A stretch of 64,000 nt of DNA from Halobellus sp. LT62. GTDB lineage: Archaea > Halobacteriota > Halobacteria > Halobacteriales > Haloferacaceae. Within the stretch, counting starts at the first letter, position 1, and every line of letters begins with the position of its first letter. The position numbers and the translations under genes were made by a program. Under the pieces are notes generated by a model. That model saw only the letters and a list, made by a program, of their open reading frames with translations, searched no databases and was not told where the DNA came from. The stretch is from contig NZ_JAYEZO010000001.1 of the NCBI RefSeq assembly GCF_037031285.1, positions 1,550,001-1,614,000 on the forward strand. Reading direction: 5' to 3'. Positions 1 through 64,000 of the stretch are shown here, piece by piece.

Positions 1-1487
1 TGGCCCACCGACTGACCGAGGACGAGTCCGTCGACGTCCTTCTGCTCGAGTCAGGCACGCCCGAGGAGGACCGCGATATGGTGAAAGATCCGACGCGCGT
101 CTGGGACCTGCTCGGCTCCGACCTCGACTGGAGCTTCGCGACCGAACCGCAACCGGATATGAACGGCCGGTCCATCGACTGGCCGCGTGGGAAGGCCCTT
201 GGTGGGTCGAGCGTGATCAACGGGATGGCGTACGTCCGCGGGCATCCCTACGACTACGACAACTGGGCCGATCAGGGGAACGACGGCTGGAGCTACGACG
301 AGATGCTCCCGTACTTCAAGAAGTCCGAGACACTGGCGGCCGATGGCGACGACGCCTACCACGGCACTGACGGCCCGCTAACCGTCTCGCGGGGCTCCGA
401 CCCTACCGAACTCGATCGGCTGTTCGTCGACGCGGCCGAGGCGGTCGGCCTCGACGTGAATATGGATTTCAACGGGGAACAGCAGGCGGGCGTCGGCTAC
501 TACCACTCGACGATCGACGACGGGCACCGACACAGTGCGGCGGCGGCATTCATCAAGCCGATTCTGGATCGGCCGAACCTCACCGTGGAGACGGCCGCAC
601 ACGTCACACAGCTCTCTTTCGAGAGCGACACCGCGACCGGTGTCGTCTACAAACAGGGGTGGTCACGGCACGAGGCGTCCGTCCGGGACGGCGGCGAGGT
701 CGTCGTCTCCGCCGGCGCGATCCAGACGCCACAGCTCCTGATGCTCTCGGGTATCGGTCCGGCCGACCATCTCGACGAACACGGTATTGACGCCAAAGTC
801 GACCTCCCCGGCGTCGGCCGCAACCTGCAGGATCACCTCCGCGTTCCCGTGGTCTTCGACACCACCGAGTCCGTTCCACAACCCGCGGGAGCCTCCGATA
901 AGGGGACTCGGTACGATCGCGTGAGCGTCGGCGCGTTCGCCCGCTCGGATCCGGACCGTCCGGCACCGGACATACAGTTCGGAATCTCTCCCGGGCTCTC
1001 GCCGGAACAGCCCGAACGCGGCTATTCGGTGATGGCTCTCCCGCTCCGTCCCACGAGTCGCGGCCGCGTGACGTTACAGTCCGACGATCCGTGGGATCAC
1101 CCGAAGATCGACCCCGCGTATCTCTCGACTGAGAAGGATGTCGACGACTTCGTCGACTGTATTCGGTGGGCGCGAAAGATCGGCCGCTCCGACGTCCTCT
1201 CGGAACTCCGCGACGTCGAGGTCGCGCCCGGCCCCGACGCCGAGAGGGACGAGGAGATCGCCGAATACGCCCGTAACAACGCGGTCAGCGGCTACCACCC
1301 CGTCTGTACGGCGAAGATGGGAAACGACAATCGCTCGGTCGTCGACGACGATCTGCGCGTCCACGGCCTCAACAACCTCCGCGTGATCGATGCGTCGGTG
1401 ATGCCGCAGATCACGAGCGGCAACACCAACGCGCCGACGATCGCCATCGCGGAGAAGGGTGCGGATCTGCTGAAAGCGTCGCAGTAG
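1..1487 (+). CDS. GMC-family FAD alcohol oxidoreductase (5' end outside window)
   Basis: Choline-dehydrogenase-like flavoenzyme that oxidises alcohols to aldehydes. The reading frame is open from base 3, and the first visible residues (AHRLTEDESVDVLLLESGTP) match residue 17 onward of the paralogue at 12385, so only about 16-18 residues including the FAD-binding GGGSAG are lost. The GMC signature PRGKALGGSS and the C-terminal SGNTNAPT are present. The catalytic-His segment reads YHPVCTAKMG, whereas both paralogues have YHPVGTCKMG, so the Gly and Cys after the catalytic His are altered while the His (codon 1296-1298) remains. It converges on the CoA ligase gene. The substrate cannot be inferred. 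Confidence 0.93.
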   Translation, partial: AHRLTEDESVDVLLLESGTPEEDRDMVKDPTRVWDLLGSDLDWSFATEPQPDMNGRSIDWPRGKALGGSSVINGMAYVRGHPYDYDNWADQGNDGWSYDEMLPYFKKSETLAADGDDAYHGTDGPLTVSRGSDPTELDRLFVDAAEAVGLDVNMDFNGEQQAGVGYYHSTIDDGHRHSAAAAFIKPILDRPNLTVETAAHVTQLSFESDTATGVVYKQGWSRHEASVRDGGEVVVSAGAIQTPQLLMLSGIGPADHLDEHGIDAKVDLPGVGRNLQDHLRVPVVFDTTESVPQPAGASDKGTRYDRVSVGAFARSDPDRPAPDIQFGISPGLSPEQPERGYSVMALPLRPTSRGRVTLQSDDPWDHPKIDPAYLSTEKDVDDFVDCIRWARKIGRSDVLSELRDVEVAPGPDAERDEEIAEYARNNAVSGYHPVCTAKMGNDNRSVVDDDLRVHGLNNLRVIDASVMPQITSGNTNAPTIAIAEKGADLLKASQ

Positions 1488-1541
1488 GTACGTCTTCTTC
1501 TGTCGTTCCCCGTGGCGACGGCGTATGACCACGGAATCTGA

Positions 1542-2876
1542 CTACTCGCCGTCGTGCTTGATGAGTTTCGTCTTGTACTCGCCGGCCGGTAGGTCGTCGA
1601 TATCGGTGACTGTCGGGTCGACGCGCGCCTTCAGCTGCTCGCGGACCTCGGTGACGACTTCGTCGGCGGCGTCCGCCGCCGATCGATCGGAAGCGGGCTC
1701 CAGCGCGATCTCGATCGGGATCGGCTCCTCGAAGTTCACCTTGTCCGCTTCGGGGAGGACGACGCGGAGCCGCGGCGCGACGCCGTCGACGTCGGAGATT
1801 ACGTCGCGGATCGCTGACGGGAAGACGTTCATTCCCTTGTAGATGAGCATGTCGTCTGCACGGCCGACGACTTGGATCTTCGGCGCGGTCCGGCCACAGT
1901 CGCAGTCGGTGCCCGTGACGGTGACGTAATCTCCGGAGCGGAACCGCAGCAGCGGCGTCGCCTCGCGGCGCAGGTGCGTGTACACGAGCTCTCCCTCCGC
2001 GCCTTCCTCGAACGGTTTCACCTCGCCGCTCTCGGGGTCGATCAGCTCGACGTGGACGAATCCCTGCGCGTGGAAGTGCATTCCCTCTTCTTCGGCGCAT
2101 TCAGCCCACATACTCCCGAGGACGTCGCCGAGGCCCATCGCCTCGCGGACGAGTGAGACGTCCCAGACGTCGTAGAACTCGTCTCTGATCTCCGGGTTGG
2201 CGATGCCCGGCGCGGCACCGCCGATTACCTTCTCGAACCCGAAGTCCTCGGGTTCGACGCCGACGATGTCTTCGGCGTTTTCCGAGAGATACCGGATGTG
2301 CGACGTTGTGGTCCAGAGGATGTCGGGTCGGACGTCCAGCGCGACCGAGAGGAGTCGTTCGGTGCTCTCGCCGCCCGCTGGAACCACGTTCGCGCCGAGT
2401 TTGGTCAGCGTCTCGAAATACGGCGTCCCGCCGGTGATCATCGTCTGCCCGGCCCCGAAGAGCACGGTGTCTTCCGGACGAACGCCGACGGTGTAGAACG
2501 ACCGTTTCTGGACCGTGTTCCAGTTCCGTCGGTCCTGCGCGGTCAGTCCGAAATACGTCGGTTTGCCGGTCGTCCCGGACGACGAGATGGTGCGGTTGAG
2601 CGCGGACTTGGGGGCCGCTTGGTGCTCCCCGAGGGGTCTCGCCGGGACGGGGTCTCGCTGGGAGTCGCGTTCGTCCTGCTTCGTCGTGAACGGAACTGCT
2701 TGCAGCGCTTCGAGAGAGTCGAGTTCGTCCGGATCGATTCCCCACTCGTCGAACCGACGCTGATAGAACTCCGAGCGCTCCCGAAGATACTCGATCTGTT
2801 TCGGGAGCAATCGCTCGTGTTCGGCGAGAACTTGGTCCCACGGCTGGGTCTCGATCGGATCGTACACATCCGCCAT
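1542..2876 (-). CDS. phenylacetate-CoA ligase family protein (PaaK-like)
   Basis: AMP-forming ligase of 444 residues expected to activate an aryl or acyl acid to its CoA thioester in the cytoplasm. The ATP-binding motif SSSGTTGKP lies at residues 98-106. The C-terminal part shows the PaaK pattern with FRSGDYV, CDCGRTAPKI and GRADDMLIYKGMNVFP. I chose the ATG at 2876 because MADVYDP begins the family homology and a TATA-like sequence (ACGTTAAAAT on the minus strand, about 2897-2907) lies about 27 bases upstream; an in-frame extension to 2996 reads as noncoding. The surrounding oxidoreductases suggest that it activates an acid made locally. Phenylacetate itself is not proven. Confidence 0.88.
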   Translation of the reverse strand: MADVYDPIETQPWDQVLAEHERLLPKQIEYLRERSEFYQRRFDEWGIDPDELDSLEALQAVPFTTKQDERDSQRDPVPARPLGEHQAAPKSALNRTISSSGTTGKPTYFGLTAQDRRNWNTVQKRSFYTVGVRPEDTVLFGAGQTMITGGTPYFETLTKLGANVVPAGGESTERLLSVALDVRPDILWTTTSHIRYLSENAEDIVGVEPEDFGFEKVIGGAAPGIANPEIRDEFYDVWDVSLVREAMGLGDVLGSMWAECAEEEGMHFHAQGFVHVELIDPESGEVKPFEEGAEGELVYTHLRREATPLLRFRSGDYVTVTGTDCDCGRTAPKIQVVGRADDMLIYKGMNVFPSAIRDVISDVDGVAPRLRVVLPEADKVNFEEPIPIEIALEPASDRSAADAADEVVTEVREQLKARVDPTVTDIDDLPAGEYKTKLIKHDGE

Positions 2877-3053
2877 ACTGCGACGGTTGCGTGACTCCCA
2901 TTTTAACGTAACGGTGAGACCACCGAACACGCCGGCGCAGTCGTGACTGTCTGTCTTCCGATGCGACGCACCTGTGTATTCGACTGTTGACCGCATCGAC
3001 GCAGGCTGGTGGCCGGAACGGGTCTGTGCTCGCCGCGATCTCGACTCGCTTGG

Positions 3054-3986
3054 TTACTCGGCCCGGCGGGCGACGTACCGTTTCGCCGATTCGATCGCCG
3101 TGACACCGTCGCCGACCGCCGCGGCGATTTCGAGCGGGCTTTCCTCTCTGACGTCGCCCGCGGCGAAGATGCCCCCGACGCTCGTTTCCATCGATTGGTC
3201 GACGGCGACCCGGCCGTCCTCGGCGAGTGAGACCGTCCCGTCGAGAAACGCCGAGTTCGGTCCGGAGCCGGTGTTCACGCTCACGCCGCCGACCTCGATC
3301 GTGTTTTCCACCGCACTGTCTGACTCGTTCTCCTCGCTCTCGACGCGGATGCCGGTCACGAGCCCGTCGCTGCCGAGCACCTCCGTCACCGCCGTCCCGG
3401 TCAGCACCTCGATATCGGGATGGGACCGCGCTTCGTCGGCGAGCGCCTCGTCGGCCGCCAGTTCGGACGCCTCGTCGATCAGGAGCACCTCGCTCGCGTA
3501 CTCGGTCAGAAACACCGCGTCGATGGCGGCGTGGTTGCCCCCGCCGACCACCGCGATCCGTTCGTCGCGGTAGAGCGGGCCGTCGCAGGTGGCGCAGTAG
3601 AAGATCCCCCGACCCTCGTACTCCTCCTCACCCGGCACGTCGAGGCGTCCGTCGCTGCTGCCCGTCGCGACGACGACGACGGCCGCCTCGTACTCGCCGC
3701 TGTCGGTCAGCACCGTGTGCGGATCGCCGGGTTCGATCCCCTCGACTCGCTCCAAGTTGACTTCGGGGTCGTACTTCTCCGCCTCTTCGACCATCTTCGA
3801 GCGGAGTTCCGTCCCGGAGACGCCGCCCGGAAAGCCGGGGTACGATCGAATCTCGTGTCGATTCACGAGTTCCCCACCGATCGACTCGTCTTCGAAAAAC
3901 AGCGTGTCGAGTCCGCTTCGGCCGGCGTACGCCCCGGCGGCCAACCCCGCGGGCCCCGTTCCGATGATAATCACGTCGTGCGCCAT
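3054..3986 (-). CDS. thioredoxin reductase-like NAD(P)/FAD disulfide oxidoreductase
   Basis: Flavoprotein of 310 residues, the usual length for low-molecular-weight thioredoxin reductases. The FAD-binding GTGPAG is at residues 9-14, the redox pair C131-A-T-C134 follows, and the second Rossmann motif VVGGGNHA starts near 147. It would move electrons from NAD(P)H to a thioredoxin or related disulfide partner. The start at 3986 (MAHDVIIIG) fits the family N-terminus; a further ATG at 4079 would add 31 unrelated residues. The gene is divergent from the alcohol dehydrogenase at 4117. Two Cys-motif proteins lie in the same island (CGSC at 6387-6956 and CDPC at 25764-26438), so a local partner is possible but not shown. 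Confidence 0.88.
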   Translation of the reverse strand: MAHDVIIIGTGPAGLAAGAYAGRSGLDTLFFEDESIGGELVNRHEIRSYPGFPGGVSGTELRSKMVEEAEKYDPEVNLERVEGIEPGDPHTVLTDSGEYEAAVVVVATGSSDGRLDVPGEEEYEGRGIFYCATCDGPLYRDERIAVVGGGNHAAIDAVFLTEYASEVLLIDEASELAADEALADEARSHPDIEVLTGTAVTEVLGSDGLVTGIRVESEENESDSAVENTIEVGGVSVNTGSGPNSAFLDGTVSLAEDGRVAVDQSMETSVGGIFAAGDVREESPLEIAAAVGDGVTAIESAKRYVARRAE

Positions 3987-4086
3987 AATTGCGTCCGGAG
4001 ATCCCACAGCGCGGGCAAAAAAGGTTTCCACCACGCTCGTCGGATCGTATATCTGACGACCGACTGAGCTCGGATCCACCTCAACG

Positions 4087-4096
4087 TTTTTATATT
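4087..4096 (+). promoter_or_regulatory. TATA box that sets the start of the downstream alcohol dehydrogenase
   Basis: The A/T-rich stretch TTTTATATTG lies about 25-30 bases before the GTG at 4117. That is the usual distance from TATA to transcription start in haloarchaea, so the mRNA is predicted to be leaderless and to begin at or very near the GTG. This argues against the upstream TTG at 4099. Confidence 0.6.
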
Positions 4097-4116
4097 GTTT
4101 GTCCGAACTTGGGGCT

Positions 4117-5154
4117 GTGAAAGCAGCTAGACTATACGGTACAGAAGACGTTCGTATCGACGAGGTCGACGCGCCGGAGCCCGGCCCGGGCGAGGTGCTC
4201 GTCGACGTGGCCGCCTGCGGGATCTGCGGGTCGGACCTCCACTTCTATGAGGACGCCGACAACTACTTCGAGGAGGGTGCGCTCCCGCTCACGCTGGGCC
4301 ACGAGATCGGCGGAACCGTCGCCGAGACCGGCGAGGGCGTCGACATCGAGGTCGGCACCGACGTCGTCCTCGGGCCGCACACGCCCTGTGGGGAGTGTTG
4401 GTGCTGCGAGCGGGGGAAGTACAACCTCTGTCGCGACCTCAACGCGACCTCGGCGCGACCGGGCGGGTACGCCGAGCAGGTCGTCGAGAGCGCGGACAAC
4501 GCGATCCCGCTGCCCGACGGCGTCTCGCCCGCGGACGCCGCGATCGCCCAACCGGTCAGCGTGGGCCTACACGCCGTCAGGCAGTCCCCGGTCGGGATCG
4601 GCGACAGCGTCGCGATCGTCGGCGCGGGTCCGATCGGCCTCGGCGCACTTCGCTCGGCGAAATCGTCGGGGGCGGCACCGATCTACGTCTCGGAACCCCA
4701 AGCCGCGCGCCGTGAGATCGCCGAAGATTTCGGTGCGGACGTGCTGATTGACCCCACTGAGGAGGACCCCGCCGAACGCATCCACGAGGAGACGGGCACC
4801 GGCGTCGACGTCGCCTTCGAGGCCGTCGGTCACGGGGCGACGCTGTCGCAGGCCGTCGAGTCCACGAAGGCCGACGGTCACACCACGGTCATCGGCGTCT
4901 TCGGGGGCGAAGTCGAGTTCGATCCGCAACTGCTCGTCAGCGCCCAACGGACCGTCAGCGGATCGACGTCCCACCTCGTCGGACCGCGCCTCACCGAAGA
5001 GTACGGCGTGGTGATCCGCCAGCTCGCCGCCGGCGAACTCGACGCCGAGAAGTACGTCACCTCCCGAATCGGTATCGACGACGTCGTCGAAGACGGATTC
5101 GAGGCGCTGCAGGACCCGGACAGAGAAGAGCGGAAGATCCTCGTCTGTCCCTAG
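4117..5154 (+). CDS. zinc-dependent medium-chain alcohol dehydrogenase (copy 1)
   Basis: MDR-family dehydrogenase of 345 residues, related to polyol and butanediol dehydrogenases. Catalytic zinc ligands fit C37 (CGICGSD) and H62-E63 (GHE). Structural zinc ligands are C91, C94, C97 and C105. A Rossmann motif VGAGPIGLG follows in the middle of the chain. The GTG at 4117 is preferred because it gives the same MKAAR start as the paralogue at 12265 and fits the TATA box. All zinc ligands fall at identical residue numbers in the two copies. It probably oxidises a secondary alcohol or polyol with NAD(P)+; the true substrate is unknown. Confidence 0.92.
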   Translation: MKAARLYGTEDVRIDEVDAPEPGPGEVLVDVAACGICGSDLHFYEDADNYFEEGALPLTLGHEIGGTVAETGEGVDIEVGTDVVLGPHTPCGECWCCERGKYNLCRDLNATSARPGGYAEQVVESADNAIPLPDGVSPADAAIAQPVSVGLHAVRQSPVGIGDSVAIVGAGPIGLGALRSAKSSGAAPIYVSEPQAARREIAEDFGADVLIDPTEEDPAERIHEETGTGVDVAFEAVGHGATLSQAVESTKADGHTTVIGVFGGEVEFDPQLLVSAQRTVSGSTSHLVGPRLTEEYGVVIRQLAAGELDAEKYVTSRIGIDDVVEDGFEALQDPDREERKILVCP

Positions 5155-5279
5155 GCGGGCGCGCTCACCTTTCGGAGCGACGTCGCGGTGGCTTCGGGCT
5201 GTAGTGGCCGCCGTTTCCGGGCGCGACTGCACTGCGAGAACTTCTTTACTGTGCAAAAAGCGATGGTCGAGAGCCGTTC

Positions 5280-6362
5280 TTACTCGTAGAAGCCCTCGGT
5301 GGGCACCCAGTTCTCCTCGATCGAGTACTCCTCTAACAGCGACTCCCAGTTGTCGGGGAACTCGATCTTCTTCGTCACCGGACCGCCGATCGAACTACCG
5401 AAGATGGCGTTGATGCGGCCGGGACCCCCGATCGTCGCCACCTTGACGGCGTCGACGTCGGCGTACTGCTGTACCTGTCGCGGCGGGACCTTTTCACCGC
5501 CGCCGAACGTCCGGGTGAACTCGTTTGTCTTGTAATAGGAGTTCTCGACGATGTACTCCTTGATTTCCTGCTTGCTCAGGCCTTCCTTTTCGAGTTCTTC
5601 GGCGTTGTACGGGTTGATCGCGTGCGTGATCGTCACGTTGAGATCCTCGCCGGAACTAGCCCGCATCGACGAGGGGGTGTTCTCGATCATCCCACGAAGG
5701 ACGTGCTCGCCGGTGTTCTCGCTGGGGAGCCACTGCACCCAACTGTTCGGTCCGGCCAGCGAGATCGTGCTGTCGTCGGCGTCGTAGCCGTGGGTGACGT
5801 GGTAGGGTTCCCACGGGCTCGCTTCCTCGTTCTCGCCGGCGAGCATCGAGAACTTCGCGGGGTTGCCCATCACGCCCATGTCCTTCTCGCCGGGGTAGAT
5901 CTTCGCCGTGTTCCGGTAGGCCATCCCGAGCGCTCGCGCGATCGTCTGGTTCGCGTGGAAGCTCGGTCCGAACGCGCCCGACCCGCTCTCGATGTCGAGC
6001 ATCTCCCGAACGGGCCCGTTCACGATCCACTGGTACGCCCACGATCCGGTGCTGACGGAGAACTGAATCGAGTTGGAGTTCGGATCCGCGAGCGCGCGAA
6101 CGCCCGCTTCGAGCACGGGCATATAGATCGGTAGACAGCCCGCCATCACCGCGTTGGCGGCGAGGCGCTCGATCGTAAGCGGGTTCTCGTTGTTCCCGAG
6201 GCGGCCGACGACGTGCTCTCGCGGCTTTTCGGTCCCGCGGAGCATCTCCTCGACTCGCTCTTCGGTCGGCGGGATGACCGGCAGGCCGTCGGTCATCCCC
6301 TCGCGATACAGCGACTTGTTGATCTCTGCTAACGACTGCTCGTCTTGGGATTGTTCGGGCAT
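5280..6362 (-). CDS. conserved UGSC-associated protein, copy 1
   Basis: Protein of 360 residues with no signal peptide or membrane segment. It belongs to a conserved family of unknown function that I recognise from the neighbourhood of, or fusion with, UGSC (seleno)proteins. Recognisable blocks are DGLPVIPPTEERV near the N-terminus, NAVMAGC with an invariant-looking Cys, WIVNGPVR, GAFGPSFHANQTI, NEEASPWEPYH and IGGPGRINAIF near the C-terminus. It lies 24 bp behind the CGSC gene and is almost certainly cotranscribed with it. A second copy sits at 10043-11140. The many conserved Gly, Asn and His blocks suggest an enzyme, but I do not know the reaction. Confidence 0.8.
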   Translation of the reverse strand: MPEQSQDEQSLAEINKSLYREGMTDGLPVIPPTEERVEEMLRGTEKPREHVVGRLGNNENPLTIERLAANAVMAGCLPIYMPVLEAGVRALADPNSNSIQFSVSTGSWAYQWIVNGPVREMLDIESGSGAFGPSFHANQTIARALGMAYRNTAKIYPGEKDMGVMGNPAKFSMLAGENEEASPWEPYHVTHGYDADDSTISLAGPNSWVQWLPSENTGEHVLRGMIENTPSSMRASSGEDLNVTITHAINPYNAEELEKEGLSKQEIKEYIVENSYYKTNEFTRTFGGGEKVPPRQVQQYADVDAVKVATIGGPGRINAIFGSSIGGPVTKKIEFPDNWESLLEEYSIEENWVPTEGFYE

Positions 6363-6386
6363 AGCGTAAGTCCGTGGACCGGTGTG

Positions 6387-6956
6387 TTACTGCGCCACCG
6401 GTTCTGCGCGTTCTTTGTCGTTCAGCGATCGAGTCAGCTCTTCTTCGATGCCGTCCATCACGTCCTCTGAGACCTCTTCGCGGATCCGTTCGAGATCCGT
6501 CGTCTCACAGCGGACGGGGGTCTTCTTGTATCGCAGCGGGCGACCGCGCTCGATCGCGTTCGACTGGTAGTCGAGCTCGAACCCCTCGTCGATCAGGCCG
6601 ACGCCGGGCGTTCCGGCGTCCTCGACCAGTTCGACGCCCCACGCGAGGAACTTCGTGCAGGAGCCACAGTCGCCGATCGCACCGATCGCCGTGTCGACGC
6701 CCTCGGCCCACTCGACGACGGCGTCCTGCTCGTCGTCGTTTTTGATCTGGTTCAGGTGCTCGACGTGATACCAGCTGAACGTCGCGTCGGGGTATCGGTC
6801 TTGTAGTTTCTCCTGTACGGCCGTGAGAAGCGGCTCCGCCGCCGGCTTTCCGTTGTCATACAGCCCGATCGTCTTTCCAGCTAGCGTGTCGACCCGGGGA
6901 ACCAGCGGCTTCTGTTCGACATCGTCGGTGTCCGATCCAGGGGTAACAAGTCCCAT
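6387..6956 (-). CDS. UGSC-family protein, cysteine form (CGSC motif)
   Basis: Protein of 189 residues. The signature is GDCGSCTKF with C97-G-S-C100, the cysteine version of the U-G-S-C motif that names this family; position 97 is encoded by TGT, not TGA, so no selenocysteine is involved here. The residues after it (WGVELVEDAGTPGVG) also fit the family. The motif resembles a redox-active dithiol, but the family's reaction is unknown to me. The ATG at 6956 is chosen because a TATA-like GTTATAT lies about 30 bases upstream; an ATG at 6983 would add nine residues. The partner gene follows 24 bp downstream and an aldehyde dehydrogenase is divergent. Confidence 0.78.
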   Translation of the reverse strand: MGLVTPGSDTDDVEQKPLVPRVDTLAGKTIGLYDNGKPAAEPLLTAVQEKLQDRYPDATFSWYHVEHLNQIKNDDEQDAVVEWAEGVDTAIGAIGDCGSCTKFLAWGVELVEDAGTPGVGLIDEGFELDYQSNAIERGRPLRYKKTPVRCETTDLERIREEVSEDVMDGIEEELTRSLNDKERAEPVAQ

Positions 6957-7196
6957 ACGTAAGTATACTGAATAATAGGACATATAACTTTTGCCACCAC
7001 CTCCGACTCGGTGATGAGGGCCTTCTCAGTCGGTTACCGTCCCTTCGCACCGGATCGAGGGGGACGAGCACCGCCAGAATTTCCCACCGCTCCGCTGTTC
7101 GATGTGAACCCACAAACAGAGTTATGTGGTTGACCTCCGAAGCCGGAATCACAGCGTCTAGTTGACAACCGACGACTGGTCTACTGGTGGTATCCA

Positions 7197-8633
7197 ATGT
7201 CACTCACAATGCAACAACAGTACGAGCTGTTTATCGACGGAGAGAGCGTCGCGCCGGCGAACGAGGAGTATCGAACGACCGAAGACCCCGCCACCGAAGA
7301 ACCGATCGCGCGGTACGCGGCCGCGACGGCGGCCGACGTCGACCGCGCGGTCGAAGCGGCCCAACGCGCCCAACTCGAGTGGAAGAAGAAGCGCCCCAGC
7401 GAGCGCGGCGCGGTCCTCCGCGACGTCGCTGACGCGGTGCGGGAGAACGCCGACGAGCTCGCGGAGATCGAGACCAAAGATCAGGGAAAGCCGATTTCGT
7501 ACTCGGAGCGGTTGATTCAGGGAGCCGCGGGGACGTTCGACTTCTATGCGGGTGCGGCGGACAAGATCCAGGGCGACAGCATCCCGATCGGCGAGGACGG
7601 CGTCGACTTCACGATGGAGGAGCCCTACGGCGTGAGCGCGCAGATCATCCCGTGGAACACGCCGCTGAATCTGGCGGCGCAGGGAATCGCCCCCGCGCTC
7701 GCTGCGGGCAACGCAGTCGTGATCAAGCCCGCACCGACGACGCCGCTTCCACCGCTGCACCTCGCGGAAGTCTGCAAGGAGGCGGGCGTTCCGGACGGGC
7801 TCATCAACGTCGTCACCGGTGCGACCGAGCCCGGTGCCGCGCTCTCGGGCCACGAGGGCGTCGACACCGTCTCGTTCACCGGGAGCGTCCCCACGGGCCA
7901 AGCCGTGATGGAGTCCGCGGCGAAGAACATCACTCCCGTCACGCTCGAACTCGGCGGCAAGAACCCCGCGGTCGTCATGCCCGACGCCGACCTCGAGGAG
8001 GCCGTCAGCGCGATTCAGATCGGTATTTTCAGCAACACCGGACAGATCTGTGCGGCCGCGGACAGAGCGGTCGTTCACGAGGACGTCTACGACGAGTTCG
8101 TCGAGATGATCGTCGAGCGCGCGGAGGAGTACAGTCTCGGAGCCGGAATGGACGACCCGGAGATGGGCCCGCTCAATCACGAGGCGCACTTCGAGGAAGT
8201 ACTGGAGTACATTCAGACCGGTATCGACGAGGGCGCGACGCTCGAAACCGGCGGCGACGCGCCGGACCGAGACGGCTACTTCGTCGAACCGACGGTCTTC
8301 TCCGACGTCGAGAACGATATGACGATCGCCCAAGAGGAGATATTCGGGCCGGTTCTCTGTGTGATCCCGTTCTCGGACCAAGCGGAGGCCGTCGAGATCG
8401 CGAACGACATCGAACTCGGTCTCACGAGCGGCGTCTTCACACAGGATATCGATACGGCGCTGCAACTCTCGCGTGACATCGAGGCCGGAACCGTGTACGT
8501 GAACCAGTGGTTCGGCGGCTCGACCGCGACGCCGTTCGGCGGCTACAAGAAGAGCGGAATCGGGCGCGAGATGGGTATGTACGCGTTCGAGTCACACCTC
8601 CAGACGAAGAACGTCTGTATCGACCTCTCCTGA
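7197..8633 (+). CDS. NAD(P)+-dependent aldehyde dehydrogenase
   Basis: Full-length ALDH-superfamily enzyme of 478 residues that oxidises an aldehyde to the acid. Catalytic residues are visible: N154 in IPWNTP, K177 in VIKPAP, general base E251 in ELGGKNP, and nucleophile C285 in TGQICAA. The cofactor region FTGSVPTG and the C-terminal FGGYKKSGIGREMG are typical of the betaine-aldehyde/lactaldehyde-type subfamily. The ATG at 7197 is used; an ATG four codons later is equally possible. It stands divergent from the CGSC operon and could oxidise aldehydes made by the GMC and zinc-dependent alcohol dehydrogenases nearby. The substrate is unassigned. Confidence 0.93.
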   Translation: MSLTMQQQYELFIDGESVAPANEEYRTTEDPATEEPIARYAAATAADVDRAVEAAQRAQLEWKKKRPSERGAVLRDVADAVRENADELAEIETKDQGKPISYSERLIQGAAGTFDFYAGAADKIQGDSIPIGEDGVDFTMEEPYGVSAQIIPWNTPLNLAAQGIAPALAAGNAVVIKPAPTTPLPPLHLAEVCKEAGVPDGLINVVTGATEPGAALSGHEGVDTVSFTGSVPTGQAVMESAAKNITPVTLELGGKNPAVVMPDADLEEAVSAIQIGIFSNTGQICAAADRAVVHEDVYDEFVEMIVERAEEYSLGAGMDDPEMGPLNHEAHFEEVLEYIQTGIDEGATLETGGDAPDRDGYFVEPTVFSDVENDMTIAQEEIFGPVLCVIPFSDQAEAVEIANDIELGLTSGVFTQDIDTALQLSRDIEAGTVYVNQWFGGSTATPFGGYKKSGIGREMGMYAFESHLQTKNVCIDLS

Positions 8634-8738
8634 CGACGCTCTCTGACACCCTTCTCTCACTGTCTTTACTTCTGTCGCCGTCAGCTGTCGTCCTCGATCG
8701 AGAACAACTTATTTGCTGCTTCGGTATGAGGAGAGGGT

Positions 8739-9185
8739 ATGGCAATCCTTGCTGCGATCGACGAGAACGAACAGTCGAAAGAGGTCCTCAAGATCGGATA
8801 CGACCTCGCGGAGCGATACGACGACTCCCTTATCGCGTTGCACGTCATCCCGACCGAACAGCACGAGGAGTACGAGGCCTCGATTCGAGACATCGCCGAG
8901 TTCGCGGACTACTCGTTCACGCAGGAGGAGGCGAGCGCCGAGCAGTTCGTGCGGCACTTCGTCTCCGAGACGCTCGGCGACGCTGAGGCGGATAGCGTCG
9001 AACCCCGCGGCGCGGTCGGTAACGTCGCCAACGAGATCATCACCGAGGCCGACGCCGTCGAACCGCGATTTCTCGTCATCGGCGGCCGCCGCCGCTCACC
9101 GACCGGCAAAGCCGTGTTCGGTGACACGGCGCAGAAGATCCTGCTGAACGCGGACTGTCCGGTCGTGACGAAGATGGCTGACTGA
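8739..9185 (+). CDS. universal stress protein (UspA family)
   Basis: Single-domain Usp of 148 residues. It has the N-terminal VAIDEN-type strand (MAILAAIDEN) and, near residues 113-131, a nucleotide-binding segment beginning VIGGRRRS and ending FGDTA, followed by ILLNADCPVV. That segment approximates the G-x2-G-x9-G-S/T pattern of ATP-binding Usps, although the second Gly is not in the standard place. A GAGGAG sequence at about 8728-8733 could act as a ribosome binding site. Usps are cytoplasmic and respond to stress or energy state. The gene is separate from, but codirectional with, the aldehyde dehydrogenase. Confidence 0.85.
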   Translation: MAILAAIDENEQSKEVLKIGYDLAERYDDSLIALHVIPTEQHEEYEASIRDIAEFADYSFTQEEASAEQFVRHFVSETLGDAEADSVEPRGAVGNVANEIITEADAVEPRFLVIGGRRRSPTGKAVFGDTAQKILLNADCPVVTKMAD

Positions 9186-9226
9186 GTCGGGATCAGTCCG
9201 TCTCCTCTCGCCGTGCGTTCCGTCGA

Positions 9227-9973
9227 TTAGCTGTCGTCGTTGCCGGTTTCGTAGTCCAAATCCAGATCCTCCGCCGAGGGGTTGAGGTGGCCGCCTCCTT
9301 CGACTTCGAGGATCGTTCCGTCGACGAACTCCGAGAGATCAGACACGAGGTACAAGACGCCGTTGGCGACGTCTTCGGGCTCGACGAAGCGGCCCATCGG
9401 GCCGCGCGGACTGCCGCCGGGACAGAGCGCGTTCACCCGGATGTCGGGACCGAGGTCGCGCGCGGCGTGTTTGGTCAGGCCGATGAGTCCCCATTTCGAG
9501 GCCGTGTAACTCGGGTTGCCGTTGACCGTCACGTTGCGGCCGGCCATCGACGAGATGTTCACGATCCGGCCGTTTCCGTGCTCCAACATCCCGGGCATCA
9601 CGGCCTTCGAGCAGTTGAAGGGGCCCGTGAGGTTGAGGTCCAATCCGAACTGCCACGCGTCCGCTTCGATCTCTTGGAACGTCTCACCGCCGGCACCCCC
9701 CGCGTTGTTGACGAGGATCTCGACGGTGCCGAATCGCTCTTGCGCCGCCTCGACGAGCGCTTCTGCCGAGTCGCGATCAGTCACGTCGCACTCGACGAAA
9801 ATCGTCTCTGCGCCGTCGTCTGCGATGTCGGCTGCGACACCTTGTCCCTTCTCGACTTGGACGTCCGCGAGGACGACGTTCGCCCCGGCCTCGCCGAGCT
9901 GTGTGGCGATTTCTGCGCCGAACCCCTGCGCTGCTCCCGTCACGATCGCTGTCTCTCCGGAGAGGTCGATCAT
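9227..9973 (-). CDS. short-chain dehydrogenase/reductase (SDR)
   Basis: Classical SDR of 248 residues, probably an NAD(P)-dependent alcohol or ketone oxidoreductase. Cofactor motif TGAAQGFG is at 12-19, NNAG at 89-92, and the catalytic set is S141, Y156 and K160 (YTASK). Asp37 in LADVQ after the second strand favours NAD(H). A TATA-like stretch (GATTTATTA on the minus strand, near 9996-10005) lies about 27 bases before the ATG, so it may be transcribed alone as well as with the partner and ADH genes upstream. The acidic tail after residue 230 is a halophilic feature. Confidence 0.92.
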   Translation of the reverse strand: MIDLSGETAIVTGAAQGFGAEIATQLGEAGANVVLADVQVEKGQGVAADIADDGAETIFVECDVTDRDSAEALVEAAQERFGTVEILVNNAGGAGGETFQEIEADAWQFGLDLNLTGPFNCSKAVMPGMLEHGNGRIVNISSMAGRNVTVNGNPSYTASKWGLIGLTKHAARDLGPDIRVNALCPGGSPRGPMGRFVEPEDVANGVLYLVSDLSEFVDGTILEVEGGGHLNPSAEDLDLDYETGNDDS

Positions 9974-10042
9974 ACCCGCTGATTACGGGGTGTGGTAATA
10001 AATCCCGGGGAGGGCGGTCGATAGAGTGTCGTCCCTCCGAGC

Positions 10043-11140
10043 TCAGTACGTCGATCCGTCGAACCACTGCCGATCCAACGCGTACTCCTCGATGAGGTCG
10101 TCCCACCCCTCGGGGAACTCGATCGGTTTCGTGACCGGACCGCCGATCGACGGGCCGACGATGGCGTTGACGCGACCGGGGCCACCGATCGTCGCGATCT
10201 TCACGTACTCCGGGCCGTCGATCTGCGGTATCTGTCGCGGTCGGACGTTCCCCTCGCGTCGGCGTAGCGGGCCGTCCCAGATAACCCCTTTCTGGTAGTC
10301 CTCGGCCCGCAGATAGGAGTTCTCGCAGAGGTACTGTTTGATGTCTCCTTTGCTCATCTCGGCGGCGGCCAACTCCTCGGCGTTGTACTGATTGACGAGG
10401 TGGAAGATGGTCTGGTCGATATCCCCACCCTGCTGTCGCCCGCCCACCATCGACGGCGGCGTGTTTCGGACCATCCCTTCGAGGATCTCCTCCGCGTCGT
10501 TCTCGTGGGGGAACCACTGGACGAAGCTGTTCGGGCCCGCGAGCGTGATCGTGCTCTCGTCGGTGTCGTAGCCGTGCGTTGCGTGGTAGGGCTTCCACGG
10601 ACTCGCCTCCTCGTTCTCGCCCGCGAGCAGGCTGAATTTGAACGGGCTCCCCATCACACCCATGTCCTTCTCTCCCGGTCGGAGCGAGGCCGTGTTCTTG
10701 TACGCCAGACCGAGCGCGCGACCGATCGTCCGGTTGGCGTGGAAGTTCGGCCCGAACGCGCCCGACCCGCTCTCGATGTCGAGTTTGTTCCGAACGGGTC
10801 CGTTCACGATCCACTGATACGCCCACGACCCGGTGCTGACCGACACCTGAATGGAGTTAGATCTCGGATCGGCAAGCGCGCGAACGCCCGCTTCGAGGAC
10901 CGGCATATACGGGGGAGCACATCCCGCCATCACCGCGTTGGAGGCGAGCATCTCGACGGTGATCGGGGTGTCGTTGTTGCCCAGCCGACCGAGCACGTGA
11001 TCGCGCTCGTGGGCCGTCCCGCGGAGCATCTCTGTGACCTTCTCGTCGGTCGGCGGCACTACCGGGAGACCGTCGGTCATCCCCTGTTCGTAGAGCGATC
11101 GCGACACCGAACTCGGTGAATCGTCCTGCTGGTTAGCCAT
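10043..11140 (-). CDS. conserved UGSC-associated protein, copy 2
   Basis: Protein of 365 residues and a clear paralogue of the product of 5280-6362. The same blocks appear in the same order: DGLPVVPPTDEKV, NAVMAGC, WIVNGPVR, GAFGPNFHANRTI, NEEASPWKPYH and IGGPGRVNAI. It differs in having an insertion around DGPLRRREGNVRP in the last third and a different C-terminus. No CGSC gene is adjacent; it lies between the ADH at 12265 and the SDR, all on the minus strand and probably cotranscribed. The start at 11140 (MANQQDD) is preferred over 11203 because homology begins shortly after it. The function is unknown. Confidence 0.8.
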   Translation of the reverse strand: MANQQDDSPSSVSRSLYEQGMTDGLPVVPPTDEKVTEMLRGTAHERDHVLGRLGNNDTPITVEMLASNAVMAGCAPPYMPVLEAGVRALADPRSNSIQVSVSTGSWAYQWIVNGPVRNKLDIESGSGAFGPNFHANRTIGRALGLAYKNTASLRPGEKDMGVMGSPFKFSLLAGENEEASPWKPYHATHGYDTDESTITLAGPNSFVQWFPHENDAEEILEGMVRNTPPSMVGGRQQGGDIDQTIFHLVNQYNAEELAAAEMSKGDIKQYLCENSYLRAEDYQKGVIWDGPLRRREGNVRPRQIPQIDGPEYVKIATIGGPGRVNAIVGPSIGGPVTKPIEFPEGWDDLIEEYALDRQWFDGSTY

Positions 11141-11224
11141 CGGTGAATCAGGTGACTGATACTCCAAGCGCGTCGCCTTGATTGTTTCGTGTCGACGGCC
11201 CACGGGCGTCTGCCGCTCGCCTCG

Positions 11225-12265
11225 TCACGGTTCGACGAGGACCTTCACCTCGCCGCTCTCGCTGTCGGCCAGCGCCTCGAACCCCTCGTCGACGATGTCG
11301 TCCAGCGGGACTCGAGACGTTACGAGCGGATCGGCGTCCAACTCTCCGTCCGCGAGCATTCCGAACACCGCGCCGAACTCCCGAGCGGCCAGCGGTCCCG
11401 TCTCGTAGGCGGCCGAACCGTTGATCGTCCGCTCGTGGTTGACGAGGTCCATCGGATCGATCTCGACGGGGCCTTTGAACACGCCGAGCACCGTCGTATG
11501 TCCGCTCGCTCTGGTGGCCGTGATCGCGTCGTTGAGCGCCGACTCGTTGCCGGCGACCTCGAACGACACGTCGGCTCCGTCATCGGTCACCTCGGCGACG
11601 CGCTCGGCGAGATCCGTCTCCCGCGGATCGACGACGACGTCGGCCCCGCACTGGTGGGCGAGTTGCCGTCGCGACTTGCGGTGGCCGGAGGCGATGACGG
11701 GCCCCACGCCCGCGGCCTTCGCGAGTTGCACCATCCCGAGACCGATCGGGCCCATTCCGACGACGACGGCCGAGTGACCCGGTCGAAGCGGGGATTCGAG
11801 CAGGCCGTGGTACGCGACCGTCAGCGGTTCCGCGACCGCAGCGTCGGCCGGGGAGAGGCCGTCCGGAAGCGGGATCACGTTTCCGGCCGGCGCAACGATC
11901 TGCTCGGCGTAGCCGCCCCGTCGGTGCGCGCCGATCACTTCGAGGTTCCGGCAGAGGTTGTACTTCCCCGCGTCGCAACACCAGCAGTCCTCGCAGGCCA
12001 CGAGCGGGTTTACACCGACGTCGGTTCCGACCGCGAGGTCGACGCCCTCGCCGACCGCCGCGACCGTCCCGCCGAGCTCGTGGCCCATCGTGTACGGGAG
12101 GAACGAGTCGTCGTCGCGACGCGGGCCGTAGCGGTACTCGCTGAGGTCCGACCCGCAGATTCCACAGGCCTCGACGTCGATCAGTACCTCGCCCGATCCG
12201 GGCTCCGGCGCGTCGACCTCGTCGATACGTACGTCTCTGTTCCCGTAGTAGCGCGCTGCTTTCAT
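11225..12265 (-). CDS. zinc-dependent medium-chain alcohol dehydrogenase (copy 2)
   Basis: MDR dehydrogenase of 346 residues, paralogous to the gene at 4117. Catalytic zinc ligands fit C37, H62 and E63, and structural zinc ligands C91, C94, C97 and C105. The Rossmann motif VGMGPIGLG has Met in place of the Ala seen in copy 1. It heads a probable operon with the UGSC-associated copy 2 gene (85 bp downstream) and perhaps the SDR. A strong TATA box (CTTTTATAAT on the minus strand, about 12287-12297) lies near -27, predicting a leaderless start at 12265. The substrate is likely a secondary alcohol or diol, not proven. Confidence 0.92.
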   Translation of the reverse strand: MKAARYYGNRDVRIDEVDAPEPGSGEVLIDVEACGICGSDLSEYRYGPRRDDDSFLPYTMGHELGGTVAAVGEGVDLAVGTDVGVNPLVACEDCWCCDAGKYNLCRNLEVIGAHRRGGYAEQIVAPAGNVIPLPDGLSPADAAVAEPLTVAYHGLLESPLRPGHSAVVVGMGPIGLGMVQLAKAAGVGPVIASGHRKSRRQLAHQCGADVVVDPRETDLAERVAEVTDDGADVSFEVAGNESALNDAITATRASGHTTVLGVFKGPVEIDPMDLVNHERTINGSAAYETGPLAAREFGAVFGMLADGELDADPLVTSRVPLDDIVDEGFEALADSESGEVKVLVEP

Positions 12266-12384
12266 TCTGACTGGACTTTCTCGTAATGCATTATAAAAGA
12301 TGGTCCGATACCGCCGCTTCCCGCCCGCGAGTAAGTGACCGGGACCGAATGATATTTGACACCCTGTTTAAAACATTAACGTTG
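12266..12384. promoter_or_regulatory. divergent promoter region between ADH copy 2 and GMC oxidoreductase
   Basis: This 119-bp gap separates two divergent genes. On the minus strand CTTTTATAAT is well placed for the ADH. On the plus strand ATGATATTT (about 12349-12357) and TTTAAA (12367-12372) are candidate TATA elements for the GMC gene. Sharing the gap makes joint control of the two oxidoreductases plausible. I see no clear operator palindrome. Confidence 0.5.
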
Positions 12385-13938
12385 ATGTACGACTACGTGA
12401 TCGTCGGTGGCGGGAGCGCAGGCTGTGTGCTCTCCCATCGACTGACGGAGGCGGAAGAGGTCGAAGTTCTATTGCTGGAGGCGGGGACGCCCGCCAGCGA
12501 ACGCGGCGCGGTGAAAGACCCCTCGCGCGTCTGGGAACTGATGGAGTCTGACCTCGATTGGGCGTTCAAGACCGAGCCGCAACCGACGATGAACGGGCGT
12601 CGAATCGACTGGCCGCGCGGGAAGGCCCTCGGCGGGTCGAGTATGATCAACGGGATGGCGTACATACGGGGTCACCCCTACGATTACGACACGTGGGCCG
12701 AACTCGGCAACGAGGGCTGGAGTTACGACGATCTGCTCCCGTACTTCAAGAAATCGGAGAACTTCCAGGCCGACGGGGATATGCAGTACCACGGGACCGA
12801 CGGTCCGCTCTCGGTCTCCCGCGGCGACAACCCGGAGGATCTCACGCCGAGTGAGTTCCAAGAGAAGCTGGTCGAGGCGGCCCGAGAGGCCGGGATGGAA
12901 AAGAACTTGGACTTCAACGGGGAGCGGCAGGCAGGCATCGGCTGGTATCACTCCACGATACGGGACGGTGAGCGCCACAGCGCCGCGAAGGCGTTCATCG
13001 AACCGGTCCTCGGCAGACCGAACCTGTCCGTCGAGACGGCGGCTCACGTCACGCGGCTCACGTTCGACGGCGACCGCGTGACCGGCGTCGTCTACGAACA
13101 GCACGGGCAGGAGCACGAGGTCGAGGTCGCGGGGGGCGGCGAGGTCGTGCTCTCGGCCGGTGCGATCCAGTCGCCGCAACTGCTGATGCTATCCGGACTC
13201 GGCCCGGCGGATCATCTCGCCGAGCACGACATCGACGCCAAGGTCGATCTCCCCGGCGTCGGCCGCAACCTGCAGGATCACCTCCGAGTGAGCGTCGCCT
13301 ACGAGACCGACGAGCCGGTCACGCCCCGCGATCCGGACGATTTCCCGGACAAAGGAGCCCGCTACGACCGCGTACTGACCGGGGCATTCGAGCGCTCCTC
13401 ACCCGACCTCCCCGCGCCGGACATCCAGTACGGGCTGTCGGCCGGACTGGATCCGGAGCACCCAACTGAGGGCTACTCGGTCGCCGCGCTCCCGCTCCGA
13501 CCGACGAGTCGCGGGCGCATCACGCTCGCCTCCACGGACCCATACGACGACCCGATCATCGATCCGAAGCTCCTGTCGACCGAGAAGGATGTCGACGACA
13601 TCGTCACCTCCATTCGCCGGGCCCGCGAGATCTCGAGGGCGGACGCGCTCGACGACGTGCGGGGCGAGGAGGCCCGTCCCGGGCCGGACGTGGAAACGCA
13701 CGAGGAGATCGCCGATTACTGCCGCGACACCGCAGAGTCGGGATACCATCCGGTGGGGACCTGCAAGATGGGCGACGACGAGCTGGCCGTCGTCGACGAC
13801 GACCTCCGCGTCCACGGCGTCGAGGGGCTCCGCGTCATCGACGCGTCGATTATGCCCAACCTGATCAGCGGGAACACGAACGCGCCGACGATCGCCATCG
13901 CGGAGAAGGGTGCTGATCTCCTCAAGCAGAGCCGATAG
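12385..13938 (+). CDS. GMC-family FAD alcohol oxidoreductase (choline dehydrogenase-like)
   Basis: Complete GMC enzyme of 517 residues. The FAD-binding GGGSAG is at 8-13 and the GMC signature PRGKALGGSSMING at about 77-90. The catalytic pair is His455 (YHPVGTCKMG) and Asn499 (SGNTNAPT), with the 44-residue spacing found in choline oxidase. The start at 12385 (MYDYVIVGGG) is used because the 33 residues before it in frame have no family character. It is closely related to the truncated gene at 1-1487. It would oxidise a primary alcohol to an aldehyde with electrons passed to an acceptor; whether choline is the substrate cannot be decided. Confidence 0.93.
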   Translation: MYDYVIVGGGSAGCVLSHRLTEAEEVEVLLLEAGTPASERGAVKDPSRVWELMESDLDWAFKTEPQPTMNGRRIDWPRGKALGGSSMINGMAYIRGHPYDYDTWAELGNEGWSYDDLLPYFKKSENFQADGDMQYHGTDGPLSVSRGDNPEDLTPSEFQEKLVEAAREAGMEKNLDFNGERQAGIGWYHSTIRDGERHSAAKAFIEPVLGRPNLSVETAAHVTRLTFDGDRVTGVVYEQHGQEHEVEVAGGGEVVLSAGAIQSPQLLMLSGLGPADHLAEHDIDAKVDLPGVGRNLQDHLRVSVAYETDEPVTPRDPDDFPDKGARYDRVLTGAFERSSPDLPAPDIQYGLSAGLDPEHPTEGYSVAALPLRPTSRGRITLASTDPYDDPIIDPKLLSTEKDVDDIVTSIRRAREISRADALDDVRGEEARPGPDVETHEEIADYCRDTAESGYHPVGTCKMGDDELAVVDDDLRVHGVEGLRVIDASIMPNLISGNTNAPTIAIAEKGADLLKQSR

Positions 13939-14052
13939 GGATTTTTCGCGGCTTCACTTCCCGCGTCTCACGTCGTCGTCGCTGCCGCCCGTCGAATCGC
14001 CGGAATCTATGCACAAAGTTAATTATGTATCCTTTCCTGCAGTCAATCGCTA

Positions 14053-15579
14053 ATGTCGAACGCGTACGACTACGTCGTCGTCGGTGCCGGATCTGCTGGC
14101 TGCGTGATCGCGAACCGACTGTCTGCCGACGAGGGGACCGACGTACTGCTACTCGAAGCCGGAAAACCGGACGAGAAAGACGAGATCCACGTCCCGACGC
14201 TGTTCCCCGCACTGATGCAATCGGAAGTCGATTGGGACTACTGGACGGTCCCGCAGGACGGGCTCAACGGCCGACGGGAGTATCACCCGCGCGGGAAAAC
14301 CCTCGGCGGCTCCTCGGCGATCAACGCGATGATGTACGTCCGCGGCAACCCCCACGACTACGACGCGTGGGCCGAACTCGGCAACGACGGGTGGAGCTAC
14401 GACGACTTGCTCCCGTATTTCAAGCGGATGGAGGACTTCGAGGGCGGCGAGTCCGAGCACCACGGCGAGGGCGGTCCGCTCCGCGTCGAGCAGGAGCACC
14501 CCTACGGCGACGTCACGAACGCGCTGCTCGACGCTGCCGTCGAGGTCGGCTTCGAACGCAACGAGGACGTCAACGCGGGCAGACAGGAGGGGATGGGACA
14601 CCTCCATCTCACGGTCGAAGACGGCACACGACAGAGCACCGCCGTTTCGTACCTCCACCCCATCCTCGACCGGGAGAACCTCACAGCCGAGACGGGCGCA
14701 CACGTCACGCGGATCGAGTTCGACGGAGACACCGCTTCAGGGGTCACGTACGTCAAAGACGGGTCCGCGCACACCGTCGACGCGACCGAAGAGGTCGTTC
14801 TCTCGGCGGGCTCGATCGACACCGTCCAGCTACTGCTGCTCTCGGGCGTCGGCCCGGCCGACGAACTCGACGCACACGGCATCGAGGTCACACACGACCT
14901 GCCCGGCGTCGGGAAAAACCTCCAAGACCACCTCGTCGTGTCCTCGGCGTACGAACTGAACGGCGATCCCGAGATCGAGGACGGGGAGGTACTCTGTCAG
15001 GTCACCGGCTTCGAGCGGACCGACCCCGACCTCCCGGCACCCGACATCCAGTACTTCCTTGCCCGGGTGTACTTTATGCGGCACGGGTTCGACAACCCCG
15101 AGCAGGGCGCGGGGATGACGCCCAGCGCGACGCTGTTGCATCCGGAGAGTCGCGGCGAGATCACGCTCGCGTCCGACGATCCACTCGAGGATCCGCTCAT
15201 CGATCCGAACTATCTGGACGCGGAAGCGGATATGGATACGCTCGTCGAGGGGCTCAAGCGGACCCGGGAGATCGCTCACGCGAGCGCGCTCGACGAATAC
15301 CGCGGCGCGGAGATCTGGCCCGAAGGCGACGTCGAGGGCGACGAAGACCTCCGCGAACACGTTCGAGAGACCGCTCAGACGATCTATCACCCCGTCGGAA
15401 CGTGTAAGATGGGCGACGACGAGATGGCCGTCGTCGACGACGACCTCCGCGTCCACGGACTGAACGACCTCCGCGTCGTCGACGCGTCGGTGATGCCGCG
15501 TATCACCTCCGGAAACACGAACGCGCCGACGATCGCCATCGCGGAGAAAGGTGCTGATTTGATCGAAGAAGCGCGCTAG
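14053..15579 (+). CDS. GMC-family FAD alcohol oxidoreductase, second subgroup
   Basis: GMC enzyme of 508 residues, more distant from the other two copies. GAGSAG (about 11-16), PRGKTLGGSSAIN, His446 (YHPVGTCKMG) and Asn490 (SGNTNAPT) are all in place. It has a shorter middle part and FLARVYFMRHGF where the others have a different loop, suggesting another alcohol. It follows the previous GMC gene after 114 bp with its own TATA-like GTTAATTATG about 27 bases before the ATG, so independent regulation is likely. It converges on the sulfatase gene. Confidence 0.93.
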   Translation: MSNAYDYVVVGAGSAGCVIANRLSADEGTDVLLLEAGKPDEKDEIHVPTLFPALMQSEVDWDYWTVPQDGLNGRREYHPRGKTLGGSSAINAMMYVRGNPHDYDAWAELGNDGWSYDDLLPYFKRMEDFEGGESEHHGEGGPLRVEQEHPYGDVTNALLDAAVEVGFERNEDVNAGRQEGMGHLHLTVEDGTRQSTAVSYLHPILDRENLTAETGAHVTRIEFDGDTASGVTYVKDGSAHTVDATEEVVLSAGSIDTVQLLLLSGVGPADELDAHGIEVTHDLPGVGKNLQDHLVVSSAYELNGDPEIEDGEVLCQVTGFERTDPDLPAPDIQYFLARVYFMRHGFDNPEQGAGMTPSATLLHPESRGEITLASDDPLEDPLIDPNYLDAEADMDTLVEGLKRTREIAHASALDEYRGAEIWPEGDVEGDEDLREHVRETAQTIYHPVGTCKMGDDEMAVVDDDLRVHGLNDLRVVDASVMPRITSGNTNAPTIAIAEKGADLIEEAR

Positions 15580-15607
15580 CCGCTCTGCTCGACCGCTTTT
15601 TCGCCGG

Positions 15608-17146
15608 TTACGACCAAACGTCCTCGCCGTTCAGATACCCCTCGACATCCTGCGGGACGAACCCCTCGTACTCGAGGACGCGCTCTGCGTGCACACCGCG
15701 TCCGGTCTCGCGAAGCTCCGCGGCGTACTCCTCCTTGTCGAACCACGTGGTGCCGGTCTTCCCTTGGAACGGTCCGCCTTCGTGGAGGACCTCCCAGAGC
15801 GGATCGGCGGGCGCGCGCTCGTGGTCGGGGTTCGCCCCGTTGCGGTCGTGTACGACCTCCATCAGGCGCTCTGAGACCCACTGATCCAGCATCGCGAGTC
15901 CCTTCCGAACGACGTCCGGGCGCTCGCGTGCGAGGTTGTTCGTCTCGTGGGGGTCTTCGGAGAGATCGTACAGCTCGACGGGATCGAGTGGTCGGATGCC
16001 GTCGTGATAGGTGCGAAGGAGGATCCACTCGTCCCACCGAACCGCGCGCATCATCGAGAGTGCACCTTGGCCGACGACGAGGTACTCTCGACCGTCGGAT
16101 TCGCCGTCCGTGATCGATTCCGCGAAGGAGCGGCCGTCCCATCTGTCGGGAACCTCACCGCCGGCGAGTTCGACGAGCGTTGGCGGGAGGTCGAGATGGT
16201 AGTGGAAGTCGCCGTCGACGTCCTCCTCGACGCCCGGGCCGTGCACGATCAGCGGGATTCGGTTGGTCTTGTCGTCCGCAGTGACGTGGTTCCCGTAGAC
16301 GTTGAGCTCGCCCTGATTCTCGCCGTGATCCGCCGTGACGACGATCAGCGTGTCCTCGAAGACGCCCGCCGACCGCAACTGATCGAGGAGCTTCTCGATG
16401 TGGTCGTCCATGTACTTGATCCCGGTGTCGTAGCCGTCGATCCACTCGACGTACTCCTCGCGAGTGCCGATCTCGGAGGGCTGTCGCGGGAGGGAGTCGT
16501 CCCAGACCGGCGGCTCGCGTGCGCTGTGGAGCCCGTAACTCTCGTACTGCTCGTCGAGCGTCTCTTGATCGGGCCACTCGGGGGCAGGCTCGCCCTCGAA
16601 GGGGTAGCCGTACTCGATCGGCGTGTCGTACGGCGCGTGCGGGTCCCAGAAGTTGACGTGGAGATACCAGTCGTCCTCGGTCGCGTGATCGTCCAGCCAC
16701 TCCTCGGCGAACGGGTAGGTGACGTCGGCGCTCTCGAAGCCGCGCTCACCCGTGTCGATCCATCGGTCGAACCCGTCGACCGTGTGCCACGCGCCGTGGC
16801 GCTGCGGGAACGGGCTGATGAGCGCTGTCTCGTGGCCCGCATCGCGCAGGGCGGTCGGGAGCGATCGGTACCCGTCAGTGGACGTGTTCGTGTTCCGTCG
16901 ATGACCCCGATGCCGGAGTTCGGCGTTGACCCCGCCGTGGTTGATCACGCCCGAATGGATGCCGAACCGACTCCCGAAGAAGGCGGTTCGAGACGGCAGA
17001 CACGGCGCGTCCGACACGTAGTAGTTCGTGAACCGTCGACCGTTTTCCGCGAGTGAGTCGATCGTGGGTGACGTTTCGCGGTGATACCCGTAGCAACCGA
17101 GATGGTCCGGCCTCAGCGAGTCGCAGTCGATGACCAGTATGCGCAT
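15608..17146 (-). CDS. sulfatase / alkaline phosphatase-superfamily hydrolase (Cys-type)
   Basis: Sulfatase-like enzyme of 512 residues. The active-site motif C49-L-P-S-R53 is the form in which Cys is converted to formylglycine; metal-binding Asp residues are in VIDCDSLRPDH at the N-terminus and in VTADHGENQG near residue 275. No signal peptide is visible, so it is probably cytoplasmic. It would release sulfate from an organic sulfate ester, which could open the carbon skeleton to the neighbouring oxidoreductases. No formylglycine-generating enzyme is encoded in this window. A TATA-like TTTATGAA lies about 30 bases upstream. Confidence 0.87.
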   Translation of the reverse strand: MRILVIDCDSLRPDHLGCYGYHRETSPTIDSLAENGRRFTNYYVSDAPCLPSRTAFFGSRFGIHSGVINHGGVNAELRHRGHRRNTNTSTDGYRSLPTALRDAGHETALISPFPQRHGAWHTVDGFDRWIDTGERGFESADVTYPFAEEWLDDHATEDDWYLHVNFWDPHAPYDTPIEYGYPFEGEPAPEWPDQETLDEQYESYGLHSAREPPVWDDSLPRQPSEIGTREEYVEWIDGYDTGIKYMDDHIEKLLDQLRSAGVFEDTLIVVTADHGENQGELNVYGNHVTADDKTNRIPLIVHGPGVEEDVDGDFHYHLDLPPTLVELAGGEVPDRWDGRSFAESITDGESDGREYLVVGQGALSMMRAVRWDEWILLRTYHDGIRPLDPVELYDLSEDPHETNNLARERPDVVRKGLAMLDQWVSERLMEVVHDRNGANPDHERAPADPLWEVLHEGGPFQGKTGTTWFDKEEYAAELRETGRGVHAERVLEYEGFVPQDVEGYLNGEDVWS

Positions 17147-17237
17147 CGGGGGAGTAGACTCGATTATTCTTCATAAATGTATGGGAAGATTAGCTGGTGG
17201 ATCGGCGCGCCAGCGCGCGGTGAACCGGCCCTCCGTT

Positions 17238-19316
17238 TCAGTCGAGCCGCTCGCGGAGCCGTTCGAGCGCCGCCGGGTTCTCCATCGAGGAGAGGTCGCC
17301 GGGATCCTCGCCGGCGGCGACCGACTTGACCGCTCTGCGGATGATCTTCCCCGACTGGGTTCGGGGGAGGTCGTCGACGAAATGAAGCCCGCGCGGGCGG
17401 AACGGCTTGCCCTGCTCCCGGCCGACGAGTCCCCGGAGCTCCTCGGCGAGCGCGTTGGACGGCTCGTACTCCGGATCCGGAATGACGAACGCGACGACGG
17501 CCGTCCCGGTCGTCTCGTCGGGGACGCCGACCACCGCGGCCTGCGTGACCGCGTCGTGCTCGGCGAGGACGCCTTCGACCTCCGCCGGGCCGACCTTGCG
17601 TCCGGCGACGTTGAGCGCGTCGTCCGCGCGTCCGTGGAGGAACCAGAAGCCCTCCTCGTCCTTCTGCGCCCAGTCGCCGTGGTCCCAGAGGTCCTCCCAC
17701 GTCGACCAGTACTCCGCCAGATAGCGCTCGTCGCCGCTCCAAAGCCCCTTCGTCATCGACGGACAGGAGTCACGAGCCACGAGGTACCCGCGCTCGTTGT
17801 CGTCGGCGACGCTGTCGCCGTCGGCGTCGACGATGTTGATATCCATTCCCAACCCCGGGCCACCGAGCGAGCAGGGTTTGAGGGGCTGCGTCGGCATCGG
17901 CATCAGGAAACAGCCCAGGATCTCGGTCCCGCCGGAGATGTTGATGATCGGGCACCCACCGTTACCGACTGTCTCGTAGAACCACTCCCACGACTCGCGA
18001 TCCCACGGTTCGCCGGTCGATCCCAAGAGGCGCAGACTCGAAAGGTCGTGCCTCCCGACCCAATGGTCGCCGTGTTCGCGGAGCGCTCGGATCGCGGTCG
18101 GGGAGATTCCGAACTGGGTGAGGTCGTGCCGATCGATCATCTCCCAGAACCGGTCCGGTTCGGGGTGATCCGGCGCACCCTCGTACATAAACACCGTCCC
18201 GCCGAGCGCGTGATTGCCGATGAGCGTCCACGGCCCCATCATCCAGCCGATGTCGCTCACCCAGAAGAAGCGGTCGCCCGGCTTCTGATCGAAGCCGAAG
18301 TGGATCTCCTTGGCAGGTTGCACGAGTCCCCCCGCGTGCGTGTGAACGATTCCTTTTGGTTTCCCCGTCGTCCCCGAGGAGTACAGCAGCATCGACTCCT
18401 GATCGGACGGTAGCGACTTCGACTCGTAGCTGTCTTCGGCGGTCGCGACGGCGTCGTTCCACCAGACGTCGCGACTGTCGGTCCACGGGATCGGCGACGC
18501 CGCCGCTTGGTCCTCGCTCCCGTGGCCCTCCGGCGAGTCTCTCTCGCTCCCGTGGCTCTCCCGTGTGTCCCCTTCTCGCGACCCGAGTCGGTCGTAGACG
18601 ACGACGTGTTCGACGTGACCGACCTCGTCGATCGCGCTGTCGGCAGTGCCCTTGAGTCTGATCTCGCTACCGCGTCGATAGAACCCGTCGCCGGTGAACA
18701 GGACGGAACACTCGCTGTCTTCGATCCGCGTCGCCGTCGCGTCGACGCCGAATCCCGAGAAGATCGGGACGGCGATCGCGCCGACTTTGAAACAGCCGTA
18801 GAGGATCGCGGCCACCTCGGGTACCATCGGCATATACAGGCCGACGGTGTCGCCGACGCTGACGCCGACCGAGTCGAGGTAGTTCGCGACCCGGTTCGCC
18901 TGCTCGTGGAGGTCGCCGAACGTCACCTCGCGGATTTCCCCCGGCTCGCCCTCCCAGAGTATCGCGATCTCGTCCCGTCGGTCACTCCCTGCGGCCGCGT
19001 GCCGGTCGAGGACGTTGTGGGCGATGTTGAGTCGACCGCCGGGGTACCAGTCGGTGAACTGCGGGCCGTCGGTGTCGTCGCACACCGCGTCGTACGGCTC
19101 GTCGAATTCGAGGCCGAGGTAGTCGACGAGTTCGTCCCAGAACCACTCGATTCCGGCGTTTCTCACGCTCTCTTCGCCACCCGTGGTGCGCTCGATCAGC
19201 TCCTCGTAGTCGTCGATGTCGTACGACTTCATGAACTTCCAAACGTTCGTCGACTCGACCCACTCTCGACTCGGTTCGTGGACGACGGGATACTGAACGG
19301 CGGATCGCTCTGTCAT
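17238..19316 (-). CDS. AMP-forming acyl-CoA synthetase (acetyl-CoA synthetase-like)
   Basis: ANL-superfamily ligase of 692 residues that would make an acyl-CoA from acid, ATP and CoA. The P-loop YSSGTTGKPKG lies near residue 318, NISGGTEILG follows, and the C-terminal GRADDALNVAGRKVGPAE and catalytic-Lys RTQSGKIIRR are present. An N-terminal ACAS-type extension is visible (WFWDELVDYLGLEF). A hydrophilic insertion around residues 243-270 carries the repeated units SHGSE and GHGSE, matching a short direct repeat in the DNA. It follows the peptide ABC operon and precedes the sulfatase on the same strand. The chain length of the acid is not evident. Confidence 0.9.
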   Translation of the reverse strand: MTERSAVQYPVVHEPSREWVESTNVWKFMKSYDIDDYEELIERTTGGEESVRNAGIEWFWDELVDYLGLEFDEPYDAVCDDTDGPQFTDWYPGGRLNIAHNVLDRHAAAGSDRRDEIAILWEGEPGEIREVTFGDLHEQANRVANYLDSVGVSVGDTVGLYMPMVPEVAAILYGCFKVGAIAVPIFSGFGVDATATRIEDSECSVLFTGDGFYRRGSEIRLKGTADSAIDEVGHVEHVVVYDRLGSREGDTRESHGSERDSPEGHGSEDQAAASPIPWTDSRDVWWNDAVATAEDSYESKSLPSDQESMLLYSSGTTGKPKGIVHTHAGGLVQPAKEIHFGFDQKPGDRFFWVSDIGWMMGPWTLIGNHALGGTVFMYEGAPDHPEPDRFWEMIDRHDLTQFGISPTAIRALREHGDHWVGRHDLSSLRLLGSTGEPWDRESWEWFYETVGNGGCPIINISGGTEILGCFLMPMPTQPLKPCSLGGPGLGMDINIVDADGDSVADDNERGYLVARDSCPSMTKGLWSGDERYLAEYWSTWEDLWDHGDWAQKDEEGFWFLHGRADDALNVAGRKVGPAEVEGVLAEHDAVTQAAVVGVPDETTGTAVVAFVIPDPEYEPSNALAEELRGLVGREQGKPFRPRGLHFVDDLPRTQSGKIIRRAVKSVAAGEDPGDLSSMENPAALERLRERLD

Positions 19317-19493
19317 GTTCGTGGCGGATAAACGTCCGACTGAACAGTGATAACTTTTCTCATCCGATCGACTGTCCTCTCGCGAGTGAGATCAAAGAGC
19401 GTGCCGGGACGACTTCTGCAGTCCACACTCTCGATGTGGTTTTTTGATTCGAAGAATTCGGCTCCGACGTCGACGCAAACGGGAACGGTGCGC

Positions 19494-21335
19494 TTAGTAG
19501 TTGTCGCAGAGCTCCGGGAGGCAGGGCCAGCTGTCGGGGTTTTCACAGGGAGAGGAATCCTCCGGCCACGGCGGCGTCAGGTCCTTGTCGGGCGGGTAGT
19601 GAAGCCGCCCCTCGTCGTCCCACCCCCAACCGGCGTCTTCGAGGATCTGTCGCGCTTGGTCCGGGTTCGCGGTCGGGTCGCCGACCGTCTTCATATTGCT
19701 GTCGTCCTCGGGGTACGACGGGTGCGTCCTCGGGAACCACGAGGATTTCGTCTCGATCTCGCCGGCCCCGTTTTCGAGGAACGCTCTGGCGCGCTGTCGG
19801 TCGATCGACCAGGAGACGGCCTCGCGGAACTCCCGGAACATCGTCGGGGCCGTTGAGTGCGTCGACTGCACGTGCCACGAGGTGAAGTTCCGTGAGGAGA
19901 CGTACTCTGCGACGTCACTGAGGTCCTCTTCGACCCGCTGTTGGGTCTGACCAGACGCGTTGAACAATACGTTGACCGTCTCGTCCTCGAACGCGCGGAA
20001 CGCCGCCTGCCGGTCGCCGTAGCCGACGAACCGGAGTCCCTTGTCGGCGACATCGAGCCAGTGGTCGTCGACGGGCTGCATCGCGAGCAGTTCTCGCGGC
20101 TGCCAGCTCTCGACCTCGTAGGGACCGCACCCCACGATGGTATCGAGGCTCATGTTCCGCGGTCCGTCCTCGGCCCCGGCGTCGATCCAGTGCTGTTTGG
20201 GGAGCGGGGAACTCCACGCCGGCGCGAACACGTTCAGCCAGCCGGGGTTCGGGTTCTCGAAGCTGACTTCGAGCGTGTGTTCGTCGACGGCGGTGAGCGA
20301 ATCGTAATTGTACTGCGGCACGAAGCTGAACTGCGCGGTGTTCTCCTCGATCCATTCGAGGGTCCACCGTGCGTCTTCGGCGGTGACGGGCTCGCCGTTG
20401 TGGAACGTGGCGTCCTGCCGCAGGTTGAACGTGAACGTCGAGAACTCGTCGGTGACGTCGTAGTCCTCGGCGATCCCCGGCTGCAGGTTGTAGTTCTTGT
20501 CGTAGTAGACGAGCGGGAAGTAGACCGTGTTGAACCACGGGCGTTTGACGCCGAGATGGTACACCGCGTTGGGCATGTTCCCGGGCGTGACGACGCCGGA
20601 GAGGTACTCCGTATCGCCGTTCGATTCCGTCTGGTGCAGGAAGTGCGCGTTCGACTCGATGATTCCCTTGTCCCCCAGGTCGTCCGGGAGAGTGAGCTGA
20701 TCACTTCGGTACGCGGCCCCACCGGCGGTCTGCGTCAGGGGGATCGGCACGACTTCCTGCGAGCCGGTTTCGAGCGCCTCCGTGACGTACTCCTGGCGCT
20801 CCTCGGGATTCGCCGCGTACGCCTGCTGCTCGACCGCGCGCGAGAAGTCACAGTTCGCCCAGTTGTTCAGCCCCGCCGACGTCACGTTGGTCCCCGCGTT
20901 GCGGATGTGGTACCCGCGGAGCGTGAATCCCGGATCGAGGCGAGTCGCGACCGGGATGACGAGGTTGACGTGCATGTGGGCGGTTCGCTCGTCGTTCTGC
21001 ATCTCCTCGAAGAACGAGACGAACTCCTTCGCCTCGACGTCCATCGGAACGCCGAGGACGTCGTCGACCTGCTGTGCGATGTGGAGCATCGTCTGCTCGA
21101 TGTTCTCCGCCCCGGTGAGCTGTGAGAGCGCGACGCCTGTGAGCTCCGGCACGCGCTCGCCGAGCTCTTGGTCACCGCTGCCATCGCCGGAGTCACCACC
21201 GCTGTCTCCGCCATCACCGTCGCCGCTGCCGCCACCGCCGCCACAACCGGCGAGGCCCGCGGCCATCGACGTGGCCAACGCGGAGAGGTACGTTCGTCGG
21301 TCGATCGTCCCGCTGCTGTCTTCTTGTGCGCTCAT
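19494..21335 (-). CDS. family-5 ABC solute-binding lipoprotein with permuted lobe order
   Basis: Periplasm-facing binding protein of 613 residues. A Tat-type signal (R13-R-T-Y-L) ends in the lipobox LAGC31, followed by a Gly/Asp/Ser linker to about residue 58. Residues 60-235 resemble the C-terminal part of family-5 proteins (NPEERQEYVTEALE, EVVPIPLTQT, AAYRSDQL). Residues 250-590 resemble the N-terminal part (LQPGIAEDYDV, DATFHNGEPVTAEDARW, then FREAVSWSIDR and ARQILEDAGWGWD). Each section appears once, so the order looks circularly permuted. It should deliver peptides or another oligomeric ligand to the importer encoded upstream. Confidence 0.87.
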   Translation of the reverse strand: MSAQEDSSGTIDRRTYLSALATSMAAGLAGCGGGGGSGDGDGGDSGGDSGDGSGDQELGERVPELTGVALSQLTGAENIEQTMLHIAQQVDDVLGVPMDVEAKEFVSFFEEMQNDERTAHMHVNLVIPVATRLDPGFTLRGYHIRNAGTNVTSAGLNNWANCDFSRAVEQQAYAANPEERQEYVTEALETGSQEVVPIPLTQTAGGAAYRSDQLTLPDDLGDKGIIESNAHFLHQTESNGDTEYLSGVVTPGNMPNAVYHLGVKRPWFNTVYFPLVYYDKNYNLQPGIAEDYDVTDEFSTFTFNLRQDATFHNGEPVTAEDARWTLEWIEENTAQFSFVPQYNYDSLTAVDEHTLEVSFENPNPGWLNVFAPAWSSPLPKQHWIDAGAEDGPRNMSLDTIVGCGPYEVESWQPRELLAMQPVDDHWLDVADKGLRFVGYGDRQAAFRAFEDETVNVLFNASGQTQQRVEEDLSDVAEYVSSRNFTSWHVQSTHSTAPTMFREFREAVSWSIDRQRARAFLENGAGEIETKSSWFPRTHPSYPEDDSNMKTVGDPTANPDQARQILEDAGWGWDDEGRLHYPPDKDLTPPWPEDSSPCENPDSWPCLPELCDNY

Positions 21336-21589
21336 AGGTTCGATTGAGGCGTGTTGGTGTCGTCCGATTTATTCCGCGGGCTCGACGATCTCGTGCGACG
21401 TGGTTTCATACTTCACGTTAGCATCCTACTAAACTGTAATAAATGTTTTCCATACTTGATGCTGATCGGTTCGTTTCGGAGACTACGCGCGATGCCGACT
21501 CGTTCTGACGTGCTCCAACACCGAACGGCAACGGCACCGCGTTCGATAGCTTTGTTCGTCGTCGAAATCGTGACGCGGCGGCGTGCCGA
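21336..21589 (-). promoter_or_regulatory. leader region of the solute-binding protein gene
   Basis: This 254-bp gap interrupts an otherwise tightly packed operon. An A/T-rich patch on the minus strand (AACATTTATTACAG, about 21431-21446) is a likely TATA region about 100 bases upstream of the ATG. The binding protein may therefore be made from its own, more abundant transcript, as is common for ABC importers. Confidence 0.4.
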
Positions 21590-22573
21590 TCATTCCTCGC
21601 CGAGCGAGATTCGCGGGTCGATGACCGTGTAGAAGATGTCGACCACGAAGTTACCGACGATGATCCAGACGGCGATGATCAAGAACATGAACTGAATTAC
21701 CGGCGTATCGCGAGCGAGGACCGACTCGAACAGGAGCGTGCCGATCCCCGGCCAGTTGAAGATCAACTCGATGAGAACGAGGCCGCTGATCGCCCGAGAC
21801 GTCGATGCGGGGAGCGTGGTGATCACCGGCAGCGACGCGTGCTTCATAATGTTCTTGATTCGATCCCACTTTGCCAGCCCGACCGCACGCTGGTACTTCG
21901 TGAACTCCTGATCCTTGACGTCGATGATGCTGCCTCGCATAATCAACGCGGGGTAGTAGAGGTATCCGAGGACGATCGTCGCGAACGGGAGCACGTAGTG
22001 GACCCAGAAGCTCCCGGTGGTGTAGATCTGCCACCCGCTCGTGCTCGTTAGAATGTCCAGCGAGGCCATCCCACCGGCGGGGAAGACATTGAACCACCCG
22101 GAGAAGACGGTCAAGAGGATCATCGCCATAAAGAAGTCCGGCGTTACGCCCACCAGCGTCGGCGGGAGTGGGCCGTACCGGTCGATCCACGACTCCTGTT
22201 TCAGCCCTAACAGAGTGCCGTAGAGCGACCCAACGGCGAACGCGCCGAGGATTCCCGGCAGCGCGAGAACGAACGAGTTCCGGAGCGCGTTGCCGACGAG
22301 GCCCAGTACCGGCTCACCGTACGCCAGCGACGTGCCCGCGTTGCCCGTCGCCAGATTCCGAACCCAGCTGATGTACTGGATGTAGATCGGATCGTTGAGC
22401 CCCCACATCTCGCGAAGCCGTTCGATCTGTTCGGGCGTCATACTGGGATTGGTCAGCGTCGTCAGATACGATCCGGGCATCAGCCTGAACAGCGTGAACA
22501 GGACGACCGAGACTCCGGCGATCAGGAGTGCGGTCTGGATCGTCCGCCTGAGGTAGTACTGCGTTCGGCTCAT
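21590..22573 (-). CDS. ABC importer permease, DppB/OppB type
   Basis: Integral membrane subunit of 327 residues with the usual start (RRTIQTALLIAGVSVVLFTL) and about six membrane segments. The EAA-like loop contains QRAVGLAKWDRIKNIMKHA, the contact for the ATPase, and the C-terminal segment has LVLIELIFNWPGIG. It overlaps the ATPase stop by 4 bp, so the two are translationally coupled. With the permease at 24734-25678 it should form the pore of a peptide- or nickel-class importer. Confidence 0.92.
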   Translation of the reverse strand: MSRTQYYLRRTIQTALLIAGVSVVLFTLFRLMPGSYLTTLTNPSMTPEQIERLREMWGLNDPIYIQYISWVRNLATGNAGTSLAYGEPVLGLVGNALRNSFVLALPGILGAFAVGSLYGTLLGLKQESWIDRYGPLPPTLVGVTPDFFMAMILLTVFSGWFNVFPAGGMASLDILTSTSGWQIYTTGSFWVHYVLPFATIVLGYLYYPALIMRGSIIDVKDQEFTKYQRAVGLAKWDRIKNIMKHASLPVITTLPASTSRAISGLVLIELIFNWPGIGTLLFESVLARDTPVIQFMFLIIAVWIIVGNFVVDIFYTVIDPRISLGEE

Positions 22574-24732
22574 TGCTCTTCACCTCCGTCGCTGATCGTT
22601 CTCATAGCTGTATTGCCGTCTCCCGTTCGCTCACCATCCGCGGCTTCAGGACCGGTGTGGAGATGGCAGGCCGTCTGGTGGTCGCTCCCGTCGACGTCCT
22701 CGTACACCGGTCGCTCGTCGCAGATGTCCATCCGCTCGGGACAGCGGTCTTTGAACCGACAGCCCGTCGGTAGATCCGTCGCGTCTCCGGGCATCCCCAT
22801 CAGTTCCGCCCACTCGCGTTCGTGGTGGGGGTCTGGAATGGGAATCGCATCGAGGAGCGCCTCGGTGTACGGATGCTTCGGGTCGTTGAGGATGTCCATC
22901 GTCGACGCGCTCTCGACGATCCGACCGAGGTACATCACGTTCACCCGGTCACAGATGTACGACACCGTCGAGAGGTCGTGTGAGATGTACAGCATCGAGA
23001 CCCCGTACTCGTCGGTCAGCTCTCCGAGCATTTCGAGGATCGACGCCTGCGTCGAGACGTCGAGCATCGAAACCGGCTCGTCGGCGAGGATGACGTCGGG
23101 ATCCAGAATCAGCGCACGCGCGATGGAAACGCGCTGTTTCTCCCCGCCGGAGAGCTGAGACTCGCTGCGGTCGATGTAGTCCTGCGGCGGCGTGAGTTCC
23201 ACCTCTTCGAGGATCTCGAGCAGCCGGTCCTCGTCGTAGTCGATATCGTGAACGTTGAGCGGCTCTCTGAGCGTCTCCCGGACGGTGAAGTGCGGATTGA
23301 GCGTGTTGAAGGGGTCTTGGAAGATGATCTGGACGTTTTGTCGGAACTGCTTGTGCTCTTCCTTCGTGAATTCGGAGACCGGTTTCCCCTTGAACACGAC
23401 GTCGCCCTCGCTCGGCTCGTACAACTGCATTATCGTCTCCAGCAACGTCGATTTCCCGCAGCCGCTCTCGCCGATGATCCCCTGTATCTGGTTGTCCTCC
23501 AGTGCCATTTCCACACCGTCGACGGCGCGGACGGCATTCCGTTCGTCGCCACCGAACAGCTTCTGTTGGACGGTTTCGAGAATGTTCGTCGAGGGATTGA
23601 AATGCTTGTGGAGATCTCTGAGTTCGAGGATCGGTTGCTCGTCGTCGGGCCCATTGCCCATCTCGCTGTCCGCTGTGCGCGCATCGACCCCGTTCTCGTC
23701 CGCAGCGTCGAGCGAGACGTCAGTCTCCGCGATATCGAGGTAGTCGGCGGCGAGTTCCTCCATCTCGTCGCTTCGAATACAGGCGATCTCGTGGGATTCA
23801 TCCGCCGCACTCGGTTCGGCCGGCGGCTGTGCCGTTCGACAGTCGGACTCCGCCCACGGACAGCGCTCGGCGAACGAACAGTAGTTCATCTCATCGCGCA
23901 GCATCGGCGGGGAGCCGTCGATGCCGACGAGTTCGCGCTTCGGATCCCTGATGTCGGGGAACGCTCGCTGGAGCAGGATCGTGTAGGGGTGACGCGGATT
24001 GTCGAAGATCGTGTCGGTGTCGCCCTGCTCTGCGATCTGCCCGCCGTGCATCACCGCGAGCGAGTCGCACATCTCGAAGATGACGGCGATGTCGTGGGTG
24101 ATAAACAGGAGGCTGAAGTCTCGGATCTCCCGCAAATCGTCGAGGTACTTCAGGAACTGATCCTGCATAATGACGTCGAGCGCGGTCGTGGGTTCGTCGG
24201 CAATGACCAACGACGGGTCCAAGAGCAGCGAGAACGCGATGATCGCGCGCTGTTTCATCCCGCCGGAGAACTGATGCGGGTAATCGTGGACCCGGGACTC
24301 GGGGAGGCCGACGACGTCGAATAGTTCTTTCAGTTTGTCGACCGCCGTCTCCTCAGACCAGTCGGTGTGCGCTTGAGCGACGTCGATGGCTTGGGTGCTG
24401 ACCCGCTTGAGCGGATCGAGGCTGTTCATCGCCGACTGGGGGATGAGTGCGATCTCCTGCCAGCGGATCTCTTCGGTGAACTCCTGTTCGGAGAACTCCT
24501 GCAGCTCTCTTCCTTTGAACCTGATCGTCCCGTCGCTGATGCGACCGTTCGTATCGAGGGTCCGCATAATCGAGTCAGCGAGCGTACTCTTACCACAACC
24601 GCTCTCGCCGACGAGGCCGAAGTACTCGTTGGACCCGATCGAGAAGGAGGCGTCCGAGACCGCCTTCAGCTCGCCTGCGTCCGTTCGATACGTGATATCG
24701 AGGCCGTCTACTTCGAGTAGCGTGTCAGTCAT
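22570..24732 (-). CDS. fused double ABC ATPase, DppD-DppF type
   Basis: Two complete ATPase domains in one chain of 720 residues. First half: Walker A GESGCGKST at 42-50, signature FSGGMKQR and Walker B VIADEPTTALD. Second half: GESGCGKSTLLET, LSGGEKQRVSIARAL and ILADEPVSMLD. Each half ends with the Cys-rich oligopeptide-transporter tail (FAERCPWAESDC and FKDRCPERMDIC). The linker around residues 320-370 is very acidic. It energises the importer formed with the two flanking permeases. Only 1 bp separates it from the upstream permease gene. Confidence 0.93.
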   Translation of the reverse strand: MTDTLLEVDGLDITYRTDAGELKAVSDASFSIGSNEYFGLVGESGCGKSTLADSIMRTLDTNGRISDGTIRFKGRELQEFSEQEFTEEIRWQEIALIPQSAMNSLDPLKRVSTQAIDVAQAHTDWSEETAVDKLKELFDVVGLPESRVHDYPHQFSGGMKQRAIIAFSLLLDPSLVIADEPTTALDVIMQDQFLKYLDDLREIRDFSLLFITHDIAVIFEMCDSLAVMHGGQIAEQGDTDTIFDNPRHPYTILLQRAFPDIRDPKRELVGIDGSPPMLRDEMNYCSFAERCPWAESDCRTAQPPAEPSAADESHEIACIRSDEMEELAADYLDIAETDVSLDAADENGVDARTADSEMGNGPDDEQPILELRDLHKHFNPSTNILETVQQKLFGGDERNAVRAVDGVEMALEDNQIQGIIGESGCGKSTLLETIMQLYEPSEGDVVFKGKPVSEFTKEEHKQFRQNVQIIFQDPFNTLNPHFTVRETLREPLNVHDIDYDEDRLLEILEEVELTPPQDYIDRSESQLSGGEKQRVSIARALILDPDVILADEPVSMLDVSTQASILEMLGELTDEYGVSMLYISHDLSTVSYICDRVNVMYLGRIVESASTMDILNDPKHPYTEALLDAIPIPDPHHEREWAELMGMPGDATDLPTGCRFKDRCPERMDICDERPVYEDVDGSDHQTACHLHTGPEAADGERTGDGNTAMRTISDGGEEQ

Positions 24733-24733
24733 A

Positions 24734-25678
24734 TTAGTCTCCCGAGGCCGAAACAGTCGTTTCGCGGACCCGCTCGTATCCGCGGCCGATCATATAGATG
24801 CACAGCACAGTCAGCGTGATGGCCCCACCGGAGGAGAAGGTCCACCACCACGCGTCCATCATATAGCCCGAATCGTAGGCGTTCCGTAGCATCAATCCCC
24901 ACGTGGGCGTGCCGATGTCAGCGAACCCGAGGAAGGCGAGTGAGGCCGTGATGAGGATCGTGATCCCGATCCCGAGCGCGTAGAACAGCGTGATCATCCC
25001 GCCGATGCTGGGGAGGATGTGTCGCGTGAGGATGTACCAGTCACTCGCGCCGAGCACTTTCGCCGCTCGGACGTGCTCGCGCTCTTTGATCTGCAGTACC
25101 TGCGAGCGGAAGATACGCGCGTTTCCCCGCCAGAGGATGAACCCCACCGTGAATACGATCATCCACGTTCCCACGCCGAAGTACGAGGCGAAGACGAGCG
25201 CGACCGGGATGAGCGGGATGCTGTAAATGAAGTCCGTAATCCGCATCAGGATGTCGTCGACTTTTCCTCCGTAGTAACCGGCGCTCACGCCGACGAGCAG
25301 ACCGAGCGTGATGACGACGGTGCCACCGGCGAACCCGGTGAGAAGCGTCGGACGGGCCCCGTACATCAGTCGTGAGAGGATGTCGGTCCCCACCGAGGTC
25401 GTCCCGAGCGGATGCTTGGCCGACGGCGGCTCCAGTTCTGCGATCTGTCCGCCGTCGAGGAACGTCCGGTTCGGCTCGTAAGGCGCGAGTTCTTGGCCGA
25501 ACACGGCGAGAAACACGACGAACAGGAAACCGAGGAGGAACAATACTGTCAGATTATCCGACAAATAAAGCTTGGCTGAGGATCGGATATTCCGGAGAAA
25601 GTAGTTCTCCTGTACATTGGATAATAGGTCACTCTCCTTTATCCGTTTCAGGATTGGTGCCTCGGTGTTAGATACCAT
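24734..25678 (-). CDS. ABC importer permease, DppC/OppC type
   Basis: Membrane subunit of 314 residues and first gene of the importer operon. The cytoplasmic N-terminus precedes a membrane segment (LTVLFLLGFLFVVFLAV), then the typical HPLGTTSVGTDILSRLMYGARP block and the ATPase-contact loop VRAAKVLGASDWYILTRHILP. About six membrane segments are visible. A TATA-like GGATTATGAT lies near -27 on the minus strand, giving a leaderless operon start. The gene order DppC, fused ATPase, DppB, binding protein is unusual, as the binding protein comes last. Confidence 0.92.
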   Translation of the reverse strand: MVSNTEAPILKRIKESDLLSNVQENYFLRNIRSSAKLYLSDNLTVLFLLGFLFVVFLAVFGQELAPYEPNRTFLDGGQIAELEPPSAKHPLGTTSVGTDILSRLMYGARPTLLTGFAGGTVVITLGLLVGVSAGYYGGKVDDILMRITDFIYSIPLIPVALVFASYFGVGTWMIVFTVGFILWRGNARIFRSQVLQIKEREHVRAAKVLGASDWYILTRHILPSIGGMITLFYALGIGITILITASLAFLGFADIGTPTWGLMLRNAYDSGYMMDAWWWTFSSGGAITLTVLCIYMIGRGYERVRETTVSASGD

Positions 25679-25763
25679 AAGTCAACGATCCTATTCGACC
25701 ATCATAATCCTTTCCCATATTCGAATGCGGTCCTCGCGACTAATCCCGGCTTCGCAGACCGGG

Positions 25764-26438
25764 CTACAGGTTCTTGGCTAGCGTGTTAATCTCCCGACGC
25801 AGCCCCTTCGGTCCCGGATTCCCCATAAAGCGCGATTCGATGGTAGTCCCCGCGCAGAAAAGCGTCGTCGGCGACCCGCCCATGTCGTACTTCTCGGAGA
25901 GGACTTCCGCGTTATCGGGCCCGTAGACGGCTGCCAAGCCGAACTGCTCGAGAATCGTCCCGTCGCGCCGAAGATCGGCTAAGTGATCGCCAACGGCGCG
26001 GCACGGATCACAGTTCTCGCGCCAACAGTAAACGATCGATGCGGGATGCGCTCGGAGAAACGATTCGATCTCCTCGCCCGCGAGGGAAACGAATCCGGCG
26101 GGAACGTGCGACTCGTCTTCGGCGGCTTCGCTTCGATCCAGCGAGAGGGCGACGTGCAGGCTGGTACCGGCGTCGACCGTCTCGCAAACGTCCGAGACGG
26201 CGAGCGCGTCGGCGAAGGTTCCGTCGTCGACCTCCTCGGCTGAGAACGGGGTTCTCTCGACGTACTCCCCGAGCCGGGGAACGTCGGCGTCCTCGTCGCG
26301 CCCGGCTATCGCTTTTCGGAACCGCTGGCGAGCGCTTACGAACTCCTCGCCCAACTGGAGCTGTTCGTCCTCCGATTCGAACAGCCCTTCGTCGAGCAGC
26401 CGTTCGTAGAGGTCTTCCGGATCGGTTTGTGAGCTCAT
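25764..26438 (-). CDS. thioredoxin-like protein with N-terminal extension
   Basis: Protein of 224 residues. The last 95 residues form a thioredoxin fold with the dithiol WRENC143-D-P-C146 and a cis-Pro segment GGSPTTLF near 195. The first 125 residues are acidic and helical with no recognised domain. No signal peptide is present, so it acts in the cytoplasm. The ATG at 26438 is chosen because a TATA-like GTTTAATC lies about 27 bases upstream; a longer frame to 26522 lacks support. It may be reduced by the thioredoxin reductase-like protein at 3054-3986, but there is no direct evidence. Confidence 0.82.
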   Translation of the reverse strand: MSSQTDPEDLYERLLDEGLFESEDEQLQLGEEFVSARQRFRKAIAGRDEDADVPRLGEYVERTPFSAEEVDDGTFADALAVSDVCETVDAGTSLHVALSLDRSEAAEDESHVPAGFVSLAGEEIESFLRAHPASIVYCWRENCDPCRAVGDHLADLRRDGTILEQFGLAAVYGPDNAEVLSEKYDMGGSPTTLFCAGTTIESRFMGNPGPKGLRREINTLAKNL

Positions 26439-26538
26439 ACCACGTTCATACCGGTGGGAGATTAAACATCTTTCCGTGATCCGTAGCGGATGTCGATCCC
26501 TTCTCTCATTCCGCCCGATCACGGCCCCCGTCCCGTGC

Positions 26539-27387
26539 TCAGAGGTTCAGAATCTCACGAGCCTCCTCCGGCGTCGCGATCGGCCGTTCGAGACGGTTCG
26601 CGATATCGGCGGTTCGCTCGACCAACTGGGCGTTGCTCTCGACTAACTCGCCGCGTCGGTAGTAGACGTTGTCCTCCATTCCGACGCGGACGTGTCCGCC
26701 GAGCGTCATCGCCATCGTCGTCAGGGGGAGTTGGTGGCGACCGATCGCCATACACTGCCACTCGGCTCCCTCGGGGAGGTTGTCGACGAGGTTGAGGAGG
26801 TTTCGTGGCCTCGGGATCGTCCCGGTCTGCATTCCGAGAATGAGCGTCGTCCAGTACGGTTCCTCGATCAGCCCTTCCTCGACGAGGTGGTGGACCTCCG
26901 TCAGATGTCCGGGACCGAACACTTCGAGCTCCGGTTTGACGTCGTGGTCGTTCATCCGGCGGGCGTACTCCTCGTTCTGTACCCGCGTGTTCATCGCGAC
27001 GGTGTCGCCTCGGGTGTTGAGCGGGCCGAGGTCGATCGTCGCCAGATCCGGTGTCGGTTCGGTTTCGAGGACCGGTCGGATGCGTCCCTCCCGGTCGTTC
27101 CCGCCGCCGGTCGTGAAGTTCACGATGATATCGTCACAGCGCTCCTCGATGATATCGCGGAGCTCTTGGAACTTGGCGACGTCCTTCGTCGGCTCACCGT
27201 CCTCGTCTCGCGCGTGGACGTGGACGATCGACGCCCCGGCTTTCTCGCAGTTGCGAACGTCCGCTGCGATCTCTTCGGGCTGTTCGGGGAGGTTCGGGTT
27301 CGCCTCTTTCCCGTGCATTCCCCCGGTCGGCGCGACGCTGATGATAACCGGCTCTTCGAAGTAGTCTGCATATCCCTGATACGCCAT
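26539..27387 (-). CDS. beta-keto acid cleavage enzyme (BKACE, DUF849 family)
   Basis: TIM-barrel Zn enzyme of 282 residues. Family members condense a beta-keto acid with acetyl-CoA to give acetoacetate and a new acyl-CoA. The metal-binding H56-V-H58 sits in SIVHVHAR, PTGG at 20-23 begins the barrel, and VGMEDNVYY near residue 238 supplies the C-terminal acidic ligand. FTTGGG and FGPGHL are typical of the family. A TATA-like CTTATTAG lies about 27-30 bases upstream of the start. In this island it could cleave a keto acid formed by alcohol oxidation, with acetoacetate passed to a thiolase after activation. Confidence 0.88.
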   Translation of the reverse strand: MAYQGYADYFEEPVIISVAPTGGMHGKEANPNLPEQPEEIAADVRNCEKAGASIVHVHARDEDGEPTKDVAKFQELRDIIEERCDDIIVNFTTGGGNDREGRIRPVLETEPTPDLATIDLGPLNTRGDTVAMNTRVQNEEYARRMNDHDVKPELEVFGPGHLTEVHHLVEEGLIEEPYWTTLILGMQTGTIPRPRNLLNLVDNLPEGAEWQCMAIGRHQLPLTTMAMTLGGHVRVGMEDNVYYRRGELVESNAQLVERTADIANRLERPIATPEEAREILNL

Positions 27388-27519
27388 CGATCACGAATTT
27401 AATGGGATTGCTAATAAGGTTTCCCCGAGGGGTACCGCCTCGCGGCGGTCAGCAGTGGAGACTGGTAACCACGGTGTGAAACCGTGGCCTGTGAGGCCCC
27501 CGCGGAGCAGCGGTCTAAA
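27388..27519. repeat. cluster of five consecutive short inverted repeats
   Basis: Between BKACE and MATE there are five perfect small stems in 91 bp: CCCC-GA-GGGG (27423-27432), ACCGCC-tcgc-GGCGGT (27434-27449), CCACGG-N7-CCGTGG (27469-27487), GGCC-N5-GGCC (27486-27498) and CCGC-N6-GCGG (27500-27513). One stem could be a terminator for the MATE gene, but five in a row suggest a structured RNA or the end of a former mobile element. No coding frame is visible. Confidence 0.5.
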
Positions 27520-28992
27520 TCAATCCGCGCCCGCACGCGCTCTGGCGACACCGGCGCGACCGATCGCCTTCCAACGGTTCGACCGGTATCTGGTCCAGTT
27601 GATCGCCGCTCGAACGTAAATATCAGCCCAGATCGAGATGAAAACTGCCGTGAGGCCGATACCGAGCCCCGGAGCGACCGTGTATCCGAAGGCGGTGAAC
27701 GTCACGCCCGCCGACAGCGCGAGGACCGAGATCGGGAGTCGGATCACGTAATTGCCGACGAGCGTCGCGTAGAAGGGGACCTTCGTATCGCCGGCCCCAC
27801 GGAGCGCGCCTTGGAACGTCCGACTGATGCTGAATCCCACGATCGCGGCGCTAAATACGTAGATGAACGTCACGGTGAGCCCGATGTCATCCGCGCCGAA
27901 CAGCAGCGCCAACTGCCGGGCACCGATGACGACCAGCGTTCCGAGGATGATCCCCGTCGCCAGCGAGATCCGGAAGGTCTGCCACCCGTACTTCTCGGCG
28001 GTGTCCTCGTCGTCGTTACCGAGCGCTTGGCCGACCAACGTGCTCGACGCCGTCGCGTACCCGAACGCCGGCATTCGGGCCAGCGTCACGATCCGGCGAC
28101 CGATGGCGTACGCGGCCACGACGTTCGTTCCCAGTGCGCCGAGGACGAACAGAAACGGAAATCGCGCGGCGATCCCCGCGACTTTTGTTCCCGAGAGCGG
28201 CAGGCTCACGCGGACGATCTCGCGGACAATCGCGAGATCGACGTGAGGTCCCGAGAGGTTCAACTCGATGCCGAACCGCCCCGAGAGGAACGCGGCGGTG
28301 AATATCACGGCTTGGAGGGCGTTGGCGACCGCGGTGCCGATCGCGGCACCCGCGATCCCGAGGCTGGGAAACGGCCCGAGGCCGAAGATGAGAACCGCGT
28401 TCACGACCGTATTCGTCGGCAGCGAACTGGTGCGGATGTACATCGGCGTTCGGGTGTCGCCGACGCCGGCCATCGCCCGCGACGCGACGATGTTCCAGAA
28501 GTGAAACGGCGTCGAGATCATCAGCAGTTTCAGGTAGATCGCACCGAGGGCGATCGCTTCCGGGTCGTCCGTCAGCACGTCGATCAGCGGCGCGGCCCAG
28601 ACCCACCCGATCACGGCGAAGGGGATCGAAATGACGAGCGTGAGCCAAAGGGACTGTTTGAGCGCGAGATTCGCCCGCTCGGCATCACGAGCGCCCGTGA
28701 ACCGCGAGACGATGCTGATCGTCCCGCTGGCCAGCGCGAGACCGATGCCCAGCGTGAGCAAACTGTACTGAAACCCGAACTGGAGGGCGGCGACGGCGAC
28801 GGATCCGAGCGCGAGGCTCACCATGAAGAAATCGACGGTCCGGATGAGCGTGCGGAGGCCGCCGGAGACGATCACGGGGACCGCCAGATCGAAGATCTCC
28901 TCGCCCATCTCCCGGTCGACGACGCCGAGACGGGCTAACCAAGCCGGATATTTCGCGAGTGCTGATCGGACCCCGTTACGGAGACTATCCAC
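27520..28992 (-). CDS. MATE-family multidrug/metabolite exporter
   Basis: Membrane protein of 490 residues with about 12 hydrophobic segments arranged as two similar halves, as in MATE exporters. Repeated family features occur in both halves: VSGGLRTLIRTVDFFMVSLA and RAMAGVGDTRTP in the first, RTFQGALRGAGDTKVPFY in the second. It would exchange organic cations or metabolites for Na+ or H+. A TATA-like GCTATTTAATC lies near -27. It is divergent from the alpha/beta hydrolase, and could relieve toxicity of intermediates from the catabolic cluster, though this is inference from position only. Confidence 0.92.
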   Translation of the reverse strand: MDSLRNGVRSALAKYPAWLARLGVVDREMGEEIFDLAVPVIVSGGLRTLIRTVDFFMVSLALGSVAVAALQFGFQYSLLTLGIGLALASGTISIVSRFTGARDAERANLALKQSLWLTLVISIPFAVIGWVWAAPLIDVLTDDPEAIALGAIYLKLLMISTPFHFWNIVASRAMAGVGDTRTPMYIRTSSLPTNTVVNAVLIFGLGPFPSLGIAGAAIGTAVANALQAVIFTAAFLSGRFGIELNLSGPHVDLAIVREIVRVSLPLSGTKVAGIAARFPFLFVLGALGTNVVAAYAIGRRIVTLARMPAFGYATASSTLVGQALGNDDEDTAEKYGWQTFRISLATGIILGTLVVIGARQLALLFGADDIGLTVTFIYVFSAAIVGFSISRTFQGALRGAGDTKVPFYATLVGNYVIRLPISVLALSAGVTFTAFGYTVAPGLGIGLTAVFISIWADIYVRAAINWTRYRSNRWKAIGRAGVARARAGAD

Positions 28993-29091
28993 GGGCGAAA
29001 CTGTTAGCGCACGAGATTAAATAGCTTGGCGTCGCGCCGGAAACGACGTCACCGAGCCAACGTTTAAGCGGTACTCGGCGGTAGCTGAGGT
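28993..29091. promoter_or_regulatory. divergent promoters of MATE exporter and alpha/beta hydrolase
   Basis: Two TATA-like elements face away from each other in this 99-bp gap: CTATTTAATC on the minus strand (about 29016-29025) and ACGTTTAAGC on the plus strand (about 29057-29066). Each lies about 27 bases from its start codon, predicting two leaderless transcripts. Confidence 0.55.
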
Positions 29092-29877
29092 ATGGAATCT
29101 GTGACGTCTGCCGACGGTACAGCCATCGCGTATTCGCGCGGCGGTGGCGGGCCCGCGTTGATACTCGTCCACGGGACCGGGGTCGATCACCACGTTTGGG
29201 ACGACGTCGTTCCCACGCTCTCGGAGTCCTTCGAGGTCTATGCGATCGACCGTAGGGGAAGGGGCGAAAGCGGAGACACAGAGGAGTACTCCATCGAACA
29301 CGAGTTCGACGACATCGCGGCGCTCGCCGCGTCGATCGACGGTCCGGTGAACGTGGTCGCTCACTCGTACGGAGCGATCTGTGCGGTCGGGGCCGCACAG
29401 CGCGTGTCCGAGCTACGCCGACTCGTCCTGTATGAGCCTCCGCTCTGGCGGGGCGACGGGTCGCCGTCGCCGCCTCCGGAACAGCGCCGGATGCGGGAGC
29501 TGGTCGACCGAGGCGATTATCAGGGGGTCCTCGAAACGTACTGGGTCGATATGCGCGGCGAGCCCGACCGATTCCAACGACTCAAGTCGCGCTCGGACTA
29601 TGACCGACGGGTTGACGTCGCCCACACCTTTCCCCGAGAGATGTCCGGCCGGCGAGAGTTCCGTCCTACCCCGGAGACGTATCCGGCCGTTGAGGTCCCG
29701 ACCCTCCTCCTCACTGGCTCCGAAACCCACGACTCGATCAAGCGATCTGTTGCCGCGACCGCGGCGCTCTTTCCGGACGGCGAAACGGTGGAAATCGACG
29801 GATGCGGTCACGCGGCGATGAATACCGCACCCGAGAGATTCGTCTCGGAAGTCGTCGATTTTCTCGTCGACGGCTGA
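29092..29877 (+). CDS. alpha/beta hydrolase
   Basis: Hydrolase of 261 residues with the standard fold. The oxyanion-hole motif is LVHGTG (25-30), the nucleophile elbow is AHS92YG, and the catalytic His is H240 in GCGHAAM. The acid is probably in LTGSETHDS. Many members of this subgroup hydrolyse esters or C-C bonds of small carbonyl compounds. There is no signal peptide. It is followed by a long intergenic stretch and a thiolase on the same strand. The specific substrate is unknown. Confidence 0.88.
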   Translation: MESVTSADGTAIAYSRGGGGPALILVHGTGVDHHVWDDVVPTLSESFEVYAIDRRGRGESGDTEEYSIEHEFDDIAALAASIDGPVNVVAHSYGAICAVGAAQRVSELRRLVLYEPPLWRGDGSPSPPPEQRRMRELVDRGDYQGVLETYWVDMRGEPDRFQRLKSRSDYDRRVDVAHTFPREMSGRREFRPTPETYPAVEVPTLLLTGSETHDSIKRSVAATAALFPDGETVEIDGCGHAAMNTAPERFVSEVVDFLVDG

Positions 29878-30535
29878 CCCCCGGCGGCTGTAAACTGATC
29901 TATCATCCGCGTCCGTGCTCCTCCCCATCCTTTCGTAATCAGTCGCTTCGACCATTTGAGCGGGGGTTGCGCCGCTGTGGGCTGCTTCGTCTTTGCATCG
30001 TTTCACGGGCGCAGTAGTGGAATCGAGTGCCGAATAGATTTGAATGGGTCAAATAGATCGGTTGGTTACGGTAGTTCCCCCGACACCGCGACTCACTCCC
30101 GACACAGGGGTATCTATAATTACTATTCCTTATGTAGCGAGTGTGAGACACTCGAATCGTACCCCCGAATGACAGTTAATTTAACAAGAGTACATATGTT
30201 ATTTTCACAGCCTCATACAGCTTATTTTGACAGTATGAAATACACCTGCCGTACTCGAGCGCGCCCGATCGCGATTTCACTTCGGCGTATTCCGTCGGGA
30301 CTGAAGTTCATCGTCCCTCGTCGCTCTCCGAACGAGTTTTTCGGGTGCTCTCTCGCAGTTGTCGGTTCGATCGGCTGCGTCATACCCACTCGTTGGACGA
30401 TGAGTGGACGTCGCACTACTCGTCCGGTCGCTCTCGGTCGACGATCAGGTCCCGCTTTCCAACAACCTTTGATAGTATAGAATAACCCGCTCGCCGAAAC
30501 AACTTTGTCCCTTTCGGCGTCAGTTCGAACTGATT
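29878..30535. other. intergenic region, 658 bp, no intact gene
   Basis: The stretch is less GC-rich than its flanks, notably 30090-30240, which includes ATCTATAATTACTATTCC and TTAATTTAAC. Open frames here have codon use unlike real haloarchaeal genes (many Ser, Arg and Cys) and are dismissed. Its last 120 bases contain a possible minus-strand C-terminal remnant, listed separately. The thiolase promoter must also lie near its right end. Confidence 0.5.
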
Positions 30536-30538
30536 ATG
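30416..30538 (-). pseudogene. possible C-terminal remnant of a small regulator-like protein
   Basis: Read on the minus strand, about 38 codons ending at 30416 give a protein-like C-terminus (NQFELTPKGTKLFRRAG, later GKRDLIVDRERPDE). The LTPKG pattern recalls the wing of winged-helix regulators. Upstream on that strand the frame runs into the thiolase gene, so at most a fragment survives. It could be chance. Confidence 0.25.
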
Positions 30539-31690
30539 AGAGACGCTGTTATCGTCGATGCCGTCCGTACCCCGTTCGGTGAGCGCGGAGGCTCGTTCCG
30601 TGATCTGCATCCCCAAGACTTGGCTGCTCGACCGTTGACGGGATTGCAAGAACGGAACGGCTTCGACCCCGCGGTTGTCGACGACGTGATCTACGGCTGC
30701 GTCACGCCGGTCGACGAACAGGGGATGAACATCGGCCGGCTCGCGCCGCTCGTCGCCGGCTGGGGCGACAGTGTGCCCGGCGTTCAACTGAATCGCTTCT
30801 GCGGCTCCGGCCAGCAGTCCGTGAACTTCGCCGCCGGGATGGTGATGTCCGGGCAGCAGGACGTTGTGGTCGCCGGCGGAGTCGAACATATGAGCCGGGT
30901 GCGGATGGGATCAGACGGGTCCGACGAGGACCTCACCGACACCTACTTCGAGCACGTCGAAGAGAAGGTCACTCAGGGCGAGGCGGCAGAACGTATCGCC
31001 GAAACGTGGGACTTCACTCGCGAGGAGATGGACGAGTTGGCCGTCGATTCTCACCGCCGCTGGAAAGAGGCACAGGACGACGGACGGTACGACGATCAGA
31101 TCGTCCCGGTCGAGGCCGAACTGGACGGTGAGACCGTCGTGGTCGACGAGGACGAACACCCTCGCCCCGGCAGCACCGTCGAGAACCTTGCCGACATCCC
31201 GCTGGCGTTTCGCGAGGAAGAAAACGGCGTCCACCACGCGGGCAATTCCTCGGGCATCGTCGACGGCGCGTCGGCGGTCTTGATCGCCAGCGAGGAGATC
31301 GCGGCGGCGCACGGTTGGGAACCGATGGCACGGATCGTCGAGACGCAAGCCGTCGGCAGCGACCCCGTATTGATGCTCACCGGGCCGATTCCAGCGACCG
31401 AGCAACTCCTCGACACCGTCGGGATGGACGTCGACGACGTCGACCTGTTCGAGGTCAACGAGGCCTTCGCGTCCGTCGCCGCCGCGTGGATGGAAGAGAC
31501 GGGGGCTCCGTGGGAGAAGACGAACGTCAACGGGGGTGCAATCGCTCACGGCCACCCGCTCGGGGGGACCGGCAGCGCGCTCGTCGGAAAGCTCGCGCAC
31601 GAGCTCCAGCGGACCGGAACCGACTACGCGCTCTCGACGATGTGCATCGGGTTCGGTCAGGGTATCGCGACGCTCTTAGAGCGGGTCTGA
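30536..31690 (+). CDS. thiolase (acetyl-CoA C-acyltransferase family)
   Basis: Thiolase of 384 residues that cleaves 3-ketoacyl-CoA, or runs in reverse on acetyl-CoA. Active-site residues are C89 in NRFCGSGQQ, H340 in GGAIAHGHPLGGTG and C370 in STMCIGFGQG; NEAF is also present. The start MRDAVIVDAVRTPFG is canonical. It would convert keto-acyl-CoA or acetoacetyl-CoA formed by the island enzymes to acetyl-CoA. It converges on the 2-oxoacid dehydrogenase operon. Upstream A/T-rich sequence (about 30468-30484) may hold the promoter, but the spacing is not convincing. Confidence 0.93.
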   Translation: MRDAVIVDAVRTPFGERGGSFRDLHPQDLAARPLTGLQERNGFDPAVVDDVIYGCVTPVDEQGMNIGRLAPLVAGWGDSVPGVQLNRFCGSGQQSVNFAAGMVMSGQQDVVVAGGVEHMSRVRMGSDGSDEDLTDTYFEHVEEKVTQGEAAERIAETWDFTREEMDELAVDSHRRWKEAQDDGRYDDQIVPVEAELDGETVVVDEDEHPRPGSTVENLADIPLAFREEENGVHHAGNSSGIVDGASAVLIASEEIAAAHGWEPMARIVETQAVGSDPVLMLTGPIPATEQLLDTVGMDVDDVDLFEVNEAFASVAAAWMEETGAPWEKTNVNGGAIAHGHPLGGTGSALVGKLAHELQRTGTDYALSTMCIGFGQGIATLLERV

Positions 31691-31787
31691 GCGCTCCGGC
31701 GACGGAAGAACGGACTCGACTAGATTCGCCCACCACGCGGTCCGAGTAGCCAGTGCCTACCCGGGGCCGCTTACGCCGTGCCATTTC

Positions 31788-32495
31788 TCAGACGTACTGC
31801 TCCGCCGTTTCGACGTTGCTAACGAGCGTCTCCAGAAACCGCGCGGCGTCGGCCCCGTCGACGATCCGATGGTCGAAACTCAGACTCAGCGTCATATGCG
31901 GGCGAAAGCGGACCTCACCGTCCGAACGGACGGCTCGATCGGTCGTTCGGCCGAGCCCGAGGATGCCGACCTCGGGCGGGTTGATGATCGGGTCGAACGA
32001 GTCAACGCCGAGCGGCCCGAGGTTCGAGAGGGTGAACGTCCCGTTACGGAAGAGGCTCATCGTGTAGTCGCCGGACTGTACGCGTTCGGTCAACCGCTTT
32101 CGCTCAGCGGCCACCTCGTAGAGCGATTTCGACGCGAGATCCGCGATGACCGGCGTGACCAGCCCGTCGTCGATCGTCACGGCGATACCCACGTTCCGCT
32201 CCTCGAAGAGCCGGTGCGTGTCGTCCTCGAACGTCGCGTTAAACGCCGGATGCGCTCCGAGGGCGTCCGAAAGTGCACAGAGCAGGACGTCCGTTATCGC
32301 CGGGTCGACGCCGTCGCATCCGGCCTCCGCGTTGCCGGCCGCGGCTACTACTGATTCGGCATCGACGGTTCGATTTACCGTCACGTGCACCGCCTGCCGA
32401 TAGCTGTCGCCGAGGCGGCGCGAGATCGTCTTCCGCATCGGCGTCAACGTCCTCTCCTCGCGGACGGTTCGCTCGGCCGGTCCGTTCTCATTCAT
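31788..32495 (-). CDS. 2-oxoacid dehydrogenase E2 catalytic domain, free-standing
   Basis: Acyltransferase of 235 residues containing only the catalytic domain of E2. The active-site motif SLSFDHRIVDGADAARF is near the C-terminus with His209, and the substrate-channel segment FTLSNLGPLGVDSFDPIINPP is complete. No lipoyl domain and no recognisable subunit-binding domain precede it; the N-terminus goes directly into TPMRKTISRRL. The lipoyl domain is a separate gene just upstream. It transfers the acyl group from lipoyl to CoA. Last gene of the operon, 43 bp after the lipoyl gene. Confidence 0.88.
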   Translation of the reverse strand: MNENGPAERTVREERTLTPMRKTISRRLGDSYRQAVHVTVNRTVDAESVVAAAGNAEAGCDGVDPAITDVLLCALSDALGAHPAFNATFEDDTHRLFEERNVGIAVTIDDGLVTPVIADLASKSLYEVAAERKRLTERVQSGDYTMSLFRNGTFTLSNLGPLGVDSFDPIINPPEVGILGLGRTTDRAVRSDGEVRFRPHMTLSLSFDHRIVDGADAARFLETLVSNVETAEQYV

Positions 32496-32538
32496 CGGTT
32501 TAGCTCACCCATTGATTCTGCTCGCTTATTTGCTCGTC

Positions 32539-32820
32539 TCACGCGTCTTCACCCTCCATTCCGTCCGGAGTAATCCACCCGAGAGTCTCCCCGCGCTCGA
32601 ACTCGGCGTCTTCGCCGCGAAGGATTTCCGTCAGCGTTCCCGCGACCGGCGCGTACACGTCCAGACTGACCTTCTCGATCTGCACCTCACAGAGGCTCTC
32701 AGAGTCCTCGACGGCGACGCCCTCGCCGACGAACCAGTTCACGACGACGCCCTCGTCGCTCTCGACGTCGTCCGGCCACTCCCCGACGGTCACCGCCACG
32801 CGGTCGTCGTGCTCGCTCAT
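32539..32820 (-). CDS. free-standing lipoyl domain protein of the 2-oxoacid dehydrogenase complex
   Basis: Single biotinyl/lipoyl domain of 93 residues. The lipoyl acceptor is K50 in CEVQIEKVSLDVYAP, followed by the turn PVAGTLTEIL. It would carry acyl groups between E1 and E2, a task normally done by a domain fused to E2. The start at 32820 (MSEHDD) is used; the upstream in-frame codons overlap the E1 beta gene. The gap to E1 beta is 4 bp, indicating tight coupling. Confidence 0.87.
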   Translation of the reverse strand: MSEHDDRVAVTVGEWPDDVESDEGVVVNWFVGEGVAVEDSESLCEVQIEKVSLDVYAPVAGTLTEILRGEDAEFERGETLGWITPDGMEGEDA

Positions 32821-32824
32821 CGCT

Positions 32825-33838
32825 TTACTGGGCCCGTTCGATCGCACTCACGATGTCCTCGGTGCTCGGGATGATCTCGTTTTCCAGCGGTCGTGAGTAG
32901 GGAATCGGAACGTCCGGGACCGCAACCCGTTCGACGCGTTCGAGCGCGCCGAGCGCCTCGTCGGCGACGCTCGCGACGACCTCTCCTGTCACGCCGAAGG
33001 AGCGGTAATCCTCGTCGACGACGACGAGATTCCCGGTTTTCTCGACCGATTCGACGATGGTATCGGTATCGAGCGGCACCAAGGATCGGAGGTCGATCAC
33101 CTCCGCACTGACGCCGTCGGAATCGAGCGTTTCGGCGGCTTCGAGCGCTCTGTGTACGTGTAACCCGAGCGTGACGACCGTCACGTCGTCGCCCTCGCGT
33201 TTCACGTCGGCTTTGCCGAACGGGATCGTGTAATCAGTCTCCGGGACCGGGGTTTTCGGTCCCTCCGGGGCGGGCATCCACCCGATGCCCATCAGCCGCT
33301 TGTGGAACATATACAGCACGGGATCGTCGTCGCGGATGGCGTTATGCATCAACCCTTTCGCCTCGTAGGCCGTCGACGGAACGACGACTTTCAGTCCCGG
33401 GATATGCGCGAACGTCCCGTAGAGGGTCTGTGAGTGCTGGGCGGCGTCGTTGTACGTCCCGCCGACCGCGGCGGTGAGGACCATCGGAACCGACACGGTC
33501 CCGCCGCTCATATACGTGTTCTTGGCCATCTGGTTGTAGATCTGATCCATCGCGACGCCGAAGAAATCGACGAACATCAACTCGGCGATTGGGCGCATGC
33601 CGACCTGCGCGGCCCCGACCGCCGCGCCCAGATAGGCGGTCTCGCTGATAGGTACGTCCATCACACGGTCGTAGCCGAACTCCTCGCGGAGCCCCTGCGT
33701 CGAATCGAAGATGCCGCCGTAATCGGCGACGTCCTCGCCCATATAGAACACCTCGTCGTTCTCGCGCATCTCGTGAGCGATGGCCGAAACCATCGCTCGA
33801 CTCATTGTCAGCTCGCGGGTCGACTCGGCTTCTGACAT
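32825..33838 (-). CDS. 2-oxoacid (acetoin-type) dehydrogenase E1 beta subunit
   Basis: Transketolase-like subunit of 337 residues, with the pyrimidine-binding domain first and the C-terminal domain last. Typical blocks are FYMGEDVADYGG, MDVPISETAYLGAAVGAA, QHSQTLYGTFAHIPGLKVVVPS and EVIDLRSLVPLD. It forms the heterotetrameric E1 with the alpha subunit encoded one base overlap upstream (TGATG). Substrate classes in this family are pyruvate, branched-chain keto acids and acetoin; I cannot choose between them from sequence. Confidence 0.92.
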   Translation of the reverse strand: MSEAESTRELTMSRAMVSAIAHEMRENDEVFYMGEDVADYGGIFDSTQGLREEFGYDRVMDVPISETAYLGAAVGAAQVGMRPIAELMFVDFFGVAMDQIYNQMAKNTYMSGGTVSVPMVLTAAVGGTYNDAAQHSQTLYGTFAHIPGLKVVVPSTAYEAKGLMHNAIRDDDPVLYMFHKRLMGIGWMPAPEGPKTPVPETDYTIPFGKADVKREGDDVTVVTLGLHVHRALEAAETLDSDGVSAEVIDLRSLVPLDTDTIVESVEKTGNLVVVDEDYRSFGVTGEVVASVADEALGALERVERVAVPDVPIPYSRPLENEIIPSTEDIVSAIERAQ

Positions 33839-34911
33839 CAGTCGTCACCTCCGGCGGTCCCGACGTCGGGTTCGCTGTCGGTCACGCCGCTCGGCGGGTT
33901 CACGAACACGTCTTCGTGGGCGGAATCCGGATCCGGTTGCGGCTGTTCTTTCGCCCACGCGATCGCCTCCTCGACGCGGTCGTGTGCCGTGGTCCGTATC
34001 TCCTCGATCCGTTCGCCTGTCACGCCCGCCTCACGCAGATCCGCCTCCAGCCGCGAAATCGAGTCGCGTTCGGCGGCCGCCTCCTGGTCCTTCTCCGGCC
34101 GATACGACTCCGGGTCGCCCATAAAGTGACCCATCCGTCGGTGCACCTGTACTTCGATGAGCGTCGGACCGTTGCGATCGCGTGCCCGACCGATCGCCTC
34201 CCCGGCGACCTCGTAGACCTCGATCGCGTCGTCGCAATCCACCCGGACGCCCGGCATCTCGAACCCGTCCGCGCGTTTCGCACCGTTTTCAACGTCCGTG
34301 ACGCGCTCTTTCGGCATACTGATCGCCCAGTCGTTGTCCTCGATGACGAACACGACCGGGAGATCGAACAGCGCCGCGAAGTTCAGCGATTCGAGGAAGG
34401 CACCCTGATCGATCGCCCCTTCGCCGAGATACGAGACGGCGACGCTGTCCTCGTTTCGCTTTTTCGCGGCGAGTCCGGCCCCGACAGCGGGCGGACACCC
34501 CTCGGCGATGATTCCGCTACAGGCGAAGTTCACCTCGGGATCGAAGAGGTGCATATGCCCGCCCTTTCCTTTCCCGAGTCCCGTCTCGCGGCCGAATATC
34601 TCCGCGGTCATTCGCTTGAGATCGACGCCTTTCGCGATCGCGATATGGTGGGGTCGGTGCGTCGCCGTGACTACGTCGTCGTCGGTTAAGTGTTGACACA
34701 CTCCGGCCGCAGCCGCCTCGTGTCCGGCCGCGAGGTGTAACTCCCCGGGAATGGGCCCCGCTGAGATGTCGAAAGCGGGCTGTTTTCCTTCGAGGTACTC
34801 CTCTTGCAGACGCTCTTCGTAGTGACGCGCTGTCACCATATCCTCGAACAGTCCCGTTACGGTTTCTTTGCTAACTAATGGCATCGTTTCAGACAATCGA
34901 ATGATACGCAT
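33838..34911 (-). CDS. 2-oxoacid (acetoin-type) dehydrogenase E1 alpha subunit
   Basis: Thiamine-diphosphate subunit of 357 residues. Key blocks are GHEAAAAGVCQHL, GKGKGGHMHLFD, the TPP motif GEGAIDQGAFLESLNFAAL ending in EDN, and HRRMGHFMGDPESYR. It decarboxylates a 2-oxo acid or cleaves acetoin and passes the acyl group to lipoyl. First gene of a four-gene operon (E1 alpha, E1 beta, lipoyl, E2); no E3 gene is in the window. A second ATG at 34884 is a possible start. The last 20 residues are acidic and low in complexity. Confidence 0.92.
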   Translation of the reverse strand: MRIIRLSETMPLVSKETVTGLFEDMVTARHYEERLQEEYLEGKQPAFDISAGPIPGELHLAAGHEAAAAGVCQHLTDDDVVTATHRPHHIAIAKGVDLKRMTAEIFGRETGLGKGKGGHMHLFDPEVNFACSGIIAEGCPPAVGAGLAAKKRNEDSVAVSYLGEGAIDQGAFLESLNFAALFDLPVVFVIEDNDWAISMPKERVTDVENGAKRADGFEMPGVRVDCDDAIEVYEVAGEAIGRARDRNGPTLIEVQVHRRMGHFMGDPESYRPEKDQEAAAERDSISRLEADLREAGVTGERIEEIRTTAHDRVEEAIAWAKEQPQPDPDSAHEDVFVNPPSGVTDSEPDVGTAGGDD

Positions 34912-35214
34912 TGTAGTTATGTACCGAATACGCGTCCCGCGGCTAGTAGGACGCCTCTACCTGATATTCCGATTTACTACTCATTGCGGTCGCCTGCTGC
35001 TTGCTGCCTGTCCACTGATTTAATATAGCATTATATGATTTATTAACAGACTCGCTTATGAGCGATGTTTGTGTGTTGTTTCGTTGTCTGCTCGGGACAA
35101 CGACGCACCACAAAAAATAAGTAATCATACAGAAATCTGCTAACACCCGAAATCAATGCGCTTGGAATCACCCGCTCACCGAGTTTCTTACCTTCTCCGG
35201 TGTCTTGACCCCAT
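34912..35214. other. A/T-rich divergent intergenic region before the recombinase
   Basis: 303 bp clearly richer in A/T than the rest of the window, with TTTAATATAGCATTATATGA (about 35018-35038) as a likely TATA region for the E1 operon. A 13-codon minus-strand frame, MSSKSEYQVEASY (34943-34984), lies 31 bases before the E1 alpha start and could be a leader peptide. Near the right end GTTTCTTA is suitably placed for the recombinase gene. Confidence 0.45.
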
Positions 35215-36480
35215 ATGACGCCGACCTACGCCCAATTCGACGATATCGAGGAGTTCAAGCGGTTCTATCACGTGGAGATCGCCCCGACGATCCGCGAAGA
35301 TCCAACAGTCGATGTCGATCCCGCGAGCGACACGCCGACGTACGCGTGGCTCAAATCGAACTACTCGGGATTCGTCGAGCGGCTTCGACGGGATTACGAC
35401 CTCTCTCCGGGCCAGTTTTACGATTCGGTCGGGATTCCCGCCGAACGGGACGGTGACGGGGACTGGGAGATCGCACACGACCCTACTATCCGTGCGCTCG
35501 AAGAGTACCTCGAAGAACTCGAACGCGACCGAGGACGGGCGGAGACGACGATCAACCCACGTCGTTCGCGACTGCGAACCTACGCGCGGACGTATCGTGC
35601 TGTCAACGGAACGGGTGATCTTCTGACGCCGCTCTCGGACGAGCGGGCCCGACCGGACGAGATCGCGCGCGTTCGCGACACCTTCCGCGTCCTCGACGAC
35701 GAACTCGGAACGCTCGCCTCGAAGAAGAAGTACGTCTCCGCGGTGCGGAACTGGTACACGTTTGTCGTCGAGATGGGACGCGGCATCTACAACCCCGCGG
35801 AGAACCTCCTGAACCGGTTCGGCTGGGACGAGGATCCGCAGTACGACCATCCAGCGCTCTCCCGCTCGGACCTCGAAGCGCTGCTCGACGTCGCCGACCC
35901 CGACGAGGGATTTCTGTTGCTCGCGCTCGCGGGGTGGGGGCTTCGGCCGGTCGAAGCCTGCGAACTGCACGTCGACCAGCTCGTCCTCGATCCCCCTCCG
36001 GACGCCGGGACCGTCCCGTATGTCGAATTCGCCGCCGGTGAGCGGAAGAACGCCCGCAGAACGCGAAACACGGTCGAAATCCTCGTCGGCGTCGCCGCGA
36101 CTGAACGGCGTATCGCGCTCCTCTCCGATCGAGAGGGTTGGACGGGCTATCTTCTCCCGGGCCAATCCAGCAGCAGACCGATGTCGACGGCGACCGCGAG
36201 ACGGTGGCTTCGTGATCTCGGCCGCCGCGCCGACGTTCAGATCGATGGTTCACACCCGTTACCGAAGATGGGACGACGAACGTGGTACCGGCTGTACCGG
36301 CGGCAGCGGCCCTCTATCGAGGCCGGAACGGCTGCCGTCGCGGCGTCGCAGGGCAGTCGTGATGCGGCGGTTTCCGAGCGCAACTACCTCGACGAGCGGA
36401 CCCGGCGGGAGGCCCGCGCGGAGGCGATGCGCGAGCTCGTCCGCGAAGAACTCGCTTCGGTCTTCGAGTCCCGACTCTGA
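35215..36480 (+). CDS. tyrosine recombinase / phage-type integrase
   Basis: Protein of 421 residues with an N-terminal SAM-like core-binding region (about 90-205) and a C-terminal catalytic domain. Candidate active-site residues are R244 in GWGLRPVE, K278 in GERKNARR, H347 and R354 in SHPLPKMGRR, and Y391 in ERNYLDERT. The H-x-x-R box is loosened, so activity is uncertain. It would cut and rejoin DNA at a specific site. It sits at the boundary between the intact catabolic island and the accessory region with many broken genes. No tRNA or obvious att repeat is next to it. Confidence 0.82.
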   Translation: MTPTYAQFDDIEEFKRFYHVEIAPTIREDPTVDVDPASDTPTYAWLKSNYSGFVERLRRDYDLSPGQFYDSVGIPAERDGDGDWEIAHDPTIRALEEYLEELERDRGRAETTINPRRSRLRTYARTYRAVNGTGDLLTPLSDERARPDEIARVRDTFRVLDDELGTLASKKKYVSAVRNWYTFVVEMGRGIYNPAENLLNRFGWDEDPQYDHPALSRSDLEALLDVADPDEGFLLLALAGWGLRPVEACELHVDQLVLDPPPDAGTVPYVEFAAGERKNARRTRNTVEILVGVAATERRIALLSDREGWTGYLLPGQSSSRPMSTATARRWLRDLGRRADVQIDGSHPLPKMGRRTWYRLYRRQRPSIEAGTAAVAASQGSRDAAVSERNYLDERTRREARAEAMRELVREELASVFESRL

Positions 36481-36562
36481 GAGATGTGACGCGGTGTATC
36501 GTTCAGATGCACTCGAGACGCCGGAGAAGTCATACGTCTCCCGGTTGTAGGCCCTCGAAAGT

Positions 36563-37096
36563 ATGCCACGCGAACGTGACACCGTCCGGCTCCCGCTCGA
36601 ACCGCTGCGGAAACAGGTAGCGGACGCAACCGGGAACGCCGCCTCGTTTCTCGACATCACCGACGTCGCGATCGATGAGACTGCGCTCGAAGTCACCTTC
36701 GAGATCCCCGACGCGGACGTCCCGGTCGTCGATGTGGTCGTCGAGGGACCGAACGCCCAGACAGACACGACGCCAGTGAGACTCGATCAACCGTCGGGAT
36801 TGAAAGTCTACGGCGAGTTGCTCCGGATCGAGTACGCCGGCCGCGACGCCGAAACGAACGAAATTCTCGTCTCCGTCGCGCGTCGCTCGAACGACGGCTG
36901 GCAGACGGTTCTGGGATGTGGACAGATGTGGGCGGTCGAAACGTCGCAAGGCAGCGATCCGGTCTCGGTAACGTGTCACGTGGAGACGCCCGAATCGGAG
37001 GTGAGCGATCCCGAGAACGAAGACGACCGGCCGGAAGCAGATCCATCAGTTGACGGGTCTTCCGGGGATTTTGACGGCTTTTTGACTGACAACTGA
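36563..37096 (+). CDS. conserved haloarchaeal protein of unknown function
   Basis: Acidic protein of 177 residues that I do not recognise as a named family. The first 130 residues look folded, with alternating strands (ALEVTFEIPDADVPVVDVVVEG) and one CGQMW. The last 40 residues are a disordered Asp/Glu/Ser tail. No signal peptide or membrane segment is seen. It lies 82 bp after the recombinase on the same strand. Codon use is typical of genuine genes here, so I regard it as real. Confidence 0.6.
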   Translation: MPRERDTVRLPLEPLRKQVADATGNAASFLDITDVAIDETALEVTFEIPDADVPVVDVVVEGPNAQTDTTPVRLDQPSGLKVYGELLRIEYAGRDAETNEILVSVARRSNDGWQTVLGCGQMWAVETSQGSDPVSVTCHVETPESEVSDPENEDDRPEADPSVDGSSGDFDGFLTDN

Positions 37097-37311
37097 ACCA
37101 CTCTCTCCGAGCGGTTTCTCCCACCTAATGAATTATATACTGCTATATCTTATCGGCGGCTAGGGAAATTGAGACTGCTGCTCTCAATGTAATGGCTCTA
37201 CTCCTCTCGTTGGAGACGATAGGTCCGGGCCATTAGTTGTCTTCGTCCGATCTCTGTACTTCATTCGGTGTCCTAATAGCCCGTTGAACGAGGTCGTCTC
37301 GTATTGATCGG

Positions 37312-37649
37312 ATGGTGACGCTCACGGTGGACGACAGCACGGGCTAGTACGCAGTCACAGGAACGGGCCACCACTCCATCCATCCCGGCTGGCTGAGTAG
37401 CGATATGTGGCGTGCACAAGTCGAACACGACGCCGATTCCTATCGAGTGATCACCTACGACTCGCGGACACGGTCGGATAGGACCGATCGTCGGCGCTAC
37501 TCGATCGACTCTTCGTCGACGACCTCGAAGGCCCGCTGGATCACCTCAAGATCGCTCGACCGATCCTGTGTGGCCCCTCGCTCGGCTCGGTGATCGTTCA
37601 GGAGAATCGGAACTGTGACGGGACGCGAGCAATCGACGCCCCGTTCTAG
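37312..37649 (+). pseudogene. alpha/beta hydrolase remnant with nonsense codon and frameshift
   Basis: Reading from the ATG at 37312 gives MVTLTVDDSTG, then TAG (37345-37347), then in the same frame HPGWLSSDMWRAQVEH and SYRVITYDSR, a clear alpha/beta hydrolase N-terminus. After YSID the homology moves to another frame through loss of about one base near 37510: LFVDDLEGPLDHLKIARPIL, then CGPSLGS, the nucleophile elbow. It ends at a stop at 37647-37649, with the C-terminal half, including the catalytic His, missing. Three lesions together make this a decayed gene. It is not the same subgroup as the intact hydrolase at 29092. Confidence 0.8.
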
Positions 37650-37655
37650 GAGTGA

Positions 37656-38621
37656 CTACTCTGGGTGCGTGTCCTCGTATGTTGACCCCACGCAGACAGT
37701 GAGCGACTGCGGATCCGCATATAACACGAGTTCGGTATGGGTGTTTAGTTCGCCATCGAGACTAAACGTGATCGGATCACTGCCGCGCCCTCGAATCTCT
37801 AGTTGGCTCGCCTGAACGTGGAGCACGTGTTCAGTATCGCGACCAAATACTCGCTGCGCGGTCGCTTCAGCTAGGATGTCACTCGCAGGCATCTGCTCGA
37901 TGAGGACGACATCGAAATGCCCGTCTTCGACGTTGGCTTGGCCGCCACGATTAACGAATTGCAGGACGTTCCCGACGAGGACACACAGCGTCTCTCCCGA
38001 CCAGGTCGTTTCCTCGCCGTTCGAGATAGCAGTGAGATCGATGTTGAGTCCCTCGAACGCTGTGAGTTCCTGTAGACCGGCGACGACGAATGCCAGCGAG
38101 CCGAACCGCTCTTTCAGGTCGCTTGACGCCGCCACGCTGACCTCGGCAGGGAATCCGGCAATACACGACACGACAAACGGTTCCCCTCCGGCGAACCCGA
38201 CATCGATTCGTCGTCGCTCACCGTGGTCAAGCAGGTCGAATCCCTCTTTGATGCTTGCTACCCCAATGTTGGTTGCAAAGATGTTCTCCGTTCCCGTCGG
38301 GATCACGCCGAGGGTTACCTTCCCGAGAGCAGATACCTCTACGAGGCCACGGACTACCTCGTGGAGCGTACCGTCGCCACCCGCGATAGCCAGTCGATCA
38401 ACGTCGTTCGCGGCAGCATCCTGCGCCAGTTGCACCGCGTGTTCTTCGTGCGTGGTTTCTTGGATCGTATAGTTCCGTTCATCTGCGAACTGGCGAACGT
38501 CGTCGGCGTGATCTTCCGTTCCGCTCGTCGGATTGAGGATAACCCACTGTTCGTTCTCGTCTGAGTGGGTTGACGCGGGGACGTTCTGGTCGTCGGGTGC
38601 TGGATTTCTATTGTCAGCCAT
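37656..38621 (-). CDS. diacylglycerol kinase-family lipid kinase (YegS/BmrU-like)
   Basis: Kinase of 321 residues. The nucleotide-binding motif GGDGTLHE is at 81-88, preceded by VILNPTSG (28-35) and followed by IPTGTENIFA. The family phosphorylates diacylglycerol, sphingoid or related lipids, and may therefore touch archaeal lipid metabolism. The ATG at 38621 overlaps the upstream DUF2270 gene by 8 bp (ATGGCTGA), which argues for coupled translation and for this start. The N-terminal 25 residues are a polar extension. Confidence 0.88.
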   Translation of the reverse strand: MADNRNPAPDDQNVPASTHSDENEQWVILNPTSGTEDHADDVRQFADERNYTIQETTHEEHAVQLAQDAAANDVDRLAIAGGDGTLHEVVRGLVEVSALGKVTLGVIPTGTENIFATNIGVASIKEGFDLLDHGERRRIDVGFAGGEPFVVSCIAGFPAEVSVAASSDLKERFGSLAFVVAGLQELTAFEGLNIDLTAISNGEETTWSGETLCVLVGNVLQFVNRGGQANVEDGHFDVVLIEQMPASDILAEATAQRVFGRDTEHVLHVQASQLEIRGRGSDPITFSLDGELNTHTELVLYADPQSLTVCVGSTYEDTHPE

Positions 38622-39336
38622 CGTCGTTCTCATTCCCTTTCCACGTCTCTGGATCGCCTTCACGAAACTCTCCTTTTGCATGCCGTTCCCGGGGCCACAG
38701 GGCAATTATAATGACAGCTATGTAATAGAGAGCAATGGCAGCTACGACGAGAGCTCCAGGGACGACGGCGATGGTGGCTGTCGTCAGTGGACTCTCGTTT
38801 GGCGCGAACGCCGTTATTCGGAACAGCCACGCGACGAGTAGAACAGCCAGCAGTGGAAGGTAAATTCGCCGAAGACGGTTTGCTGTGGCTTCCAATGTCG
38901 ATACTTTCAGCGTCGGTGTCCGATAATCCCGACTGAGTTTGCTCCGCCAATCCTCATGTTCAACCCCTACTGACGGATCAAGCGCGTCTGCAAGCAAGTT
39001 CTGCTGGAAGAGACGCACTCGTGAACGATATATGTCATAGTCACGATACCGTCGTGCTTCAATAAACAGGAAGAAAGAGAGAGCTAGAATACCGACGAGG
39101 ATGATATAATGTGGATTATCGGCACTGGAAAACGCCCACGTGAGAATCGCAGCCACAACCGTTACCCCCCATGTAGTCGTCTGATCGAGGCGTGACCGCC
39201 ATGTGGTCTCCCGGTCCAGTTCTCCGCGATAGGCATCACCCAATATCGAACTCATCTCCGTGCTGTGATCGGCGATCTCGCTGCCAAGTTTGGCTTCCTC
39301 TGCTCGTTCTGAGTCGCCTGGCGTTTCATCGGACAT
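38614..39336 (-). CDS. DUF2270 membrane protein
   Basis: Protein of 240 residues with four hydrophobic segments (two near 55-95 and two near 165-220) and the family pattern RRYRDYDIYRSRVRLFQQN followed by LLADALDP. The function of DUF2270 is unknown. The start at 39336 (MSDETPGDS) avoids a 62-residue N-terminal run without family character. It is cotranscribed with the lipid kinase through an 8-bp overlap, which suggests an envelope-related role. Confidence 0.85.
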   Translation of the reverse strand: MSDETPGDSERAEEAKLGSEIADHSTEMSSILGDAYRGELDRETTWRSRLDQTTTWGVTVVAAILTWAFSSADNPHYIILVGILALSFFLFIEARRYRDYDIYRSRVRLFQQNLLADALDPSVGVEHEDWRSKLSRDYRTPTLKVSTLEATANRLRRIYLPLLAVLLVAWLFRITAFAPNESPLTTATIAVVPGALVVAAIALYYIAVIIIALWPRERHAKGEFREGDPETWKGNENDDG

Positions 39337-39653
39337 ACAGAGAGGTACGGTACCAGCAGTGAAAGCACTTACACGGTCTGGCTCTCTGTAGATATAGAAT
39401 ATTCCGGCTTTGTTGAGATCCTCTCTAAGCCCAGCGAATCGCTGAGAGGCCAGATTCTCACCGAGTCCGCGAAAATTCGTGTGAGGTGCTGCTCTTCTGA
39501 ATATCAACTCTAGAGGGATCAACGGAGCCGAAAGAGACGATGACCAGATTGATCGAGTGAATTATTGACACAGATGGAGTCACCCGGTTACTCAAAAACG
39601 GGATGAGAGTGAATACGTCGCGAGTTAAAGTACTCAGGAGACGTAGGTGGGTT
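39337..39653. other. intergenic region with divergent promoters
   Basis: 317 bp between two divergent genes. GAGTTAAAGT at about 39622-39631 is a well-placed TATA box for the small DUF1328 gene. The stretch is relatively A/T-rich and shows no credible coding frame. I found no clear operator. Confidence 0.5.
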
Positions 39654-39872
39654 ATGATTGCATCACACGGGGTTCTGGATAGTGCGGTCTCAGTCCAAGC
39701 GGTGCCGTTGCAGTTCGGAGGTGGTTTCATTGAGCTTGCAGTCCTCTTCTTGATACTCGCGGTCGTCGCAGCAGTGCTCGGTGCTCGGGGGGTCGCTGGA
39801 CTCAGTATGGATATCGCAAAATGGCTCGTCATCATCTTCGTCATTCTCGCGATTGTCACGTTCATTCTGTAG
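39654..39872 (+). CDS. DUF1328 small membrane protein
   Basis: Protein of 72 residues with two hydrophobic helices; [20 protein letters not shown] and the following segment with [14 protein letters not shown] match DUF1328/UPF0391, whose function is unknown. The ATG at 39654 is selected because a TATA box lies near -27; an upstream ATG at 39603 would place the start before the promoter. Confidence 0.85.
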
Positions 39873-39914
39873 ACTCAGAATGATACCTGTCGAGTCAGTA
39901 CGGGGTAGCGGCCG

Positions 39915-40088
39915 ATGGTAGATGTCATGGGGCACCTCGCATTCGGATTGCTGTTCGCGCTCCCGGCGTGGTTCGTCTGGAGCGGCAGGACTAGCGTCGG
40001 GTTCCTCACGGTGATGGTGGTCGTACACGTTTCAATCGCGTATCTGACCACACCCGCCGACCACCGCCATCGACTGCTCCCACTATGA
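39915..40088 (+). CDS. small hydrophobic protein, possibly a gene fragment
   Basis: A 57-codon frame gives MVDVMGHLAFGLLFALPAWF and then TVMVVVHVSIAYL and a His-rich end. The GHLAFGLLFALP start recalls the N-terminus of membrane-bound metal-dependent hydrolases (YdjM type), but the rest of that family is absent. It could be a real two-helix protein or a fragment with an internal deletion. Confidence 0.4.
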   Translation: MVDVMGHLAFGLLFALPAWFVWSGRTSVGFLTVMVVVHVSIAYLTTPADHRHRLLPL

Positions 40089-40278
40089 GACCGACACCAA
40101 ACAGACACACACGGTACGGGCCGGAGTCATGGGGGCAAAGCATCCCTCGCCGATCGTCCAGTCACGCGAGCGGTCGAGTATCGGCGCGTGGGGAACGGCC
40201 GGGGGTCCGCTCGTCCTCAATCCGGTACAGGGAACTCCTGTCCTCCCCGGGAAGTCATCGGGCGGGGACACTAGGATC

Positions 40279-41442
40279 GTGACGGTACCGAACCGGAGCA
40301 GTACGTTCTGGTGGCTCTACGTGTCCGTCCTCGTGGGGGCCGCGCTGTTCATTGCCCACACGTTCATCGGCATACTCGTTCTGGGTGTGTCCGGGTACTA
40401 CGCTACCCGGCCGATCTCCAACCGCTTCGAGACGGTCACCGGATCAAAGTGGAGGGCAGCCGGGCTGACGGCGCTGACCGTGCTGATCCCGGTGCTGGTA
40501 CTCGCGCTTTACGCAGGGATACGGATCCTTCTGCAGGTCAAGCAGCAGTTCGACGAGAGCGTGTTCTCGCTGCTCGTCTCCCGGGTCCTCGGTCTCGACG
40601 TCGAAGAGTCGAGTCCGGCGGCGCTGCTCAGGAATCCGCCGTCGCTCGATCGACTGACTGACCTGCTGTCCGGGGAGGCCCTCCAGCAGGGACTACAGGT
40701 CCTCGACCTGGTCTCCGGAACGATCCTCCTGTTGTCCCTCGCCGTGACACTGTCGTATGCCCTGCTCGTATACGACGAGGCGCTCTCGAGCGCGTTCGCG
40801 AAGCTAGTCGGCGGTCGGGAAGAGACCGTGTTCGCGTACGCCCTCACCGTGGACACCGACCTCGAGTCGATCTTCTTCGGGAATCTCCTATTCGTCCTCT
40901 TTATGTCCGTGGTGGCGACGACGGCGTACACGATCACGAACCTCGTCGCACCGCCCGAGATGCAGATCCCGATGGCGTTCACGCTGGGAGTGCTCACGGG
41001 ACTCACCAGCCTCATCCCCATAGTCGTCAGCAAGGTAGTTTATATTCCGATCGTCGCGTACCTCGCCGTTCAGGCAGGAGGCCGGCAGTTTGTCTTCCTC
41101 GTCGCCCTCCCCGTCGTCTACTCCATCGTGCTCGATATCCTCCCGCAGTCGCTCGTCCAGCCCTATATCTCGGGTCGGCAATTGAACCCGATAGTCCTCC
41201 TCTTCGCCTACATTCTTGGTCCCATCCTGTTCGGGTGGTACGGGTTCTTCCTCTTGCCAATAATTTTCGTCCTAATGCTCGAGGTGATCCGGATCGCCCT
41301 TCCAGAACTCCTTCACGGCGAGCCCCTAGGACCGGAACCCGGACTCGCTGAAGAGACCGGTGCCGACGCGGAGGAAATGCAGGAAGACGATGCCGACACG
41401 GCTACGTCGGATACAGATGGAACGAGCACGACCCGGGGTTGA
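40279..41442 (+). CDS. AI-2E family transporter (copy 1)
   Basis: Membrane protein of 387 residues with about eight helices. Conserved blocks are GYYATRPI near the N-terminus, the VAPPEMQIPMAFTLGVLTGL and LIPIV region, VLDILPQSLVQPYISG and LGPILFGWYGFFLLPI. Family members export small molecules or move ions; the original AI-2 assignment does not transfer to haloarchaea. I favour the GTG at 40279, next to the first helix as in copy 2, but an ATG at 40129 with a 50-residue polar extension cannot be excluded. The acidic tail follows the last helix. Confidence 0.85.
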   Translation: MTVPNRSSTFWWLYVSVLVGAALFIAHTFIGILVLGVSGYYATRPISNRFETVTGSKWRAAGLTALTVLIPVLVLALYAGIRILLQVKQQFDESVFSLLVSRVLGLDVEESSPAALLRNPPSLDRLTDLLSGEALQQGLQVLDLVSGTILLLSLAVTLSYALLVYDEALSSAFAKLVGGREETVFAYALTVDTDLESIFFGNLLFVLFMSVVATTAYTITNLVAPPEMQIPMAFTLGVLTGLTSLIPIVVSKVVYIPIVAYLAVQAGGRQFVFLVALPVVYSIVLDILPQSLVQPYISGRQLNPIVLLFAYILGPILFGWYGFFLLPIIFVLMLEVIRIALPELLHGEPLGPEPGLAEETGADAEEMQEDDADTATSDTDGTSTTRG

Positions 41443-41996
41443 CCACGTATCCTAGGGTCGCCGTCGTGAGTTCACTCCGTGGGATGCTCGCTACGATGTC
41501 CGGAGTGTATTCCACTAGCAGGCCCCACAGTCGGATATCGTGGTGAGGTACGCGACTGTCCAAGGATCGGAGGCTCCGACGTCTATCGCGAGCGGAATTC
41601 ATCATCTCGCCCACCCGGAAGACGTGTCGCACCTAGCCTAGCGGAATTCGATACCACAGCGACTGCGAGGTCGTTGCCGTTGCGCCAGCGATGGGTGCCG
41701 GCGTACACGCGTTGGGGAGACCGATGTGGACTCGGAATTACCGCTGGTTCCTCCAGCGAGTCGAAAATATTAGCGGACCATACGAACACAATCGGATCGC
41801 ACAGGTGTACCGACATTCTGACAACTCCCGGCGAGCATCCTCCAGAACCTCGCACAGCTAAAGGAATCTCGATGCGACCCGCGTTGTTGGCTATTTTATC
41901 TGGTGCTCGGATACTGGCTCGCGACGTTCTGCCGAGAAGCTCTACAAGATCTTCCTCCCGCATCCGTCCCTTGTCGATACCGTGGACCCCGGAGTT
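41443..41996. other. intergenic region, 554 bp, no recognised feature
   Basis: Open frames on both strands lack acidic haloarchaeal composition and show no homology I can recognise. Given the number of decayed genes nearby, it may be degraded coding sequence, but I could not reconstruct one. Confidence 0.45.
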
Positions 41997-42626
41997 CTAA
42001 GAGCCGAACCGACGCCTGAAGAATCCCGCAAGCGGAACGAAGTACCTGGAGCCACCGACGGCCACGATCAGTCCGCCGACCGTGTTGAACACCATGTCTG
42101 TGACGATGTCGTCGACACCATAGACGACCAGCGGTGCCTCGATACCGAGTACCTGCGCTACCTGTCCGGACGAGAACTCGAGTAGTTCCCAGACGACGGA
42201 GACAGCGAGGACGAATACGACGATAAACACGGGCCGGAAGCTGGCCGGGACGTGAAGTTCCTCCGAGTGCTGTTCAAATCCGCGGAAGGTCGCGTATCCC
42301 AGCCCGGCGACTACAGTCGCTGAAACGGTGTGCGTCACGCTGTCGAACCAGGAGAACCACGAGTACGGCCCAAGCGAACCGACGCTATGGAGACCGATGG
42401 CGACGGTAATCCATAGGACCAGCGCGGGACTCATCGTGTAATCGTACTCCCGGCGGATCGCGGCCGGGATCAACGTAAGCGCCAGACCGAACGCCCCGTT
42501 GACTGCCATCCCCGGGCGTAGCGTGACTAGCCCGGCGAGGAAGACACCCGCCAGCACGAACTGCAGCAGCCGGGTCAGCAGGCGTTCTCTCCCCTCCGAG
42601 AGGCCGATAGACTCGGAGACTGTCAT
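41997..42626 (-). CDS. DUF2238/YjdF-like membrane protein
   Basis: Protein of 209 residues with about six membrane helices. Family features are WFDSVTHTVSATVVAGLGYA, VWELLEFSSG and YGVDDIVTDMVFNTVGG, where acidic residues lie in or near membrane segments. The function of the family is unknown. The ATG at 42626 overlaps the end of the upstream membrane gene by 4 bp, so the two are coupled. Confidence 0.8.
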   Translation of the reverse strand: MTVSESIGLSEGRERLLTRLLQFVLAGVFLAGLVTLRPGMAVNGAFGLALTLIPAAIRREYDYTMSPALVLWITVAIGLHSVGSLGPYSWFSWFDSVTHTVSATVVAGLGYATFRGFEQHSEELHVPASFRPVFIVVFVLAVSVVWELLEFSSGQVAQVLGIEAPLVVYGVDDIVTDMVFNTVGGLIVAVGGSRYFVPLAGFFRRRFGS

Positions 42627-43213
42627 GATGCCTCCTCCGGGACGACTGGTCGGTGACGTGAACCGACGTGTTCGATACGGTCGAAGTACCACATAAAGAG
42701 TTCACCCATAACCAGACTGACAATTATGGCGGTGACGAGGCCCCACTGAAGGTCGGCCTGTGAGTGAATAAACGAGGTGCCGAACCACTGGTCCGAATAG
42801 TAGCCGGCGATCGTCCACCACGACTGGAAAGCGATAGTCGTCATAACGGCGAACAGCACTGCAAAGCGGCGACTCATCTCCACGTCGGTGAACGAGTCGA
42901 ACTCGACGACAACCGCGAGCGCGACGGACGAGATGGCGACAAACCCGGTGACTTCCGGGGCGACGCCGAACGTCCGCGCGGTCACTCCGACGGCGACGAC
43001 CAACCCGAGTGGCCACGGGAGCATCACCCGCCAGTCCCGCCGTAGCACCGCCGGAACCACGAGGATTCCGGCAGCGACCAGTGCGAGCAAACCCCAGAGT
43101 AGCGGCGTCATAAGGAGGCTAACGGCGGCAATCAGGATCACGACACCGACGAATACCCACCCAAGCGTTGCGTTCGTTGTCACGTTTTGTGCGAGCGAGT
43201 GTGTGATAGGCAT
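42623..43213 (-). CDS. multi-pass membrane protein, probably related to DUF2238
   Basis: Protein of 196 residues with five or six helices. It has SSVALAVVVEFDSFTDVEMSR and MGELFMWYFDRIEHV, echoing the Asp- and Glu-containing segments of its downstream neighbour, so the pair may be paralogous halves of one membrane complex. No enzyme motif is seen. First gene of a two-gene operon. Confidence 0.7.
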   Translation of the reverse strand: MPITHSLAQNVTTNATLGWVFVGVVILIAAVSLLMTPLLWGLLALVAAGILVVPAVLRRDWRVMLPWPLGLVVAVGVTARTFGVAPEVTGFVAISSVALAVVVEFDSFTDVEMSRRFAVLFAVMTTIAFQSWWTIAGYYSDQWFGTSFIHSQADLQWGLVTAIIVSLVMGELFMWYFDRIEHVGSRHRPVVPEEAS

Positions 43214-43241
43214 TGGTAGCGGGGCCTTTTCTCACGTTCGA

Positions 43242-44240
43242 CTAGTTCAGCGAAAAGATTCCACCCGACGCGGTCAGCCGCGCGACGGTGGAGAGCCGGA
43301 GCATATAGGCGGTCAACACGAGGTAGGGCGCGATGGAGACCGTGAACGCCACCGCCACGAACGGCTGTAGCAGCGGGATGCCGAACATCAACCCGCTTGG
43401 GAGGACCTGCCCGTTGACCGCGATAATCATCGAGGCGTTGAACAGGATGGCAGGGAGCGCGATAATCAGCAGCACCTGGGACAGCTTCGATACCTCCTTG
43501 GTATAATACAGCGTTTTGAAGTACTCCTTCCCGATGGCGAACAGTTCGAACGCATCGATCAGGTCCTCGAAACGCTCGGCTGAGGTATCACGAGAGGAAA
43601 TAATCGTCCGGGATCCCTCGATATGTGAGCCGTAGTCGAATCCGAGTCCCTTCCAGAGGATGGCGAATTCGGCGCCGGACGTCTCATCGACTGCCCCGAG
43701 CTGGTCGGCGGCGTCCGAGACCAACCCCGAGTACTCGTCGATCTCGTCGACGAGTTTCTTATCGGCACCCTCCAACTCGTCCGCGAGCGCGTCCGCGCGG
43801 GTGCTGATGATCCTAGACATGACCTTGAGAAACGACCCGGGATCGGTCGGGTTCTCTCCGGGGACGGTCAATTCACTGAGGTCCCGGCGGAAGTTTATCG
43901 CGCCCTGAACGCGGTCCTCTTGATCGGTGACGGCACTCATGTCGTGTGAGAGCACGATCGAATTGATCGAGACGACGATGGAGACCAGGAGGATCATCCC
44001 GCTCAGGAATGTGTTGAGAATTGTCTGGATAGTAGAGGTGTCCATCAGCAGCGTCTGCATCTCGAAGGTCCACACCGTGGCGATACTCATGAAGGTCGCG
44101 AATACGAACGTAAGCAACGCTCCTGTCACTGCCAACCGGTCCCCCTCGAGCAAGAACCACCGCTTCAGGGCGAATCCGCTGCTCCGACTCGGGACCGGAA
44201 ACCAGTTTCTCCAACGGCTGAACCTCTTGGCGATACTCAT
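43242..44240 (-). CDS. four-helix membrane protein, paralogue 1 of 3
   Basis: Protein of 332 residues with two helices near 38-100, a long soluble central part and two helices near 250-320. The family pattern seen in all three copies is a hydrophobic stretch ending (I/L)xx(I/L)VLSxxx, then an FRxD-type block, PxDPxxFL and a C-terminal LxxAYMLRLxTVA. This copy reads SINSIVLSHD, NFRRDLSEL and PTDPGSFL. The function is unknown. Unlike the other two it has no DUF4177 gene next to it. The segment organisation suggests a sensor or channel, but nothing specific supports either. Confidence 0.72.
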   Translation of the reverse strand: MSIAKRFSRWRNWFPVPSRSSGFALKRWFLLEGDRLAVTGALLTFVFATFMSIATVWTFEMQTLLMDTSTIQTILNTFLSGMILLVSIVVSINSIVLSHDMSAVTDQEDRVQGAINFRRDLSELTVPGENPTDPGSFLKVMSRIISTRADALADELEGADKKLVDEIDEYSGLVSDAADQLGAVDETSGAEFAILWKGLGFDYGSHIEGSRTIISSRDTSAERFEDLIDAFELFAIGKEYFKTLYYTKEVSKLSQVLLIIALPAILFNASMIIAVNGQVLPSGLMFGIPLLQPFVAVAFTVSIAPYLVLTAYMLRLSTVARLTASGGIFSLN

Positions 44241-44415
44241 GACACCGGCCCCTGAGCGCTACGGCTGGGAGGACCGACCCGTGATCGATAATTCATACGA
44301 TAAGGTACGGTCCACAGCCGCAAAATCTTGCGGGTATGTACTAAGGATGGCTGCGTACGTGGTGGCGTCGCAGGTCACGCGCCGCACCTCCCGTTCACCC
44401 GGCGGTGTCGAAGGT

Positions 44416-45722
44416 CTACGGCCTGTCACGGAAGAGCGCGAGATGCCGGAGCGCCATCCGATTTTCGGTACCGCCGGCGAGCGCGCCCGACAGCACACCG
44501 AGCGTGCTGATGAAGGCCCCGACACGGACGAGGTCGACGAGCCCGACCGTGGGCTCCTCGAGGCTCGGCCAGTTCGTCATCAGATTCGGCGGAAAGACGG
44601 CGAACTCGATCAGGAGCATAATCGACCCGACGAGGACGAAGAGCCCATCATCGCCGCGACGAGGATGAAGAACACAGTCACGTTCACCAGTGCCATATGC
44701 TCGGTGAACACCTGGCTGCGCTCTCGCGGGAACGTGAGGCGCTGAACGTACAGGAGATGGATTGCGGCAGCGATGACACTCCCTATCGCGAAGAGTGCGG
44801 CCGTGCGGTTGGTCAGGTTCAGCCCGACGTCCTATGCCTCGGCACTGAACACGAGGATCAGTGTCGGCGTCACGGCGGCCGTCGAGAGACGCGGGAGTGA
44901 GAACGGGAGCAGGGGGGCGCGACTCTGCAGCAGTGTCGCGGCGACGATACCCGGATTCCGCACGAGACTCACCGCGTGAAACGCCAGCCGTCGAAGCCGC
45001 CCTCGCGAGACGTCCGCTTGGGGAATGCGGGTCGCGATCCCTCTGAGGTGATCCGTGATGTCCGCATCGAACGGCGGGACGCTCCGTCGGGAGGGGTCGA
45101 ACGAGAACGGAGCCATGACGCCGCCATCACCGTGGTCCGCACGAAACACGTGTCCCAGGAGGTGAACGAGGAGGGTCGCAGCGTTCCAGCGGACGGCCGG
45201 TGAACCGAGCGTCCTGACCGTCTCCCGGTCGTGGGTCCGAAGGAGTCGTCGTGTGGAGACGACAACGACGCGGGCGAGCGGGGAAGCGAGTCCCTCGACG
45301 GATCGCTCCTCCCGCGTGGTGAGGGGCACATCGGTCACGACGACGACCAGGTCGTACGGGCGTTTCGCCATGTGAAGCGCGGCTTCATCGAGGAACTCCG
45401 ACGGCCGTCGGGGAGCACGGTCGGTGAGCGGGTCCGGATCGGCACAATGCACCCGCCAAGCTACGTCCGTGGCCGCCGCCAACTCGTCGACACCGTCGCG
45501 GGCCATCCGCTCGGCGAACGACCGGAGCGGCTCGACATCCCCACCAGGCGAGTGCGCAACGAGGATCCCCACGTCGATCGGTGACCCGGCCTCATCGTCG
45601 CTCCAATCATCCACAGTCGGCTGGTCGGGCTGATCCGCCTCATCGCCCCCAGGTACCGCACCGCCTGAGGAGTTCCGGTCGACGTCGGAGGACTCGTGAT
45701 TCATCGCCTGAGTATCGTCCAT
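44416..45722 (-). pseudogene. metzincin-like domain plus membrane domain, broken by nonsense and frameshift
   Basis: The first frame (45722 to 44832) has an acidic N-terminus, a soluble domain and the motif H187-LLG-H191-VFRAD-H197 followed by GGVM203, matching the zinc spacing of metzincins (HExxHxxGxxH plus Met-turn) but with Leu for the catalytic Glu. Homology continues past TAG (44832-44834) as DVGLNLTNRTAALFAIGS, then shifts frame at a short G run (about 44644-44646) into GLFVLVGSIMLLIEFAVFPP and ends at 44416 with LALFRDRP. Without the lesions it would be about 430 residues with four C-terminal helices. It lies 12 bp after the GNAT gene. Confidence 0.72.
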
Positions 45723-45734
45723 TAACAGGCGATC

Positions 45735-46484
45735 TCAGAGATACGCATCGTCCCACTCGTCAGCCAGGTGAGCGTTGCCACAGTTCCCGCACTCGAGCCT
45801 GCCTTGTCCGTCGGCGGATACGTCAGTACTGCCGCACTGTGAACAGAAGTACCCGTACGCGTCCTCCTCGTCCTCTGTATGGGACACCGTGAAGAATGGG
45901 GCCTCCCTGCCGGGAACGCTCTCATCGCGATTGACGGACCGGGCAACTCCATCGACGGTAACGGATTCGGGGATCGGGACGGCGGGTTCGTTCGGCGTCT
46001 CTGTCCTTTGCCCCTCTGTGAACATAGTGACATCGAACTCCTCCCCGCCGAGCAGTATCTGGTCGTGGTCACTCTCTTTGAGGCCGAACCCTTTGAGGAA
46101 GTCGCCGCCCTCGACGGCTTCGTCGAGGACACACGCCGCAATCGACTTCTCGACAAACTCTTCGCGAACGCGATCGAGCAGCGCCGTGGCGATGCCCTTG
46201 CCCCGCGCCTTTGGATCCACGTGGAGCCACCGGATCGTCGCTTGTGTTCCGACTTCGACGGTGATGAACCCGTAAACAGTCTCCGTGCCGCCGATCGTCT
46301 CGTCGACGACGAGCACCGTCGTATCAGGATCGGTGAGCAGGTCGTTCAGTGACGTATCGTCGAATTCCTCTTCGAGTATCGTCTCGATCTGCTGTGGGCT
46401 GAGCGAGTACGACGATCGCAGCGAGTCGTCTGTGATCGCTTTGATCCGTTCCCTGTCGTCCGACTCTGCAGGGCGAACTTCCAT
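45735..46484 (-). CDS. GNAT acetyltransferase with C-terminal zinc ribbon
   Basis: Protein of 249 residues. Residues 1-160 form a GNAT fold with the acetyl-CoA loop VDPKARGKGIATALLDRV. After an acidic linker a zinc ribbon is seen near the C-terminus (FCSQCGS and ECGNCGN). The ribbon suggests binding to a protein or nucleic acid target. The acceptor is unknown. A TATA-like GACTTATCC lies near -27. It precedes the broken metzincin-like gene on the same strand and was probably cotranscribed with it. Confidence 0.85.
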   Translation of the reverse strand: MEVRPAESDDRERIKAITDDSLRSSYSLSPQQIETILEEEFDDTSLNDLLTDPDTTVLVVDETIGGTETVYGFITVEVGTQATIRWLHVDPKARGKGIATALLDRVREEFVEKSIAACVLDEAVEGGDFLKGFGLKESDHDQILLGGEEFDVTMFTEGQRTETPNEPAVPIPESVTVDGVARSVNRDESVPGREAPFFTVSHTEDEEDAYGYFCSQCGSTDVSADGQGRLECGNCGNAHLADEWDDAYL

Positions 46485-46599
46485 GCAGTCTGTTATCGTT
46501 GAACAGGGATAAGTCGTCTGTTGTCTTCATCTTCCCGTCGAAAATATCGCGCTAAAAAGTGATCCGCAGGAGACGGATCGGTAACGTCCAGCGGGCGAG

Positions 46600-46842
46600 T
46601 TACCTACTCAGGTGAATCTCGTTGTCGGAGACGCTCTCGATCTTGGAGTTGTCGAGTCGGTAGCTCTCCTTGTCGCCCTCGCCCCACCCCAGTTTGGATC
46701 TGATTGTGTCCGTCAGCCCTGGATCGGGATCGACGTGTGCCTCGCCGTGTTCCACCTCGATGACGCGACCAATCTGCTCGCCGTTGTAATTTACCACGTT
46801 TTTCCCCTCGTCATCTTCTGTCAGCGTTACATCGTTCTGCAT
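46600..46842 (-). CDS. PRC-barrel domain protein
   Basis: Small acidic protein of 80 residues with the PRC-barrel pattern (DDEGKNVVNYNGEQIGRVIEV, then a Trp-Gly segment KLGWGEGD). Such proteins in haloarchaea are often linked to stress or RNA processing, but the role is not established here. The ATG at 46842 is chosen by homology to the fragment at 54022-54141; the longer frame to 47001 has no family character. It lies 103 bp behind a DUF5789 gene. Confidence 0.78.
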   Translation of the reverse strand: MQNDVTLTEDDEGKNVVNYNGEQIGRVIEVEHGEAHVDPDPGLTDTIRSKLGWGEGDKESYRLDNSKIESVSDNEIHLSR

Positions 46843-46945
46843 TGCGATCGAATCAATGGTGCTTCCGGACCTGAGGGTTCTGCTTGCCTGTGCCGGGTAT
46901 CCATTAGGAATTAGCCTCCGGTCGGAATCTTCGGGATGAACCACG

Positions 46946-47377
46946 TTAGAAATCAGCCCTACCACCGCCGCCCACAGACAGAGCGGAGGAGCGAGGGGCA
47001 AGGAGAGAAATCAGATTCCACTGGAGCAGACGCGACGGCAGGGCTTTGACCGATTTTGTCTCAGTCGCGGCGTCCACTTCAGGGTCGTTTCCGCCCCGGT
47101 CGCTGTAATCTCTCTGCTTGATCGCCTCGTCGCCGACCATATTGAACACAGCCTGCCGGACACTCTCTGCGTCCTCATACTGGCGTTCCTGTTCCGGGGA
47201 GAGTACTTCACGGAGCGTGACCTGATCGCCGACGAGGTCAAGCACGCGGTCACCGCACCGAATGAGGAGCGTCTCGTGAGACAGCGGGTAGGACTCGTCC
47301 TCGAGGTCGCCAGTTAGCGCGCCGAATCCGATGCTATGCTCTCGGGTTTTGTCGGGTTCGTTCGCCAAAGTCGCCAC
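46946..47377 (-). CDS. DUF5789-family protein with C-terminal extension
   Basis: GTG-started protein of 143 residues. The family core (IGFGALTGDLEDESYPLSHE, REVLSPE, VRQAVFNMVGDEAIKQRDYS and DRGG) ends near residue 98. The next 45 residues are less acidic and look like read-through of former noncoding sequence, because the paralogue at 53634 stops soon after SDRGG. The function is unknown; it is a small acidic cytoplasmic family of haloarchaea. Confidence 0.72.
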   Translation of the reverse strand: MATLANEPDKTREHSIGFGALTGDLEDESYPLSHETLLIRCGDRVLDLVGDQVTLREVLSPEQERQYEDAESVRQAVFNMVGDEAIKQRDYSDRGGNDPEVDAATETKSVKALPSRLLQWNLISLLAPRSSALSVGGGGRADF

Positions 47378-47564
47378 TCGACAAGACGATGGGTAATGGT
47401 TTCTGCAGGCAGATGCAAGGTAGTATGGCTCGTTTCAGAGTCCAACACCCGTCATCGACCGGGAACCGTCCACTCCGTTTGCGGGAGGAACCACACAACG
47501 GTACCGGACCGAGATGTGACACCAGCTGCAGCCGACCAACCTTCACGCCCTGCGCCGATAGGAA

Positions 47565-47825
47565 GTGACCTCTGTTGTCCCCACCAGATTGAATACACGT
47601 TCGAACCTATTACACAGTGTGGACGATCAGGACCGAGTCCACAGTGTGTCGATCGAACCGGGAGAACTAGTGGACGACAGCAACAGGCGACTGGTGGGGC
47701 GCGTGAGTGGCCTCACCGACGGTGGGAACGAAGACCAGCACCTACCAAAGATCGCGTCTGCCGGATTCGTCAAGTACGACACTAAGAACGCGGTTGTCGA
47801 TGCGACCGACGCGATAGAGTCCTGA
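47565..47825 (+). CDS. small winged-helix-like protein, perhaps a shortened gene
   Basis: GTG-started frame of 86 residues. The C-terminal part HLPKIASAGFVKYDTKN matches the end of the haloarchaeal winged-helix DUF7344-type family (HLPKLxDAGxVxYD). The N-terminal half (NLLHSVDDQDRVHSVS) resembles the first helices, but the middle appears shortened. It lies 3 bp before the glutamate-cysteine ligase gene. It could be a real regulator or a remnant with a deletion. Confidence 0.45.
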   Translation: MTSVVPTRLNTRSNLLHSVDDQDRVHSVSIEPGELVDDSNRRLVGRVSGLTDGGNEDQHLPKIASAGFVKYDTKNAVVDATDAIES

Positions 47826-47828
47826 GCT

Positions 47829-48929
47829 ATGTACACACTCAGCACCGGCGTCGAAGTCGAACTGTGGGTTGTCGACGAGATAGGGCGACTGTGTGATGGG
47901 ACTGACATAACCGATGCACACCGGCGGATAGAGCCCGAGTTCATCGACCCGCTCATCGAGGTGAAGACGGAACCGCATACCAGCGAGCTCGACCTGCGAC
48001 GTGATCTCCGGTCGACGCTTCGGACAGGGATCCGAGCGGCGAAGGCCGTCGGTAAGCGTCTCGTTCCATTGGGGACGCCGTTGACTGCCTCAGACGCCGA
48101 AGCAAACTGCGACCGTGGACGGATCTTCGAGACCGTCTATGGCAGCGGCGTTCAGAGCGCGAAGAACTGTGCTGGGACGCACATCCACTTCGAGCAGGAG
48201 GCGGTCGTAGATCAGCTCAACCTCTTAACCGCGCTCGACCCGGCGCTTGCGTTAGTAAGTTCCTCACCCTACTACATCGGTGAGCGTGGAGCGAACTCCT
48301 CGCGCGCACTCGCATATCGGACGGGGTGTGGGGACGAATTCCGCTGTTTCACCGAACTGTGGGACTATGCGGATAGCCTCGAAGAATGGCGCGAGCGTGT
48401 CGACGAAAAGTACGATCGGTTCAAGCGGCTGGCGGCCGACCGGGGCGTGTCCCACGATACGGTCGAGACGCTGTTCGAGCCCGAGGATACGGTATTGAAT
48501 CCCGTTCGGCTCCGAGAGTGTCAGCCAACAGTCGAGTGGCGGGCGCCTGACTCTACCCTTCCAAGTCAGATCTCACAACTCGCGTCTGACGTCGGGAACC
48601 TGATCTCGCACACTCGAACGGCCACCGTCGAGTACGGGACCCCGGAGGTCGGCGCTGACCGCATCCGACTCCCGGAGTTCGAGACCCTCCGTGACCTGAG
48701 TTGGCAAGCGATCAAGTCTGGACTCGAATCCCCGGACGTCAGGTCCTATCTCCGAAACTTGGACTTCGACCCTTCGGCGTACGAACCGCTCTCGACACGC
48801 TTGGACGGACCGCAACAGCTCAGTGACGCAGAGGCACGAGCGCGTCGGTTGCAACAGGCCGATCGACTGCAGGCGGACGTCCAGAAACTGACCCGCGGGG
48901 GGACCCGCTATTCGATGTACTCGGCCTGA
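47829..48929 (+). CDS. glutamate-cysteine ligase family protein (GCS2 type)
   Basis: Protein of 366 residues of the carboxylate-amine ligase family that includes haloarchaeal GshA, which makes gamma-glutamylcysteine, the main low-molecular-weight thiol of haloarchaea. Typical blocks are STGVEVELWVVD at the N-terminus, CAGTHIHFE, LVSSSPYYIGERGANSSR and VEWRAPDSTL. The C-terminal 70 residues are more polar. In this accessory region it is probably a second copy of the chromosomal gene, so substrate drift is possible. Confidence 0.8.
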   Translation: MYTLSTGVEVELWVVDEIGRLCDGTDITDAHRRIEPEFIDPLIEVKTEPHTSELDLRRDLRSTLRTGIRAAKAVGKRLVPLGTPLTASDAEANCDRGRIFETVYGSGVQSAKNCAGTHIHFEQEAVVDQLNLLTALDPALALVSSSPYYIGERGANSSRALAYRTGCGDEFRCFTELWDYADSLEEWRERVDEKYDRFKRLAADRGVSHDTVETLFEPEDTVLNPVRLRECQPTVEWRAPDSTLPSQISQLASDVGNLISHTRTATVEYGTPEVGADRIRLPEFETLRDLSWQAIKSGLESPDVRSYLRNLDFDPSAYEPLSTRLDGPQQLSDAEARARRLQQADRLQADVQKLTRGGTRYSMYSA

Positions 48930-49523
48930 GATGGCAGTAGTCGCGGCGACGGCGGTCGGATCGTCCCACCGGGACGTCTCCTTCTCGCCTAGCACCTGAG
49001 TCAACGCCTGCTCGGTACGGATCGTCTCGGTGAGTTCAGTCCTACGGCGTCGACATCTAGGGGTACGTCTGGAACTGCTCTTCCGATGGGTTGGCTAGGA
49101 CGTGTCTGCTCCCGTTGAGGGGTGTGTTGCTTGGTCCCTCGTCGTTCGAAACGGAAGAACAACTGCGCGTCGAGTCCGGTCAGTACCTTCTGGAAGCCCT
49201 AGAACTTGCTGCGATGCGCGTCCTCGTCAGTGAGAATCGTCACGGCGATATCGAACGCGACGATCGGCTCCGAAAGTCCGCCTGAATCCAGTCATCACCT
49301 CGCGGTAAGCAAAGCCACACACCCACCGCGGGCTCGGATGGGGATATCCCGTGAAACAGTGCCGTTCCGGAAGCTGGCTCGATTTAATATCTCGATACAA
49401 AAAATATGATTACAGTATTCAACCGTAGGCTGCAGATCATAGATGGCGATTTTCCCCCCTTCGGCGACGTACGACTGGAGGCTCGCCTACGCTGATTATA
49501 CTAAAGCACCCTCCAGACTGTGG
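48930..49523. other. intergenic region, 594 bp, promoter at right end
   Basis: No reliable gene is seen. The last part turns A/T-rich from about 49380; GATTATACT (49494-49502) is well placed as TATA for the regulator that starts at 49524. The left part may be degraded coding sequence, but I could not assign it. Confidence 0.45.
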
Positions 49524-50198
49524 ATGTCTATGGAGACGATCGTAGACGCCAGGATCCCAACTGACCAGTTCGTCCTCGAGGAAGCCATCGAGCAGGTCCC
49601 AGACGTCGAATTCGAGTTTGTCCGTTTCGCCATCCACGGTTCGGCGTGTATGAAGTCGTTCCTCTGGGAATCGACGAGCCAGCCGGATCGACTGGACGCT
49701 GCCCTGCAGAACGATTCGTCCACAGAGCGCGTGAGTTGTGTATCCAGAGGTGACGGTCGGAGCCTGTACTCGATTGACTGGACGGAGCGTGCGGCATCCC
49801 TTATCGATGGTTTCGCCGGGACCGGCGGCTCGGTGCTCGACATCCGAGGCACGTCCGACTGGTGGATCTTCCAGATTCTGTTTCCCGATCGGGCGACGGC
49901 GTCTGAGACGTTTCAAGCTTGGTGTGACGACGGCATCAACCCGTCGCTATCCCGGGTAAGCAACCATTCGTGTCTGAGCGATAATCTACGGGGGCTGTCG
50001 TCGACACAACACAGCACCATCACCAAGGCGTTCCAGCGGGGTTACTACAACGTTCCACGGGGTACGACGCTGGAGGAGTTGGCCACGGACTTGGAGGTGT
50101 CGCACCAGGCCCTGTCCGAGCGCCTCCGCCGAGGCCACTCCCATCTCGTCGAACTGATGCTCTCGGAGTCGACGGTTGCAGTGGAACGTCGACCGTGA
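49524..50198 (+). CDS. HTH-10 transcriptional regulator (bacterio-opsin activator type)
   Basis: Regulator of 224 residues. The N-terminal 150 residues form the Bat-type sensory domain (RIPTDQFVLEEAIEQVPDVE and SLYSIDWTERA). The C-terminal HTH-10 domain reads LSSTQHSTITKAFQRGYY and continues through ELATDLEVSHQALSERLRRG. The ATG at 49524 is chosen over 49443 because a TATA box lies about 26 bases before it. Targets are unknown; codirectional neighbours are the YihY protein and a HalOD1-domain protein. Confidence 0.85.
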   Translation: MSMETIVDARIPTDQFVLEEAIEQVPDVEFEFVRFAIHGSACMKSFLWESTSQPDRLDAALQNDSSTERVSCVSRGDGRSLYSIDWTERAASLIDGFAGTGGSVLDIRGTSDWWIFQILFPDRATASETFQAWCDDGINPSLSRVSNHSCLSDNLRGLSSTQHSTITKAFQRGYYNVPRGTTLEELATDLEVSHQALSERLRRGHSHLVELMLSESTVAVERRP

Positions 50199-50445
50199 GC
50201 GTCCCGTCGTCCCGCCCCTGAAGCCGGCGGCAAGGTGGAACATCCAACGACGGGATCAGACGCGCCAGTGCGTTTCTCCGATGACCAGCCCGAGACTCGG
50301 GGCGGCAGAGTGGTGCCGGTATCGCTTACCCCGATCGAGATGACCCCAGCCTTGCTTTCGTTATGTGTACCGCCTGCGACCTCCTGTGGCGTGCCATCCA
50401 ATGGCACACAATATCTCTCCACGACGAGTTAGGGATCCAAGAAAT

Positions 50446-51276
50446 ATGAGTTTCCAATACACTCACACGGCCGAAAACGTCGTCCGGATCGTGCGGGGCA
50501 TCGTTCACGAAGCTCGAAATAAAAATCTCTCATTTATCGCAGGGAGTATTGCATATTCTGCGTTCGTCTCACTGCTACCCCTTGTGCTGCTATTGGTGAT
50601 CGCGGCGTCTGCACTCGGTGGCGAACGTATGGCCAGCGACGTCCGAAGCGTCACGAAGAGTTATCTCACGCCGACTGGACAGTCCCTGTTGGCCGATAGT
50701 ATCGGCCAGGCCGGCAGTCAAACTGGGCTCTCGATCCTCGGGATCGCCGTTCTCCTCTGGGGGGTGATGAGGCTTTTTCGTGCGCTCGATACGGCCTTCT
50801 CGGCAATTTATGGCACCCAGCGGAAGAACGACCTCCTCAATCAATTCAAAGACGGGCTTGTGGTACTGGTGGCTCTTGCTGTCGCGTTGCTAGCGGTGTT
50901 CGTGGCGGAGCTAGGCCTCCGTTTCGTCCCGAACCTTCCGTTTCCGAGGCTAGTGAGCGACGTGTTGTTGATTTTCGGCCTTTCGGTCGTGTTTGTTCCC
51001 ATCTACTATGTGTTCCCTGACGTGGACCTCTCCCTCAAGATGGTTCTTCCGGGGGCTCTGGTTGCAGCTGTCGGATGGATATTACTTAAGGCTGGATTCG
51101 GCATCTACGTCGCATATTCATCGACACAGGACTTGTACGGTGTTATCGGTGGTGTTATTCTCCTGATCACATTTCTTTATTTCGGAGCACTAGTGATCTT
51201 GATTGGCGCCACTACGAACGTCGTCCTTATGGGCCGTCGCCCTAGTCTCTCCGTCGAGACGGCGACATCTCGTTGA
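50446..51276 (+). CDS. YihY/BrkB-family membrane protein
   Basis: Protein of 276 residues with six helices. Family features are LSFIAGSIAYSAFVSLLPLV at the first helix, WGVMRLFRALDTAFSAIYG, and WILLKAGFGIYVA ending in YGVIGG. The family is conserved in many bacteria and archaea but has no settled function. The ATG at 50446 (MSFQYTH) begins the homology; a frame from 50365 adds only unrelated residues. Confidence 0.86.
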   Translation: MSFQYTHTAENVVRIVRGIVHEARNKNLSFIAGSIAYSAFVSLLPLVLLLVIAASALGGERMASDVRSVTKSYLTPTGQSLLADSIGQAGSQTGLSILGIAVLLWGVMRLFRALDTAFSAIYGTQRKNDLLNQFKDGLVVLVALAVALLAVFVAELGLRFVPNLPFPRLVSDVLLIFGLSVVFVPIYYVFPDVDLSLKMVLPGALVAAVGWILLKAGFGIYVAYSSTQDLYGVIGGVILLITFLYFGALVILIGATTNVVLMGRRPSLSVETATSR

Positions 51277-51620
51277 TAGTTCTCCAAGACGGACAACGAC
51301 CGGCTGTTGCGATAGTGGACGTTGTCGCTGAACTTGAAGGAAAGCAAACAGACGAATCGACAACGATCTACGTCTGCATCGACGGGATGATCTCGGAGTT
51401 GTATTCGAGTCCGCCGTCACCAGCGGCACAGATGACAGTCGAATTCACGTACAGGAGAACCCATCGGACCATTCTACAGGACGGCCTGTCACGTCCGTCT
51501 TTGGTGTCCTCATCGCCGATCGTCTCGCTATCACGATTCGCAAATACGAACAAGAGACGGACCACGGAAATCAATTTACTACTCGAAGGCCAGTCTTATT
51601 ATGTTTCGGGGGAGTCATAA
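51273..51620 (+). CDS. HalOD1-domain protein, start uncertain
   Basis: The segment VVAELEGKQTDESTTIYVCI followed by DGMISELYS and MTVEFTYRRTHRTI fits the halobacterial output domain HalOD1, a short domain common near signalling genes in haloarchaea. The frame opens at a TTG overlapping the YihY stop; a GTG at 51315 is also possible. The 45 residues after ILQDG are Ser/Arg-rich and atypical, suggesting a lost stop or frameshift. Confidence 0.5.
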   Translation: MIVLQDGQRPAVAIVDVVAELEGKQTDESTTIYVCIDGMISELYSSPPSPAAQMTVEFTYRRTHRTILQDGLSRPSLVSSSPIVSLSRFANTNKRRTTEINLLLEGQSYYVSGES

Positions 51621-51735
51621 GTTCGTGTTTAAACTGTTTCAGCCGCGTGCAGCCTGAAACCACGACCTAGGGGAGTTGGAAAAGAGCCTCATATGTCTCT
51701 GTGGGCACCGCCCCTAGACGAGCCGCGCCGTCGGC

Positions 51736-52950
51736 TCACCCAGTAGTGTCAGACTCCGACTCGCTCGCGTCGGACAGATCCTCGCCCTCGACCGGCGCCA
51801 CCTCCGGGCTCGTCCCCTCGCTCTCGGCGATCAACGCCTCCGGTTGGATCGATTCTCCTCCAAGCAGTTCCGGTAGGACGATCCGAATGGCCTCGAGGAC
51901 CAACACGAAGAGGATCGGCATCAGGAAGAAGCCGTACCAGCCGAACAAAATCGGACCCAGCAGGTACGCGAATACGAGCAGCACCGGATTGATCCGTCGC
52001 CCGGAGAGGTACGGTTGCAGGATCGACTGTGGCAGGATGTCCAAGACGAGCACGTAGACCCCAAGTACGATCGCGACGAACACCAAGCTCGCGTTGTCAC
52101 CAGCACTGACAGCCTGGAACCCGAGAAGGGCGACAATGGGGACGTAGATGAGCTTGCCGACGACGATTGGGATCAGGCTCGCCAGCCCGGTCAGGAAGCC
52201 AGCCACCAGCACCATCGGGACCTCCAGATCCGCTGGCGCGACCAGGTTCGTCGCCGCGTAGGTCGCCGTCGCCAGAACAGCCATAGCGGCGCCGAACAGG
52301 AGGTTGCCGAAGAACACTGATTCCAAGTCGGCGTCGACAGCGATGGCATAGGCGTACGCCGTCGACTCCCGACCGCCAAGAAGCTCGACGAGTGTTTCAG
52401 AGACGCCAGCGTCGTTCGCAAGCAAGACGTACGCGAGCGTGGTCGCAAGGCCGAGCAGCAGCAGCCCCCCGATAACGCCTTGGAGCGCGGTCAGGGCCGT
52501 GCCGATGTTCGACCAGAAAGACCCGCCCATATCGAGGACCGACGTCGGGTTCACGAGCAGCGATATCAGCCACTCGCGCTGGGCCTCCGGGAGCGCGTCT
52601 ATGCCGATGATCCGGACAATGAGTGATCCGATGAGTCCCCCCCCGTCGAACCGCTGCTGAACGGACTGCAACAGGCGGAGTCCGGCGAAGACGAATATCG
52701 CCAGAATCGGCACTAGGACGGCGAGCGCCGTGAGTACCGCCGCGAGTTGACGCGAGTTCACGACCGACCGGAGCCGGACGCAGATCGGCCGGGTGGCGTA
52801 GTAGCCGAACAGCCCGAGGACGATGAGTCCCACGAACGAGCTGACGACGTACGCGACCGCCACACCGAGAACCAAGACGAACCCCCACCAGCCGACCCGG
52901 CTCCGGGACGGCAAGCGCGCGGCGAGCTCGTCGCTCAGACTGCGATCCAC
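51736..52950 (-). CDS. AI-2E family transporter (copy 2)
   Basis: Membrane protein of 404 residues and a paralogue of the gene at 40279. The two share GYYATRPI, DLESVFFGNLLF, LIPIVVGKLIYVPIVA, VLDILPQS with QPYLSGR, and LGPILFGWYGFFLMPI. The tail of about 45 residues is acidic, as in copy 1. The start at 52950 gives an 18-residue polar lead before the first helix. Function as for copy 1: transport of an unknown small solute. Confidence 0.88.
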   Translation of the reverse strand: MDRSLSDELAARLPSRSRVGWWGFVLVLGVAVAYVVSSFVGLIVLGLFGYYATRPICVRLRSVVNSRQLAAVLTALAVLVPILAIFVFAGLRLLQSVQQRFDGGGLIGSLIVRIIGIDALPEAQREWLISLLVNPTSVLDMGGSFWSNIGTALTALQGVIGGLLLLGLATTLAYVLLANDAGVSETLVELLGGRESTAYAYAIAVDADLESVFFGNLLFGAAMAVLATATYAATNLVAPADLEVPMVLVAGFLTGLASLIPIVVGKLIYVPIVALLGFQAVSAGDNASLVFVAIVLGVYVLVLDILPQSILQPYLSGRRINPVLLVFAYLLGPILFGWYGFFLMPILFVLVLEAIRIVLPELLGGESIQPEALIAESEGTSPEVAPVEGEDLSDASESESDTTG

Positions 52951-53108
52951 GTCACCACCTCGGCGAGTTCGACAGCTACCGACGATCGGTCACCGTCACC
53001 GTCCTCGCGGAAGCCGATATGGCGGGTGACCGGGACCACGAGCGCGAGCCTGACGGCGACGCCCATCGTGGGAGAGAAGAATCGCCGTCGTAGTGGGCGC
53101 TCGGGCAT
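52935..53108 (-). CDS. small hypothetical protein upstream of AI-2E copy 2
   Basis: A 57-residue frame, MPERPLRRRFFSPTMGVAVR, then LALVVPVTRHIGF and an acidic end. It overlaps the start of the transporter gene by 16 bp. The composition is plausible for a small membrane-associated protein, but there is no recognised family and it could be noncoding. Confidence 0.35.
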   Translation of the reverse strand: MPERPLRRRFFSPTMGVAVRLALVVPVTRHIGFREDGDGDRSSVAVELAEVVTWIAV

Positions 53109-53164
53109 TGATTCCCGGGATCGAGCGGTTTCCCACCCCCGCGACAGAAGGGGCGCGTCCCGCA

Positions 53165-53464
53165 TCAGTCCTCTTGGACCTCCGCAAGCGCCTCGCGGGG
53201 GGCGCCACAGTCCGGGCACGACTCCGGAAACCCGTCCTCTAGCTCGCCCATCGTCCCGCACTCCGAGCAGCGCCACATCAGGTAGGCCTCGCCGAAGTCC
53301 CCATCCGGGATCGACTCTCCGTCGGCGTCGGCATCGGGATCGATCGCCTCGACCTCGAAGCCCTCCTCGCTCAGGCTGACAACCCGGCCCAGCAGCCGGC
53401 CGTCGTCGTCGTACACCTGTTCACCGGGACCGATAGACTCGAGAATGACTCGATCATCCGTCAT
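53165..53464 (-). CDS. small zinc-ribbon protein (DUF7130-like)
   Basis: Protein of 99 residues. The first 60 residues have a PRC-like beta pattern (QVYDDDGRLLGRVVSLSEEG). A rubredoxin-like zinc ribbon follows: WRCSECG and SCPDCG, with four Cys. This layout is common in haloarchaeal small proteins of unknown role. A TATA-like GATAAATTC lies about 27-35 bases upstream of the ATG at 53464. It is divergent from the DUF5789 gene at 53634. Confidence 0.75.
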   Translation of the reverse strand: MTDDRVILESIGPGEQVYDDDGRLLGRVVSLSEEGFEVEAIDPDADADGESIPDGDFGEAYLMWRCSECGTMGELEDGFPESCPDCGAPREALAEVQED

Positions 53465-53633
53465 ATGGAAGATGACAACGCCAGCGTTCTTGAATTTATC
53501 GCGAAACGAGCCGCGCCTACGCCCTCGCTGTCTAGACCGGCCCCACGCCTGCGCGGACCGCATCCACACACTGGGTAGGTACCTGGCAGGTGCCTGCACA
53601 GAGGGTAAGTGGTTCCGGCACGATTCCGCGAGT

Positions 53634-53954
53634 GTGACAAGCGATCAGAACGACGACAGCCGGGAGCAGGGCGTGGAATTCGGCCCGCTCGCAGGCGAGA
53701 TTGAGGACGAGACGTACCCGATCAACAAGGAGACCTTGCTGGAGCGGTACGGCGACCGTGAGTTGGATCTGGAGGGCGATACGACGACGCTCCGGGAAGT
53801 GTTGGAGCCGATGGGTGAGACCACCTACGAGTCCGCCGACGATGTGCGCCAGAGCGTCATCGGGATGGTCAGCGACGAAGCGGTCGGCCGGAAGAACTAC
53901 TCGGACCGTGGTGGCAGCACGGACACCGAGGAGGGCGACGAGGCGTCGGTGTGA
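53634..53954 (+). CDS. DUF5789-family protein (copy 2)
   Basis: GTG-started acidic protein of 106 residues. Core blocks are VEFGPLAGEIEDETYPINKE, LREVLEPMG, VRQSVIGMVSDEAVGRKNYS and DRGG, with a normal short tail. It is a paralogue of 46946-47377. The GTG at 53634 (VTSDQND) fits the family length; the upstream in-frame residues are Arg/Cys-rich and unlikely to be coding. Confidence 0.75.
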   Translation: MTSDQNDDSREQGVEFGPLAGEIEDETYPINKETLLERYGDRELDLEGDTTTLREVLEPMGETTYESADDVRQSVIGMVSDEAVGRKNYSDRGGSTDTEEGDEASV

Positions 53955-54021
53955 GTGGCTGGCTGGTCGCCCGCTTCGGCCTCCGTTCTCGAGATGACTG
54001 GCATCGACCACGACCCCAGCC

Positions 54022-54141
54022 CTAGGCGGGATCATCATAGGCGACCCCGGCTCGTACCTCGACCACACAACCGATGTCGTCGCCTTGGGCGTTCACCGCG
54101 TGTTCCCCCTCGTCGTCTATGAGGTTCGTGCTAGTCTGCAT
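54022..54141 (-). pseudogene. truncated PRC-barrel gene
   Basis: A 39-codon frame, MQTSTNLIDDEGEHAVNAQG followed by DDIGCVVEV and DDPA, aligns with the first half of the PRC-barrel protein at 46600-46842 (MQNDVTLTEDDEGKNVVNYN). It stops at TAG (54022-54024), before the Trp-Gly half of the domain. The second half is not recoverable with certainty. It converges on the DUF5789 copy 2 gene. Confidence 0.6.
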
Positions 54142-54252
54142 CGGGACCCGATGAAGGTGCCCCGGTCGTAGCATAATTCACCCTGTAGGTGCCGGGGACA
54201 CGTAGCCCCACCGGGGCTCACCGTCGGCCGCCGGAGCACAGAGTCGACAGTT

Positions 54253-54274
54253 GCGCAAGCTTGCGCTTGCAAGC
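54253..54274. promoter_or_regulatory. overlapping palindromes upstream of a small gene
   Basis: GCGCAAGCTTGCGC (54253-54266) is a perfect 14-bp palindrome and is overlapped by GCTTGCAAGC (54265-54274). They end about 6 bases before a TATA-like GATTATG (54280-54286) and so lie where an activator or repressor could bind. No regulator is assigned. Confidence 0.45.
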
Positions 54275-54314
54275 TGCCCGATTATGTTCGTCCGGCACCT
54301 ATTTCGGCTGAGTT

Positions 54315-54419
54315 ATGATCAAGCGCCTACTCAAGATCGCGTACTACGTGTCCAGCGTCGCCACCACCCTCCGCCTTCTACGGAAACTGTTCCGATCGGT
54401 CCGCGGTCGACCCAGCTAA
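54315..54419 (+). CDS. 34-residue basic microprotein
   Basis: A 34-codon frame, MIKRLLKIAYYVSSVATTLR then LLRKLFRSVRGRPS, forms an amphipathic, strongly basic helix, very unlike the acidic proteome around it. A TATA-like GATTATG lies about 30 bases upstream. It may act at the membrane or on nucleic acid. It is supported by promoter spacing and composition only. Confidence 0.5.
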   Translation: MIKRLLKIAYYVSSVATTLRLLRKLFRSVRGRPS

Positions 54420-54446
54420 GCGGCGCTCGATGGTCGAATCGAACTC

Positions 54447-54671
54447 TCACGCGGTTCGACACCCGTACGGCGTTCGGTCGGGGCGGACGAGAACCCACTC
54501 CGCTTTCGATCCGTCGGAAGCGCAGCCCCTCCAAGGACTTCCTGAGGCTGGGTCGTGTGTTTCCTCAGCGAATCCGACCGTAACGGGGTACTCGGGGACC
54601 TCATCGCATCGTTCAACGTCGCTGGCGGCGTACGCTTCCGGGGTTGGCGTCCGGAAGTGCTCGTCGTTCAT
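54447..54671 (-). CDS. small hypothetical protein
   Basis: A 74-residue frame starting MNDEHFRTPTPEAYAASDVE with an ending WVLVRPDRTPYGCRTA. The composition is acidic and acceptable for a haloarchaeal protein, and it looks better than the overlapping plus-strand frame. There are two Cys but no motif. No family was recognised. Confidence 0.4.
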   Translation of the reverse strand: MNDEHFRTPTPEAYAASDVERCDEVPEYPVTVGFAEETHDPASGSPWRGCASDGSKAEWVLVRPDRTPYGCRTA

Positions 54672-54797
54672 ACCACCGTCGTGGGGGTAGTGGGCCGGTA
54701 ACCAAGTGAGTCCGAAACGTGGTATGAGCGGCTGTAACAGACACCGGCGGATACTGGACAGAGGTGGGCTCGCGTGAAGGGTTAGGAGAGCCACTAG

Positions 54798-55233
54798 GCG
54801 CTGGACATCGTCCAGCTGTTCGAGCCGATCACGAAGTGGAACACACAGATCACAGACGCCGACATCATCGCCGAACCCGTCCGGAAGGCGTTCAAACTCG
54901 CCGAATACGAGAAACCCGGCGCGACCCACCTCGAATTCCCCGAGGACGTCGCCGGGTCGGAGGCCGACGCCACCCCGATGGACTCTCGTGAGCGTGTCCG
55001 ACTCGCGTCGCCGGACTCGGAACTGCTTCAACGAGCCCAGTCGTTCCTCGAAGAAGCCGAGCGGCCGCTGATCATTGCGGGGAACGGAGCAGTACGGACG
55101 GATGCCACGGCACGGCTCCGCGAGTTCGTCGAGACGACTGCTATCCCTGTCGCGTCGACGTATATTGGGAAAAGGGGCGATTTCGGATCGTTCGCCACAG
55201 TCGTTGCTCAGACAGTTGTGGCACGTTATTCGT
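54798..55233 (+). pseudogene. acetolactate synthase large-subunit remnant
   Basis: From 54798 the frame reads ALDIVQLFEPITKWNTQI, AFKLAEYEKPGATHLEFPED, RPLIIAGNGAVR and IPVASTYIGK, the middle part of a thiamine-diphosphate enzyme of the acetolactate synthase family. A TAG sits directly before it and the N-terminal 100 or so residues are absent. Near 55170 the homology changes frame to GAISDRSPQSLL and then fades. It is a truncated, frameshifted relic; no intact C-terminal TPP-binding domain is present. Confidence 0.78.
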
Positions 55234-55340
55234 GTCGCCGCCGACATTCGGAAGCGTACATAGCGGTTCGACTCCTAGAAAAACTCCGTCACGGACTACG
55301 TGCGCAACCGGCGTAGTATGCGTTTGAATCTGGTAGTCGG

Positions 55341-56336
55341 TTAGCTCAGAATGAGTGGTCCCATCGAGAGCGTCTGTTTGGCGAGCGTCGCGAGCCGTAG
55401 GATATAGGATGTGAACAGCAGAAATGGCAGCGCCGAGATGGCAAACGCGGCGCTAACAATCCAAAGAATGCTCTCGATGCCGAGGAACGTGCCGGTGAAC
55501 GTTGTCGGGTCGACGAAGACGACCATTCCCCCCGCGACGGTGAGTGCAATCACTGCGGCGTACAGGATGGCTCGTGAGAGTTTCACCAGCGCCCACTGGA
55601 TGTAGAGGTCTTTGACGTACTCGCGGACCACCCCGTACATCGTGAGCACCTCGAGCAAATTTCTGAACGCGCTCCGTTCCTCGTCGGTGAGGGAGTCTTC
55701 GTACTCCATCCCGAGCCAGCGAACGTCGTGCATCTTCCGATCGTAGTTATAATCGAGCGCGGGCGATAAGACGTCGAAGGTGCCGAAATCTGTGTCTTCG
55801 AGATGGTTACGTGCGTGGTCAGCGTTCTCCAACAGATCGGTGACGTACTCGTTTACCTTCTTGTAGAGCGTCTGGTTTTCAGTCTCGGAGAGTGTGTCTC
55901 GCAGAGTCTGTGCTCGCTGTTCGCTCGTTTCGATAAGCGCATAGAGGTAGGCCGCAGGGTCGGCGGGCGTCGTCATCCCGAGGAGGCTATCGGTGTTCTG
56001 GCGGAAATCCATCGTCACGTCCATCCGACTACGCTGGCTCCCGAGCGAGCCGATCTCTTGGGAAAGGACGAGCTGATTGATCGTGACGACGAGCGTCGTT
56101 CCTGTGATGATCGCGCCGACGAGACTGGCGAATACCGTCTCAACCATATCGCTCGACTGCATAGTCGAGAGCAACGACACCGGCTTCAGCACGCCCCAGA
56201 TCATAAACACGAGGAAGATCAGGAACGCGAGCGCGCCAGCGACGACCCACCGGTTAGCCCCGAGCAGCAACCAGAACCAGTACTTGTTGACGCCCGTCCG
56301 TTCACGTAGCGTGCTGTCCGTCGAGAGGTCATTCAT
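55341..56336 (-). CDS. four-helix membrane protein, paralogue 2 of 3
   Basis: Protein of 331 residues with helices near 27-48, 68-90, 240-265 and 280-310 and a soluble middle. Family blocks are TLVVTINQLVLSQEIGSLGS, MDFRQNTDSLL, PADPAAYL and LFTSYILRLATLAKQTL. The ATG at 56336 (MNDLSTDS) overlaps the DUF4177 stop by 8 bp. The function is unknown. Its 3' end is repeated in inverted orientation at 56736-56767 (32 identical bases). Confidence 0.74.
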   Translation of the reverse strand: MNDLSTDSTLRERTGVNKYWFWLLLGANRWVVAGALAFLIFLVFMIWGVLKPVSLLSTMQSSDMVETVFASLVGAIITGTTLVVTINQLVLSQEIGSLGSQRSRMDVTMDFRQNTDSLLGMTTPADPAAYLYALIETSEQRAQTLRDTLSETENQTLYKKVNEYVTDLLENADHARNHLEDTDFGTFDVLSPALDYNYDRKMHDVRWLGMEYEDSLTDEERSAFRNLLEVLTMYGVVREYVKDLYIQWALVKLSRAILYAAVIALTVAGGMVVFVDPTTFTGTFLGIESILWIVSAAFAISALPFLLFTSYILRLATLAKQTLSMGPLILS

Positions 56337-56526
56337 GAGAGACTGGGCGTTTGAACAGCAGTAGTTTCGTGCCGCCACCGTCGTAGCTGATCGTCCCCAC
56401 AAACTCCCAGCCCTCTGCACCGAGGCGGTTGAGTTCGTCTGTTGGATCGACCGTCTCTCGCTTGGTCAATCCTTTTGGCGGATCGAGTGTCTTGTATTCC
56501 CATTGCTGATGCATTTCGGTACCCAT
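56329..56526 (-). CDS. DUF4177-family small protein (copy 1)
   Basis: Protein of 65 residues with the DUF4177 pattern: QQWEYKTL, then LNRLGAEGWEFVGTIS, then LLLFKRP. The family is small and of unknown function. It overlaps the following membrane-protein gene by 8 bp, so translation is coupled. An ATG four codons later (56514) is an alternative start. Confidence 0.72.
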   Translation of the reverse strand: MGTEMHQQWEYKTLDPPKGLTKRETVDPTDELNRLGAEGWEFVGTISYDGGGTKLLLFKRPVSHE

Positions 56527-56639
56527 AAGGTATTATCGGCTCTCACGGTGAAGACTCTGATGACAGGTTGTTTCCCGCCGTGTACTGATTGAGAACGGAG
56601 CGGTGTGCTCGTGCATCGTTGGCTATCATAATCATAATC

Positions 56640-56774
56640 GAGATTATCCTTGGATCGTCAGTGCCGCGTTCACCATCTTCAAACCGATCAATTCTCCGGT
56701 TTACTTCGTGCATCCGGCGGTTCTCGATGCTCTCGAAACAGACGCTCTCGATGGGACCACTCATTCTCAATTGA
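56640..56774 (+). pseudogene. inverted remnant of the four-helix membrane family
   Basis: On the plus strand this stretch aligns with the last 45 codons of the gene at 55341-56336 but in several frames (WIVSAAFTIF in one, then LSKQTLSMGPLILN and a stop in another). The bases 56736-56767 are the exact reverse complement of 55348-55379. It is a decayed C-terminal copy lying between paralogues 2 and 3. Confidence 0.75.
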
Positions 56775-56853
56775 GCCGGCTCTGGTATTCGAGACTCGGG
56801 ACGGGAACAATAGATCAAGATCCCAGACGAGCACCAAGCGGAGCTGTAACGCC

Positions 56854-57870
56854 TCAGCGTTGTGATCCGCGGAGGATCAGCGGCTCGATGGCAAGTGTCC
56901 GTTTCGCTATGGTGAGGATGCGAAGGACATACGAGACAAACAGCATGAATGGAACGAGCGTCACCGCAAACGCACCGCCCACGACGAGGATGATGTGATC
57001 GAAACCGAGTGTGCTTCCCGGGAACGTCCCCACATCGACGATTGCGACCATGATACCCGCAACGGCCACTGCCGGGACTGCAGCATAGAGAATCATCTGA
57101 GACAAGTTGATGAGTGCCCACTGGAAGTACAGCGTCTTGATGTGTTCGCGCGCCGGACCAAAAAGAGACAGCGCTGTTTTGAGGTCGTCAAGCAAACCGT
57201 GTTCTTCCTCACCGAGGCTCTCTTCGTATTCGTTCGCGAGTCGTTCAACTTGGAAAATTTTCCAGCTATAATTGAAATTCAGTGCGGCGAATACCACCTC
57301 GAACGAGCCGAACTGCGCACCCTCAAGTTGGTCACGTACCGTGTCAGCGTTCCCAGTGACGCTTTCAGCAAACTCCTCGACCTCTTCTCGGAGGTTCTCG
57401 TCATCATTCTTGCCAATAGACTCTCGAAGAGCCGTAGTCCGTTGTGCCGCGATTCCGATAATCTGCCGAAGGAATTCGGATGGATCGGCCGGACTCGGAG
57501 CCCCGATTAACTCTTCAGTGAAGTCCCGGAAATCCATCGAACTGGCCATACGCTCGCGTTGATCGCCGAGCGGGCCGTTCTCCTGAGTGAGGACGAGCTG
57601 ACCGATCGTGACGACGAGTGTCGTCCCAGTCACGATAACCGTGATCATCGTCGAGAACATCGTGTCGATCATATCGCCGGACTCGATTTGCCGTGAAAAC
57701 GGTGGATGGAGGACAGCAACGGCGATCACGAATGCGACGAACACGGCACTGGTCAGGACACTGGAGACGAGGAGGCGGTTCGCGTGAAGCAGCACCCACA
57801 GTTTTATCCGACTCTCTCCCGCGCGCTCACGCATCGTGTTGGCCGTACTGATGTCGGTCTCGTCAGTCAT
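56854..57870 (-). CDS. four-helix membrane protein, paralogue 3 of 3
   Basis: Protein of 338 residues with the same layout as paralogue 2: TLVVTIGQLVLTQENGPLGD, MDFRDFTEELI, PADPSEFL and LFVSYVLRILTIAKRTL. Its start overlaps the DUF4177 copy 2 gene by 4 bp. The pair reproduces the arrangement at 55341-56526, so the two genes were duplicated or acquired together. No catalytic motif is visible. Confidence 0.75.
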   Translation of the reverse strand: MTDETDISTANTMRERAGESRIKLWVLLHANRLLVSSVLTSAVFVAFVIAVAVLHPPFSRQIESGDMIDTMFSTMITVIVTGTTLVVTIGQLVLTQENGPLGDQRERMASSMDFRDFTEELIGAPSPADPSEFLRQIIGIAAQRTTALRESIGKNDDENLREEVEEFAESVTGNADTVRDQLEGAQFGSFEVVFAALNFNYSWKIFQVERLANEYEESLGEEEHGLLDDLKTALSLFGPAREHIKTLYFQWALINLSQMILYAAVPAVAVAGIMVAIVDVGTFPGSTLGFDHIILVVGGAFAVTLVPFMLFVSYVLRILTIAKRTLAIEPLILRGSQR

Positions 57871-58073
57871 TCTGGGTCACTCGATTGGGCAGGTCGCTTG
57901 AAAACGAGGTACTTGGTGCCGCCCCCCTCATAGTCGATCGTTTCCACAAACTCCCAGCCCTCTGCACCGAGTTGGTTCAACTCCGCTTTCGGATCCTCTG
58001 CTTCTTTTTGGGTCTCATCGCGCGGCGGTCGAAGCGTCTCGTACTCCCAGTGGGCCGCTTCTGGTTCGGACAT
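57867..58073 (-). CDS. DUF4177-family small protein (copy 2)
   Basis: Protein of 68 residues with HWEYETLRPP, LNQLGAEGWEFVETID and YLVFKRP, closely similar to copy 1. The ATG at 58073 is chosen because a TATA-like GATATAGAG lies about 27 bases upstream; an in-frame start at 58094 would sit inside the promoter spacing. It heads a two-gene operon with paralogue 3. Confidence 0.75.
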   Translation of the reverse strand: MSEPEAAHWEYETLRPPRDETQKEAEDPKAELNQLGAEGWEFVETIDYEGGGTKYLVFKRPAQSSDPE

Positions 58074-58345
58074 CACTACTAATAGGTACTGCAACCCTCT
58101 ATATCCCGCCCACCATCGGCATGGGGAGAGAGAACATTTCTGATCGGAAATCTGAAGTAAGCAGACGACTACCGGTGAGAACGAACTTTTTTAGACAGGA
58201 TTACGCGGGAGCAACCGGCCGCTGGCAACATCGAAGCCCTCGGAAGACTCCGGCTTCGACTCGGTGACCTCCTCTTTCGGGCGCACCGCGGGGACGGTAG
58301 GCCCGTAGTCGTGGACCTCTCTGACTACGCAGTGGGCCGCCACGG

Positions 58346-58472
58346 TCACATATTCGCGAACGTCGTCAGGTCCGGCGTGATGCCGTACTTCCTTGGGCAC
58401 ACCCCTGCCCGCCGACGCGAAAGCAAGCGATCACCTCGTCGAAGATCAGCAGGGTCCCGTGGTCATCGCACG
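58346..58472 (-). pseudogene. glutamate-1-semialdehyde aminotransferase (HemL-like) remnant
   Basis: On the minus strand [20 protein letters not shown] and QGCAQG are followed, one frame over, by [14 protein letters not shown] and then a stop. This is the PLP-site region of class-III aminotransferases of the GSA aminomutase type (FDEVI carries the PLP-contacting Asp). Only about 45 codons remain and the frame is broken, so it is a relic. The surrounding 58074-58592 has no intact gene. Confidence 0.72.
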
Positions 58473-58592
58473 GTGCTCGAAGGCTACCGCGGCAGCGCTA
58501 ATGTACTTGGTTCGGAGCCACGTGCCGGATTCCCCGCGAGCGCAACGTACTGACGACTCAGATTTATGGTCGCGGTCGACGAACGTTGAGGT

Positions 58593-59054
58593 ATGGCGGT
58601 CGACATTGACATTCCGGACCCGCCGGATCTCACGAACCGTCGGGTTCCCTCGGATCTCGACGCGGAATCTCTCGACAGTCCGAGCGACCTCCGCCGGGAG
58701 GAACTGGAGGGATTACTTCGCGACGGTGCGTGGGACGAGGCGTTCGCCGAGTGGTTCGAGTACACTGACCTCGCCGCGGCGGACGTCGCGACGCTCGACG
58801 AGCACGGCGTCTTCGAACAACTCGATTTCTACTGGGACCCGGTCGAGGACCACCTCCGTTTCGTGGTGCCTAGGGTACCGGAGTCGTTGGCGGGAACCGA
58901 CCTCGAAGACGTCCTGCGGACTGAACTGAGCGACCTCGGGCAGACGGTGATCGAACTGCTCTTGGACGCCTACGTCGAATGGGACGAAACGGGTTCCCCG
59001 GCGGACTCGTGGCAGAACGACCCCGTTGACGGCGAGTCCCCATTCGAGCAGTAA
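58593..59054 (+). CDS. hypothetical haloarchaeal protein
   Basis: Very acidic protein of 153 residues, predicted soluble. It contains two helical blocks (LRREELEGLLRDGAWDEAFA and LRTELSDLGQTVIELLLDAY) and an aromatic-rich middle (FDFYWDPVEDHL-like). No known motif. A TATA-like GATTTATGG lies near -30. Codon use is typical of the genome, so I regard it as a real gene of unknown function. Confidence 0.65.
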   Translation: MAVDIDIPDPPDLTNRRVPSDLDAESLDSPSDLRREELEGLLRDGAWDEAFAEWFEYTDLAAADVATLDEHGVFEQLDFYWDPVEDHLRFVVPRVPESLAGTDLEDVLRTELSDLGQTVIELLLDAYVEWDETGSPADSWQNDPVDGESPFEQ

Positions 59055-59255
59055 CTGACGAGTCGGCGTCGACGCCACCAAATTACTGGCAACGCAACAC
59101 GATGTTGATTCACGTCGATATCCCGCTGTAACGGAATCGGTGGAACGGGTTGGCGGCGGAGAGGATCGATCAGTGCCGGGGTACCGGCCACTCCGGTCGA
59201 TATGTCACCTCCCGCGGGTGAGGTTTTATCATCCTGTGCTTCGATCTCACACGTG

Positions 59256-59399
59256 ATGGGAACGACAATCGAACTTAGTGATGAGCTCGCAGATCGCATC
59301 GAAGGACACCTCGAAGACGACGAGACGATTCCGGAATTCATCGAGGAATTAGTGTCCATCTACGAGCAGGAAGGTCGATTTCTGCAGGAGGGTCCGTAG
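59256..59399 (+). CDS. small antitoxin-like protein
   Basis: Protein of 47 residues, MGTTIELSDELADRIEGHLE then DDETIPEFIEELVSIYEQEG. The TIELSDELADRI start resembles ribbon-helix-helix or VapB-like antitoxins common in haloarchaea. No toxin gene lies next to it. A TATA-like GTTTTATCA (59223-59231) lies about 27 bases before the ATG. The start at 59202 is rejected because it precedes the promoter. Confidence 0.6.
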   Translation: MGTTIELSDELADRIEGHLEDDETIPEFIEELVSIYEQEGRFLQEGP

Positions 59400-59476
59400 C
59401 GCTCGTCGGCCGTGTCAATGCCACCGCACACGAGAAACTCCCGGCTTACTATCTCCTCTGCATTCGATATTCGGAT

Positions 59477-60085
59477 ATGAGTCAGTCGTCGACAGAGGTG
59501 TCTCGTCGCGGATTCATCCGCGCGGGAGCGATTGCGACTGCCGCGAGTCTCGGAGCCGGCGCGGCAACGGCACAGGAGGGGGCACGCCACACCATCGAGA
59601 TGACCGACGATTTGGTGTTCGACCCTGAGGAGGTTACCCTCGCGCCGGGAGACACCGTCATCTGGGAGAACGTGGGCCAAGTCGGTCACTCGGTGACGGC
59701 CTACGAGGACGAGATCCCCGAGGACGCCGCGTACTTCGCCTCCGGCGGGTTCGACCAAGAGTCGGCGGCTCGCAGCGCGTACCAAGCTGGCGATCCCGAT
59801 AGCGGTGACATCCTCGAAGGCGATACGTACGAGCACACCTTCGAGGTCGAAGGCACGTACGAGTACTTCTGTATCCCTCACGAGACAGCGGGAATGGTCG
59901 GGGCTCTCGAGGTCACGCCGGGCGGCGACTCCGACGACGGTGGCGGCGCTGCGGTCCCGACCGTCCCCGACGTGGCGAAGACCATCCTCATCGCGACGAC
60001 CGGTGCATTGGTCGCCGTCGTCTCGCTGGCGTACTTCTTCTTGAAGTACGGCGGCGACTACGAACCGATCGATGAGGAAGGATAG
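59477..60085 (+). CDS. halocyanin-like blue copper protein
   Basis: Exported copper protein of 202 residues. A Tat signal (SRRGFIRAG) is followed by an Ala-rich core and a likely cleavage after ATAQ. The type-1 copper ligands fit H71 (VGHSV), C132, H135 and M140 (CIPHETAGM). A C-terminal hydrophobic helix (residues about 167-188) with a charged end anchors it to the membrane with the copper domain outside. It would carry electrons between membrane complexes. Confidence 0.9.
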   Translation: MSQSSTEVSRRGFIRAGAIATAASLGAGAATAQEGARHTIEMTDDLVFDPEEVTLAPGDTVIWENVGQVGHSVTAYEDEIPEDAAYFASGGFDQESAARSAYQAGDPDSGDILEGDTYEHTFEVEGTYEYFCIPHETAGMVGALEVTPGGDSDDGGGAAVPTVPDVAKTILIATTGALVAVVSLAYFFLKYGGDYEPIDEEG

Positions 60086-60311
60086 CGTAGGTAGCACAGA
60101 CTCGGGCGTACGGCGTTTCGCAGCGAGCACGACGCACAGCGTAATGTATCGGTTCTCTCTCAGAGATGGCGAGTCACTCTCGGAACATCGGTCGACAGTG
60201 TTAGTGTCGCCTGCCCCGTACGTTTCGATCCGGCCCCTCGATGACACTGACTCGGATGTGCACGCCGAGGGTCGCACAGCGTGTTAGTGAAACCAGCCGG
60301 AGGGAACTACG

Positions 60312-60476
60312 ATGCCAGACACCAAAGACGGCCGGGACAAGAAAGGCAACGACGAGGAGGAACGCCAACGCCAGCGAGCGCTCGAAGAGGAGCTCGAATA
60401 CGCGGAATCAGCCGCCGAGCGCCGCGAAAAACGGGATGAAGAGCTCACAGAGGAGGAACTCGCAAGCGACGAGTGA
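60312..60476 (+). CDS. small highly charged protein
   Basis: A 54-residue frame, MPDTKDGRDKKGNDEEERQR followed by a Glu/Arg-rich helix and ending LTEEELASDE. It is almost entirely charged and probably forms one long helix. Small proteins of this kind are common in haloarchaea; function unknown. It lies 226 bp after the halocyanin gene. Confidence 0.6.
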   Translation: MPDTKDGRDKKGNDEEERQRQRALEEELEYAESAAERREKRDEELTEEELASDE

Positions 60477-60596
60477 GAAGCGGACGCGGCTCACTCGTAT
60501 CGAACGCTACTCCGGAGGAACGAACGCTCGAGCGGGTCGAACCGGCGATCGTCTCTCGCTACTGGGCGACTGTCTCAGATTTTTCATCCTCTGATC

Positions 60597-61226
60597 TCAC
60601 TCTTCGGTCCGGAGGTACGTCTTCGCTCGCTCGTCGCTCACCTGCTCGAACGACTCGTAGAACTGCCCGACTGCGCCGAAGTGACTCGGAACCTCCACGC
60701 AGACGATTTCGTCTACTTCCGATCGGAGCCGTTCGATCGCCCCGCGCGGTGCGACCGGGACAGCGAGGATTACCCGTTCGGCCCCCGCCTCGGCCACTTG
60801 ACGAATGCACGCGGTCGTTGTCGCACCCGTGGCGACCCCGTCGTCGACGATGAGCACGCGCTTGCCGTCGAGTTCGAGCGGCGCGCGGTCGTCACGGTAC
60901 CGCTTCAGCTTCGCACCTGCGGCTTGGCGCTCCCGCTCGATCTGCTCGTCGAGGTACTCCTCGTCGACGCCGAGATCGTCGATCAGCGGATCGTTCAACC
61001 AGAGCGTTCCGTCGCTTGCGACGGCACCGATCGCGAGCTCGGGATTGTGGGGCGCACTGATCTTTCGCGCGACGACGATGTCGAGGGGGACGCCGAGGCG
61101 GTCGGCGACGACTCGTCCGACGGGGAGGCCGCCGCGCGGCACCGCGAGGACGATGTCGCCCGTGATACCGTCGTCCACGATCGCGTCGGCGAGTCGCGAT
61201 CCGGCGTTCGTGCGGTCTTTGAACAT
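60597..61226 (-). CDS. phosphoribosyltransferase-family protein
   Basis: Protein of 209 residues with the PRPP loop VLIVDDGVATGATT at 124-137 and an N-terminal AVPRGGLPVG. This group of stand-alone PRTases (often beside heat-shock or dienelactone-type genes) has no certain substrate. The ATG at 61226 is chosen because homology begins at MFKDRTNAG; a frame to 61289 would overlap the Hsp20 gene. It lies 25 bp after Hsp20 on the same strand and is probably cotranscribed. Confidence 0.85.
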   Translation of the reverse strand: MFKDRTNAGSRLADAIVDDGITGDIVLAVPRGGLPVGRVVADRLGVPLDIVVARKISAPHNPELAIGAVASDGTLWLNDPLIDDLGVDEEYLDEQIERERQAAGAKLKRYRDDRAPLELDGKRVLIVDDGVATGATTTACIRQVAEAGAERVILAVPVAPRGAIERLRSEVDEIVCVEVPSHFGAVGQFYESFEQVSDERAKTYLRTEE

Positions 61227-61251
61227 TTCTCGATCGATTTCGCTCGATCCG

Positions 61252-61704
61252 TCACTCCACGTCGATATCGACGGTTCGGGCTTCTTCAACGTCGATCTTC
61301 GGAAGCGTCACGGTCAGGACGCCGTTTTTCATCCGTGCGGTGACTTCGTCTTTTTCCACCTCGTCGGGCAGGCGGATCGATCGGTGCATCGACTTCTCAC
61401 GTCGCTCCTGTCGGAGGTAATTTTCCTCCGCTGTTTCAGTTTCCATATCGCGGTTCGCTTCGATTCGGAGGGCGTGATCCGTCACGTTGAGGACGACGTC
61501 CTCGCGCTCGAACCCGGGTAGATCGACGGTCACGACGAACTCGTCGTCGTGTTCGACGATGTCGACTGCCATCGACTCGAACTCCGTCGACCACCGTCCG
61601 AACGGGCCGTCCGATTCCCAGAACCGACCCGAATCTTCGAACTGTCTGCTCATCCGATCGAACAATTTTTCCAACTCTTCGAATGGGTTACTTCGTGCGC
61701 TCAT
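61252..61704 (-). CDS. Hsp20/alpha-crystallin small heat-shock protein
   Basis: Chaperone of 150 residues. The alpha-crystallin domain spans about 50-140 with VTVDLPGFEREDVVLNVTDH and the A-x-x-x-N-G-V-L motif as RMKNGVLTVTLPK. It holds unfolding proteins during stress and would assemble into oligomers. The start at 61704 (MSARSNPFEELEKLF) is supported by a TATA-like GTATTATCG near -27. It is followed by the phosphoribosyltransferase gene. Confidence 0.9.
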   Translation of the reverse strand: MSARSNPFEELEKLFDRMSRQFEDSGRFWESDGPFGRWSTEFESMAVDIVEHDDEFVVTVDLPGFEREDVVLNVTDHALRIEANRDMETETAEENYLRQERREKSMHRSIRLPDEVEKDEVTARMKNGVLTVTLPKIDVEEARTVDIDVE

Positions 61705-61809
61705 AGTTGGGGACTCTCCCGATAATACTACGGCGACCAACCGCAAATATTCTCGGGTCACTACGATCCGTTCTTGGGATACTGTGACCCGTTGTCGGGA
61801 CCTCCGCGA

Positions 61810-62096
61810 TCAGTACGGTGGCGATTCACTTTCGATAACTCCGGCGAGGTTGTCGAGTTCGTTGGCAAGCAACACCACGAGGTCGTCAAGCGTCACGATT
61901 CCGGTGCGTCCATCGCTCTCGTCGGTACCGGCATTCGACGTACCGCGTGTTCGTGCATCTGTCTGATCGTCTCGAACATCTCGGCATCGTCCTCCGTCGA
62001 CGGTTCGTCAGATGAACTGCTAATTTCATGTGCTAGACACTGCGGTTCCGACCCCTCCTTCCTCGATGCTGCCGCGATAGTATTCCTACTATCCAT
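61810..62096 (-). pseudogene. CBS-domain protein remnant
   Basis: The minus strand reads EMFETIRQMHEHAVRRMPV, a CBS-domain segment, in one frame that stops at 61893. Near 61925 the homology passes to another frame: TDESDGRTGIVTLDDLVVLL, then ANELDNLAGVIESESPPY and a stop at 61810-61812, the usual C-terminus of haloarchaeal CBS proteins. The first CBS half is missing. A single-base indel plus N-terminal loss explain the pattern. Confidence 0.75.
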
Positions 62097-62201
62097 ATGG
62101 AGCGATTACCGTTCAGATACGGCTCTCTTACTGGTAACAAAAGTACGTTTGTTATGGAAATAAGCGAGGGCTTCCATTCACTTCGATCGCACACGCTCTT
62201 G

Positions 62202-62966
62202 TTACTGGTACATCGTCGGTCCCCGAGGTTCTTCGAGTTCCGACTGTTGCGCCGCGGCGATCTGTTGGTAGTGGCGTGCGACCTCTTCCATCTGGGTCCG
62301 AATCTGATCGGCCTGCGCTTCCAGTTCCGTCGTGTCGATGTCGAACTCCACCAGCGGTTCGAGCGCGTTCTCGATTACCGAACGAGCGGCGGCGGGGTCA
62401 GGAAGGTACGGGTTCGACTTCACGATTAGAACTGCGGCCGGAACGCCGGCCTGATTGCACTCGGAGACGAGCGCGCCGGTTATCCCTCCGAGTAGTCCGA
62501 GGCCCGGCGCGGGTTCGATGTCGGCGTCTCGGAGCTGAGACTCGACGGCGTCTGTGGTGGCGATGCCCACGACATCGCCGATTTGCGCTTCCGTTTCCGC
62601 GGGCGCGCCGGCGAGAAAGACCGCCCGTTCGAACTCCTGTGCGAGGTCGTCGAGGATGCACCGACTCAACGCTCTGAACGACTGGCCGGGGAGTGCTACG
62701 TCACTCCGTAGGGTCATTACGTCCGGACCCTCGCCCGCATACACTCTAACGAGGTCTCGGACGCGGCCGTCTTTGAACGAGGTGATCGGCGGGAAATCCG
62801 CGGAGATGACGTTTCCGTGGTGTTCGAGATCGAGCTGTCTGGTGATGACGTCCGCGGCGATTGCTGCCACTAATCCGTGGCCGGGAAGGCCCTCGATCAA
62901 CGTCGGTTTCGATGCGTTGAGCTGTGTGATTCTCTCGAATCTGACCGAACTGTTTTCCTTCGACAT
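62202..62966 (-). CDS. PAC2-family protein (proteasome assembly chaperone-like)
   Basis: Protein of 254 residues. Typical PAC2 features are TLIEGLPGHGLVAAIAADVI near the N-terminus, SADFPPITSFKDGRVRD and GLLGGITGALVSECNQAGVP. Eukaryotic relatives help build the proteasome; the archaeal role is not settled. The C-terminal 50 residues form a helix with Gln/Glu repeats, possibly a coiled coil. It is a typical chromosomal gene and may mark the end of the decayed region. Confidence 0.87.
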   Translation of the reverse strand: MSKENSSVRFERITQLNASKPTLIEGLPGHGLVAAIAADVITRQLDLEHHGNVISADFPPITSFKDGRVRDLVRVYAGEGPDVMTLRSDVALPGQSFRALSRCILDDLAQEFERAVFLAGAPAETEAQIGDVVGIATTDAVESQLRDADIEPAPGLGLLGGITGALVSECNQAGVPAAVLIVKSNPYLPDPAAARSVIENALEPLVEFDIDTTELEAQADQIRTQMEEVARHYQQIAAAQQSELEEPRGPTMYQ

Positions 62967-63295
62967 CGTATCAACGAAATCGGATTACTTCGTATTCAGT
63001 GTATCCGTCGTCTGAGCGATACTGTTTAGTTGAAGTGAAAGTGGAGGGTCGATACGGAGAAGACTGCGGAAGCCCCCGCTGTCTCGGTTTCTAGGGCTCG
63101 CTGTCACCGAGGGCCGAAGTTTTCCGAGATGATGAGAGCGCGGCCTCTTCCAATCCCACCCAGCAGCGGTTCTTCGGCCGGCTATCGCGTAACTAAACGC
63201 GACCGCCGTATCCGGAACCACAAGCTAGTGCTGTCGGTTTCGCATCGGAGAGTGGTTCCTACTGGTCGGGGGCGTATCGGAATCCACCGACGTCG
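62967..63295. other. intergenic region, 329 bp, no recognised feature
   Basis: The stretch lies between the PAC2 start and the amidohydrolase stop. It must hold the PAC2 promoter at its left end. The frames on either strand are short and have no acidic bias. I see no repeat or RNA motif. Confidence 0.5.
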
Positions 63296-64000
63296 CTATA
63301 TGCCGAATAGCTCCCGAGCGTTTGTCTCGAATATCTTTTGCTTCTGTTCATCACTCAGACCTTCGACATTATCGACTGCAGCCGGGGCGTCGAAGTCTTG
63401 GTGCGGGCGATCCGAACAGTATATCACTTGATCTTCGAGGTCGGCGCGTTCGATGAGGTCGACGACGTCGACCATTTTGGTCGCCTCCTCGGGAAGCGGT
63501 TGGGTGCCGTAGTAGAACTCAGAGAGATACTCGCTCGGGAGTTGTGAAAGCTCGGCGAACTCGCTGGACCGTTCGAGGTACTCACGGTCTAGCCGCTCGC
63601 CCAGCGCGGGAATCCACGAGAGGCCGCCCTCCCAGAACCCGAAGTCGACGTCGTACTTTTCGGCGATCCCGCGTAGGATCAGGCTGTTCGCGTGCCACAT
63701 CTTCGGGATCGTGTGCCCGAGCGTGTGGAACTCCGCGAAATTCTTCGGCTGCATTCCGGCGATCGGGAACCCGGCGACGATGCCCGTCGTCGAGTGCAGA
63801 ATGATCGGCAGGTCGTGTTTCTCTGCGGCCTCGTAGATCGGTTCGTAGCTTTCGTGCCCCATCGGGAACGTGGGGCCGACGTCGGTGATCATCGCGCCGA
63901 CGATGCCGTCTTCGTCGCCGTAGCGTTCGATTTCCTCGGCGCTTTCTTCGGGGTGGTTGCCGAATATGTAGAGCTTCGCGTAGTAGGTGCCGTCCCCGCG
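63296..64000 (-). CDS. amidohydrolase-2 family metal-dependent hydrolase (5' end outside window)
   Basis: The last 235 or so residues of a TIM-barrel hydrolase/decarboxylase of the COG2159 type. Visible features are the metal or base His in LPIILHSTTG, the segment PKMWHANSLILRGIAEKYD and the late catalytic Asp in YCSDRPHQDFD. The frame continues past 64000 with YYAKLYIFGNHPEESAEEIE, so the start lies outside. Family members hydrolyse or decarboxylate ring and dicarboxylic compounds; it may begin another catabolic cluster. Confidence 0.85.
   Translation of the reverse strand, partial: RGDGTYYAKLYIFGNHPEESAEEIERYGDEDGIVGAMITDVGPTFPMGHESYEPIYEAAEKHDLPIILHSTTGIVAGFPIAGMQPKNFAEFHTLGHTIPKMWHANSLILRGIAEKYDVDFGFWEGGLSWIPALGERLDREYLERSSEFAELSQLPSEYLSEFYYGTQPLPEEATKMVDVVDLIERADLEDQVIYCSDRPHQDFDAPAAVDNVEGLSDEQKQKIFETNARELFGI

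Follow-up and report, generated by a model that had tools for sequence, protein, structure and literature searches.

Proteins of the UGSC family, known so far as orphan selenoproteins, form an obligate pair with the members of a second protein family that carries no name. One such pair, in a cysteine form, is encoded in the window, by which we mean the whole stretch of 64,000 nucleotides analysed here from the 3.23 Mb genome of Halobellus sp. LT62 (G000:C1:1550001-1614000). As a system the pair is new, and combines one known family (UGSC) with one unnamed family (the partner). Profile comparisons indicate that UGSC is very probably homologous to the selenocysteine (Sec) domain at the C-terminus of GrdB, and the catalytic residues of the two align. 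The whole model, to which we give roughly even chances, is that UGSC and its partner would act as a two-subunit thiol (elsewhere selenol) reductase resembling the substrate-specific half of glycine/proline reductase.

UGSC was described as one of the most abundant selenoproteins of ocean metagenomes, with 255 Sec sequences in 37 samples (PMC2398784). A thioredoxin-like fold was presumed in 2008 (PMC2398784) and repeated in a 2026 review, and the available text of these sources assigns no function to the family. The Global Ocean Sampling study also includes a 'UGSC/Unknown_1' fusion, in which UGSC is joined to a conserved domain of unknown function (PMC2398784). Unknown_1 is probably the partner described here, and the available text of that study gives no co-occurrence, neighbourhood or GrdB link for UGSC/Unknown_1 (PMC2398784). 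The new elements are the homology of UGSC to GrdB, the obligate partner, the predicted Rossmann-like fold, and a thioredoxin reductase at each of the two UGSC loci of this genome that comes from a clade separate from the housekeeping one.

The UGSC protein

The UGSC gene lies on the minus strand at positions 6387-6956 of the window and encodes 189 amino acids, or 198 if translation starts at an upstream ATG at 6983. The protein matches PF24696 far above chance (E 2.9e-24; 86.5 bits against a cut-off of 25), and the match covers profile positions 3-171 of 172; with the NCBIfam equivalog model NF041046 it scores 65 bits, under the cut-off of 125. The motif C97-G-S-C100 (TGT GGC TCC TGC, 6657-6668, minus strand) is found within D96-C97-G98-S99-C100, and C97, G98, S99 and C100 are invariant in alignment A2. 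The initial annotation, made from the letters of the DNA, had proposed a UGSC-family protein in which cysteine, encoded by TGT, takes the place of Sec, and both the sequence and the profile match confirm it. The full-length match and the motif are common to this protein and the UGSC family (PF24696/NF041046), but the form found here is a cysteine form, in an archaeon without a tRNA-Sec above cut-off (see below).

UGSC and the partner were folded as separate subunits. In the AlphaFold2 model of UGSC (pLDDT 88.6), the protein forms a five-stranded alternating beta/alpha sheet, and the motif ends strand 3. The predicted fold would be Rossmann/flavodoxin-like, and the model would speak against the thioredoxin-like assignment repeated in reviews. 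Thioredoxin is absent among the structural matches listed, a listing that by itself excludes nothing.

The partner family

The partner gene (partner A, 5280-6362, minus strand) encodes 360 amino acids and starts 24 bp past the UGSC stop on the same strand, with the spacer at 6363-6386. Its product contains the NAVMAGC block, the cysteine of which is C76. The length, the 24-bp spacing and the NAVMAGC block agree with the initial annotation, which named no strand for either gene. The partner has no relative in Pfam or NCBIfam, and a profile search of the PDB returned no match below E 0.9. Across 114 relatives, the conserved pattern includes DG-P-PPT, and residues D25, G26, P28, P32, T33, G75, C76, G116, R143, E177 and G192 are nearly invariant. 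The nearly invariant GC prompted consideration of pyruvoyl formation at G75-C76, which was not adopted, cleavage being without support. The quality of the partner model is middling (pLDDT 77.4), and the best match in a fold search, to a class I fumarase (Z 3.7), is too weak for use.

Several members of the system go beyond what was initially annotated. The window contains a paralogue of the first partner, partner B (10043-11140, minus strand), with 365 amino acids from an ATG at 11140 or 386 from an upstream GTG, and with 64% identity to partner A. It is located about 3 kb beyond UGSC; in other haloarchaea the second partner directly adjoins UGSC (L005, L006, L008, L028 and L029), and in several haloarchaea UGSC is flanked by two partner genes, one on each side. 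The source genome has two UGSC and four partner genes in total, including a second UGSC-partner pair (C1:1181549 and C1:1180449). The fourth partner gene (G000:C1:582132-583175; L055:7088-8176) is without a nearby UGSC, and its neighbours, judged by eye, are glycosyltransferase-like and mechanosensitive-channel-like genes. In a Nitrospina-type phylum three or four partner genes can lie in tandem, and in L090, L091, L094 and L095 the four-partner arrays adjoin a molybdenum aldehyde oxidase subunit.

Co-occurrence and fusion of the two families

UGSC and the partner occur in identical sets of genomes in each of the groups searched: in 15 of the 292 genomes of the haloarchaeal class, in 14 of 299 in a Bacillota-type phylum (that of L010) and in 18 of 18 in the Nitrospina-type phylum (that of L013), counts that are not independent events, since each group is made up of related genomes. 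The same pattern nevertheless recurs in all three groups, which are unrelated to one another, and the number of exceptional genomes is zero. A control search of a laboratory strain of Haloferax volcanii yielded no UGSC gene. All 16 haloarchaeal UGSC genes adjoin a partner gene, and each Nitrospina-type genome contains between 2 and 8 UGSC genes and between 2 and 15 partner genes.

In 52 of 55 loci the two genes are either fused or neighbours on the same strand (15/15 haloarchaeal, 20/20 Bacillota-type and 17/20 Nitrospina-type), and the order of the haloarchaeal operon, with UGSC followed by the partner, is also the order of the domains in the fusions. Some of these fusions carry TGA at the C97 position. 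Fusion counts obtained by translating TGA as cysteine were discarded, because that translation also joins neighbours parted by a TGA stop. Among plasmid records, those from Paracoccus, Acidovorax, Variovorax and Roseovarius carry the pair, and those from Sporomusa and Vibrio carry fusions. The initial annotation had supposed a dithiol protein with a dedicated partner, a view now borne out by co-occurrence in three groups, by the fusion proteins and by the homology to the GrdB catalytic domain. The two checks that could have refuted that annotation, on the profile match and on co-occurrence in other genomes, left it standing.

Relationship to GrdB

The GrdB genes used for comparison came from bacterial genomes covered by these searches and were read through TGA. 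With the larger alignments, hhalign matched UGSC to the C-terminal Sec domain of GrdB at P 97.2 and E 3.4e-11, with 29% identity over 89 columns and with CGSC aligned on UGTC; small alignments gave P 95.5 and E 1.6e-8, and all of these E-values are for single comparisons. The 18 controls (sixteen unrelated neighbour families, GrdE and the partner) reached a P of at most 7%.

The resemblance to GrdB (PF07355; glycine/sarcosine/betaine reductase selenoprotein B) is limited to the C-terminal domain, the only one that the 189-residue UGSC protein has in common with it. PF07355, which represents the N-terminal domain of GrdB, had no match in UGSC or in the partner; this silence says little about C-terminal homology, because the matches of GrdB itself to PF07355 stop at the Sec codon. 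No relation of the partner to the GrdE of glycine reductase is detectable, and neither the GrdE nor the GrdB profile showed a relation to it (P 0.2 for GrdE, a small profile). Because the N-terminal domain of GrdB and GrdE are both missing, the UGSC-partner pair, which would work like a glycine/proline reductase, is not a member of that family. A glycine reductase locus (L030) also has a thioredoxin reductase gene, as is seen near UGSC. In a Nitrospina-type genome (L033; G316:C47) there is a short relative of GrdB, a PrdB-like selenoprotein with its in-frame TGA in the motif U-P-L-C.

GrdB-type proteins carry out reductive C-N cleavage (PMC10298544), and a GrdB-type C-F cleavage has been proposed from transcription (PMC10838667). 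FarBE, the fluoroacetate reductase proposed in Synergistota, likewise consists of a GrdB-type Sec protein and a substrate subunit, with attack on a C-X bond proposed (PMC10838667). However, the FarE subunit is GrdE-like (PMC10838667), which the UGSC partner is not.

Thioredoxin reductases at UGSC loci

A thioredoxin-reductase-like flavoprotein with the active site CATCDG is encoded at 3054-4079 on the minus strand (Pfam Pyr_redox_2; TIGR01292 289 bits, cut-off 343), a gene that likewise adds to the initial annotation. Thioredoxin reductase genes are found near UGSC in seven haloarchaeal loci (the window, L054, L056, L057, L059, L062 and L066), of which L054 is the second UGSC locus of the source genome. 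Outside the haloarchaea they accompany UGSC in Variovorax (L025), Roseovarius (L026) and a Nitrospina-type locus (L107). Each UGSC locus of the source genome has one such reductase, and these two are 66% identical to each other and 39% identical to the housekeeping copy. In a tree, six of the seven haloarchaeal UGSC-side reductases form one clade with support of 100/100, and the L059 reductase groups with the housekeeping type. Haloarchaeal UGSC loci often carry a thioredoxin reductase type of their own, apart from the housekeeping clade. It is gene association that suggests an electron supply from thioredoxin and thioredoxin reductase.

The presence of a CxxC motif together with a dedicated thioredoxin reductase could also be read in another way, which we consider unlikely. 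UGSC would then be a dithiol/disulfide oxidoreductase serving as a dedicated electron donor from thioredoxin reductase to the partner, and the partner, with C76, would be the catalyst. C76 is kept in 112 of the 114 partner relatives, including those fused to UGSC domains in which the motif is replaced by MGTS, and a thioredoxin-like redox role for UGSC was assumed in the 2008 study (PMC2398784). However, the homology of UGSC is to a catalytic domain that is thought to attack carbon, not to thioredoxins, and its model shows the five-stranded alternating beta/alpha fold. The MGTS fusions, moreover, retain the partner although their UGSC domain carries no thiol.

Selenocysteine, cysteine and thiol-free forms

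An in-frame TGA, read as Sec, occupies the C97 position in L010, L011, L012, L013, L022 and L023, and the table of Nitrospina-type sequences has exactly one TGA per full-length row. Among 17 sequences, an eight-pair hairpin starts 11 bases past the TGA, with 80% of cells pairing, and 17 cells change on both sides compared with 6.4 in shuffles (0/500). The hairpin appears to be as expected for a bacterial SECIS; taken one by one, the SECIS-like folds score weakly (z -0.5 to -2.5), and the covariation test is the better evidence. A tRNA-Sec scoring about 70 bits or more was detected in 14 genomes with the Sec form, and one metagenome-assembled genome (G540) has a single TGA copy without tRNA-Sec. 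In all 15 UGSC-bearing haloarchaea, including the source genome (G000), tRNA-Sec scores are below the family cut-off of 47. With its TGT codon and with no tRNA-Sec above the cut-off, the UGSC protein of the window is, as judged from sequence, not a selenoprotein.

C/UxxC is preserved in nearly all of the remaining members seen, the MGTS forms aside. In five fusions, from Sporomusa, Vibrio and some Bacillota-type genomes (L024:7323-9044, L027:7374-9056 and L081-L083), MGTS replaces U/CGSC, so that the Sec/Cys and the resolving cysteine are both lost, and the partner portion keeps C76. Other Bacillota-type fusions (L076-L078, L079 and L080) display the motif variants C-G-L-C and [U/C]-T-A-C. Because the MGTS branch is without Sec/Cys, the pair need not always perform thiol chemistry, and the MGTS state is the main observation that the reductase model leaves unexplained. 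The suggestion of C-X bond processing in the initial annotation is supported: it is now the best-supported mechanism, although an inferred one.

The thiol-free fusions, two of which (the Sporomusa and Vibrio copies) are found near aconitase X and DUF126 genes, would suit a further reading that we regard as quite improbable. The partner would be a lyase or isomerase with no net redox, and the UGSC domain would bind substrate or structure the complex, with the Sec/Cys serving as a base or as a covalent catalyst. The partner does weakly resemble class I fumarase and MmgE/PrpD-type proteins, but these structural matches (Z 3.7 and lower) are too weak for use. A dedicated thioredoxin reductase would also be difficult to accommodate, as would the near-universal C/UxxC outside the MGTS branch, and Sec normally marks redox or nucleophilic chemistry.

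Genomic surroundings

The alcohol- and aldehyde-oxidation surroundings that were initially annotated are real, as Pfam and NCBIfam matches show. They include a GMC oxidoreductase (78-1487, plus strand; PF00732, PF05199), a PaaK-type AMP-forming acyl-CoA ligase (1542-2996, minus strand; NF041878 270 bits, below the cut-off of 700), zinc alcohol dehydrogenases at 4099-5154 (plus strand) and 11225-12265 (minus strand; PF08240 and PF00107 in each), an aldehyde dehydrogenase (7197-8633, plus strand; PF00171 E 9.5e-173) and a short-chain dehydrogenase (9227-9973, minus strand; PF00106). Two additional GMC oxidoreductases are encoded on the plus strand. The first (12286-13938; PF00732, PF05199) is nearest to choline dehydrogenase but under the cut-off (NF002550 567 bits, cut-off 605), and the second (14053-15579) scores 575 bits with the same model, against the same cut-off of 605. 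Choline/betaine catabolism was considered as the meaning of the island and rejected: the GMC oxidoreductases and the aldehyde dehydrogenase best resemble BetA and BetB, but the curated cut-offs are missed.

The catabolic island extends to about 32 kb and includes an AcsA-like ligase, an Opp-type ABC transporter and a beta-keto acid cleavage enzyme (17238-27387), as well as a thiolase. Two other products are without a Pfam match, a 252-residue protein (25764-26522) and a 421-residue ORF (35215-36480), and an Rfam search of the first 17 kb of the window (1-17 kb) detected no RNA family. Peptide-type transporter genes are also found near UGSC in L011, L012, L057, L066 and L110. In other lineages the neighbours include CoA transferases, TRAP/TTT transporters, aconitase X and molybdenum aldehyde oxidase; neighbour counts are lower bounds, because the simple method used to call ORFs loses or distorts genes where the DNA is GC-rich. 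The neighbourhood varies between lineages, and therefore no single substrate is implied. The setting of the UGSC-partner pair is catabolic, with lineage-specific substrates.

Some loci have peroxiredoxin-, OsmC- and universal-stress-type genes nearby, which could instead point to detoxification or assembly, with the pair removing electrophiles or peroxides, or handling a metal/FeS cofactor, and taking no part in a catabolic step. The top structural match of UGSC, to chain H of the MCR activation complex 8s7v (Z 10.9), could be cited in the same direction, as the McrC and Mmp7 subunits of that complex hold FeS clusters (PMC12176620). However, this Z is only about 1 above those of generic Rossmann-like folds, and most neighbours are substrate-specific catabolic genes and transporters. 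The many paralogues per genome (2-8 UGSC and up to 15 partners in Nitrospina-type genomes) also suit substrate diversification, and a role in detoxification or assembly is, in our estimation, very improbable.

Proposed reaction and implications

For the proposed two-subunit reductase, we infer a cycle in which C97 attacks carbon, C100 resolves the adduct and thioredoxin reductase recycles the protein, because of the chemistry known or proposed for glycine/proline reductase (PMC10298544) and for fluoroacetate reductase (PMC10838667). The partner would bind and position the substrate, a small organic molecule that is probably a carbonyl or carboxyl product of the alcohol and aldehyde dehydrogenases encoded nearby. 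The thiolate of C97, or the Sec of the bacterial forms, would attack a carbon bearing a leaving group (C-O, C-N or C-S), and the leaving group would be expelled, so that a thioether (selenoether) adduct stays. C100 would next attack the sulfur or selenium, which would free the reduced product and join C97 to C100 in a bridge, and the dedicated thioredoxin reductase would re-reduce this bridge, either directly or via thioredoxin. Substrate specificity would be determined by the partner paralogues, which number two in the window and reach 15 in one genome elsewhere.

A broader view, which we hold tentatively and place a little short of an even chance, is that such pairs constitute a separate and widespread class of bacterial and archaeal (seleno)thiol reductases. 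Members of this class would combine a GrdB catalytic domain with a substrate subunit whose fold is new, in many substrate-specific paralogues, and would carry out reductive C-O, C-N or C-S cleavage paid for by thioredoxin reductase, with Cys in place of Sec in the haloarchaea.

The function of UGSC becomes directly testable because of its obligate partner, its putative dedicated electron donor and its homology to a selenoenzyme of known chemistry. Expression of the cysteine-form pair does not require selenium machinery, and the expansion of these families in some bacteria suggests a reservoir of C-X bond reductases still to be characterised.
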